IMG/VR virus record: IMGVR_UViG_3300030329_004160
Coordinates: 18,101-52,475 of that record
DNA from: a virus
Direction: 5' to 3' (one strand)
DNA length: 34,375 nucleotides
The notes under the pieces: model-generated
Seen by the model: only the letters and a program-made list of their open reading frames with translations
What the model was told of the DNA's origin: nothing
Databases searched by the model: none
In this document: piece by piece, positions 1 through 34,375 of the stretch
Numbering within the stretch: position 1 is the first letter of the stretch
Layout: each line of letters starts with the position of its first letter
Made by a program: the position numbers and the translations under genes

Positions 1-106
1 CCCTTTTAAAAATAACTACGCTAATTTAAAAGTTACATTTGAGGGAACAGACCCTCCTGAAGGAGTAGTAAGATTAAATAACAATTTGATAAAGCAAATA
101 CCATAA
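1..106 (+). CDS. C-terminal end of a gene cut by the left edge
   Basis: A reading frame is open from base 2 and ends at the TAA at 104-106, leaving about 34 residues that finish in ...LIKQIP. Its stop overlaps the ATG of the next gene (TAATG), the coupling style used throughout this block, which supports it being a real gene end. The visible part contains T-D-P-P-E-G-V-V-R-L-N and no recognisable motif. It could be the end of a tail, fibre or lysis protein, but nothing in these residues decides it. Confidence 0.55.
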   Translation, partial: PFKNNYANLKVTFEGTDPPEGVVRLNNNLIKQIP

Positions 107-336
107 TGAAAAAAGATAAAGAAGAATTCGAAACTGATATAACATTGCATTTAATAAGGATAGGTGGAGATATAGAACGTATTAAAGAAGATATGGTAGA
201 AGTTAAAGACCATTTAGCCAAAATAAATGGAAGAGTTAGGGAAAATGAAAAAGAACTATCTTGGATGAAAGGTATTGGAGGAACATTTGTCTTTATTATA
301 GGAGCTATATTAACATGGTTGGGGATAGAAAAATAA
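106..336 (+). CDS. XhlA-like membrane-anchored coiled-coil protein (probable lysis accessory)
   Basis: A 76-residue protein with a charged, heptad-like helix (about residues 5-52, rich in E, K, I, L and V) followed by W-M-K-G-I-G-G and one hydrophobic segment at about 57-74, ending in a short charged tail. This layout, with S-W-[ML]-K-G-I-G just before the membrane segment, is that of XhlA (haemolysin-type) phage proteins, which act with a holin at the inner membrane during lysis. Its ATG overlaps the upstream stop (TAATG), and no clear Shine-Dalgarno site is visible, so translation is probably coupled. It sits with another small membrane protein (490-642), as lysis genes often do. The function is inferred from layout; a tail-associated membrane protein remains possible. 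Confidence 0.6.
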   Translation: MKKDKEEFETDITLHLIRIGGDIERIKEDMVEVKDHLAKINGRVRENEKELSWMKGIGGTFVFIIGAILTWLGIEK

Positions 337-497
337 TGTTTAGTATATATTTTGATAAAAAAATTGAAGCGATTGAAAAGAAATTAGCAAAACTTGAGAA
401 GGATTCACATCCACGGTCAGATTGGATATGCTTAGAATGTGGATGTAATGCGAAAAGAAAAGAAACTGTCACTAAAAAAGGAGACTCTAATGAGTGA
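336..497 (+). CDS. Small protein with a C-x-x-C-x-C cluster
   Basis: A 53-residue protein. I chose the ATG at 336 because it overlaps the preceding TAA (TAATG); a longer in-frame extension to 261 would run inside the upstream gene. A basic amphipathic helix (about residues 8-25) is followed by W-I-C-L-E-C-G-C-N-A-K-R-K, a compact Cys cluster that could bind one metal but lacks a visible second pair. It overlaps the next gene by 8 bases. I do not recognise a family. It is supported as a gene by position, coupling and lack of an alternative use of the DNA. Confidence 0.5.
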   Translation: MFSIYFDKKIEAIEKKLAKLEKDSHPRSDWICLECGCNAKRKETVTKKGDSNE

Positions 498-642
498 ATG
501 GATGATGGCAAATTGGGAATATGTTTTACTAGGTTTTTATGTACTAGAAAAAGTAGTAAAATTAAGCCCTAGCAAGAAAGATGATATTATATTCGATAGC
601 ATCTTAAAGCCAATATTTAATATGTTTGCTGGTAAGAAATAA
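490..642 (+). CDS. Small membrane protein, holin candidate
   Basis: A 50-residue protein. The ATG at 490 has GGAG seven bases upstream; an in-frame start at 439 has no such site and would lie in the previous gene. One hydrophobic stretch (about residues 8-24) is followed by K-L-S-P-S-K-K-D-D-I-I-F-D and a second weakly hydrophobic helix ending in K-K. A short N-terminal membrane segment followed by a P-[ST]-K-K-D-D motif recurs in small phage membrane proteins near lysis genes. The neighbouring XhlA-like gene supports a role in lysis. Holin activity is inference; the size is at the low end for holins. Confidence 0.5.
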   Translation: MSEWMMANWEYVLLGFYVLEKVVKLSPSKKDDIIFDSILKPIFNMFAGKK

Positions 643-980
643 TGGCAATTAAAGCAGGAATTATATTAACTGAAAATAGATTAGTAATGATTGATGATTT
701 GATTGAAACTGATGGAAAGTTAGTGGAAAAATTAGAAGTTGATACAAGTCTTGTTTTAAAAAAAAGGCCATCTCATTGTCCTAATTGCCATGCAGATAGA
801 ATTAGTGGAATTGAGGTTATGGGTGGATATGATGGCATTCTTCTTTGGGAATGTGATATGTGCGAAGACTTATTCCTAAGATTTAAGGAAGAAAGGACTG
901 AGGAATTTCTTCAGTCTGCGAAAGGAGTATGGACAAACCCCCAAGATTGGGGGTATGTCCCCTCTTATAAATTTAACTAG
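642..980 (+). CDS. Zinc-ribbon protein
   Basis: A 112-residue protein with two Cys knuckles, C-P-N-C at 46-49 and C-D-M-C at 71-74, spaced as in a rubredoxin or TFIIS-type zinc ribbon. The N-terminal 40 residues are a short beta-rich stretch. The C-terminal part (about 80-112) is charged and then aromatic. Its ATG overlaps the upstream stop (TAATG). Such ribbons in phages bind nucleic acid or protein, and nothing here says which. The last 50 bases of the gene also encode a very strong hairpin (931-960). Confidence 0.65.
   Translation: MAIKAGIILTENRLVMIDDLIETDGKLVEKLEVDTSLVLKKRPSHCPNCHADRISGIEVMGGYDGILLWECDMCEDLFLRFKEERTEEFLQSAKGVWTNPQDWGYVPSYKFN
931..960 (+). other. Strong 14-position hairpin inside the end of a coding region
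   Basis: The 30 bases form an almost perfect inverted repeat: GGACA / TGTCC outside, one A-A mismatch, then ACCCCCAA / TTGGGGGT around a 2-base GA centre (13 of 14 pairs). It lies within the last codons of the zinc-ribbon gene, 35 bases before the phosphoesterase start. There is no U-run after it, so it is not a standard intrinsic terminator. It may stabilise or process the mRNA end between the small-gene cluster and the genes downstream. Confidence 0.6.
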
Positions 981-994
981 GAGTTTTTTGATAT

Positions 995-1777
995 ATGAAA
1001 AAAACTAAAAGCGGAGTGCTTAAGCGAGCTATAGTCACTCCAGATAAGCATGCGCCTATACATGATGTGCCTGCTATAAATGTAGTCAAACAGGCTATAG
1101 AGCTCGTAAAGCCCGATATATACGTTGATTTGGGCGATTTAGGTGAGTTTGGTAGTGTATCCCATTGGCAATGGAAACGCAAGAAAAAACCACCTTTAGA
1201 GTACATTATGCCTAATGTTGATGCAGATATTAAAGCAGTTAATAATTTACTTGACGAAATTGATGAATCTTTGGACAAAGTAAATTGCAAAGAAAAGCAT
1301 ATGTGTGCAGGGAATCATGATGAGTGGTTGGATAGATTCGTAGAAGAGCATCCTTACTTAGACTATCGCTTTGAAAAAGTATGTAAATTCAAAGAGAGAG
1401 GATACAAATTTCACCCTGCAGGTGAGTATCTTAAAATAGGAAAGCTCTATTTTTACCATGGGCACCACTTTGGTGGACAATACCACGCAGCGAATCATCT
1501 TAGGAAATTAGGTGCCAATATAATATATGGGCATCATCATTCCCTGCAACAAGACAGCGTGACCTTTATGGATGGTCCTAGGTCTGCATGGTCTTTAGGT
1601 TGCTTAAAAGATATGAGTTCTGAAAAGAATCAATGGCTAGGTGGAAGAATGCATAAATGGGCACATGCTTTTGCCATAGTAGATTACTACAGAGGAGGGC
1701 GTTTCACTGTAGATATAGTACAAATAATAGATGGAAGGACAACAGTATGGGGTCAGTTATTAGATGGGAATATATAG
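995..1777 (+). CDS. Calcineurin-like metallophosphoesterase
   Basis: A 260-residue protein with the ordered motifs of the calcineurin-like phosphoesterase superfamily: D17-x-H19, G47-D48, G-N-H-D-E at 106-110, H-G-H-H at 155-158 and G-H-H-H at 179-182. These bind two metals and hydrolyse phosphoester bonds. The length is normal and all key residues are present, so it should be active. The substrate cannot be told: phage members include nucleotidases, RNA or DNA phosphatases and Mre11-like nucleases, though the large Mre11 capping region is not evident. AGGAG lies a short distance before the ATG at 995. It sits between the lysis-type genes and the giant virion gene. Confidence 0.88.
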   Translation: MKKTKSGVLKRAIVTPDKHAPIHDVPAINVVKQAIELVKPDIYVDLGDLGEFGSVSHWQWKRKKKPPLEYIMPNVDADIKAVNNLLDEIDESLDKVNCKEKHMCAGNHDEWLDRFVEEHPYLDYRFEKVCKFKERGYKFHPAGEYLKIGKLYFYHGHHFGGQYHAANHLRKLGANIIYGHHHSLQQDSVTFMDGPRSAWSLGCLKDMSSEKNQWLGGRMHKWAHAFAIVDYYRGGRFTVDIVQIIDGRTTVWGQLLDGNI

Positions 1778-1810
1778 TAGAAATTCCTGAAAATTGGTGG
1801 ACAACAACAT

Positions 1811-4800
1811 ATGCCTAAACAGCAAAAAGAAATTAATGCGTTTAATCATGGCATTATTTTAAATGCTGATGAACAAGATATACCTATAGATGCGGCTGCA
1901 TTTTCTCTAAATGTTAATCCAAATTCTAAAGATGGTATATTGTCAAGTATAAAGGCAACTAGATTAATAACAACAGTAGACAATTTATATACAAGAGCTA
2001 CTTTGCCTCTTACATGGTCTCAGAATACATATCACCATGATGAAGATTCTCCTTTATTAGATACCGAATATTTATTTGTAGATGATATTTCTGTATTTGA
2101 AAAAGGCAAATCTGTATCATTTATAGGTATTAAAGGTTATCCCGAAAAACTTGAATTTAAATATGCTGTTCCTAATATGGAGCGATTAATTGTTTCTCAA
2201 CCACAATTAGGAAATACAAGTACTCCTGTATATGCTACATTTAGACCAGAAGCTAATTTAACTACTGATGATGTTATTATAGATATATCAACAGGAGTAA
2301 GTGATGAAATTTCTAATGACACTACTGATAACTTAATTACATATCTTGCAGAAGGTGATTATATTCAGTTTGCTACTGGAACTTCATTTGAAACTCCAGA
2401 TGAATATGAAATCTTAAAAATACTATCCATTGATACAACAAACAATCAAATATCAGTTGAAAGAGGTATGTTTAACTCTTCTAAAGTAACTTACTCAACA
2501 GGAACAAGTTATCATGTTTTTGTTAGCAAGATTAGTTATGACTTAACAGGAGAACAAAAAGCAACTTCTAAAGGTTACTTAGTATCAGCTGTAGGATGGT
2601 CTGGTGTATGCGGAAATCATATTAAGGGTAATAGTCGTATGCATGTAGGAGCTACTGCTAAAAATTTAAGACATACAGTAACAGGAGCTAGTGACCAAAT
2701 TGTTTTTGATGCTGATGCTAAAACTATGACATTAACTGGCAATACAGGTACGGGGCAAAATGCATTAAAAGCAGGTGATTCTTTTGTATTTTATGCTTTA
2801 AGTAGTTCTGATACAAATAATTTCGGAAAAAGATTTAAAATATTATCTTATAATAATACTGTATTCCATTTAGATGTAGCCCCTACTACTGAAACATTAG
2901 CTTCTGCTAAAACGTTCTATTTCGAACCTAGTTTAGTAAAGAATTATATGTTTGCTTGGAAAACAGGAACTGGCGTTGGAGATAGTGAAGTTCAAAAAGT
3001 AAATGATTGGTATCAATATAGAAATAGAATTGCATCTACTACAGATAATTGGAATGAGTGGGAAACAGATGATGAAGCAAATGTAATTATACAAGATACT
3101 GATACTGGATTATATTCAGATACTCACTTATTTGGAGCAGCTAAAGAAGAATCTTATTATCCTTATATAAACAATGAAGAATTTGGCATCAAAATAGGTA
3201 GTAAATTTCAAGATTCTTCAATATTAACTGAATTTGAAGGTACTTTTACAGTTGATGATACTATAATTAAATTGCCTACTAATTCGACTGCAATGATAAA
3301 TAAAGAACTAACTTGGGCTAAAGGCGATACTATTTATGCTAATTCTGAATATATGAGAATTTCTAAAATTGATACAGAGGGAATTCATGTAATTAGAGGT
3401 TTATATGGAACTAATGTTGCTGAACATAGTGACGGAGACCAAATATATAAGCATGCTGGTTATGAAATAAGACAAGATATTGATAAGGATTTATTAAAGT
3501 CTAATACAGAATATGAACTTACTTTTTGGGCTAAAATATTAACGGGAACAGCTGCTACAACTACACTTACATGCGTACATGATACAGCATCTAATTATGA
3601 TGAAAAAGATTTTACTTTAGTTTCTTCAGCGGGTACTATAAAAACATATACATTTGAAACTACTAATGCAGGTGATGGAAGTACTGATACAGGTGATTTA
3701 GATGAAGATGAAAAAGTTATAATTCAAATAAATGGACTATCTGCTAAAAATGATATAGCTGAACAAACTAGATTAGCTATTACAAATGCTAATGGACATA
3801 ATGGAGAAATTACAGCATCAAGAACAAATAATGCATTAGCTTTGGCTCAATTATATACAGGCTTTAGTGGAAATACTGTAGTAGAAAATGAGTTAGAATC
3901 CACTTTTTTTACTTGTCCTGATTTTTCAGGTGGTGATGGACCTGATGGTATTTTTGCTTTAGAAGTTAATGGTGGCTATTTTAATCAAGATGGAGTTTTC
4001 ACATCTTATGATGATACTGCACAAGGTACTGGTTATGAAGGAAGCGTAAATATTAAAACTAAAAAAGACAGATATCATTCTTTTGTAGTATGTAATGAAG
4101 TTAGAGGAATTCCATCACAAGAAGAAAATATTGCAGATAATATAAAATGGAGACAACTATCATATAGATTTAAAACTCCTAAAGAAAAATTAACAAGTGA
4201 TATGACATTGTTTTTTGGCAATAGAGGTAAATTAGACAAAGTTATAGGAATATCTCATGTTAATCTATGTCAAGAAACAGTATTATATAACTCAAGTAAG
4301 CATGCATCTTTTAGTAAATCATCTGGTTTTATAAATAATAAACAGAATAAAGATTTAGTTATGTATGATTCTGTTAATTCTACCCTTAGGTTAATACAAA
4401 GTTTTAATAAAGATGAACTTCAAGTATCTGCAAGCGATGTAGATTCTTCTACTACTGGAACAATAGAGGCACATTCTTCTTTAGGTGATGCAACATTTGT
4501 TAGCAAGAATAGAGAGGTTCATATAGGATTTGGTCCAGATAAATCTGATAGTGCTCCTAAATGGCTTGGCTATTTAAACCATAAGATATTTGGACAAAAA
4601 AGTGAACAATTATATTTAGATAGTGATGAGATAGGAACTTATGATACTACGGGTATTAACAATCTAGATAAGATTTGTTTGGCTGGAGAATGGGAAGATG
4701 TTGAAGGAGCAGTTAGTGGTAATCAATTGACAATAGATATGGGAACTAATAATACGCATGGATTATCAGCGGGTGATAATATAGTTGTAAGAGAATATAA

Positions 4801-7800
4801 AGATGCTGATAATAGTTGGGTAGGAAATGGCGTATGGTGGGTTTCATCTATTACAAATACTCAAGTGTTTGTTTGTAAAAGAAATACTGATTTAGATGAT
4901 GTACCAGGAAATGCAGACCCTATTAGAGTATCTTTTAGACCTTTTTATTACTATGGCATGAGAAGAGGTAATAACTTTATATATAGAATAACTCCAGAAG
5001 CAAGAGTTATTGCTACTTCTGGCGCAAGTTCTACAACACAATATAAAGGATTAATTGAAAAAAGTCAGGAATTAAACTTTCCTGTTGAATCAATATGCTG
5101 TTCTTATAGTAAAGATGGTAGTGGTACTGATGGTGGTCATATATATGCATTATCTTCTTTTGGAGATAAAATATATAGATTAAATGTAAATATTAAGTAT
5201 GATGAATGGACTTCAACACAACCATCTAATACAGAAATTATTAGTATGGAATATAAATCTTTTAAATGGAGCAACTTAAGAACAGATGGAGATACAGGAG
5301 CAGGTGCTTCAGATTATGTATTTGATTCTAAAGCATTTCAAAGTACTCCAACGATTAAAATATCTGGAATGCCTTCTGATATTATAGAGACAAAAGGACC
5401 TCTTTCTACTTTTGATTGGACTCAAGCTACTAATTCGCATGCTGATGTAGACCCTAATAAATTTGACACAAGATTATGGCTTCAGAGTTTTCCTGTTGGA
5501 GAGCAAGATACATTCACTGATGGTGATAGATTCTTGTTTTGTGCTAAATCTGAATATGCTACAGGAGATAATACGGTTTATTTTGCTGATAGAACTCCTC
5601 CTACTGTAGCTAGATATGGAGCTCGTCATCGATATACTAGAGATGGAGATAAGTGGGGAGCTGGACCGTTTGCTAGGTCAGATGATGCAAGCTATGCTGA
5701 TAAATCAGGAAATGATAACATGGAACCTGGATATGTTGCGTCAAGAGCTCTATTTTGGACAGGATGGACAGAGACCAAAAGTCATAATAAAATAGGTCAT
5801 TGGAAGCCTTTAGGTTCTTTTGATTTTGAAACAATGAAAGCAGCTACATATCAAGGGAGCGAAAAATATAGTGCAACTACTTATTCTAAACCATATGTTA
5901 ATTGGGGTTATAATGTAGGCTGGGATGGAAATGGTAGTAAAAAAACAGCTATAAAAGTAGCTAGATACGGTTTATTTCAAATAGCTGATAATGATGGTGA
6001 TGGTCTATTAGATGGTACAGGTGTAATAGTTCCTAATACAGCTAATACAGAAGTTAAATATGGAACTCTAGGAAGAAGACTCTCCTCTCATGCTGTAGGA
6101 TTAATAGGTTCATCTGAATTAAATTGGATTAGACACGCTGGAAGAATGCTGGGGAATGGCAATAGTAATGTAGAGCATTATACGGCTAATAAAGATACAG
6201 GAGAGGATTTGAATTTTAAAGGAGCGTGCATGCATGATTTCCCTGAATATATGGATGCTAGCAAAGTCGTATTTGTTTGTACAGATATGCATTTTGGAGA
6301 TTATCCTCAGAAATCTTTTTATAGTGTTGCAGTTGCAGAATCAGCAACTGATTTTGGAGCAGGAGACCATAAATTTTATACAAAATGCACAACAACTGCT
6401 AATAATTATTTGCAACCTGGAGATTTGGTTAGGTTTGACGGTACGGGTAGTTGGGATGGTTGGGGTAATTCTTATCATGTTGTAGCATTGGATACTACTA
6501 ATCCTAAAACAGTTTTTTATGTTGCAGAATTAACAGAAAGTCCAGGAACAGCTATTGGAACTAATAATTCAGGAGATGTTGTTTTAGGAGGATTTAGCTA
6601 TAATAGGTCTAGCTCTGGACATGTATATAAAGGACCTAGACCAGAAACGCACGGAGATGATATTCCTTATCATTTTGCTTTAAATGACACTAATAAGCAA
6701 GATGGAACTATATTTAATTCTCATGGAGGTTTTAGCAGATTATGGTATACTGAACAAGATAATTATGGGCCAAGATGGGGAGCCCCTTCTTTTCCTTTTG
6801 AAACAGACCAAAGCTATAGTACTATAAGTTATCGAAAAAATAATCCTCATATTTTCCCAGCTTTTCAAAATTTAGTAGAACAATTAAATTGGCAATCTGG
6901 TTTTATGATAAGACCTTTTGATATGGATAATGCAGGCTTTTCTAGTTTACTTATTGCAGAAGGATTATCTGTTGATATGCCAAGTTATCCTGATGCTATA
7001 TATCATAATACTAATGTACTTAAAAGCGCAACAGGAGATACTGGTAATCAATTAGCTTCTAGACTTTTTATAGCAAGTCCAGGTGAAGTAGATGAAGCGG
7101 GGGAATTGCAAGATTCTAAAATATTTGTCTGTGAATGGAGTTTTTTATATCCTAATCAATCTTCTTTTATAGATGCTGAATGTATGTCTCATGATAGAGA
7201 TACCACATCAGAAAATAATGGAGATGCAAGTGAAGTTTATTTTTCAGGAACTATTGATGCTTATGATTCTGCTGCTGATTCAGCCGTTGGAAAATGGGAT
7301 GCCACTATACATCCTGTGTTAGACTTAGATTTTGATGATATTACATGTGCACCTTCAGATACATTATCACAAGGTCAAGATATAAATCCTGCAACCATTT
7401 ATGGTATTATTGATACTGTTTCATGGGCTTCTCCTTCAGGTGGTTGGAACAATACTACTGGAAGTAATAAAGTTCATACAGAAGTAAGTGCAACTTCAAC
7501 TTCAGGGAGTGGTACAGGTGCAACATTTAGATTTAGTGTTAACTCTTCAGATACAACTTCTATTGGTAAATATTATAGAAATAGAGGTTATGGTTATGCA
7601 GTTAATGATACTATAATTTATACTGACCCTGATAGTTCAGAAACAATGCAGGCTACAGTTACAAGTGTTGTAAATGATAGTTGGTATAGACGAAAAAATG
7701 TTTTAGCTGGACTTTATATTACCGTAGTAGACAAAGATACTGGACTTACTCAGACAAGAAAGATTGTAGGAAGTTATTCACCTCAATTCGGTGCATCGCC

Positions 7801-10228
7801 ATATGATGTTACACAAGATGGCTCCTTTTATGTATCAGTTCATTATCCTTTTAGTCATACTCCAATAGCTCTTGATAAATTCTATATATGGAAGCATAGT
7901 TTAGTTGCTACAGCTCCAGTAAGATTAGTAAAAGAAGAAACGTTAAGAATTGATGGTACATCTACATATTCTAAAGACCCTGTATTATCGGGTAAAATGT
8001 ATCCTCAGTCTGGAACTGCTACATTCGATGGGTCTACAGCAGGCTTAATTACTTCAGATAGCTTTCATAATTTAACAACAGGAGATTTGGTTAGTATAGA
8101 AGGAACTGATTCTTTCAATGATACTTATTCAATTACTGTTAAAACTCCTAAAAAATTCCAAGTTACTACGAGTGCATCAGCAGCTCCTGAGGTAGGTACT
8201 TGGACATTAGTTCAAAATAGTAGTTCATCTGCGGCTAATCCTATTTCTACTCCTTTAAATAGCCCTGCTATTAAGATGAACTTTGGCGATTTAGATATGA
8301 GAAAGTTAAAAAATACTATAGTTACAGATAGTACTGATATTGATGCTTCAGGTGGCCTTGGAGGTTCAGGAGAGGCAAGAGTTACAACTAGTGCCAATCA
8401 TGAATTATTTGATGGAGATGTAGTTACTATTTATCAAGATTCTGCTAGTGGTTCTGATAATTATAGTGGAACTTATATAATTAAAGACAAAGCTGCTGCA
8501 ACATTTGATATTGTTAATACTGATACTACAGATGATACTAATGAAAATAATGTTTATACAAATCAATGGGGAGGTATTGGAGCCTCAACAGCAGGGTCTA
8601 GTACAGTAGGAGAAATAAGAGCTGGATTGGCTCAATGGGATAAAGGAAATATTGCAGGAAATGTAGCTAGGTATGATGCTACTGATGATACTAGATTTAT
8701 TAATATTACTGAAACTTCTGTATCTATCAAAGCTGCTACAATAACATCTACTACAGGGTATTTTAATAAAAATACAGATTATAGATATAAAATCTCTCTT
8801 ATATATGATGGTTATCAAGAAGGTCCTTTATCTTCTAATAATTGGTCTTATAGAGGAACAGATTCTAGAAGTGCTCTTGATGTACAGATTAAAGTAAAAG
8901 ACTTTAGTAAAAGATTAACATCTGTATGCTTATATAGAAAAGATACTTCACAAGATTTATATAGACTTGTCAAACAAATTAAAACAGATACAGGTTGGGC
9001 AAATAATGGAGAAGAATGGTTTTATAATATTCAAGATTCTGGTGAGTTAAAAGCTACTTATGAAGCTAGAACTGGTATATCAGAAACAAATAGAGACTTG
9101 TCTATTAAGTATGGAATATCGTGTGAATTAGATGGCTATTTGTTTGTTGGAAATTGTTCTCATAGTGAAATTGAAAATGCTTCAAACCAAATATTTAGGT
9201 CTAAACCAGGAAAATGGAGTATATTTGATTGGGCTAGTGATTTTGTTCTTATTAATAGCACTCCTACTGCAATGGTTCCATTTTTAGGCAAACTAATGGT
9301 ATTTGATAAAAATACTATATATAAAATTAATCCTCAAAATTTAGTAATAGAAGATATATTTGAAGGTATTGGATGCTCTGGCAAGAATAGTGTTATAGTA
9401 ACTGAATATTCGCTATTTTTTGCTAATAAACAAGGAGCATATATGTATGATGGTAAAGCTCCTATAAAGATATCCTCTATAATACAAAGTGGAGGAGATA
9501 CAAGTATGCTATCATTAACAGATAGTAGTACTTTAGATACTAATGAGATTGATGATTTAAGCTGGGAGAATACTGCTGGTAATGATAGCTCAGCTCCTCC
9601 TTATGTTACATTTGATTCTAAGAATAATTTAGTATATTTTATAGTAGAATACAATTCTCCTGAAGTTAAAAAATACGCTCAAGGTGCTAGTTATTCAGAT
9701 TTTCCAGGCTCTAATCTTGTTAAAAGAACTTATATATGGACATTTTCTTTTGAAAAGAAAAGATGGGATTTATGGGAATTAGCCAAAAATGATTCTGTAG
9801 GAAAACCTTTTATAGGCAAAGATGGAGAAGTGTTTGTTTCAATAGGTAATGGTATATTCCAAATACAAGGAGGAAGCGATAATCTATTATATACATGGTT
9901 AAGTAAAAAGTTAATTATGGGGAGTTCTTCTATTAAAAAGGTATTTAATAAAATTAAAGTGATTGGTCCGAAACAAAGTCTAATAAAAGATGGAGTATTT
10001 GAAACTGATACAGATAAAATTATTGTATCTACTGATGCTGGTAGAATTACTTCTGGAAGTAGCAGTACAACTGCAAATATGGTATATAAATCAGATGGAA
10101 CTGAAAGTGCTGATTATAAGTTAAAAGGTTCCAATAAGACAGCAAAATGGCTTCAAGTTAAATTTGAAGAAATGGAAGAAGATATTAGTGCTACAGCCTT
10201 TATATACAGATTAAGGTCTATCAAGTAA
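1811..10228 (+). CDS. Giant (2805-residue) beta-rich virion protein, tail nozzle/stopper-like C-terminus
   Basis: The protein is Thr/Ser/Asp/Gly-rich with little charge and almost no predicted helix, as in tail or appendage proteins. The first 40 residues (I-N-A-F-N-H-G-I... then F-S-L-N-V-N-P) resemble the opening of phage stabilisation or nozzle proteins. Six copies of a small module with L-x-x-G-D start near residues 179, 319, 985, 1534, 2088 and 2199; they resemble the FCCH-like beta domain often found in phage tail proteins, which is unrelated to ubiquitin chemistry. Near residues 2490-2570 blade-like repeats (L-G-K-L-M-V-F-D, then Y-K-I-N-P-Q-N, then Y-M-Y-D-G-K) suggest a beta-propeller like short-tail nozzle proteins. 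The ATG at 1811 has only a weak GGTGG upstream. The next gene starts at its stop (TAATG). I cannot say whether it is nozzle, fibre or both. Confidence 0.7.
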   Translation: MPKQQKEINAFNHGIILNADEQDIPIDAAAFSLNVNPNSKDGILSSIKATRLITTVDNLYTRATLPLTWSQNTYHHDEDSPLLDTEYLFVDDISVFEKGKSVSFIGIKGYPEKLEFKYAVPNMERLIVSQPQLGNTSTPVYATFRPEANLTTDDVIIDISTGVSDEISNDTTDNLITYLAEGDYIQFATGTSFETPDEYEILKILSIDTTNNQISVERGMFNSSKVTYSTGTSYHVFVSKISYDLTGEQKATSKGYLVSAVGWSGVCGNHIKGNSRMHVGATAKNLRHTVTGASDQIVFDADAKTMTLTGNTGTGQNALKAGDSFVFYALSSSDTNNFGKRFKILSYNNTVFHLDVAPTTETLASAKTFYFEPSLVKNYMFAWKTGTGVGDSEVQKVNDWYQYRNRIASTTDNWNEWETDDEANVIIQDTDTGLYSDTHLFGAAKEESYYPYINNEEFGIKIGSKFQDSSILTEFEGTFTVDDTIIKLPTNSTAMINKELTWAKGDTIYANSEYMRISKIDTEGIHVIRGLYGTNVAEHSDGDQIYKHAGYEIRQDIDKDLLKSNTEYELTFWAKILTGTAATTTLTCVHDTASNYDEKDFTLVSSAGTIKTYTFETTNAGDGSTDTGDLDEDEKVIIQINGLSAKNDIAEQTRLAITNANGHNGEITASRTNNALALAQLYTGFSGNTVVENELESTFFTCPDFSGGDGPDGIFALEVNGGYFNQDGVFTSYDDTAQGTGYEGSVNIKTKKDRYHSFVVCNEVRGIPSQEENIADNIKWRQLSYRFKTPKEKLTSDMTLFFGNRGKLDKVIGISHVNLCQETVLYNSSKHASFSKSSGFINNKQNKDLVMYDSVNSTLRLIQSFNKDELQVSASDVDSSTTGTIEAHSSLGDATFVSKNREVHIGFGPDKSDSAPKWLGYLNHKIFGQKSEQLYLDSDEIGTYDTTGINNLDKICLAGEWEDVEGAVSGNQLTIDMGTNNTHGLSAGDNIVVREYKDADNSWVGNGVWWVSSITNTQVFVCKRNTDLDDVPGNADPIRVSFRPFYYYGMRRGNNFIYRITPEARVIATSGASSTTQYKGLIEKSQELNFPVESICCSYSKDGSGTDGGHIYALSSFGDKIYRLNVNIKYDEWTSTQPSNTEIISMEYKSFKWSNLRTDGDTGAGASDYVFDSKAFQSTPTIKISGMPSDIIETKGPLSTFDWTQATNSHADVDPNKFDTRLWLQSFPVGEQDTFTDGDRFLFCAKSEYATGDNTVYFADRTPPTVARYGARHRYTRDGDKWGAGPFARSDDASYADKSGNDNMEPGYVASRALFWTGWTETKSHNKIGHWKPLGSFDFETMKAATYQGSEKYSATTYSKPYVNWGYNVGWDGNGSKKTAIKVARYGLFQIADNDGDGLLDGTGVIVPNTANTEVKYGTLGRRLSSHAVGLIGSSELNWIRHAGRMLGNGNSNVEHYTANKDTGEDLNFKGACMHDFPEYMDASKVVFVCTDMHFGDYPQKSFYSVAVAESATDFGAGDHKFYTKCTTTANNYLQPGDLVRFDGTGSWDGWGNSYHVVALDTTNPKTVFYVAELTESPGTAIGTNNSGDVVLGGFSYNRSSSGHVYKGPRPETHGDDIPYHFALNDTNKQDGTIFNSHGGFSRLWYTEQDNYGPRWGAPSFPFETDQSYSTISYRKNNPHIFPAFQNLVEQLNWQSGFMIRPFDMDNAGFSSLLIAEGLSVDMPSYPDAIYHNTNVLKSATGDTGNQLASRLFIASPGEVDEAGELQDSKIFVCEWSFLYPNQSSFIDAECMSHDRDTTSENNGDASEVYFSGTIDAYDSAADSAVGKWDATIHPVLDLDFDDITCAPSDTLSQGQDINPATIYGIIDTVSWASPSGGWNNTTGSNKVHTEVSATSTSGSGTGATFRFSVNSSDTTSIGKYYRNRGYGYAVNDTIIYTDPDSSETMQATVTSVVNDSWYRRKNVLAGLYITVVDKDTGLTQTRKIVGSYSPQFGASPYDVTQDGSFYVSVHYPFSHTPIALDKFYIWKHSLVATAPVRLVKEETLRIDGTSTYSKDPVLSGKMYPQSGTATFDGSTAGLITSDSFHNLTTGDLVSIEGTDSFNDTYSITVKTPKKFQVTTSASAAPEVGTWTLVQNSSSSAANPISTPLNSPAIKMNFGDLDMRKLKNTIVTDSTDIDASGGLGGSGEARVTTSANHELFDGDVVTIYQDSASGSDNYSGTYIIKDKAAATFDIVNTDTTDDTNENNVYTNQWGGIGASTAGSSTVGEIRAGLAQWDKGNIAGNVARYDATDDTRFINITETSVSIKAATITSTTGYFNKNTDYRYKISLIYDGYQEGPLSSNNWSYRGTDSRSALDVQIKVKDFSKRLTSVCLYRKDTSQDLYRLVKQIKTDTGWANNGEEWFYNIQDSGELKATYEARTGISETNRDLSIKYGISCELDGYLFVGNCSHSEIENASNQIFRSKPGKWSIFDWASDFVLINSTPTAMVPFLGKLMVFDKNTIYKINPQNLVIEDIFEGIGCSGKNSVIVTEYSLFFANKQGAYMYDGKAPIKISSIIQSGGDTSMLSLTDSSTLDTNEIDDLSWENTAGNDSSAPPYVTFDSKNNLVYFIVEYNSPEVKKYAQGASYSDFPGSNLVKRTYIWTFSFEKKRWDLWELAKNDSVGKPFIGKDGEVFVSIGNGIFQIQGGSDNLLYTWLSKKLIMGSSSIKKVFNKIKVIGPKQSLIKDGVFETDTDKIIVSTDAGRITSGSSSTTANMVYKSDGTESADYKLKGSNKTAKWLQVKFEEMEEDISATAFIYRLRSIK

Positions 10229-10950
10229 TGGAAAAAACATCTATAAATACAAATGTCAAAGATACTCCAGATATTCAAAGAGCTTTAGAAACTATAAGAA
10301 CTGAACTTGACCTTATAAAAGAAAAGATAAATAACGTACCTAAAGATAATGAAGATGAAACTCAAGGTGAAATAGGTTCTATAAGAATTATAAAAAACAA
10401 TGAAAATGAAAGTTTACTTGAGATAAAATCTGAAGATGGTTGGAAAAAACCTATGATAGGAGAAACTCCTGTTATTTTAAAGAAGGTATCAACTAACAAC
10501 AAGATGCTTAAAAAAAAGTTTATAGATGAGATAGAAACAGAAGATACTGATACTGATAACGATATTGCTAAGAAAACAATATTTGACGAAAAAGCAGACA
10601 AATTTGTAATGGCTAGACCTGATTATACTAGTGGTTGGGTAAATTTAACAGACCAAGATACAACAGGAACCCATCCTTTAGAAACTGTTCCTTTATTTGG
10701 AATTTATCAGTTTTCTATTAATGCAGGAGCTACCATTCAATCAGGAACTATGGGCTCTCAAGCAGGAGAACATTCTTTTCTTGAATTTACTAGTACTACA
10801 TGGAAAATTATAGGAACTGATTATTATGGGTTTTGGGGTAATGGAAGTGGTGATTATGATAAAATAAATTATACAGGATGGACTGGTGGTGACTCAGGAG
10901 AGGATACTACTAATGCAACAATACAAATAAGAGTGTTGCTTTGGAAATAA
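10228..10950 (+). CDS. Probable tail or appendage protein
   Basis: A 240-residue protein whose ATG overlaps the stop of the giant gene. Residues 1-40 form an acidic/basic helical segment. Residues 45-85 include G-E-I-G-S-I-R-I and E-D-G-W-K-K-P, a pattern seen where phage tail proteins display parameters around a beta-sheet. Residues 125-240 are Gly/Thr/Trp-rich and look like a small beta-sandwich ending in I-Q-I-R-V-L-L-W-K. The layout (helical attachment, linker, beta-rich tip) fits a fibre or accessory tip protein made with the preceding giant protein. No family is recognised. Confidence 0.5.
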   Translation: MEKTSINTNVKDTPDIQRALETIRTELDLIKEKINNVPKDNEDETQGEIGSIRIIKNNENESLLEIKSEDGWKKPMIGETPVILKKVSTNNKMLKKKFIDEIETEDTDTDNDIAKKTIFDEKADKFVMARPDYTSGWVNLTDQDTTGTHPLETVPLFGIYQFSINAGATIQSGTMGSQAGEHSFLEFTSTTWKIIGTDYYGFWGNGSGDYDKINYTGWTGGDSGEDTTNATIQIRVLLWK

Positions 10951-10972
10951 CTTGTTTAATAAAGGAAAATAT

Positions 10973-11008
10973 ATGTATATTATGATGATGAATACTTGGA
11001 GAATATAA
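10973..11008 (+). CDS. Possible 11-codon leader peptide
   Basis: ATG at 10973 is preceded by AAAGGA at good distance and opens an 11-residue frame rich in Met (M-Y-I-M-M-M-N-T-W-R-I). Its TAA overlaps the ATG of the next gene at 11008. It fills most of the only gap longer than about 35 bases in the virion block. It could couple or tune translation of the following genes, or be chance. Confidence 0.25.
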   Translation: MYIMMMNTWRI

Positions 11009-11619
11009 TGGGTTGGTTTAGTGATGCCTTATTTGGCAAGAGAAAACGTTTAGACCAAAGTAAGCTAGATGATTATATGGCTCCTACAAGGCAACTTGTT
11101 GAGCAACAAAAAGATATAGCTCAGCAAATGCTTGACCCTAATTCTCAAATGCAACAAGAGCAAAGAGCTTTAATGAATCAGCAATATAGTGACCAAGTAG
11201 CTCAGCAAAATCAAGATTTACAAGCTACTGCTGCTATGAGAGGAGTATCTCCTGGACAAATAGCTCAAATGCAAAGAGCTAGTATGAATCAATCTAGAGG
11301 ACAATTTGCTTCATCGATGAAAGACTTAGCTATGCAGCAGCAAAGTGGAGGATTAAATCTTTTAGGGCAAATGACAGGTTGGCAAGAGAAAATGGATTCT
11401 AATAGAGCTAATGCATATGTACAACAAATTAATGCTCATAATCAAAGAAGAGCAGGTAATATGAGCATGGCTGGAAGTTTATTAGGAGGAGTAATAGGTG
11501 GAATGGATTTTAATAAATTATTTGGTGGGGGAGAGCAAGTGCAAGATGATGTTCAAAACTATATTACAGGAGCTAGCGCTCCGCCATTGGAATTCCCAGA
11601 CTATGGAGCGGGCGGATAA
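11008..11619 (+). CDS. Gln-rich internal virion protein candidate
   Basis: A 203-residue protein starting M-G-W-F-S-D-A-L-F-G. I chose ATG 11008 because GGAG lies six bases upstream; an in-frame TTG at 10996 has no site. Residues about 20-150 are a long helical, Gln/Met/Ala-rich stretch. A Gly-rich hydrophobic patch (about 155-180, L-L-G-G-V-I-G-G) is followed by a short acidic tail. A short N-terminal hydrophobic motif, a Gln-rich helix and a small membrane-active patch are typical of short-tailed-phage internal or ejection proteins. It is the first of four genes in a row with that character. The assignment rests on composition and position only. Confidence 0.5.
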   Translation: MGWFSDALFGKRKRLDQSKLDDYMAPTRQLVEQQKDIAQQMLDPNSQMQQEQRALMNQQYSDQVAQQNQDLQATAAMRGVSPGQIAQMQRASMNQSRGQFASSMKDLAMQQQSGGLNLLGQMTGWQEKMDSNRANAYVQQINAHNQRRAGNMSMAGSLLGGVIGGMDFNKLFGGGEQVQDDVQNYITGASAPPLEFPDYGAGG

Positions 11620-12821
11620 TGGCTATAGATTATACGGGATATAGTTCATCATATGGCGGTGGTGCTTCGCATCAGGCTATGGAGGGAGTTGGAAGAGGTT
11701 TAAGCAAACTAATAGGCAGCATTCCTACAAAAGAAGAAAAATTTAATAATTTTGAAAATACGTTCTTTAATAATAAATTTGGAGGAATTGATGGTCAATG
11801 GCTTATGGATGAAGACGGAGGAATTAGCTTCTCTGCTATGACGCTAAATCCAGATTATGACCCTCTTGATGAAGCAAGCTCAATGTATACTATAGGCGAT
11901 TTTTCTCCTTTAGATAGAAATAAAGATTATAGAAGTTATCAGTCGCAAGCATTAGATGAATTCGGTGAAAAGAAACTAGGAAAAATGGGTGGTATCGACC
12001 CAATAAGATTTGGCAAAAAATATGACCAGTTAGAAAAAGCTCAAGCTATAAAAATTGCACAGTCCTTAAAACAATTAAAATATTCAAACCCAGAAAAATG
12101 GGATAATGATAAAATTTATGAATCATTACAAGAATCTAAAAATTTACCTATTTATAATTTATTACAAAAACACGGCTTATTAGCTATGGACCCTGATTTG
12201 TCAATGATACAAAAAGATGCTAGATTTTCTGATTATATTCCTGAAGACCCTTGGAATTCATATGTAGATAATTTGACTAGTGATAAAATTAAAAGTTGGC
12301 CTACTAAAGTTTTAAGTTTATTATCAGGTCTTGGCATAACATATGCAGGTGGTAAACTTTATTTAAAAAAAACAGGTCAAGAAATAAAAGATGTTGGTTT
12401 TATTAAAAATATGTTAAAAAGTAGATTCGGAAGAGTCATTAAAGCTGGATTAGCAGGTGCAGGTGTATATTTGGGGCTTCCAGCTGCAGCTCGAGCGGTT
12501 ACTGAAAAGGTATTTCGTGGAGATGAAAAAGCTCAAAATTTAGCAGGAGCAACTACTGAAATGACTTTAAGTGGTATTTGGACTGCAACTAACATTATTG
12601 GAAGAAAAAAAGGCAAATGGTGGTTAACAAGAAAGTTAATGAATAAACTTGGCAAAGGATTTATGATGAAATTTATAGCTAAATCAGGACTATCTGGATT
12701 AGGTGCTGGCGCTACTGGCGGAGTAAGTTTACTTCTTAGTGCAGGATTTTTAGCGAGTGATATATATGCAGTATATAAAGCTATTCAAGATATAGCAAGA
12801 GAAGAAAATATCAATATTTAA
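11619..12821 (+). CDS. Internal virion/ejection protein candidate with hydrophobic C-terminal half
   Basis: A 400-residue protein whose ATG overlaps the previous stop. It begins with a Gly/Ser/Tyr-rich segment (1-35), then a soluble mixed region (40-225). Three hydrophobic stretches follow, at about 229-246, 273-293 and 358-388, the last very Gly/Ala/Leu-rich. Soluble N-terminus plus late membrane-spanning stretches fits proteins released from the capsid to form a channel during DNA entry. It lies directly before the giant polymerase-bearing protein. No family is recognised by sequence. Confidence 0.5.
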   Translation: MAIDYTGYSSSYGGGASHQAMEGVGRGLSKLIGSIPTKEEKFNNFENTFFNNKFGGIDGQWLMDEDGGISFSAMTLNPDYDPLDEASSMYTIGDFSPLDRNKDYRSYQSQALDEFGEKKLGKMGGIDPIRFGKKYDQLEKAQAIKIAQSLKQLKYSNPEKWDNDKIYESLQESKNLPIYNLLQKHGLLAMDPDLSMIQKDARFSDYIPEDPWNSYVDNLTSDKIKSWPTKVLSLLSGLGITYAGGKLYLKKTGQEIKDVGFIKNMLKSRFGRVIKAGLAGAGVYLGLPAAARAVTEKVFRGDEKAQNLAGATTEMTLSGIWTATNIIGRKKGKWWLTRKLMNKLGKGFMMKFIAKSGLSGLGAGATGGVSLLLSAGFLASDIYAVYKAIQDIAREENINI

Positions 12822-12829
12822 TTATAAAT

Positions 12830-15800
12830 GTGGCTAACGGACAAGAACAAAATTTTCAACCTCAAATAGATGCTCAACAGACTCGTCAATACATTAAGAT
12901 GTATGGAGAGAGTCCTCATAGATTTAAACCTCAAGACTTAGAAGTTTTAAGATTACATGCTCAATATCATAATGTCCCTTTTTATGAAGGAGATTTTGGT
13001 ATTGTGGATTCAATTAAACAATTTGCTGGTGGTCTTATAGAAGGCTTTACTACTTTCAATGTAATAGATGAACCTCCTGATAATGAATACGAAGCTATAA
13101 TAAGAAGTATAGGTCATTTAGCTGGATTTGCTCCTGGCTTTGCAGCTGCTCCTATAAGAGGTTTAGGTGCTTTGACTAAATCTAGAACTTTATTAAGAAG
13201 TGCTAGAGCAATAGGTGGCGTTAAATCCGTTCCTCTTCTTGGTGCTGACTTTCTTACTAAAAGAGCTAAGAAAATAGCAAAACCAATCTTAAAAAATCTT
13301 CCTAATTCCAGATTTAAAGCAATGTCTGTTGCTTCTAAATTCTTACTTGGTAATAAAGCTAAGCATATTATGGAAGGAGCATTTCACTTAGGTGCTGCTA
13401 GTAGTATATCTACTTGGCAAGAAGGTGTTGATGGTATGATGCATAGTTTCTTTGGAGGTGCTGTAGCTGGTGGAGCTTTTGCTGGTATGGGTAATCTTAT
13501 TAATGTAGGTAATAAAAAAGCAAATGTATTTGCAAGAGGACTTGCAGGTAGTTTGTTCCAAGGTCTTCATTCTACAGCAAGAGGAGCAACTACTCCAGAA
13601 CAAATATATGAATACTTGCTAGGTGCTTATTTTGGAGGTGTTGCGAAGCCTTGGTTTAAAGTTAAAGCTAACAAAAACATTCAAAAAATGAATGAACAAG
13701 CTAAAAAAGACCCTAAAATGGAAATACAAAGAGACCCTGAATTACTTGAAGGATTTGCAGAGCAACCTGAAATAGTTCAAAAACATACAAAAGAATTAGC
13801 CAAAGAAATATTTGGCGATAGTGTAGAAAATGCTGGTATTGCTCATATGCTTATGGAAAGACTTGGCATTACAGATAAAATACCTGAAGAAAAGCTTACT
13901 ACTACTGGATATGAAATGCTTTCTAAGATTAAAAAGAAAATGAAGAAAAAAGATGGACCTGCTAAAATAATATCTATAGCTTTAGGAACAGGTGAAAAAG
14001 GGTTAACAGAGCAATTTTCTAAAGAATTAGAAAGAGCTGGTATCCCTGTTATTAATTATAAACCAGGCAAATCTAAACGAAGTCGAATAGGTGAAGATGT
14101 AGAATTAACTGAAAAAGAATTATTTGAACAGCAAGAAGCTATGAATACAGCTAATAAAACCCTTAGACATAGCTTGAAGAATATCGATGAATCGACTATG
14201 AGGCTTATTTTAAGAAGTATCTATCAATCTAATAAAGGGGATGCTGTCTTTGGAATAGGAGAAATAGAAAGGTCAAATAAAGATACTAAATTAAATGGAA
14301 GAACTATCAAAGATAAAAATGTCAAATGGGGTGTTCAATCTGCAGTAGATAAAAAGAAACCTATATACATATTTGATACTAAAAGTAACGTTTGGCATAC
14401 GTTTAATTATGACCCTAAAATTAAAAGATTTGAACCTATTAAAGAAGTACCAACCTTAACAAAGAAACCTGTTATATTAGCAGGTGGAAAGCCCAATCCT
14501 AATACTAAAAAAGCTATTAAAGATATTATAAAACAATCTATGGGGAAAGTTGTCAAGCAAACACCTCCTGGAAAAGATGAAAAGCGTACTTCTATAGCAG
14601 ATATGCCAGAGAGACATCCTGAGACATGGAATCAGTTATGGGATATTGCTAAAAGGAAAAAAGATTTATCTGAAAAGTTAGAGAAGGCAAATACTTCTAA
14701 AGAAATAGATAGATTGACCAAGGAATATGATGAATTGGTTAGCGAAGAAAGCTTGTTATTAGAATTAAGACCTACTGAATATATTGATATGGAAACAGGT
14801 GTTCTTATGAATGATATTGATACTGGTGGAAAATTAGATATACCAGTATTAATGAAAAAATCAGAGTATTTTGTAAGAACTCATTTGCCTCATTTATGGG
14901 TTAAGGAGGATAAACCTAGAGAATCTATGTTAAAGAGTGCTAAAATGGTTGAAGAAATTATATCTAAATATGAAGATTCGGGAAGTAAAGAAATCAAATC
15001 TGAGCAAGCCGTAAAAGATATAGAAACAGAATTAAATACAACATTAAAAGATACTGCTAAAGGAGAGATTCGTAGATGGATTAGAGAATTAAACTTGTCT
15101 AAACCTGTATCATTTATAAGAGTAGATTCTAAAGGCAATGTAAGTTTAACAGACCCTAATAGACCTAGAACATTATCAGGTAAGAATAAACTTGAAAAAG
15201 AACCTGTAAAAGAAATAGAAGTTGTTTATGAAGAGCAAGGTGGTAAATATAAAAAGGGAGCAAAAAGCGCTTATATTGTTTTAGATGCAGTATCAATTAG
15301 AGATGACAGAGGTATAATGATTGATGTACCTATTGATAAATTGGCTAAATATATTCAGTTTAATATTAAAACTAAAGGCAAAAGAGTATCAAAAAATAGT
15401 TCAGAATTAAAAGCTAGAGCTATTGTAGCAAAAGTTATAAAAACTATGGATAAAAAACACAATATGTATCCTGTTGGTGGAGTTGGAGATAAGTCTAGAA
15501 TTATATTTACAAAAGTACATCCTAAGTCTCGTGGCTCTAATATGCAAATTTTGAGAGATTTGGTTAAAATTAGGCGAGAATTAAGAAAAATAGACCCCAA
15601 CCATACTCAAATGTTTAAAAAGGCTAAAAAAGATGCATTTATAAATTATGGAATTGATGAAAAAACTTTCAATAAACTATTTCATTCTAATGTTATGTAT
15701 GATTTGTCTTTAAATGGATTTGATTTGACTCAAATAGATAAGATAATGGGTAAAGGATTTATAGGTAATCCTATTGCATATAATAAAAGAGCTCAAATAT

Positions 15801-18800
15801 GGTATACTCCATCTTTAGCTGCTGATAAAGTATTTATAAAAGACAAAATTAAAGATTTAGATAATGGTAATTTTGTTTACTCTCTTATAGGAGACCCTAG
15901 CAAACCCAAAGGTAAAACAAGTTTAGAAGCTTTAAATATAGAATTACCTGAACATGTAGATGGTGCTATATTAGTAAGAGATGATGTTGTAGATGTGTTA
16001 AACTTAGATGCAGGACATCCTATGTCTGGTCAGAATAAATCGTTTATTATAGACAAACATGGTGAATTAGGAACTATGCTTGGCAAATATATGATACATA
16101 AGGTAGGCTCTGAAGGTACTCAGCAAATGAAAGACCAAGGTGTTCATATGCTTATCATGACGTCTGCTGCTAAACAAACAGGATTAAGAGAAATAGGTGA
16201 TTACAATGTATCTGATAAAGGATTTGAATTAAAAGCTCCTAAGTATACTATGGACCCTGAATCTATTAAGTATAGTGGTTCTACAATACAAACACCTCAT
16301 ATGATGAAAAATCAAGTATGGGTAAAGCAATTATTTACAAACCTCCAACAATTTGGTCATAAAAAAATAGACAAGTCAATAATTAATAACATTGAAGAAG
16401 AGATTTTAGACAAAAGTTTTAAAGGTACAGATAAAGCTAACAAATTATTAGCTGATTATTTAACTGATTTTAATGAAAAGAAAATACCAGAGCTTTTAAA
16501 TTCATTAGAAGAAATAAGTAGTCAAGACTTAATATCTGCCTTAAAAACTCCTGGAGCAGAACGTTTTGCTGAAGGAGCTTTGCAAAGAATGTTAAAAGTA
16601 GTTGAGGAAAATATAGAATCTGATTATCAATCTGGATATATTTCATTAGCTGAAAAACAGTCTATGGTTAATGATTTAGTTGATTTTATATCGCCTGTAG
16701 ATAGGTTGATTAAAAATGCTGCTATTGTTGGAGAAGAAGCATCTTCAAAAGGAAAAATAGGTTTTTCTGCTTATCATCATAAACATATTAGAGATTATAA
16801 AAATGCAGTATTGCATAATTACTTTGTCAAATCGGTGACAAAACCAAAAGTATCTAACTCTATGGTAGCTAGAATGAGGCCTTATGATAAGTGGATGCAA
16901 AGAAAATTTGGAGATTTAAATACTAGAGATGATATATTTTACTTAGATGAAGCTTATAGAGCTGTTGAAATAGAAACATCATTTAAAGAAGCTCATTTAA
17001 AGAAGACTACTCTTGGAGTATTGTGGGATATGTATAGTAATAATAAGTTTAGCGGTCAAAGGAAAAAAGAAGTAGAAGAAATATTTGAAGCTGTAGTATT
17101 GCGTGTTCCTATGGATTCTATATCTGGTGCTCATAAACTTAAATTTAAAGGATTTACGGGCGTAGATGGGCATGGTATTATGATGCATTCAAGAAGTATG
17201 AGAGCATTAGGTGGTGCTGACCTTGATGGTGATGAAGCATTTGTCTATTTTGGAGGAAGAAGTCCTGATGGCAAAGGTGGAGGTATGAAAAAATCTTGGA
17301 AAGATGCTATTCATGCTCAAAAAGAAGAATTTTATAAAGGGGAAGGCTCTAAAAGAGATGTTGGAGATAATAAAAGAGAACTTATGAATCATCCAGAAGG
17401 AAAATATAAAGGAAAAACTTTTGCAGATGTATTAACAATATCTGCTGAAGGTGATAATCCTTTAAAGACAAGCAAAACTTTATACTATTCTCCATCAGCT
17501 AGATTAGAAGCTTCTCAAGGAGCTGTAGATGGAAGAAATAGGTTAGGACCTGCTGTTAATAATGGACAAATAATGAAATCTGTTTACAATTCTTTAATGG
17601 ATACTCCTGGAAAGATAGATGTTTTTGAAATTGATTTTTATAATAAAAAAACAAAGAAAAATGAAAAGCTTGTTATAGAAATAACTCCTAGAGAAGGTTC
17701 TGATTGGAATCGGTATCAAAGAGAAATGACAAGAGCTCAAATTGCATTTGCTTCTGACCCATTAGATGAAGCAGGTTTAGTTGAATCTGGAAAATTCTTT
17801 ACTTTATTGCATGATGGTTACTTTAAAACAAAGATATTAAATAATAAAGGAAAACAAGTTAAGAGAGAATTATCTCCTTTTCATCTTAAAAATGGATTAA
17901 TTGGTAAATTTATTGATATGAATTCAGCTTTTTTTGGTCGAAATTGGGATGCAAATAGAAGATATACTGCTGAAGAAGTTTCTGAGTTAAGTTCTGGTGT
18001 TTTAGATTTATTGCCTCAGCAAGTTAATACTATTTTGCCTAAAATGGTTAGAAAGCTTCATGGATTAGATTGGAGCGATAATATATTAAAAAGAATAAAT
18101 GAAAAAAGAGTAGAAGATTTATTCTTTGAAATGGAAGATATATCTGAATCATTTAAATGGTTGCAAGATATTATGGGGAGGGAGTCATTTAGAGTTCCTT
18201 ATAATAAATATGTACAAAATATTATTACATATGACTTGCAAGATATAACTAAACGAGAACAGTTTGCTTTTGATAATGCTTTATTTAGTAAAGCTATCAA
18301 AGGTACTACTTGGGAAAAAATAATAAAAAATCCTAAATATGCTGAATATTTAGCGAATGTTGACAAAAAATTTGAAATTCTCACACGTTTAACTCGTCAA
18401 GCTGAAGATTTTATATTAAATGATTTCACAGATATGGCAACGTTGTTAAATATGAAAAGAATTTTAGGGCAACATAAAATAAATGGCAAAAGAATAGGTT
18501 CTATATTTAGACAAGCTGAATTATTTAAAGCTCGTAGCTATTTAAATAAAAGAGAAAGAGATATATTAGATTTAGAAGTTTACCAAGGTACAAGCAAAGA
18601 AAAGGAAGCTCAAGAAGCTGTAGCTTTGGCTTCTAGGTATCGTGATTATTTACTTGGAAAAATAGATAAATATGAAAAAGATTTAGGTAAAAAAGGAGCT
18701 GAACGTTCTGCAACATTAGACCAAGCTATGCTTGATGTAAAGATAAAAGAATATAGGTCTAAACTCAAATCTACTGGAGAAAAAGATTTATTTGACCAAT

Positions 18801-21800
18801 TTATGATTGGTAGCTTAAATAGAGGTGATTTAGCTCACGTTCAAAAATTAATTGATAAAATACCTCAAAAAAAATGGAGTCCTATTATGTCTGATTTAGT
18901 TAATAAATTAGTCAAAGAAGGCTCTAGAACATCTTTAAGTAGATTAGCTATTAATTCTGAATCAATACCAGATGCTTCTATTAGAAATCATTTAAAAGCT
19001 TTAAATGATGTAATGGGTAAATCATGGGAGCGTCCTAGCAATAAAGATATAGAATCATCTATTAATAAAACTAGTAAAGCTGCTGATAAATCTATGGTTG
19101 AATTAGCGGATGGAACTAAAGTAAATCAAGAGCAAATTGAAGTTATGGAAATGGAAAGTTTGGTTAATGATGTTTTGGGTAATCAAAGAGGATATATTGG
19201 TATTAAAAAAGCAGATTTAAGACGAGCAGATAAAGAATTAATAACTGAATTAGCACAAAGATTGCAAAAATATAATAATAAATTAGGTAATAATCTTAAT
19301 GAAGTTTTAAGAGGTTTGATGGAAACAGCTACTGGTAGAGGTAAGGATTTAAATGCTTTCAATAGACAAGACTTTCAAATTGTTAATAATTTATTAAGAG
19401 AATATGAATCAGGTACTATGTTTCAAAGATTTTGGAGAGATTCTAGCCCAGATTTAAAAAAGAGATATACTATGTTATTTCCTGAAACTGTAGCTAGAGA
19501 ACAAATGAAGTATGATATACTTTGGCTTAAAAAAGAAGGTTATTATATAGATAAAAGCGGCAAACCCAAAAAAGGAATAGTTGCTAAACCTACTCATTAT
19601 GTAGAGGTTTTGTCTAATTGGATAAGTAAAACTAATAATTTAGCTACAGGGGAAGCTGAAAGAATGATAGTTGAGAATGGAGAAATATTCTTAAATTTAA
19701 ATTCTTTAAGAGAAGGTGATGCTCTTTTTAAAATTGCTAATGCTCAAAGAGAAGGTAAGTTTGCAGATATTATCGCAAATGATAAAACGAGACCTTTTTC
19801 TACTAGAAAGAATGATGCTAATACATATAGAATACATCAAAGAAATACTGAAAAAGAGTTTGAATGGGATAAATTAAAAGACAAAGAATTTACAATAACT
19901 AACGATAATGGTGAAAAAATAACAGCTACAGGTTTTGAAATAGTTAATGGCTCTCAACCTAAAAATTTAAAGGGTGTAAAAGATAAAATAACTGAACAAT
20001 TTAGAAATTTCAAAGTTCTTATTAATGGCACTCAGCGTCCAGAAGATACTAAATATTGGGCAGGAGATTGGTATGATAGATATCAAACGCAACCTAGAAT
20101 GAATTGGAAAAAGTTTATTGCAGATATGGAAACTGCTTATAATAAAGGTGAAAAACCTGGAATGGAATTAGGAATTGATGGAATGAGGCATATAGCTCGT
20201 TCTATGATGGTAGATTTAGCTCATAAAAGCAGAAAGAAAGAATTTCAGGATATTATAATTGATAAAACTGGACATATAGATTCTGATATGTATTTTCCTC
20301 ATATGTTCTTTTCAACAAAAGATGCTACTAAAGCTCTTCGTAGAGCTATTAAATCTATAAAAGAAGACCCTAATCTTTCTGATAAAATAGATAAGAAAAC
20401 AGGTATGTCTGAAAGACAAAAAGAACTTAATAATGTTGCTTTTAGACATAAAGTATTAACAGGTGATTGGGAATTTCAGGATATGCAAGATTGGGATAGA
20501 GTTGACCAATTAGATTATAAATCTACCTTAGAAAGTGTTGCTAAGAAAAAAAGAGAAAAAGGTGAACAAGTGCAATGGGTAACTAGTAATAAAAAGATGG
20601 GCTCTATGTTTTCAAGAAAAGGACATATTCCTGGCTGGGCAAATGATATAACTGTAATGAATGCTTATATAAGAAATGTAACAGGTGCTTATTATAGACA
20701 AGTTAATCAAATTATGTCAAGAAATGTTATGAATGAAGCTTGGAAAGGTCAAGTTAAGAAATTTGGACCAGAAGTTGCTGCTAGATGGCAAAATTGGTAT
20801 AAATTATATGTTCAAGGAGCTATGGGCAATCCCGATGTTATTCCAGAAGATATAATGATTGACTCTGGAATGAAATTAAAAGGAACTCCTTTTGCTTGGT
20901 GGGCTGACAATAAAGTATTGAAAAGAATAAATGGTATAAAAGAGTCTTTAGGTTTAGGTAAAGGAGATTTGCCAAAAGAATTAAGAGAATTTACTTATAA
21001 TGATATTCGTCTATGGTCTAATCTTGAGGCAAAGTTTGAATTAGCTTCTCTTTTAGCGCATCCAAAATCAGCTGTTAATAATATATTTGGTGGTTCCATG
21101 CATACTATAGAATCTGTTGGATTTAAGGCATGGAGAAATGCTAGAGATATAAGTTATTTAAGAAAAATTAATCCTGAATGGAAAACTAAAGAAGATGTTA
21201 TGAGGTTTGTTATTGAAAAAGGTGTGTTACCTGAATTCCTTGTACATGAATTAGGACTTGGAGCAAAAGTAAATAGAACCAAAATAACATCATTTGTCGG
21301 TGATTTGACAAATAAATTAATTGGGAATAAAGAAGTTAATAAAAGCGATATACTAACTTTAGGAAAAAAACATGGATTGACTGATGCTATTGTTGATAAA
21401 GCAGCTATGTTTATGACTATTCCTGAAAGAGCTTTAAGAAGAGATGCTTTTATGGCTCATTATATAAGAGCTTGGGAAAGATTTGGAGGTGCTATTAAAG
21501 ACCCTAATCATCCATTTTTAATTGAAATGGGATTAAAAGGTGTTAAAGCTACACAATTTTTATATGATGCCCCTAATCGACCTTTATTTGCAAGAACTGC
21601 TCTTGGTAAAATAATGACAAGATTTCAATTATGGTCTTGGAATTCTGTAAAATTTAGAAATGATGTGAGAAGAGAAGCTAGAATACATGGTTATAAACCA
21701 GGTACAGAAGCTTATGAAAGATTTAAAAGAACAATGCAAATGGATTTATTTGTATTAGCTTTAGGTAATATATTTATGTATAGCTTATTTGAACAAGCTT

Positions 21801-22150
21801 TACCAGCTCCATGGAATTGGTTTCAAGATACATCAGAATGGTTGTTTGGCGATGAAGAAGCTAGAGATAAAGCTTTTTTTGGCAATTTACCTGGAGCTAT
21901 AGCTCCTTTACAAATAATAACTCCTCCTATTTCAAGATTTCCTATAACAGGTTTGTCTCAATGGATAAGAAATGATTATGATAAATTTACCGACTATACT
22001 ATGTATACTTTATTACCATTTGGAAGAATAGTTAGAGATGTAGTTCATCCAGAAAAAGGACTAATTAATAATCCTTTAATGGTTATGGAAAAAACTATGG
22101 GACTTCCTTTATTGCAATTAGCAAAATATGCTAAGGATAGAGATGAGTAA
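12830..22150 (+). CDS. Giant (3106-residue) virion protein with RNA polymerase-type active site; candidate virion RNA polymerase
   Basis: Starts at GTG 12830 with no clear ribosome site. Residues about 60-230 contain Gly/Ala-rich hydrophobic stretches. Residues about 375-565 look like a SLOG-type Rossmann domain: G-D-A-V-F-G-I-G (470-477), then K-K-P-I-Y-I-F-D (509-516) with a following W, then A-G-G-K-P-N. At 1044-1115 come V-D-G-A-I-L-V, lysines K1086 and K1091, and T-S-A-A-K (K1115), fitting the first double-psi barrel. At about 1425-1475, an R-V-P segment, G-H-G-I-M-M-H and G-G-A-D-L-D-G-D (DLDGD 1464-1468) match the second barrel, whose aspartates hold the catalytic magnesium in RNA polymerase beta-prime, QDE-1 and crAss-like virion polymerases. 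The rest is helical, with a final segment rich in W and P near residue 2990. Activity is not proven. Confidence 0.75.
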   Translation: MANGQEQNFQPQIDAQQTRQYIKMYGESPHRFKPQDLEVLRLHAQYHNVPFYEGDFGIVDSIKQFAGGLIEGFTTFNVIDEPPDNEYEAIIRSIGHLAGFAPGFAAAPIRGLGALTKSRTLLRSARAIGGVKSVPLLGADFLTKRAKKIAKPILKNLPNSRFKAMSVASKFLLGNKAKHIMEGAFHLGAASSISTWQEGVDGMMHSFFGGAVAGGAFAGMGNLINVGNKKANVFARGLAGSLFQGLHSTARGATTPEQIYEYLLGAYFGGVAKPWFKVKANKNIQKMNEQAKKDPKMEIQRDPELLEGFAEQPEIVQKHTKELAKEIFGDSVENAGIAHMLMERLGITDKIPEEKLTTTGYEMLSKIKKKMKKKDGPAKIISIALGTGEKGLTEQFSKELERAGIPVINYKPGKSKRSRIGEDVELTEKELFEQQEAMNTANKTLRHSLKNIDESTMRLILRSIYQSNKGDAVFGIGEIERSNKDTKLNGRTIKDKNVKWGVQSAVDKKKPIYIFDTKSNVWHTFNYDPKIKRFEPIKEVPTLTKKPVILAGGKPNPNTKKAIKDIIKQSMGKVVKQTPPGKDEKRTSIADMPERHPETWNQLWDIAKRKKDLSEKLEKANTSKEIDRLTKEYDELVSEESLLLELRPTEYIDMETGVLMNDIDTGGKLDIPVLMKKSEYFVRTHLPHLWVKEDKPRESMLKSAKMVEEIISKYEDSGSKEIKSEQAVKDIETELNTTLKDTAKGEIRRWIRELNLSKPVSFIRVDSKGNVSLTDPNRPRTLSGKNKLEKEPVKEIEVVYEEQGGKYKKGAKSAYIVLDAVSIRDDRGIMIDVPIDKLAKYIQFNIKTKGKRVSKNSSELKARAIVAKVIKTMDKKHNMYPVGGVGDKSRIIFTKVHPKSRGSNMQILRDLVKIRRELRKIDPNHTQMFKKAKKDAFINYGIDEKTFNKLFHSNVMYDLSLNGFDLTQIDKIMGKGFIGNPIAYNKRAQIWYTPSLAADKVFIKDKIKDLDNGNFVYSLIGDPSKPKGKTSLEALNIELPEHVDGAILVRDDVVDVLNLDAGHPMSGQNKSFIIDKHGELGTMLGKYMIHKVGSEGTQQMKDQGVHMLIMTSAAKQTGLREIGDYNVSDKGFELKAPKYTMDPESIKYSGSTIQTPHMMKNQVWVKQLFTNLQQFGHKKIDKSIINNIEEEILDKSFKGTDKANKLLADYLTDFNEKKIPELLNSLEEISSQDLISALKTPGAERFAEGALQRMLKVVEENIESDYQSGYISLAEKQSMVNDLVDFISPVDRLIKNAAIVGEEASSKGKIGFSAYHHKHIRDYKNAVLHNYFVKSVTKPKVSNSMVARMRPYDKWMQRKFGDLNTRDDIFYLDEAYRAVEIETSFKEAHLKKTTLGVLWDMYSNNKFSGQRKKEVEEIFEAVVLRVPMDSISGAHKLKFKGFTGVDGHGIMMHSRSMRALGGADLDGDEAFVYFGGRSPDGKGGGMKKSWKDAIHAQKEEFYKGEGSKRDVGDNKRELMNHPEGKYKGKTFADVLTISAEGDNPLKTSKTLYYSPSARLEASQGAVDGRNRLGPAVNNGQIMKSVYNSLMDTPGKIDVFEIDFYNKKTKKNEKLVIEITPREGSDWNRYQREMTRAQIAFASDPLDEAGLVESGKFFTLLHDGYFKTKILNNKGKQVKRELSPFHLKNGLIGKFIDMNSAFFGRNWDANRRYTAEEVSELSSGVLDLLPQQVNTILPKMVRKLHGLDWSDNILKRINEKRVEDLFFEMEDISESFKWLQDIMGRESFRVPYNKYVQNIITYDLQDITKREQFAFDNALFSKAIKGTTWEKIIKNPKYAEYLANVDKKFEILTRLTRQAEDFILNDFTDMATLLNMKRILGQHKINGKRIGSIFRQAELFKARSYLNKRERDILDLEVYQGTSKEKEAQEAVALASRYRDYLLGKIDKYEKDLGKKGAERSATLDQAMLDVKIKEYRSKLKSTGEKDLFDQFMIGSLNRGDLAHVQKLIDKIPQKKWSPIMSDLVNKLVKEGSRTSLSRLAINSESIPDASIRNHLKALNDVMGKSWERPSNKDIESSINKTSKAADKSMVELADGTKVNQEQIEVMEMESLVNDVLGNQRGYIGIKKADLRRADKELITELAQRLQKYNNKLGNNLNEVLRGLMETATGRGKDLNAFNRQDFQIVNNLLREYESGTMFQRFWRDSSPDLKKRYTMLFPETVAREQMKYDILWLKKEGYYIDKSGKPKKGIVAKPTHYVEVLSNWISKTNNLATGEAERMIVENGEIFLNLNSLREGDALFKIANAQREGKFADIIANDKTRPFSTRKNDANTYRIHQRNTEKEFEWDKLKDKEFTITNDNGEKITATGFEIVNGSQPKNLKGVKDKITEQFRNFKVLINGTQRPEDTKYWAGDWYDRYQTQPRMNWKKFIADMETAYNKGEKPGMELGIDGMRHIARSMMVDLAHKSRKKEFQDIIIDKTGHIDSDMYFPHMFFSTKDATKALRRAIKSIKEDPNLSDKIDKKTGMSERQKELNNVAFRHKVLTGDWEFQDMQDWDRVDQLDYKSTLESVAKKKREKGEQVQWVTSNKKMGSMFSRKGHIPGWANDITVMNAYIRNVTGAYYRQVNQIMSRNVMNEAWKGQVKKFGPEVAARWQNWYKLYVQGAMGNPDVIPEDIMIDSGMKLKGTPFAWWADNKVLKRINGIKESLGLGKGDLPKELREFTYNDIRLWSNLEAKFELASLLAHPKSAVNNIFGGSMHTIESVGFKAWRNARDISYLRKINPEWKTKEDVMRFVIEKGVLPEFLVHELGLGAKVNRTKITSFVGDLTNKLIGNKEVNKSDILTLGKKHGLTDAIVDKAAMFMTIPERALRRDAFMAHYIRAWERFGGAIKDPNHPFLIEMGLKGVKATQFLYDAPNRPLFARTALGKIMTRFQLWSWNSVKFRNDVRREARIHGYKPGTEAYERFKRTMQMDLFVLALGNIFMYSLFEQALPAPWNWFQDTSEWLFGDEEARDKAFFGNLPGAIAPLQIITPPISRFPITGLSQWIRNDYDKFTDYTMYTLLPFGRIVRDVVHPEKGLINNPLMVMEKTMGLPLLQLAKYAKDRDE

Positions 22151-23969
22151 AGCAATTCAATTATTAAATAAAGCAAAAAGATTATTATCTTTTTCAGATG
22201 ATTACGGAAGTCGTATTGCTGGTGATAAATCAGGCAAGGTTATTAGTAAAGAAGTTTCTAAAGTTTTTGGCCTTGATGATGTTACAGCTATTGAAAATGA
22301 TATCGCTAGTAATCCCCAAAATAGAGAATTATGGGCAAAAGTTAGAAAATCTCTTGACCCTCTGTTTGGAACTACAGTAGAAGAGAATATACCTTATGCA
22401 GGCAGAGTAACAGCAGGTATTAAATCAAATATTCAGGTATTCTCTGATACTTACTATAAAGCCAAACAAATGATTGCTAAAGGCACATTAAAGCTTTCCG
22501 AAGCAGGAGATTATGCTAGAAATGAAAATATTAAATTAATAAAAAATAGTTTCTTTAATTATCTTAAAACAGAGTTAAGTCCTACATTGTCTGAATTATA
22601 TAGAAAAGGTGGTATTTCGAAGACAACTTATGACGTAGTCCTTAAATACGCCAAAGTAGGAGAAAACGCTCTTAAAAATGGTGATATTAGAGCTTATAAT
22701 AAAGCTATGAATCAAATACAAGAACAGCTTCATGGACATTTTTTACATGCTTTTCAATCTGGTACTAAAGGTCCTATTAGAGAGCTTCAAGATATTTTTA
22801 TAAAGCAATCAAAATTGCCTAAAAATGCTGTAGATGATATAGTTTCTCTTCAAAGACTAGATAAAATACCTCAAGGGATTATGCCTGTTGTAGTAACTCA
22901 AAAAGGAGGCAAATTTCTAAATGATATGTTTCATAATGATGCACTAGGGGTTCTTAGTTATATAATTGCTTCTGCAAAAAGAAATGGCTTGTCTATGACT
23001 AAACTTAAAAATCAAATTGAAAAAGAACTTAAGCATGTTACCTTGAAATCATTAAAAAGAAATTCTGACCTTAAAAGTTGGGCTCCTGAAGAAATTGAAA
23101 AATATTATGGGCGATTTGGATTTCATCCAAAAGTAGAACGAACTAAAGATGGATTGAAAATAACAAATGTTATAATGTCTTCTGATTATACTGCTGGTTA
23201 CGCTCCTGTTACAACTTATGTTGACAAAAATTACAACACAGTTAAAAGATTTATGCATGATATATACGATGGCGGAACTATAGGTGGATTTGACTTTAAA
23301 AAAGGCTTTAGTTATAATATGTCAATTGCTCAAAATAGATTATGGAATTATAAAAATCAAAATATATTAGTTCAATCTACTAATTTACAGAACGTGCATC
23401 ATATTGATTCACCTGTAACTGCACTTAAATATAGTGCTATGTGGCGTAAAATAAAACAAAGAACAGGATTCAAAAAAACTGTCGACCAATTATCTGATTT
23501 ATTAAATCAGCCTAAAGATTTAATTGAAGATGAAATTTTATTAAGAATTAATAGATATGTTCAATTAGATACAGCTTCTGGTAAAATTGGCCCTATGGCA
23601 TCATTAGATAAAATAATGAGTAAATTTTTGTCTAATCATTCAAAACAAAAAGAGCTAGATAAAACAATTAAAGAATTTATAGCTGACCCAAAACTAGCTC
23701 AATCTATTATAGGTGATAATGCTGATTCAGCTTTATTAGCTGCTCAAAGAAGAATAAAAAGAGCAAAAGATTTAGTTCCAAAAGGAGATGTTAAGCCTAA
23801 AAAATTAAATAAAAAAGTTCAAGCTATTATTGATTTAATTACAGAAGCGGAAAATCGTGGTATGACAGGAGATGAAGCAATGCAATGGGCTTTTAGAAAT
23901 GTTGCTAAAGCTGGTATTGGAGCTGGAACAGCTGGTATAATAATAGAGCAATTATTTTCAGAAGATTAA
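22143..23969 (+). CDS. 608-residue probable virion/ejection protein
   Basis: I chose ATG 22143 because AAGGA lies five bases upstream and it overlaps the previous stop (ATGAGTAA); an in-frame ATG at 22128 lacks a site. The protein is Lys-rich and helical for about 300 residues. A short segment Y-Y-G-R-F-G-F-H-P (321-329) resembles the end of acyltransferase-like or polyvalent-protein domains, but too little surrounds it to assign one. The last 20 residues include a Gly/Ala/Ile-rich stretch (A-G-I-G-A-G-T-A-G-I-I-I). Position after the polymerase-bearing protein suggests it is packaged or ejected with it. Its stop overlaps the stop of the opposing gene. Confidence 0.5.
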   Translation: MSKAIQLLNKAKRLLSFSDDYGSRIAGDKSGKVISKEVSKVFGLDDVTAIENDIASNPQNRELWAKVRKSLDPLFGTTVEENIPYAGRVTAGIKSNIQVFSDTYYKAKQMIAKGTLKLSEAGDYARNENIKLIKNSFFNYLKTELSPTLSELYRKGGISKTTYDVVLKYAKVGENALKNGDIRAYNKAMNQIQEQLHGHFLHAFQSGTKGPIRELQDIFIKQSKLPKNAVDDIVSLQRLDKIPQGIMPVVVTQKGGKFLNDMFHNDALGVLSYIIASAKRNGLSMTKLKNQIEKELKHVTLKSLKRNSDLKSWAPEEIEKYYGRFGFHPKVERTKDGLKITNVIMSSDYTAGYAPVTTYVDKNYNTVKRFMHDIYDGGTIGGFDFKKGFSYNMSIAQNRLWNYKNQNILVQSTNLQNVHHIDSPVTALKYSAMWRKIKQRTGFKKTVDQLSDLLNQPKDLIEDEILLRINRYVQLDTASGKIGPMASLDKIMSKFLSNHSKQKELDKTIKEFIADPKLAQSIIGDNADSALLAAQRRIKRAKDLVPKGDVKPKKLNKKVQAIIDLITEAENRGMTGDEAMQWAFRNVAKAGIGAGTAGIIIEQLFSED

Positions 23970-24148
23970 GAGTTTTTAACTAAAGATTCAAGCTCTCCAT
24001 AAACATCGTTTATTTCTGCACATTCTAAATGCATTATAATAGAAACGTCCTCATGAAAAACACCATCTTTATCTAAAAATCCTCTAGAAGCTTTGTAACT
24101 TACAGAACTAGTTCCTATTAATTCTTTACAATTAGGGCATTTAATCAT
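23966..24148 (-). CDS. Small zinc-ribbon protein
   Basis: A 60-residue protein with C-P-N-C at 4-7 and a later H-L-E-C (40-43), a plausible zinc knuckle pair similar to the short ribbon in phage proteins carrying a C-x-x-C...H-x-x-C motif. The ATG at 24148 overlaps the upstream stop (ATGATTAA). It is the last gene of the leftward block, and its stop overlaps the stop of the rightward block by 3 bases. Function unknown; nucleic acid or protein binding is likely. Confidence 0.6.
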   Translation of the reverse strand: MIKCPNCKELIGTSSVSYKASRGFLDKDGVFHEDVSIIMHLECAEINDVYGELESLVKNS

Positions 24149-24443
24149 CTTCTATCATCCCCCATAAAAGACAAAGGTAGACTATCGCATCGGTTAGCCT
24201 ACCTCTAACATCTTCTCTTTGGCTTTTATGACCTTTGACAAATGAACATATTCCATCTATGTGCTTTAATAGATATACCAAGAGAACTTCTTCTCTTTTA
24301 ATACCTAGGTTTTCGCCAACTCTTTCAAAATTCGCAAATGCGTTATTTTGATTCCTTGCGTACTCCCTTTGCCCCTGTTCCCTTGTCTCCTGAATCTGAA
24401 GAAATATCTTCTTTATCAGTTTTTCCATTTTCTTTTTGGTCAT
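24141..24443 (-). CDS. DUF1599/MazG-like small protein
   Basis: A 100-residue protein. From residue 28 it reads Y-A-R-N-x-N-N-A-F-A-N-F-E-R, then L-L-x-Y-L-L-K-H, then R-x-R-L-T-D-A-I-V-Y-L-x-L-L. This resembles phage proteins of the DUF1599 (nucleotide-modification-associated) type, an all-helical fold related to MazG nucleotide pyrophosphatases, with conserved N/D, K-H and R..D..Y positions. That suggests nucleotide-pool work or binding of modified nucleotides. AAGGA precedes the ATG at 24443, although this start lies 101 bases inside the upstream gene. No other Met start would keep the conserved core. The family call is from memory of motifs, so moderate. Confidence 0.55.
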   Translation of the reverse strand: MTKKKMEKLIKKIFLQIQETREQGQREYARNQNNAFANFERVGENLGIKREEVLLVYLLKHIDGICSFVKGHKSQREDVRGRLTDAIVYLCLLWGMIEDD

Positions 24444-24645
24444 TTTTTTCCTTTAGCTCTTTTTGTTTTTTTTCAATAAATTCGTTAAATTCAGAATTAT
24501 GTTTGTTAAATTGTATATATAATCCTAAAACATTATCTAATTGATTTATATATGAAAGAGCATGTTCAACTTTCTTATTTATCTCTATGATTACGCCTGC
24601 CATTTCTTTCATGGTTGGCTTTTTTCTTATTTTTGGTAATCCCAT
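24343..24645 (-). CDS. Small coiled-coil protein with charged tail, unknown
   Basis: A 100-residue protein: a short basic start (M-G-L-P-K-I-R-K-K), a helix with heptad character (about 14-62), then a very charged Lys/Glu/Asp/Gly tail. It overlaps the previous gene by 71 bases and the next by 101 bases in other frames of the same strand. The low-complexity tail is the part that shares DNA with the start of the next gene, so it may be free to vary. No family recognised. Confidence 0.5.
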   Translation of the reverse strand: MGLPKIRKKPTMKEMAGVIIEINKKVEHALSYINQLDNVLGLYIQFNKHNSEFNEFIEKKQKELKEKNDQKENGKTDKEDISSDSGDKGTGAKGVRKESK

Positions 24646-24919
24646 CAGTTTTCCTCTTTTTTAATTTTAAGAAATTTTTATGCAAAACATTCTCAGCTTC
24701 ATTCAACATTTCCTGAAGTTTATTTACAGTATTATGTGAAGAATAGCTCTTTTTAGGCTCTTTTATATTTGAGGTATATATAACCCTGCTTTCACTATCT
24801 TTTTGCTTAAAATATGCCTTTATGGCTTTAAACATATGTTTTCCTAATACTGTATCGCCTTCAAATTCATCAATTATATTCTTTATTGCATTTAAATCAG
24901 TATCTTTTATATATTCCAT
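24575..24919 (-). CDS. Small helical protein with basic C-terminus, unknown
   Basis: A 114-residue protein. Residues 1-40 are acidic and helical (D-L-N-A-I-K-N-I-I-D-E-F...H-M-F-K-A-I-K-A-Y). Residues 65-85 form another helix (N-K-L-Q-E-M-L-N-E-A-E). The end is strongly basic (K-K-R-K...N-G-R-R-N-H-R), suggesting contact with nucleic acid. The start at 24919 lies 13 bases inside the upstream gene. The basic end overlaps the next gene's start. No family recognised. Confidence 0.5.
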   Translation of the reverse strand: MEYIKDTDLNAIKNIIDEFEGDTVLGKHMFKAIKAYFKQKDSESRVIYTSNIKEPKKSYSSHNTVNKLQEMLNEAENVLHKNFLKLKKRKTDGITKNKKKANHERNGRRNHRDK

Positions 24920-25131
24920 TCTTTAAGTACCTTTTTGCTTTCGGATTCAACTACATCTTTTAAAATAAACTCTTGATGATTTTTAGGAAACCTTCCTTGA
25001 GGTCCTCCAGTTTTAAATACTGGAAACAATCCTTTGTTTCCACATAAAAATAAGGGATGCAAGTTTACCCAATACCCCTTCTTTTTTTCCTTCAATTCAG
25101 AGTAATACTTTTTATTTCTTTTGAATACCAT
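24907..25131 (-). CDS. Small basic protein, unknown
   Basis: A 74-residue protein, basic and aromatic in its first half (K-R-N-K-K-Y-Y...K-K-K-G-Y-W-V-N-L-H-P-L-F), with F-K-T-G-G-P-Q-G-R-F-P in the middle. Its start is 20 bases inside the nuclease gene upstream and its end overlaps the following gene by 13 bases, so it is part of one coupled string. No motif that I recognise. A small nucleic-acid-binding role is possible but unproved. Confidence 0.5.
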   Translation of the reverse strand: MVFKRNKKYYSELKEKKKGYWVNLHPLFLCGNKGLFPVFKTGGPQGRFPKNHQEFILKDVVESESKKVLKEWNI

Positions 25132-25531
25132 TTATTAAATCCTCCAATGGCACTAAAGCTAGCTCACTAGCACCTTCATCGCCACCCATTACTATAACGC
25201 CTCGACCATTTTTAACGCTATCTTTAACAATTTTTTTCATATTAGTAACAGGTACTAATATAACACCTTTGACGTTATCTTTCCAAGATAAAATAGTAGC
25301 CCACCAATCAGCTTCTGTTACTACTAACCCACTTTTTTTTCCAAAACAAGATAATTCTACTGCTATATTTCCAGTTTTACGCCATTTATCTCTTTCTGTT
25401 TTAACCTCTATCTTTCCATGTTTTAGTATTCTTACAAGCTTTTCTTCATTTTCTTCACCAAAAGCCAAATCAATATCCCATTTGCTAAATTGTTTATTGC
25501 AATGTTCTTTTAATCTTGTTTCTACGTCCAT
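25112..25531 (-). CDS. PD-(D/E)xK-type nuclease
   Basis: A 139-residue protein with the layout of the restriction-endonuclease-like fold: a helix with F-G-E-E-N-E-E (24-30), then H-G-K-I-E-V-K-T-E (38-46) giving the E42-x-K44 catalytic pair, followed by T-G-N-I-A-V-E-L and an A-D-W-W motif (74-77). Acidic D19/D21 and E26 are candidates for the metal-binding acid. Phage proteins of this form with G-K-I-E-V-K-T-[DE] and T-G-N act in recombination or DNA processing as Holliday-junction-resolvase-like or nicking enzymes. It lies in the recombination and replication block, in line with this. The exact substrate is not readable. Confidence 0.72.
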   Translation of the reverse strand: MDVETRLKEHCNKQFSKWDIDLAFGEENEEKLVRILKHGKIEVKTERDKWRKTGNIAVELSCFGKKSGLVVTEADWWATILSWKDNVKGVILVPVTNMKKIVKDSVKNGRGVIVMGGDEGASELALVPLEDLINGIQKK

Positions 25532-25658
25532 TTAAATACCTCCAAACCGTTCTTTTAGAAACCCCGTATCTCTTAGCAATCCAAGAGATACTTCGTCCCA
25601 TCATTTTTCTATGAAACCATACCCAGAATCTGGAGCTTATTTTGCGAGGTCTAGCCAT
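25494..25658 (-). CDS. Helix-turn-helix DNA-binding protein
   Basis: A 54-residue basic protein. I chose ATG 25658 because AGGAG lies seven bases upstream; an in-frame ATG at 25685 has none and would lie in the previous gene. Residues about 25-47 form a helix-turn-helix of the resolvase/Hin or sigma-like type: S-I-S-W-I-A-K-R-Y-G-V-S-K-R-T-V-W-R-Y-L. The flanks are strongly Arg/Lys-rich. It is probably a small transcription regulator or the DNA-binding part of a larger complex. It overlaps both neighbours (8 and 38 bases). Confidence 0.65.
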   Translation of the reverse strand: MARPRKISSRFWVWFHRKMMGRSISWIAKRYGVSKRTVWRYLNGRRNKIKRTLQ

Positions 25659-25794
25659 TGGGCATCTCCTTTCTAGGTAATCCATAAGTTGGAAAATCTT
25701 TGTGAAGTGCTACATTTCCTGTTCTAGATACACTCCATACGATTCTATTTTTAGGGCAATATTTCAAATTACCCTTTCCCCATGTTCTTTTCAT
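25651..25794 (-). CDS. 47-residue protein, unknown
   Basis: A short frame from ATG 25794, with AGGAG about seven bases upstream, to TAG 25651. It begins M-K-R-T-W-G-K-G-N-L-K-Y-C-P-K and has V-W-S-V-S-R-T-G-N-V. It is basic with one Cys. Its stop overlaps the ATG of the helix-turn-helix gene (ATGGCTAG) and its start lies 26 bases inside the gene before it, so it is one link in a tight translationally coupled chain. No family recognised. Confidence 0.5.
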   Translation of the reverse strand: MKRTWGKGNLKYCPKNRIVWSVSRTGNVALHKDFPTYGLPRKEMPNG

Positions 25795-25942
25795 TATTTT
25801 CTCCTATTAATCTTTTAGTTCTAATTTTTAATCGTTCCATTTCTTTTACCATTACTACTCCATCATTGCTTAATCTTGATGTTATATCGCACCATTGGGA
25901 TAAGCATTCCCAAGCTTCTTCTATATCTTTAATTTGCTTCAT
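25769..25942 (-). CDS. 57-residue acidic/helical protein, unknown
   Basis: ATG 25942 is preceded by AAAGGAGA at good spacing. It encodes a helical protein (K-Q-I-K-D-I-E-E-A-W-E-C-L...M-V-K-E-M-E-R-L-K-I-R-T-K-R-L-I) with heptad-like spacing suggesting a coiled coil. It is the first gene after the structured element 25958-26107, so that element forms its upstream mRNA. Function unknown. Confidence 0.5.
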   Translation of the reverse strand: MKQIKDIEEAWECLSQWCDITSRLSNDGVVMVKEMERLKIRTKRLIGENNEKNMGKG

Positions 25943-25957
25943 AATCTCTCCTTTTAA

Positions 25958-26107
25958 TTTAGGGTAATCTCGATGAGTGCTTTTTGACGTTATTGAACAT
26001 CAACCTTATACGCATCAATACCAATTAGTAATATTGAATGTATCTGCACACCGATACCATGCCAGTTTTTTTCCTGCAACTTGGAGCCAGGGGTCGATTA
26101 CCCTAAA
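25958..26107 (-). ncRNA. Structured intergenic element D (multi-hairpin, closed by 12-base inverted repeat)
   Basis: TTTAGGGTAATC (25958-25969) is the exact reverse complement of 26096-26107, closing about 150 bases. Inside are hairpins 25986-25991/25996-26001, a TCAATA/TATTGA pair around 26014-26036, GTATC/GATAC around 26040-26057, and CCTG/CAGG near 26073-26091. In the first hairpin the third pair is C-A on the plus strand but U-G on the minus strand, which favours a minus-strand RNA. The closing stem touches the stop of the HNH gene. It fills the whole gap between the HNH gene and the next small gene. What it does is unknown. Confidence 0.55.
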
Positions 26108-26621
26108 AACCTCTTGAACTCATTTTCTTGAGTACATATCTCTCTAAATCTTTGTCTTGATGTTTCAACCAAGTTAATAATCTTTTAAAATTTTTATGTG
26201 TTAAAGGGCCTTTTCTAGTATTACACCTATGACAAATCATTTGGAGATTCATAGGAGTTGAATTACCTCCCAAAGAAAGAGGCATAATATGGTCACAAGC
26301 CATATTACTAACAAGTAGCCTCGCTTCACAATAGGAGCATCGTCTCCCATATGCCTTATAAAGAAGTTCGCGAACCTCTTCCAATGATATATTAAATTCA
26401 ACCTCATATTCTTTGCTCCTTCTTTTAAGTGTCGACCTTAATGTTGATGATTTTTTCATCAATCTATGAAATACTTTTTTAGCAAAATGTTTATGATATC
26501 TTCTAAGTTTTCTGCTAAACTTCTTTTCCCATATAGTAAGCTTTGCAGGAGACTTTTGTCCCCTGCTTGGCTTTTTCTTTTTCCTAGAATTGGTCTTGTA
26601 GTTTCTCTGCATCTTCTTCAT
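26103..26621 (-). CDS. HNH endonuclease
   Basis: A 172-residue protein with a long, very basic N-terminal half (K-K-M-Q-R...K-K-K-K, then R-K-L-R-R-Y-H-K) and an HNH domain at about 85-145. C95-x-x-C98 and C130-x-x-C133 form the zinc site, D110-H111 is the catalytic pair, and N-L-Q-M-I-C-H-R-C-N-T-R-K-G completes the finger. It cuts DNA using one metal ion. Phage HNH proteins may be homing enzymes, packaging nickases or recombination nucleases; the context (replication block, next to a structured element) leaves homing or replication-linked use open. It starts 38 bases inside the upstream gene with only a weak ribosome site. Confidence 0.85.
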   Translation of the reverse strand: MKKMQRNYKTNSRKKKKPSRGQKSPAKLTIWEKKFSRKLRRYHKHFAKKVFHRLMKKSSTLRSTLKRRSKEYEVEFNISLEEVRELLYKAYGRRCSYCEARLLVSNMACDHIMPLSLGGNSTPMNLQMICHRCNTRKGPLTHKNFKRLLTWLKHQDKDLERYVLKKMSSRGF

Positions 26622-26844
26622 TCAAGATTAATCCTCGTTTTTCTTTTAAATTCAAATATACTACTAAATTATTAAACCTTCTCAATAAATGATTATAAGC
26701 ATCCCATGATACATAATATTCTTTCATTGGTCTTTTAGGTTTCTTGTATTTAGAGACTTTGTCAATATAATTCTTAGCGAATTTTTCATCTTTTTTATTT
26801 CTACTAAATATTCTATAGTATAATGCTTTAATATATTTAGGCAT
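26584..26844 (-). CDS. 86-residue basic protein, unknown
   Basis: A Lys/Tyr-rich helical protein (K-Y-I-K-A-L-Y-Y-R-I-F-S...K-K-D-E-K-F-A-K-N-Y-I-D-K-V) with an aromatic middle (E-Y-Y-V-S-W-D-A-Y-N-H-L-L-R-R-F-N-N-L) and an acidic end. It overlaps the previous gene by 8 bases and the HNH gene by 38. Composition suggests nucleic acid contact. No family recognised. Confidence 0.5.
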   Translation of the reverse strand: MPKYIKALYYRIFSRNKKDEKFAKNYIDKVSKYKKPKRPMKEYYVSWDAYNHLLRRFNNLVVYLNLKEKRGLILNEEDAEKLQDQF

Positions 26845-27031
26845 AACCTTTTTCTCCTTCTAGTTCTATTTTACTATCATAAGTTAAAATAAATTGAAAC
26901 TGAAATCTCCATATTCCAAATAAAATACCTCTTACATAAGATTCTGGATGAACAGCCCCTATTGTAAATAATTTAAATAACTTTATTCCTGTAAAATTGC
27001 TTAATATTAATATTTGTAATAACCATCCCAT
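26837..27031 (-). CDS. 64-residue hydrophobic protein, unknown
   Basis: ATG overlaps the stop of the primase-helicase gene (TAATG). The protein is largely hydrophobic and aromatic (W-L-L-Q-I-L-I-L-S, then G-I-L-F-G-I-W-R-F-Q-F-Q-F-I-L), with a charged end (E-L-E-G-E-K-G). It could insert in a membrane as one or two short helices. No family recognised; support comes from the tight coupling. Confidence 0.45.
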   Translation of the reverse strand: MGWLLQILILSNFTGIKLFKLFTIGAVHPESYVRGILFGIWRFQFQFILTYDSKIELEGEKGYA

Positions 27032-28791
27032 TATAGCTTCCTCCTCATTCTAAAAGTTGGAGTCCATTCAATTTCGCAATCAAATAATTCTCCATCTGTG
27101 TTTTTAAATAACCTGACTTCTCTATCAGGTTTGTCTGACTGTCCATTTAAACCTATAACTTTTCTGGATGCGTTTTCTATTGCTCCACTTCCTTTTCCAG
27201 CATATAAGTCAAGAACTTCGTTTCTGCTATACTCTCTGCTTACTTGGGATATCTGTATTATTATAATGTCCATATTTACAGCTAAATTTGATAATCCATG
27301 ACTGATTTGTTTTATCTTTTCATGCTCTCCTCCATATGTTTTAGAGGTATCTATCAAATCTATATAATCTATAACTACTAATGACGGTTGTAATTCTCTT
27401 ACTTTCTCTGTTATTCCCTGTAATGTAGGGCTTATTGTTTGTACGTTTAAGTGAGCTAACTCGTCTTTATGGTCTTCGTAAATATCATCATAATTCTCGT
27501 TTATATCTTCTTTAGTGCATCCTGACACTATTTGCATATGTCTTCTATGAACATACCAAGAAGATAGCTCTAAACTTAGAAATAATGTAGGTATTTGCCA
27601 ATCTGTATTTATTTCATTTTTAACAAAATCTACCCCTAACACCATATTTTGGACAAATGTTGTTTTATTTGACCCTGTAGGCCCAAATACAGTGACTAAT
27701 TCACCTGGATATATAATTGATTCCTTTTTAACACCGAGCATTTTACCTAAATTAATAGTTTTCCCTGTGAAATCAGTTGTCAATCTATCTCTAAGCTCTC
27801 TTTGCATTTGTTCTGCTGTTTTAACATCTATAAAGTAATCTTTATGTTGAAAATGTATACATTGAGTTTTACAATGGTCTTTCATTACTGTATCTTGACA
27901 ACCATACCTGTAATTTCTATTATATACATTCTCTACCATTTCATTAAGACTTGTTTCATTCATGCTTTTATTATTCCAATGAAGCATAGACACTTTACAA
28001 TAATGACTTGGAATACCATGTCTTTTAAAATGGCTTATTATTCTCATAGCCGTTATATGTCTATTACCTTCATTTGGTCCTTTATTTAACATTGATTGAA
28101 CGCAAGGTATTAATGTTGTTGGCTCTGATACTTTGTTAAATACTTTAATATCAGGTACTTCTTGGACTACTTTATTCTCTAGCTCCCCATCTCCTATTAA
28201 CTCATGATATTTAAAGTCTAATCGCTGAGTTTTAGCTAATTCAAATATTTCTTTAGGCGTTAAATTCATTACTTCATCTTTAGTCAAAGGTATCTTATAA
28301 AGATTTGTCTTTTGATTAACAGTATGCTGAATTCTATATATACCTGTTCTCATATAAATACTTAAATCTACTTCAGGAAACAAGCTTCTCATTGTTTGCT
28401 TTACTATATAAGGTAAATCGGGACTTTCTTTAAAATTGAATAAATCTCCTGATAACATTAAGTGATATCCAGAACCAGAGAAGAAAGGTTGGAAGCTCCC
28501 ACAACCAATCTCTCCCTCCTCTAATTCCATTAAAATGCTTCTCAAGATATCAAGAGTTTTTTCATCAGAATTATCTTTTTTATCTATATCTATAGGTATC
28601 TTATCTATAGACCTAACTCCAAAATAATTCTTTAAAGAACCTGTTTTATCAACAAATTCTTTAGCTGTTTGCTCATAGAGGTACACTGACCTGTATATAG
28701 GTTCGTCAGTAGATATATATTTGACTAAGTGTGTGTGAGGAATCAATATACCTCTATTTGCTGGAGTTCCTCTTGCTATCTCTACATACAT
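27031..28791 (-). CDS. Archaeo-eukaryotic-type primase fused to DnaB-like helicase
   Basis: A 586-residue replication protein. The N-terminal half has primase-polymerase (AEP) motifs: I-D-I-D (D68, D70), S-G-S-G-Y-H (105-110) and downstream P-E-V-D...R-T-G-I-Y-R. A middle region has C230, C299, C307 and C311, which could hold an iron-sulphur cluster or zinc as in primase C-terminal domains. From about 340 there is a RecA-fold helicase: Walker A G-P-T-G-S-N-K-T-T (370-378), Walker B L-V-V-I-D-Y-I-D-L-I-D (471-481), Q-I-S-Q-V-S-R (513-519) and G-S-G-A-I-E-N-A (534-541). It should unwind DNA and make primers at the fork. Start and stop both overlap their neighbours as TAATG. Confidence 0.88.
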   Translation of the reverse strand: MYVEIARGTPANRGILIPHTHLVKYISTDEPIYRSVYLYEQTAKEFVDKTGSLKNYFGVRSIDKIPIDIDKKDNSDEKTLDILRSILMELEEGEIGCGSFQPFFSGSGYHLMLSGDLFNFKESPDLPYIVKQTMRSLFPEVDLSIYMRTGIYRIQHTVNQKTNLYKIPLTKDEVMNLTPKEIFELAKTQRLDFKYHELIGDGELENKVVQEVPDIKVFNKVSEPTTLIPCVQSMLNKGPNEGNRHITAMRIISHFKRHGIPSHYCKVSMLHWNNKSMNETSLNEMVENVYNRNYRYGCQDTVMKDHCKTQCIHFQHKDYFIDVKTAEQMQRELRDRLTTDFTGKTINLGKMLGVKKESIIYPGELVTVFGPTGSNKTTFVQNMVLGVDFVKNEINTDWQIPTLFLSLELSSWYVHRRHMQIVSGCTKEDINENYDDIYEDHKDELAHLNVQTISPTLQGITEKVRELQPSLVVIDYIDLIDTSKTYGGEHEKIKQISHGLSNLAVNMDIIIIQISQVSREYSRNEVLDLYAGKGSGAIENASRKVIGLNGQSDKPDREVRLFKNTDGELFDCEIEWTPTFRMRRKL

Positions 28792-29390
28792 TATAGGTTA
28801 GACAATCCACTTCCTTCTAATGAGTTTCCACTTGATTGTGTTGGCTCATCAGAGGCTTCTTTGATTATCCCTTTACCTTTTAACCATTTAACATCATCCG
28901 CTAATTTATTCTTATTTGCTTCGCTATTCTCATATATTTTATGATAAACTCTTGTCCAAGCTTTATCACCTATTTTCTTTGGCTTTTCTTTGTATACATA
29001 TGCAATATAATCCATATTTTCTTTATCTGGCATAGGATTAACCCATTGCTCGTTTAGATATGTGTCTATTTCAGCAATTTCATTACCCTCTGCATCTTCC
29101 CAGCCACCTTTTACATTTAATCCACATTTACAACCTATTGCATCAAAGAACGTGTACATTCTTTTAAGAACGCTTCCACCAGTTATATCTCCACTAGCAT
29201 CTTTATCAAAAGAACCTGCTAATTTAATATTTCTAGTATATTCACTACCTTTTTGTTGCACTGTAACATCAAGAAAAACATCAGCCCAATCAAACTCTTC
29301 GCTTCTGTCTTTAAAGTTTAGTATATTTATTTCACATACTCCAAAGAAATTACTTCCTCCGCTTCCCATTGTTGGTCTAAAAATAGCCAT
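28791..29390 (-). CDS. Putative single-stranded DNA-binding protein
   Basis: A 199-residue protein, beta-rich in the first 130 residues (F-F-G-V-C-E-I-N-I-L, D-W-A-D-V-F-L-D-V-T-V, T-R-N-I-K-L-A-G-S-F), then a helical segment and a Ser/Gly-rich tail ending S-G-L-S-N-L. It lies between a Sak4-type ATPase and the primase-helicase with TAATG junctions on both sides. In many phages a single-strand DNA-binding protein of this size occupies exactly that place and works with Sak4. No clear OB-fold signature can be proved by eye, and the usual acidic end is weak, so the function is inferred mainly from context. Confidence 0.55.
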   Translation of the reverse strand: MAIFRPTMGSGGSNFFGVCEINILNFKDRSEEFDWADVFLDVTVQQKGSEYTRNIKLAGSFDKDASGDITGGSVLKRMYTFFDAIGCKCGLNVKGGWEDAEGNEIAEIDTYLNEQWVNPMPDKENMDYIAYVYKEKPKKIGDKAWTRVYHKIYENSEANKNKLADDVKWLKGKGIIKEASDEPTQSSGNSLEGSGLSNL

Positions 29391-30064
29391 TATTTCTTCT
29401 CCTTCTTATATATATTTTTCCAATTAAGTTCCATCTCTTTGCCTCTCAGATGAGGACTTCTACTACCTGCTTCTAATGCATCATTTGACTTGAAAGAAAC
29501 CATTAAACTATCAGTTTCTTCATCTCTATATACATAGCCTATAGCATCGCAATCAGCCATTAACATATTCTTTAATTTGCCTGTTAAATCTAAACTTTCA
29601 GGTTCTACTAAAGCTTTGCTTTCTACTACTGCTCTTGCCCATTTTCTATGTCCTATAATGATAGTATAGTCAAATAAAGAACTTATAGCATCTACTGTAT
29701 TAAGGACTTTTTCTCTAACTAAACCAAAACCCTTACCATAAGCTAAATCAGCTATATTTGCTACATTTTCGTCTTTACAGACTGCTTTCTCTGCCCATTC
29801 TGCTATTTTATCTATTGTATCTATAGCTGCATAGCTATATTCATGCCCTTGTTGAGCTTCTTTTAATAGAGTTATTAACTCTTCTCTACTATTTACTGAT
29901 TCCACATAGCCTTCTATCATATTAGCTCCTTGCTCTGTATCAATTATCAAACAATCTTTTAATTGACTAAGAGCTGTAGTTTTACCTACTTTAGGTGCTC
30001 CATATAGTAAAAGTTTTTTAGGATTTTCAGAAATAGCTTTTCTTTTGACTTTTTTAAGTGCCAT
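29390..30064 (-). CDS. Sak4-like RecA-fold recombination ATPase
   Basis: A 224-residue protein with Walker A G-A-P-K-V-G-K-T-T (22-30), an I-D-T-E-Q-G segment (41-46) and Walker B Y-A-A-I-D-T-I-D (78-85). This is the AAA_24/Sak4 family of short RecA-like phage proteins that anneal or load recombinase on single-stranded DNA. The size is typical. Good ribosome site (AGGAG) upstream of ATG 30064. Its 5' side is the structured element 30094-30204, so this gene may open a new processed mRNA segment. Downstream it is coupled to the putative single-strand-binding gene. Confidence 0.85.
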   Translation of the reverse strand: MALKKVKRKAISENPKKLLLYGAPKVGKTTALSQLKDCLIIDTEQGANMIEGYVESVNSREELITLLKEAQQGHEYSYAAIDTIDKIAEWAEKAVCKDENVANIADLAYGKGFGLVREKVLNTVDAISSLFDYTIIIGHRKWARAVVESKALVEPESLDLTGKLKNMLMADCDAIGYVYRDEETDSLMVSFKSNDALEAGSRSPHLRGKEMELNWKNIYKKEKK

Positions 30065-30093
30065 ACTATTCTCCTATTTATCTTTTGACGAAA

Positions 30094-30204
30094 GGGCTCA
30101 AGAGAACCTCACATATTCCTTTGCCTACATAGCTGGCGATACAAGCTATTACACCTTACCGAGGTATAGGACTTATAGGACCAGTTGTTGGCTCTCTCAA
30201 GCTC
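30094..30204 (-). ncRNA. Structured intergenic element C (multi-hairpin, 15-position closing stem)
   Basis: Bases 30094-30108 pair with 30190-30204. As minus-strand RNA 14 of 15 positions pair (three G-U); as plus strand only 12, so a minus-strand RNA fits better. Inside are a 6-base hairpin ATAGCT/AGCTAT (30129-30134/30144-30149), a 4-base hairpin ACCT/AGGT (30153-30156/30162-30165) and a tandem 9-base near-repeat TATAGGACT/TATAGGACC (30165-30182). It fills the gap between the E1-like and Sak4-like genes. Function unknown; mRNA processing, antitermination or regulation are options. Confidence 0.6.
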
Positions 30205-30220
30205 GTTAACTTACAATACT

Positions 30221-30889
30221 TTAATATTTAAAACAACTATTTTTTTGTAATGTCATAGTAGGAAAGTTAAATGACAAAGCGACTTCGTATGGTTGTTTTG
30301 TCACAACCTTCCGAATGGTATTTGCTATAAAACTTCCAGCCATGTTACTACAATAACTAGTTGCTTTCATATTGCAAGGTTCTTCACTACCAGACTCGTC
30401 TGAATACCAAGTCTTTTCATACTTTGCTAAGGAAGGAGCAATAAAAGTATATTGTTGATAGTGTTCTGCTCCCATTCTACCATCTATTAGTAGAAAAGGT
30501 TTAGCATATTTATATTTAGTTAAAGCTTTAACAGCTTGCATTCTAACTTCCATACTGTCAAAACCTAATATAATTATGTCATTCTCATTCATATATATGT
30601 AATCTTTAAACATATTCTCATCACAGATTATTTCTGCTGAATCATTAATCTCTTTAAGATGTCCTTTTAACATATCTACTTTCAAATGACCAATATCATA
30701 TATTCTATATTGAGATACACCTATATTAGGTGATTCTACTTTATCCATATCATATAATGCGAATTTATCTGCACCCATTCTGGCTAGTTGAATGGCTGCG
30801 GAACTACCTATAGCCCCGCAACCAAGTATATGAAAGTTATACTCGCTAAGATTGTCAACTAACCCTTTGCTACGAGTATTAATTTCCAT
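30221..30889 (-). CDS. E1-like (ThiF family) adenylating enzyme of a ubiquitin-like system
   Basis: A 222-residue protein. ATG 30889 is chosen because GGAGGAGG lies just upstream; an in-frame ATG at 30922 has none. ThiF/E1 features in order: nucleotide loop G-C-G-A-I-G-S (23-29), D47-M-D49-K-V, S-P-N-I-x-V-S-Q, D-I-G-H-L-K (ending K70), F-D-S-M-E-V-R (110-116), I-D-G-R-M-G, and candidate catalytic cysteine C172 in E-P-C-N-M-K-A-T. It should adenylate the C-terminal glycine of the ubiquitin-like protein (33406-33618) and pass it on through a thioester. It overlaps the JAB gene by 11 bases. It is a short E1 without extra domains, as in PRTRC-type systems. Confidence 0.85.
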   Translation of the reverse strand: MEINTRSKGLVDNLSEYNFHILGCGAIGSSAAIQLARMGADKFALYDMDKVESPNIGVSQYRIYDIGHLKVDMLKGHLKEINDSAEIICDENMFKDYIYMNENDIIILGFDSMEVRMQAVKALTKYKYAKPFLLIDGRMGAEHYQQYTFIAPSLAKYEKTWYSDESGSEEPCNMKATSYCSNMAGSFIANTIRKVVTKQPYEVALSFNFPTMTLQKNSCFKY

Positions 30890-31808
30890 ACCAACCTCCT
30901 CCAAAACTTTCATTCCAACCATTATATACTATTTTATCTCTTAGAACTTCATCTTCCCATTCAAACATATCTCCAGGAAAAATAGTCATTAACTCATTCA
31001 TAACTGTTTGTCTACTTCCTTTAATATGTTTTACTTTAAATGGTAATTTGTTATTTTTACAGATTTTATTTATTTCTTTAATATTTCTTTTGTAATCTGC
31101 AAAACTCATGCTACCATCAACTAAACCATCCATACAATGTTCCAATTTATTTTCTGCTTGTTTGTAATAGTTTTCCATAACCAAGTCATTTTCTTTTTGA
31201 AACAAAGTATCTTGTTTATTATATCTAGTATATCCGCTATATATAATACTTTTATTACCATGATGATGAATAACATTTCTTTCACTACAAAGCTCTTTAT
31301 ATTGCTTTTCCATATCTTTAGTAATATTAATCTTAGGTTTACTTCTTTCTATTGTAAGATTTGTATCATAATGTTTATTAATAGGTATACCATTAGCTTT
31401 CCAAACACTTACTCTAAAAACATATTCTTCCTTAAGATTGATAACTAATGCCAAAGAATAACTATCATTTTCCCAAGCTTCTATCTCTTTAATATCAGTT
31501 CCTGACCAAAATGCACCCATAGTATGATGTGAATGCCACCAAACAAACTTCATATTAGTATCTTTATACTTCATAGCTTGTTTCATTGTATAATCTGTGA
31601 CTGCTTGTCCATCAAGTTCTGTATTGCTACCTGTATTTTCTTGCTTGAGTATTTCTACATCACTTAATTTAAAACGACCATCTTCTTGTGGTACAGCTGT
31701 CATTAATCCTGATATTTCATTTTTATCTTTATCATAAGCTATTGTAGCCCATGCTTGAAGTTTATACCAATCTTTCTCTGGTATATAGAACATATTTTCT
31801 AATTCCAT
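30879..31808 (-). CDS. JAMM/JAB-domain metalloprotease, deubiquitinase-like
   Basis: A 309-residue protein. ATG 31808 is used because AAGGAG lies six bases upstream and it overlaps the E2 stop (TAATG). The JAMM signature is complete: E31 (in N-E-I-S-G), then H92-S-H94-x7-S102-x-x-D105, in W-W-H-S-H-H-T-M-G-A-F-W-S-G-T-D. This zinc site cleaves isopeptide or peptide bonds after a ubiquitin-like Gly-Gly. Residues about 150-300 are a Lys-rich helical extension unlike a bare JAB domain, perhaps for substrate or partner binding. With E1, E2 and Ubl next to it, it probably removes the modifier from targets; the Ubl already ends in GG, so a maturation role is not needed. Confidence 0.87.
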   Translation of the reverse strand: MELENMFYIPEKDWYKLQAWATIAYDKDKNEISGLMTAVPQEDGRFKLSDVEILKQENTGSNTELDGQAVTDYTMKQAMKYKDTNMKFVWWHSHHTMGAFWSGTDIKEIEAWENDSYSLALVINLKEEYVFRVSVWKANGIPINKHYDTNLTIERSKPKINITKDMEKQYKELCSERNVIHHHGNKSIIYSGYTRYNKQDTLFQKENDLVMENYYKQAENKLEHCMDGLVDGSMSFADYKRNIKEINKICKNNKLPFKVKHIKGSRQTVMNELMTIFPGDMFEWEDEVLRDKIVYNGWNESFGGGWYGN

Positions 31809-33280
31809 TACTCGCTCCTTCCTGGACTTGTCGCCCATTTCATCATTTTATCTTTTATATCTTTTTCAGCTTCTACTTCTTCTCCATAATATTTAATAGA
31901 TTGCAAGCCATACTCTATATAATCATTAGTAAGACCTCTTTTAAATAATATTAACCAAATACTATGATATAAATGCTCCATATTCATTTCATTTGATACA
32001 TCATAATCATAATCATATAAAGGATGAAGACCTGTTATTTCTTCAAACTTTGTTTTAGCATCATAAAAACTCAAAGATTTATAATATTCTATTAAAGCAC
32101 CAAAATATGATTCCATTTGATGTCTATACTCTGAATCTTGATATTTATCAAGTATATAAACAGCATCTAGATTAACTTTACATGAATTCATAGCACTACA
32201 ATTTACTTCTTCACATGCTTTTAATAATGATAATGAATTATTAATATCTTTATCAACATTATATTTAGTATGCATAGAACGTGAACAACTATTAATATAT
32301 TCTTGACTTCCTAATGCTTTATATTCTTTGCTAAAACTATCTGGCATTCCTATATGGAAGAATTGAATTTTATTATATGGATGACTATATTGATTATGAT
32401 AATATTGTGCCCAACTTAATAAATGATATTGCAAAGATGTAAAATCATTCTTTTTAAAGCTATTGTAAATATCATCTTGGTAACTACTTAAACATACTGC
32501 ACCATAATGATTATAATTACTTCGTGCTGAAATATAAGGATGCTTTAAATGGCTACCTAAGGATGAATGATAACAGCCACTCATACCAAATCCTTTTGAT
32601 GTGCCACCTATATGTTCTCTTAAGTTTTTAGATGCAATTATTCTTATAAAACTATCTTTTTCAGATTCTATTCTTTGAATAAGCTTTGCATCTTTCTTTC
32701 CATCATAAACAAGTATGTTTATATCTCTTAGGTGAATTTCATATAATAACTGTGTTTGTCTTATTTCTTTTTGTACCGTGATATATGGTTTAATTTCCAC
32801 TTTACCATTTGATAAATTATAAGCTAAATCACATTGTGTATTAATTGTATCAACTAATTTAATAGTTTCTTCTTTAAAATCATCAATATTTACATTTCTT
32901 GGATATCCATCTTGCTTTAAATAAAATTTGTCAATTTCTAGCTGTCTAGCTTGACGAATAATATAATTTAAATAATTAGATTCATCTTTAGTTCTTGCCA
33001 ATTTATGATGAATACCTTTTGATTTTTTATGAACCTTTAGTCTTTTAAGTAAAAACTCATCTATTTTATTATATGTTCCTGGTCTCCAATTCCATTTATC
33101 TGTAACATCAATAGAATCAATACCATAATGTTCTAAAACATTATTAAAACTTTCTAATTCTTGGAAAAACTTATTTTGTGGACCGACTGCTATAGCATTT
33201 GCCATATCTTGCGTTAAATCTCTTAATACATCTATATTTGTTACTTCTTTTAAACTACTTCCCCAGCTTACTGTTTCCAT
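31808..33280 (-). CDS. E2-like (UBC superfamily) conjugating protein
   Basis: A 490-residue protein between Ubl and JAB. At 247-265 it has H-P-Y-I, a short loop, then Y-G-A-V-C-L-S: the HP...G-x-[IV]-C-L pattern of E2 enzymes, with C263 as candidate thioester cysteine. Beta strands before it (about 160-210, E-I-K-P-Y-I-T-V through I-L-V-Y-D-G-K) and a helical segment after it (D-F-T-S-L-Q-Y-H-L-L-S-W-A-Q-Y-Y) fit the E2-like fold of bacterial Prok-E2 families. H247-C263 spacing is about 7 residues longer than in eukaryotic E2s. Residues 1-150 and 320-490 are unassigned and may choose targets. AGGAG precedes ATG 33280. Remote by sequence; context raises the confidence. Confidence 0.65.
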   Translation of the reverse strand: METVSWGSSLKEVTNIDVLRDLTQDMANAIAVGPQNKFFQELESFNNVLEHYGIDSIDVTDKWNWRPGTYNKIDEFLLKRLKVHKKSKGIHHKLARTKDESNYLNYIIRQARQLEIDKFYLKQDGYPRNVNIDDFKEETIKLVDTINTQCDLAYNLSNGKVEIKPYITVQKEIRQTQLLYEIHLRDINILVYDGKKDAKLIQRIESEKDSFIRIIASKNLREHIGGTSKGFGMSGCYHSSLGSHLKHPYISARSNYNHYGAVCLSSYQDDIYNSFKKNDFTSLQYHLLSWAQYYHNQYSHPYNKIQFFHIGMPDSFSKEYKALGSQEYINSCSRSMHTKYNVDKDINNSLSLLKACEEVNCSAMNSCKVNLDAVYILDKYQDSEYRHQMESYFGALIEYYKSLSFYDAKTKFEEITGLHPLYDYDYDVSNEMNMEHLYHSIWLILFKRGLTNDYIEYGLQSIKYYGEEVEAEKDIKDKMMKWATSPGRSE

Positions 33281-33301
33281 ATTCTTCTTTCTCCTGTTTT
33301 A

Positions 33302-33397
33302 TTAAATGAGAGAGGTTACACAAACAGAGTTACACTGTTCCACCTCATACCTGCCGCTAAGCAACCTCGAAGGTTCCCCCTCACCTCTCTCATTTAA
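33302..33397 (-). ncRNA. Structured intergenic element B (15-base perfect closing stem)
   Basis: Bases 33302-33316 are the exact reverse complement of 33383-33397, 15 pairs closing 96 bases. Inside are two perfect 5-base hairpins: AACAG/CTGTT (33323-33327/33335-33339) and AACCT/AGGTT (33363-33367/33371-33375). It fills the gap between the Ubl stop and the E2 ribosome site. There is no U-run, so it is not an ordinary terminator. It could be a processing or partial-termination site that lets Ubl be made in excess over the enzymes. Confidence 0.65.
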
Positions 33398-33405
33398 ATG
33401 TTTAA

Positions 33406-33618
33406 TTACCCACCAACTTTGTTATTGCTAGTGAATGCTACAACTGCATCATCTGCAATTGGAAAGTCATTTAATCTAACTTCTCCATTTACATTAACTT
33501 GTGCGTCTGCAGGTATATCTAACTCATTTCTGAGCTCTCCTACATTAGTTGAGCTAACATCACGCCTATTAAATGCTCCATTATCTAATAAGCTTATACT
33601 TCTACTATCATTTGCCAT
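33406..33618 (-). CDS. Ubiquitin-like (MoaD/ThiS-type beta-grasp) modifier ending in Gly-Gly
   Basis: A 70-residue protein with AGGAGG seven bases before ATG 33618. Reading order fits a beta-grasp: strand S-I-S-L-L, loop, helix N-V-G-E-L-R-N-E-L, then V-N-V-N-G-E-V-R, L-N-D-F-P-I-A-D-D-A-V-V-A-F and a flexible end N-N-K-V-G-G at the true C-terminus (stop directly after the two glycines). V-N-G-E followed by D-D-x-V-x-F is the MoaD/ThiS pattern. A bare GG tail means it is ready for adenylation. With E1, E2 and JAB following, it is most likely the conjugated protein. A sulphur carrier is the alternative; the E2-like protein argues against it. Confidence 0.82.
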   Translation of the reverse strand: MANDSRSISLLDNGAFNRRDVSSTNVGELRNELDIPADAQVNVNGEVRLNDFPIADDAVVAFTSNNKVGG

Positions 33619-33628
33619 ATTTGGCCTC

Positions 33629-33883
33629 CTATTCTGCTAGTTTTGTTAAAAACACTTTACCTCTCCAATCAAATACATGTCCATCGCCATACATTGTATA
33701 CATTTGGCTAAATGCTTCATCAAATGTTAAAGCATCAAATCCTGTCCATTTATTTTCAATGATTTCTACTTGCTCATCTACTATTATTTCTTTTTCAGGT
33801 TCATTATTTATAGCTTTACCTAAAATATAAAAACCAAATATTGCTATTACTATTTCTCGCCAATAACTAAACAATTTATTCAT
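33629..33883 (-). CDS. Membrane-anchored protein with phage F-x-W-x-G-K motif
   Basis: An 84-residue protein with a hydrophobic segment at about 10-24 (I-V-I-A-I-F-G-F-Y-I-L-G), a Glu-rich linker, then F-D-E-A-F-S-Q-M-Y and H-V-F-D-W-R-G-K-V-F-L-T-K. The short ending A-F-x-x-x...F-x-W-x-G-K-x-[YF]-T is a repeated motif of small phage proteins of unknown role. It is 10 bases upstream of the Ubl gene and coupled to the gene before it, so it is co-made with Ubl. It may be a membrane target or docking partner of the modifier (inference). Confidence 0.6.
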   Translation of the reverse strand: MNKLFSYWREIVIAIFGFYILGKAINNEPEKEIIVDEQVEIIENKWTGFDALTFDEAFSQMYTMYGDGHVFDWRGKVFLTKLAE

Positions 33884-34004
33884 TATTATTATCCTCTAAT
33901 TGATTATTTTCTATTAATAGCTCTATTTTATCTTCAAGATACTGTATATAATCTTTTTGACCATATTTATCTATAAGATAAGCTATTTCACTCATTTTAC
34001 TCAT
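33876..34004 (-). CDS. 42-residue protein, unknown
   Basis: ATG 34004 follows a perfect AGGAGG. The frame encodes an acidic, helical protein (S-E-I-A-Y-L-I-D-K-Y-G-Q-K-D-Y-I-Q-Y-L-E-D-K-I-E-L-L-I-E-N-N) and its TAA overlaps the start of the next gene (ATGAATAA). It is the first gene after the structured element 34025-34116 and shares a unit with the membrane protein and Ubl. No family recognised. Confidence 0.6.
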   Translation of the reverse strand: MSKMSEIAYLIDKYGQKDYIQYLEDKIELLIENNQLEDNNNE

Positions 34005-34024
34005 GTTACCTCCTAATTAAATCT

Positions 34025-34116
34025 GAGCCTAGGTAACAAACATTATATTAAACCGCTAGTTAGGCGGGAAAGGATGCGTTCGAATAAACGCTATATAATG
34101 AAAAAATCCTAGGCTC
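34025..34116 (-). ncRNA. Structured intergenic element A (two nested stems and a three-way junction)
   Basis: GAGCCTAGG (34025-34033) pairs perfectly with 34108-34116. A second, inner 8-base stem CATTATAT (34041-34048) pairs with ATATAATG (34093-34100). Inside lie two hairpins, CCGC/GCGG (34053-34056/34064-34067) and GCGTT/AACGC (34076-34080/34087-34091). The nested long stems leading to a three-way junction make chance unlikely. It ends about 15 bases before the AGGAGG of the next gene, so it forms that gene's upstream mRNA. No known riboswitch or ribozyme core was recognised. Confidence 0.65.
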
Positions 34117-34123
34117 TTTGTCG

Positions 34124-34205
34124 GCTAGTATAAATCTATCACCCTAATTATTAGGGTTATTTTATATTGCATAAATACCTAATCATTGTTAGGCTCTTCA
34201 CTAGC
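34124..34205 (-). ncRNA. Structured intergenic element E (two hairpins closed by a 6-base repeat)
   Basis: GCTAGT (34124-34129) pairs with ACTAGC (34200-34205). Inside are a perfect 7-base hairpin ACCCTAA/TTAGGGT (34141-34147/34151-34157) and a 5-base hairpin CCTAA/TTAGG (34078+100 to 34193, that is 34178-34182/34189-34193). It stands next to element A, and together they fill the gap 34005-34215. The short closing stem makes this the weakest of the five. I saw no convincing -35/-10 promoter here. Confidence 0.4.
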
Positions 34206-34215
34206 ACAAGTATTA

Positions 34216-34359
34216 TTAATCATTTATTTCATTCCACTCTCTATCTCTACCATCATCTTCATCATCACAACTAATTTGTTTATAATGCATTTGATTGCAC
34301 ATTTCACATAAATGCCATTCACTTAACCATGTCTTTATTGCTTCTGATATCTTTATCAT
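34216..34359 (-). CDS. 47-residue C-x-x-C protein, unknown
   Basis: ATG 34359 has AAAGGA at good distance. The frame encodes a small protein with W-H-L-C-E-M-C-N-Q-M-H (16-26) and another Cys at 31, a possible metal knuckle, and an acidic end (D-D-E-D-D-G-R-D-R-E-W). It is the rightmost complete gene and is followed by the structured elements E and A. No family recognised. Confidence 0.55.
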   Translation of the reverse strand: MIKISEAIKTWLSEWHLCEMCNQMHYKQISCDDEDDGRDREWNEIND

Positions 34360-34375
34360 ATTATTTTCCTTTATT

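Follow-up and report, generated by a model that had tools for sequence, protein, structure and literature searches.

The four adjacent genes analysed here probably constitute a phage-encoded ubiquitin-like protein-conjugation pathway, one that a large tailed-phage lineage carries within its core replication operon. They lie in a window of 34,375 nucleotides, the whole stretch analysed, taken from a phage record of 52 kb in IMG/VR (IMGVR_UViG_3300030329_004160), and are encoded co-directionally on the minus strand in the order Ubl, E2-like, JAB and E1. A sequence-only reading had proposed a complete Ubl-E2-JAB-E1 cassette in phage use, made of four consecutive genes; the four ORFs were all found where it had placed them, and constant linkage across relatives supports the phage use. 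Sequence, fold and co-conservation identify conjugation machinery, from which we infer thioester transfer, conjugation and deconjugation. The features of the locus, in the direction of transcription, are as follows.

33629 to 33883, minus strand: small, predicted membrane-anchored protein directly before the Ubl, with an N-terminal hydrophobic stretch seen in its sequence
33406 to 33618, minus strand: Ubl, predicted 70-aa beta-grasp modifier with the C-terminus K67-V-G-G (AF2 model and fold matches)
33302 to 33397, minus strand: RNA hairpin in the Ubl-E2 gap, with a 15-bp perfect closing stem (MFE -36.6 kcal/mol, z -4.3)
31808 to 33280, minus strand: E2-like enzyme of 490 aa, candidate catalytic C263 (invariant Cys and structural matches)
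30879 to 31838, minus strand: JAB/JAMM metallopeptidase with E41, H102, H104, S112 and D115 (motif and profile matches)
30221 to 30922, minus strand: E1-like ThiF adenylating enzyme, predicted catalytic Cys C183 (Pfam ThiF 4.1e-20)
30102 to 30205, minus strand: recurrent structured RNA motif (GCCAAYAACUGGUCCU...AGGCAAAGGAAUAUGUGAGG) in the gap between the E1 and the Sak4-like gene
29390 to 30064, minus strand: Sak4-like ATPase (AAA_24), the next operon gene (Pfam AAA_24 1.9e-24; phrog_124 Sak4-like 7e-32)
28791 to 29390, minus strand: 199-aa protein, conserved in position, encoded between the Sak4-like and helicase genes
27031 to 28791, minus strand: primase-helicase with DnaB_C (DnaB_C 1.1e-15; phrog_19 9.5e-29)

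The replication-block setting that had been claimed for the cassette is confirmed by the next downstream genes, among which are the AAA_24/Sak4-like ATPase and the DnaB-type primase-helicase; these replication genes are on the cassette side, and the cassette strand is opposite to that of the structural block. Family searches gave no family for the 199-aa protein, which is possibly, as a guess, a ssDNA-binding protein. On the other flank, the small protein preceding the Ubl has relatives upstream of Ubl in 15 loci and is conserved among near relatives.

The same four genes recur in the same order in dozens of diverged phage loci, and among relatives the cassette is complete wherever the sequence allows (E2 in 52/52, E1 in 73/73 and Ubl-GG in 49/49 distinct loci). 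A second sample, made up of loci selected via the neighbouring helicase and not via the cassette genes, contained the E1 in 44/44, the JAB in 40/40, and the E2 and the Ubl each in 29/29. Because it is present in every locus of this helicase-picked sample, the cassette is core and not cargo, and the strict co-occurrence of its four genes rules out an artefact or a chance association. Such constant presence is more readily explained by a core function than by defence or anti-defence cargo, whose distribution would be patchy. Bacterial genomes yielded only two weak relatives, both from Bradyrhizobium, and thus revealed no host-borne or prophage version. The cassette is a constant part of the replication operon in a large group of uncultured tailed phages.

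The modifier had been described from its letters as a beta-grasp protein ending in Gly-Gly, with the whole proposal made to depend on that fold. Structure prediction of 33406 to 33618 did return a beta-grasp (AF2, pLDDT 82, beta-beta-alpha-beta-beta-beta), whose best structural matches are Mth1743, ThiS, MoaD and ubiquitin (Z 8.3-7), while family libraries gave no match. K67, G69 and G70 are invariant in an alignment of 18 sequences. The window Ubl is encoded already mature, with nothing after the GG, whereas 1-117 variable residues follow the GG in 19/49 loci, the K-x-GG remaining constant; by analogy with pro-ubiquitin, these variable tails would be the mark of a precursor trimmed by the JAMM peptidase.

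The identities of the E1 and the JAMM protease are secure. The E1 was correctly recognised at the outset as a ThiF/E1-like enzyme, and its C172, as then numbered from an inner ATG (M12), is C183 of the longest ORF; a start at M12 leaves an 11-nt overlap with the JAB, as in the relative L002. C183 is present in 59/59 aligned E1s; GxGxxG, D58, N66, K81 and D122 are kept too, and profile matches include UBA6, MccB, UBA5, Cap2 and BubCD (BubCD 8e-5). In the JAMM protease, the full H-x-H-x7-S-x2-D site previously noted is exact, and H102-x-H104-x7-S112-x2-D115 together with E41, hence all metal ligands, is invariant in 27 aligned sequences. Its family matches are below cut-offs (Prok-JAB 1.6e-4, JAB 1e-3), and its profile matches a solved Rpn11-like JAMM protein (2.1e-5) and yeast Rpn11.

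The 490-aa protein can be assigned as E2-like with moderate confidence, on the grounds of a moderate structural score, an invariant Cys and its context. Neither the family libraries, E2 family models included, nor DNA-level and protein-level searches of the phage collection gave a match. The model contains a UBC-like core at about residues 135-311. An E2-like core around C263 had been set as a decisive point for the proposal, and here E2s are the best structural rows, the top-scoring ones in VIA-align all being E2, UEV or UFC1 proteins, but at a Z of only 5-6, and Foldseek against the PDB gave no match. The proposed E2 motif, HP...G-x-x-C-L, stood in part: its Cys is C263, invariant in 78/78 aligned sequences, but the HP before it is not invariant (HP 44/78, FP 30/78; P248 itself 77/78), and HPY stands where canonical E2s have HPN, so that the Asn is missing. 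Beyond the Cys, the proteins share an invariant W-x9-[HN]-P pattern, and W290 (77/78) and P301 (78/78) are nearly or fully constant. A four-Cys cluster (C332/C356/C361/C367) lies on the C-terminal side, all four residues occurring together in 48/78.

Two RNA elements accompany the genes. Of the perfect inverted repeats listed for the window, that of the hairpin in the Ubl-E2 gap is the longest, and stems of at least 10 bp occur in 42/45 Ubl-E2 gaps, built from 27 different arm sequences. Related phages contain 24 distinct copies of the motif downstream of the E1, which lie around the cassette wherever they can be placed; the motif has no match in Rfam.

Put together, these parts suggest a cycle in which the JAMM peptidase would trim Ubl precursors to ...K-x-G-G, a step needed in the tailed relatives and not for the window Ubl. 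The E1 would then adenylate the GG end and take the Ubl onto C183, and the E2 would accept it on C263 and transfer it to lysines on target proteins, the role of an E3 probably falling to the Zn-type cluster and additional helical regions of the E2; finally, the JAMM peptidase would take the tag off again. The role that we favour is that proteins of replication or host takeover are tagged reversibly. Within the conjugation-pathway explanation, it is a tentative suggestion, drawn from gene position, that the targets are replication, recombination or host-takeover proteins early in infection.

Other uses of the same genes have been weighed against this pathway. The Ubl and the E1 could make a ThiS/MoaD/TtuB-like thiocarboxylate that serves to thiolate some molecule of the phage or the host, the JAB trimming the precursor and the 490-aa protein serving as sulfurtransferase or scaffold. 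TtuB is, with ThiS and MoaD, among the folds closest to the Ubl model, and the best NCBIfam models of the E1 are PRK08644 and thiF_fam2; the E1, however, misses the curated ThiF/MoeB cut-offs by far (PRK08644 78 vs 159 bits, adenyl_thiF 48 vs 275). Moreover, the cassette neighbours searched included no recognisable gene for a rhodanese, a cysteine desulfurase or tRNA thiolation, and a UBC-like core is present in the model of the invariant-Cys protein, leaving a sulfur carrier very improbable. Attachment of the Ubl to the phage's own structural proteins during virion maturation would accord with the conservation of the cassette as core, and a pairing of Ub-like TAPI with JAB TAPK has been proposed for lambda-type tails (Iyer et al. 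2006, PMC1779556), but the cassette is grouped with the replication genes and the structural block is on the other strand, and we consider this use unlikely.

Host Ubl-based antiphage systems built from like parts exist (PMC10097602, PMC11153139), and the cassette might jam or reverse one of them (Bil, CBASS Cap2/Cap3), for example with the JAB as deconjugase and the Ubl and E1 as decoys. The complete active-site ligands of the JAB would suit this counter-defence, but a decoy would need less than an entire active pathway in which no catalytic residue has been lost. The distribution of anti-defence genes is usually patchy, whereas every sampled member of the lineage retains the cassette, so that such a role appears quite improbable. 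The Bil defence attaches its tag to structural proteins of phages, and a phage could likewise tag the virion proteins of its rivals, a form of superinfection exclusion with which the early-region location agrees. Lineage-wide presence would nevertheless cover the closest rivals too, and the cassette lies inside the replication operon and not among accessory genes; we judge this use to be improbable.

A conjugation pathway of the phage's own has wider implications. Bacterial Ubl conjugation is experimentally known mainly as an anti-phage weapon; a core cascade in phages reverses this defence picture and raises the question of which targets a virus would tag for its DNA replication. This question is testable now, because related E1 and JAB cassettes sit in cultured Bacteroides and Flavobacterium phages, the crAss-like carriers being among the best-known human gut phages.

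Among described systems, lambda TAPI/TAPK likewise pairs a phage Ub-like protein with a JAB protein (PMC1779556), but as tail assembly genes without E1 or E2. The earlier comparison with Bil and CBASS holds for the parts only. Type II CBASS (Cap2-Cap3) likewise has E1 and E2 activities and, for deconjugation, a JAB enzyme, and the E1 profile matches Cap2; in the window, however, E1 and E2 are separate ORFs and not fused as in Cap2, and a free Ubl is encoded, whereas in CBASS the CD-NTase itself is conjugated, and no CD-NTase occurs among the scanned cassette neighbours. Bil/Bub operons also contain Ubl, E1, E2 and DUB parts, as the BubCD match reflects, but are host defence operons; the PADLOC E1-E2 models match the cassette partially, over the E1 stretch only.

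PRTRC systems, operon type 6d, have a His on the C-terminal side of the E2 Cys that is absolutely conserved (Iyer et al. 2006, PMC1779556). Their separate Ubl, E2, JAB and ThiF genes stand in a like order (Ubl - F - E2 - JAB - ThiF), here without F, and this part of the earlier PRTRC comparison stands. Their E2s also carry W-x9-HP after the Cys, with the W-to-P spacing of the phage proteins; position 300, the likely equivalent of the PRTRC His, is mostly Asn in the latter (N in 64/78). Although not significant, the hhalign alignment of the E2 with PRTRC_B sets Cys on Cys and HP on HP. Membership itself is ruled out by the curated cut-offs, which the E1 (PRTRC_ThiF, TIGR03736, 23.1 vs 144.75 bits) and the JAB (PRTRC_A, TIGR03735, 13.4 vs 101.8 bits) both miss, and by the E1 tree, which places the PRTRC ThiFs apart from the group of phage E1s (93/91 support). 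PRTRC systems are, in addition, bacterial, and include ParB as well as additional genes F and E; a phmmer search of the window with two ParB queries gave no relative, and among related loci a ParB_N gene lies upstream of Ubl in L249 and L158 only.

The closest likeness is to Crassvirales (crAss001 gp79-gp78-gp77-gp76) and Fipvunavirus (Flavobacterium phage Fpv1), where a Ubl-like protein, a Cys protein, a JAB and an E1 follow one another as here, annotated only as "thiamine biosynthesis protein", "metalloprotease" or hypothetical. Among the open-access papers searched, none linked crAss phages to ThiF and ubiquitin, these words being absent from the main texts of the crAss papers checked; the many 'JAB' matches in one crAss paper were a false lead, a phage named 'jaberico'. 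The crAss-type Ubl, unlike that of the window, forms the N-terminal part, as a domain, of a longer protein that ends in ...K-S-G(-A/G/N), the E2-like protein has HSH...C, and hhalign of the window E2 and Ubl with their crAss and PRTRC counterparts gave no significant match. A Foldseek match of the window E2 is the viral model A0A1B0WLX5 (E 1.8e-3, prob 0.99), which at 420 aa has the length of the Fpv1 protein. The E1s are homologous (hhalign 99.9%, 4e-36), as are the JABs (96.9%), and the equivalence of all four parts extends only to position, motif and length. The crAss-type cassette adjoins primase/UDG replication genes, as the window cassette lies in a replication block. Our opinion is evenly balanced on the broader proposition that whole tailed-phage lineages, including the cultured crAss-like and Flavobacterium phages, possess their own complete and reversible Ubl conjugation pathway, obligatory for genome replication, with a Ubl code not derived from host defence and at least two unrelated Ubl/E2 pairs on a common E1 and JAB.

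Four strictly linked genes, equipped with the catalytic residues that a Ubl cascade uses, belong to the core of this phage lineage. The window corresponds to bases 18101-52475 of an IMG/VR virus record totalling 52,475 bases, and structural genes on the plus strand lie to its left and run into it. The minus strand block, extending from ~33.9 kb down to 24.1 kb, begins with a small membrane-anchored protein, followed by Ubl, E2-like, JAB and E1, whose positions in a previous sequence-only reading were confirmed by an ORF check. After E1 come a Sak4-like AAA_24 ATPase, a 199-aa protein, a DnaB_C primase-helicase and an endonuclease VII/HNH-like gene, the ATPase and helicase bearing out the replication-block setting assigned by that reading. 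The Ubl-E2 gap is ~125 nt, and the other cassette neighbours overlap.

Plus strand structural block: terminase large subunit (phrog_38, 5e-90)
Plus strand structural block: P22-like portal (phrog_156, 2e-84)
Plus strand structural block: major head protein (phrog_1328, 3e-18)
1811-10228, after the head genes: giant protein, 2805 aa, without confident family
12830-22150, after the head genes: giant protein, 3106 aa, without confident family
33629-33883, minus: small protein, hydrophobic stretch at its N-terminus, conserved end F-D-W-R-G-K-x-(F/Y)-L-T-K
33406-33618, minus: Ubl
33302-33397, minus: strong RNA hairpin in the Ubl-E2 gap
31808-33280, minus: E2-like protein
E2-like residues 332-367, minus: four-Cys cluster C332/C356/C361/C367, spacing C-x23-C-x4-C-x5-C
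30879-31838, minus: JAB
30221-30922, minus: E1
30102-30205, minus: recurrent structured RNA motif, GCCAAYAACUGGUCCU-(N)UAAGUCC...AGGCAAAGGAAUAUGUGAGG in a variable closing stem

The 2805-aa protein, which shows a sub-threshold E1_FCCH match (1.5e-4), is likely a beta-rich virion segment. In near relatives the small protein also stands directly before Ubl.

The ThiF/E1-like identity of the last cassette gene is well established, as it matches Pfam ThiF (4.1e-20) and its profile, built from 30 sequences, matches UBA6, MccB, UBA5, MoeB, Cap2 and BubCD. An alignment of 59 sequences shows that GxGxxG, D58, N66, K81 and D122 are retained and that position 183 holds Cys in every one of them (phage, PRTRC, E1-E2-fusion and MoeB/ThiF), while C191 is peculiar to the window's phage lineage. 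The JAB protein gives sub-threshold Pfam matches (1.6e-4 and 1e-3), and its profile matches an Rpn11-like JAMM protein (2.1e-5) and yeast Rpn11. The full JAMM site proposed from sequence is present, E41, H102, H104, S112 and D115 being invariant in the alignment.

Neither Ubl nor the E2-like protein matches the family libraries. The AlphaFold2 model of Ubl (18 sequences, pLDDT 82) adopts the beta-grasp fold that had been proposed, with Mth1743 (Z 8.3), ThiS (8.1), TtuB, MoaD and many ubiquitins as best structural matches. The E2-like model (pLDDT 82) presents a helix at 132-156, strands at 161-238, C263 and then two helices, which is the UBC-fold order. Foldseek returned no PDB match for this model; in a second look with VIA-align, the 19 best rows were all E2, UEV or UFC1 proteins, mostly over residues ~135-311, with rmsd 3.4-4.7 and Z values of 5.0-6.0 that would be weak taken alone. 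Because the structural list is consistent and the Cys invariant, a UBC-like core around C263, as in the previous reading, is credible on the basis of this model. Among 78 aligned E2 sequences, C263 and P301 (in [NH]P[YL]N) are conserved in all and W290 in 77. The HP...C motif previously assigned to this protein stands as to its Cys; its HP appears upstream of C263 in only 44/78 (FP in 30/78), and the Asn of the canonical HPN is absent. The four-Cys cluster, complete in 48/78 and mostly lost as a set in the rest, suggests a metal site.

Scans of viral contigs yielded 49 loci by E1, the best 80 of 310 by JAB and the best 80 of 362 by the E1 profile. Linkage was counted in 82 distinct loci, eligibility requiring >1.8 kb upstream of JAB (for E2) or >0.8 kb downstream (for E1). 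E2 lies upstream of JAB in 52/52 and E1 downstream in 73/73, and where the sequence reaches far enough upstream of E2, a short ORF terminating in, or close to, [KRM]-x-G-G precedes it in 49/49. In a second sample, chosen by the downstream helicase to avoid selection by the cassette itself, E1 was found in 44/44, JAB in 40/40, E2 in 29/29 and a Ubl with GG in 29/29 (3 of them read by eye). The loci are related and the sample sets overlap, so that these counts are not independent events; no loss of the cassette was detected among sampled members. Upstream of Ubl, two loci (L249:142-888 and L158:2046-2729) carry a ParB_N-domain gene, reminiscent of the ParB link of PRTRC, and L247, a close sibling of L249, an IS110-like transposase gene (L247:1985-2935; Transposase_20, E 0.003, narrowly missing the cut-off). 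Another related contig contains a sub-threshold tRNA-Sec match (L023:1237-1312; 38.2 vs 47 bits).

The K-x-GG end is followed by an immediate stop in 30/49 loci and by 1 to 117 extra residues in the other 19, such as DAR (L033), NLN (L035), KIAFEEYLSA (L036), SALLLNTID (L029) or 117 aa (L030). A constant GG with a dispensable, variable tail is what would be expected of a peptidase-trimmed Ubl precursor, and at the sequence level these tails are the strongest indication that Ubl and the JAMM protein act as a pair with a reactive GG end. In the fusion of L030 (L030:2288-2878), the 117-aa domain that follows the GG of Ubl weakly matches DUF7303 (E 0.055). From the chemistry of these families, it can be postulated that the JAMM protein matures Ubl, that E1 adenylates it and loads it onto C183, that E2 accepts it on C263 for transfer to lysine, and that the JAMM protein removes it again. 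As the window Ubl is encoded without a tail and needs no trimming, the window JAB would act in deconjugation. Judging by position, the cascade would be expressed early, alongside the replication genes, in which case its targets may be replication/recombination or host-takeover proteins.

Two RNA elements might adjust this expression. A closing stem of at least 10 bp occurs at the place of the Ubl-E2 hairpin in 42/45 gaps of relatives, with 27 different, compensatory arm sequences; no U-run follows the hairpin in the window, and it may serve differential expression as an RNase III site or at an mRNA end. The recurrent motif, found in 24 distinct copies (L063:4427-4508, L087:4326-4403, L124:4248-4331 and others) between Ubl and E2, between E1 and the ATPase gene or ahead of Ubl, has no Rfam match and appears to be a phage RNA element not yet described. 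Together, the hairpin and the motif in the E1-ATPase gap would split the transcript around E2-JAB-E1, so that the modifier could be produced in larger amounts than its enzymes.

Among annotated phages, tblastn with the window E1 identified 77 records, mostly Crassvirales and Flavobacterium phages, in which it is named thiamine biosynthesis protein or E1 enzyme family protein. A crAss001-type JAB is present in 74 records, including the B. thetaiotaomicron phages DAC15 and DAC17, where the JAB gene was the one inspected. In crAss001, gp79, gp78, gp77 (metalloprotease) and gp76 (ThiF) follow the cassette order and have genes for DNA primase and uracil-DNA glycosylase as neighbours; gp79 has a beta-grasp-like N-terminus ending in KKIKSG and then a long tail, and gp78 an invariant HSH and Cys. 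By hhalign, E1 (99.9%, 4e-36) and JAB (96.9%, 2e-10) are homologous between the window and crAss, and homology of Ubl and E2 was not detected. Endonuclease genes interrupt two relatives: an HNH gene the Ubl-like gene of the crAss-like phage cr106_1 directly after KSG-KF (L056:1734-2937), and an opposite-strand gene the JAB gene of Flavobacterium phage Fpv1 just before the catalytic HSH motif (L052:3653-5945).

A branch of the E1 tree, whose support (93/91) is not decisive, separates the E1s of the window lineage and of crAss and Flavobacterium phages from PRTRC, fused E1-E2 and bacterial ThiF/MoeB. The window E1 does not reach the ThiF/MoeB equivalog cut-offs, and that status was rejected. PRTRC membership was likewise rejected, since scores lie far below the cut-offs of the curated models (23 vs 145 bits and 13 vs 102 bits). 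The PRTRC-type order claimed by the previous reading does hold, except that PRTRC loci, reading Ubl - F - E2 - JAB - ThiF, have F in addition, and the PRTRC E2 shares the W-x9-HP spacing after the Cys; however, the His defining 6d-type E2s is mostly Asn in the phage proteins, and ParB is not constant in phage loci. Unlike CBASS Cap2, an E1-E2 fusion, phage E1 and E2 are separate genes. The prediction of Ubl-E2-JAB-E1 operons in prokaryotes dates from 2006 (PMC1779556); where phages are concerned, the portion of that article considered here mentions no pair other than lambda TAPI/TAPK. Conjugation in CBASS is an established fact (PMC10097602, PMC11153139). No description of a complete cassette in a phage was found in the open-access literature covered. 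While the chemistry is already known, what appears to be new here is the Ubl and E2 families, the owner, a phage, and the core rather than accessory setting.

Follow-up and report, generated by a model that had tools for sequence, protein, structure and literature searches.

The bacterial ubiquitin-like (Ubl) systems known so far are chiefly anti-phage defences or plasmid-borne operons whose function is unknown. Iyer et al. predicted operons of E1, E2, JAB and Ubl genes in bacteria in 2006, the phage examples being a Ubl-JAB pair in tail genes (PMC1779556). In Bil, BilA has two Ubl domains, BilB carries a Cys-Glu-His-His motif and BilD has two adenylation domains (PMC11354881). We describe a cassette in a stretch of viral DNA of 34,375 nucleotides (hereafter the window), taken from a virus record of 52,475 bases (IMGVR_UViG_3300030329_004160, positions 18,101 to 52,475). 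We consider it highly probable that a 490-residue protein of this cassette is the Ubl-conjugating, E2-like enzyme of a ubiquitin-like cascade that the phage encodes in full. A full cascade beside phage replication genes reverses the usual picture, in that phages may tag proteins in the cells they infect.

The window co-encodes a Ubl, an E1, an E2-like protein and a JAB protease, the combination that characterizes prokaryotic E1-E2-JAB-Ubl operons (PMC1779556). Gene order, the homology or fold class of the four proteins, conservation at catalytic positions and the tie to replication genes were all computed here. The minus strand encodes, in this order, a 70-aa Ubl, the E2-like protein, JAB, a ThiF-type E1, a Sak4-like protein, a 199-aa protein and a primase/DnaB-like helicase, with the following features:

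33406 to 33618, minus strand: Ubl modifier, 70 aa, beta-grasp, ending in KVGG (AF2 model and conservation)
33296 to 33405, minus strand: structured RNA between the Ubl and E2-like genes, with a 12-bp covarying closing stem (z -4.2, covariation)
31808 to 33280, minus strand: E2-like protein, 490 aa (ORF, motif, model, conservation and profile comparison)
32888 to 33280, minus strand: its residues 1-131, N-terminal helical region (conservation and model)
32333 to 32887, minus strand: its residues 132-316, UBC-like core (structural alignment; model range ~137-311)
32492 to 32542, minus strand: its residues 247-263, HP...C with expanded loop (conservation in 90 homologues)
31811 to 32332, minus strand: its residues 317-490, fast-evolving C-terminal helical region (conservation and identity)
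30879 to 31838, minus strand: JAB/JAMM metalloprotease with E41, H102-x-H104, S112 and D115 (Prok-JAB E 1.6e-4; RPN11 in PDB)
30221 to 30922, minus strand: E1-like ThiF-fold adenylating enzyme, 233 aa, with G34-x-G36-x-x-G39, D58, K81 and D122 (ThiF E 4e-20)
29390 to 30064, minus strand: Sak4-like ssDNA annealing ATPase (phrog_124 E 7e-32)
28791 to 29390, minus strand: conserved 199-aa protein, syntenic in relatives, with no match among Pfam and PHROGs families
27031 to 28791, minus strand: primase/DnaB-like helicase (phrog_19 E 9.5e-29, DnaB_C E 1e-15)

The AF2 model of the Ubl (pLDDT 83.4) has the order E-E-H-E-E-E and is closest to the structure of ThiS (Z 8.3), and the C-terminal GG is invariant among relatives. 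Several relatives continue beyond it, by two or three residues in three loci and by 11 in another, while in two (L085, 3093-3512; L087, 692-1111) the extension reaches about 65 residues and likely marks a precursor or fusion that the JAMM protease would cleave; such tails provide a use for that protease. Every alignment row covering its metal site retains the residues of that site. The likely JAB start is M11, which overlaps the stop of the E2-like gene by 1 base, and this overlap suggests that the two genes are translationally coupled. The E1-like protein matches UBA5, MccB and Cap2 in the PDB, and its candidate catalytic cysteine, C183, is kept in 65 of 65 sequences. Against the NCBIfam ThiF models it scores 78 bits, below the equivalog cut-off of 159 for PRK08644. 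Its ATP-site segment (residues 67-72; window 30707-30724) has an invariant N-x-GVSQY, where the residue preceding the glutamine is usually an arginine in MoeB/E1 proteins.

The closing stem of the structured RNA shows two-sided changes at 8 of its 12 pairs, with a covariation score of 0.340 compared with at most 0.135 in slid controls. The element recurs in the Ubl-E2 gap of 13 relatives; in others the two genes lie 1-2 bases apart, leaving no room for it. It matched no Rfam family, and it may help to set the amount of Ubl relative to the enzymes. Elsewhere in the window, two giant plus-strand ORFs (1811-10228 and 12830-22150; 2805 and 3106 aa) had no PHROG match. A search of the whole 52,475-base record with PF03237 found no terminase, which may reflect a fragmentary record or a divergent terminase.

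Scans of viral contigs located the E2-like gene at 15 loci and the E1 gene at 325 or more, the latter perhaps including generic ThiF relatives. Where enough sequence is available, the four genes occur together and in the same order in nearly all loci. Among relatives anchored on the helicase, the E1 is present in 37 of 37 with at least 2.2 kb upstream, which indicates that the cassette is core to the lineage of the window. With 6.8 kb available, profiles recognised all four genes in 11 of 14; in the remaining three, JAB and E1 are accompanied by a protein of 699-712 aa that fills the E2 slot, and in one case this protein weakly matches the sister family described below. The JAB signature HSH[HN]TM-x-[AV]F[FW]SGTD, searched as a degenerate DNA pattern, gave at least 120 matches in viral contigs and only two contigs among approximately 85,000 bacterial and archaeal species; the pattern may miss some cellular JABs.

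The E2-like ORF runs from 33280 to 31808 and has a good ribosome-binding site at its start, and the opposite, plus strand has no long ORF; the original prediction, made from the letters of the window, had given the interval without its minus-strand orientation. Direct search found relatives in 15 other viral contigs and an iterated profile raised this to about 109 sequences, a number that puts the existence of the family far beyond chance. ORF and model agree with the prediction that an E2-like core sits within a far larger protein with big flanks on both sides. The limits set from the AlphaFold model place the core at about 132-316, with flanks of approximately 131 (N-terminal) and 174 (C-terminal) residues; the prediction gave 150 and ~170.

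Conservation was counted over 90 full-length homologues. The segment H247-P248...C263 stands as HPYISARSNYNHYGAVC; all 90 homologues keep C263, W290 and P301, and 88 keep P248. An invariant cysteine in the catalytic position after an HP-type segment is a property of the UBC-fold E2-like superfamily, and C263 is the predicted thioester cysteine. Loss of this cysteine among homologues had been named as evidence against an E2 reading, and every homologue keeps it. The histidine fared differently: position 247 is His in 51 homologues, Phe in 33, Tyr in five and Ser in one, so that the His half of the HP motif, which the prediction had treated as a motif residue, is not a conserved feature. The HPN motif of classical, eukaryotic-type E2s is absent; the segment reads HPY or FPY, with Tyr or Phe at the Asn position. 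In E2s of the HPNINSNGSIC type, the histidine and the cysteine are 10 residues apart. In the window protein they are 16 apart; the loop is therefore expanded as predicted, by six residues instead of seven. The distance from P248 to C263, 15 here, is mostly 13-39 and up to 70 among the homologues, making the loop hypervariable. Across the family, loop and flanks vary widely about one fixed cysteine.

The AF2 model of the whole E2-like protein has a mean pLDDT of 86.9 from a 42-sequence alignment. When the 827 top Foldseek chains were realigned with VIA-align, rows 1-17 were all UBC E2s (Z 6.1-5.3, 112-139 residues aligned, rmsd 3.4-4.2), in alignments that mostly span residues 137-311 of the model; the best has Z 6.1, rmsd 3.5 and 130 aligned residues. 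The fold predicted for the region expected to be E2-like (160-320) thus resembles that of UBC E2s, though Z values of 5-6 are modest and below the level at which a UBC assignment would be safe on its own. Foldseek alone, run with the model against the PDB, returned no E2 and only chance matches such as Kir channels. Structural rows for residues 32-127 contained only long helical hairpins (Skp, SMC), an uninformative type of match. In BFVD, the model matched A0A1B0WLX5 (420 aa, probability 1.00), equal in length to ALN97165 of Flavobacterium phage FpV4. The protein and its profile matched no E2 family in Pfam, NCBIfam, PADLOC, PHROGs or the PDB, and tblastn of the protein against cultured phages found no match.

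Because Z is below 8, the fold assignment leans also on a second phage family, which was found through the JAB signature and occupies the E2 slot. Its members carry HPH[VI]S...PCLG, or in a wider form HPH...C(L/M/F)G, with 9-10 residues from H to C, a spacing near that of classical E2s. This sister family fills the E2 slot in three contigs whose helicase is related (48-59% identical). Comparison of the window-family profile with the sister profile scored 42.7 (P 1.7e-4), and 46.7 (P 4.2e-5) in the reverse direction; unrelated families used as decoys reached at most 27.1, and shuffled or reversed window-family profiles at most 14.1. The alignment pairs HPYIS with HPHIS and VCL with PCLG, placing P248 opposite P and C263 opposite C. 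This link supports the view that the window protein is an E2-like enzyme whose HP-to-Cys loop grew longer, and together with the model it points to the UBC fold of the E2-like superfamily.

Pairwise identity averages 0.26 over residues 1-130, 0.20 over 131-245, 0.32 over 260-316 and 0.16 over 317-470. The N-terminal region is common to the family, and most members keep GPQ (33-35), N46, W65 and PG (67-68). Since it is about as conserved as the core, its role is suggested to be constant, either structural or in partner binding. The C-terminal flank, 78-274 residues long in relatives, changes fastest, which would fit target selection without being proof of it. That the flanks select targets, in an E3-like role, is a guess, more plausible for the variable C-terminal region than for the N-terminal one. 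The same region contains a cluster of cysteines, C356, C361 and C367 (window 32180-32215), kept in 72, 89 and 75 of the 90 homologues, respectively, a possible metal site or second reactive cysteine.

We infer thioester chemistry, conjugation, reversibility and a role in genome replication or host takeover. In the proposed pathway, the JAMM protease would trim any residues past the GG of the Ubl. The E1-like protein would use ATP to adenylate the C-terminal glycine and would hand the Ubl, probably via C183, to the E2-like protein at C263. The E2-like protein would move it onto a target amine inside the infected cell, with no separate E3 gene; the protease could also take the tag off again. Our broader reading is tentative: a largely virus-held, complete Ubl conjugation system may be a core part of the replication module in several phage lineages (ocean phages, Crassvirales Steigviridae and Fipvunavirus), in which an E2-like enzyme with its own fast-evolving target-selecting region would serve as E2 and E3 in one.

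A somewhat doubtful alternative is that, as with Cap2, the E2-like protein attaches its cargo to one dedicated partner to activate it, instead of to many substrates; a nearby replication protein could be this partner. The lack of a separate E3 gene and the fixed tie to the primase, Sak4 and the 199-aa protein would suit such a scheme, for which Cap2 of type II CBASS is a precedent (PMC10097602), and the E1 profile matches both Cap2 and PADLOC E1-E2. Conversely, the window encodes a free Ubl with GG, which CBASS does not have, and the fast-changing C-terminal flank suggests partners that change.

Bacterial Ubl systems act against phages (PMC11354881, PMC10097602) and the JAMM protease is intact, so the protease and Ubl pathway might serve as counter-defence, reversing host immunity based on Ubls (Bil, CBASS, Bub) or competing with it; this is unlikely, given that a protease alone would suffice, that encoding an entire conjugating cascade together with a Ubl carries a high cost, and that presence in 37 of 37 relatives looks core rather than like an arms race. 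We regard as very improbable a ThiS/ThiF-type sulfur-carrier pathway for thiolation, in keeping with the annotation 'thiamine biosynthesis protein' in phages: the Ubl fold is closest to ThiS and the E1 closest to ThiF in NCBIfam, albeit under its cut-off, yet an E2-like protein with an invariant cysteine and a JAMM protease always adjoin, and no ThiG, MoaE, rhodanese or tRNA thiolase is found among the annotated neighbours. Retention of the E2-like fold as a non-catalytic scaffold, for which the non-conserved active-site His/Asn could be cited, seems about as improbable, as C263 is invariant across sequences just 15-40% identical.

The E1 search led to crAss001, DAC15, Kolpuevirus and FpV4, and cassettes of the same order were found in the cultured phages crAss001 (gp79-gp76), DAC15 (DAC15_91-88) and FpV4 (ALN97166-97163). 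In each, a gene for a Ubl-bearing protein is followed by genes for an HSH...C-containing E2-like protein, a JAB with HSH[HN]TM..FFSGTD and a ThiF E1, as in the window, and the cassettes adjoin primase and uracil-DNA glycosylase (UDG) genes, the window set likewise lying beside replication genes. Their genes are mostly annotated as hypothetical, 'metalloprotease' or 'thiamine biosynthesis'. In contrast to the window protein, the E2-like protein of the crAss type and FpV4 has no long N-terminal region, and the Ubl domain bears a long C-terminal tail; profile scores of the crAss-type protein against the window family (22-25) are barely above decoys and not significant. Because crAss001, DAC15 and Fpv phages are cultured, and tags would leave distinctive trypsin remnants, the proposal is directly testable.

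The PRTRC plasmid system (C-F-B-A-ThiF; 'prokaryotic E2 family D') likewise has the order Ubl...E2-like, JAB, E1, with a JAB motif and E1 of related type, but with one extra gene between Ubl and E2-like protein. PRTRC-B, of about 240 aa, has a profile that scores no higher than decoys against the window family; printed alignments with PRTRC-B and the crAss E2-like protein set the conserved cysteines opposite each other, at scores that are not significant. The window set lacks PRTRC ParB, E and F genes, and of the PRTRC models (A, B, C, E, F, ParB, ThiF) run against the window, PRTRC_A and PRTRC_ThiF fell far below cut-off and B and C had no match. Residues 137-311 share their fold class with eukaryotic UBC E2s (UBE2S, UBE2E1, Ubc12, UFC1), from which the window protein differs in having no HPN, a longer loop, two large flanks and no sequence match.

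No description of such phage cassettes was found in the open literature, nor anything relevant on crAss and ubiquitin or ThiF; novelty is provisional, subscription papers and preprints being outside the search. The kind of operon is known, while a virus-held, replication-linked version whose E2-like protein is enlarged in this way seems not to have been described in the open literature searched. Type II CBASS Cap2/Cap3 has the same E1/E2/JAB logic without a RING E3, but Cap2 is a fused E1-E2 and CBASS has no free Ubl, whereas the window genes are separate and have no CD-NTase among their neighbours. Bil (BilABCD) shares the four genes, Ubl, E2, JAMM protease and E1; the window has a single 70-aa Ubl and one 233-aa adenylation domain, and its E2-like protein lacks the Bil-type E/H/H at +6/+8/+13 of C263. 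Compared with the phage Ubl-JAB pair of Iyer et al. (2006), the window cassette is different, and complete.
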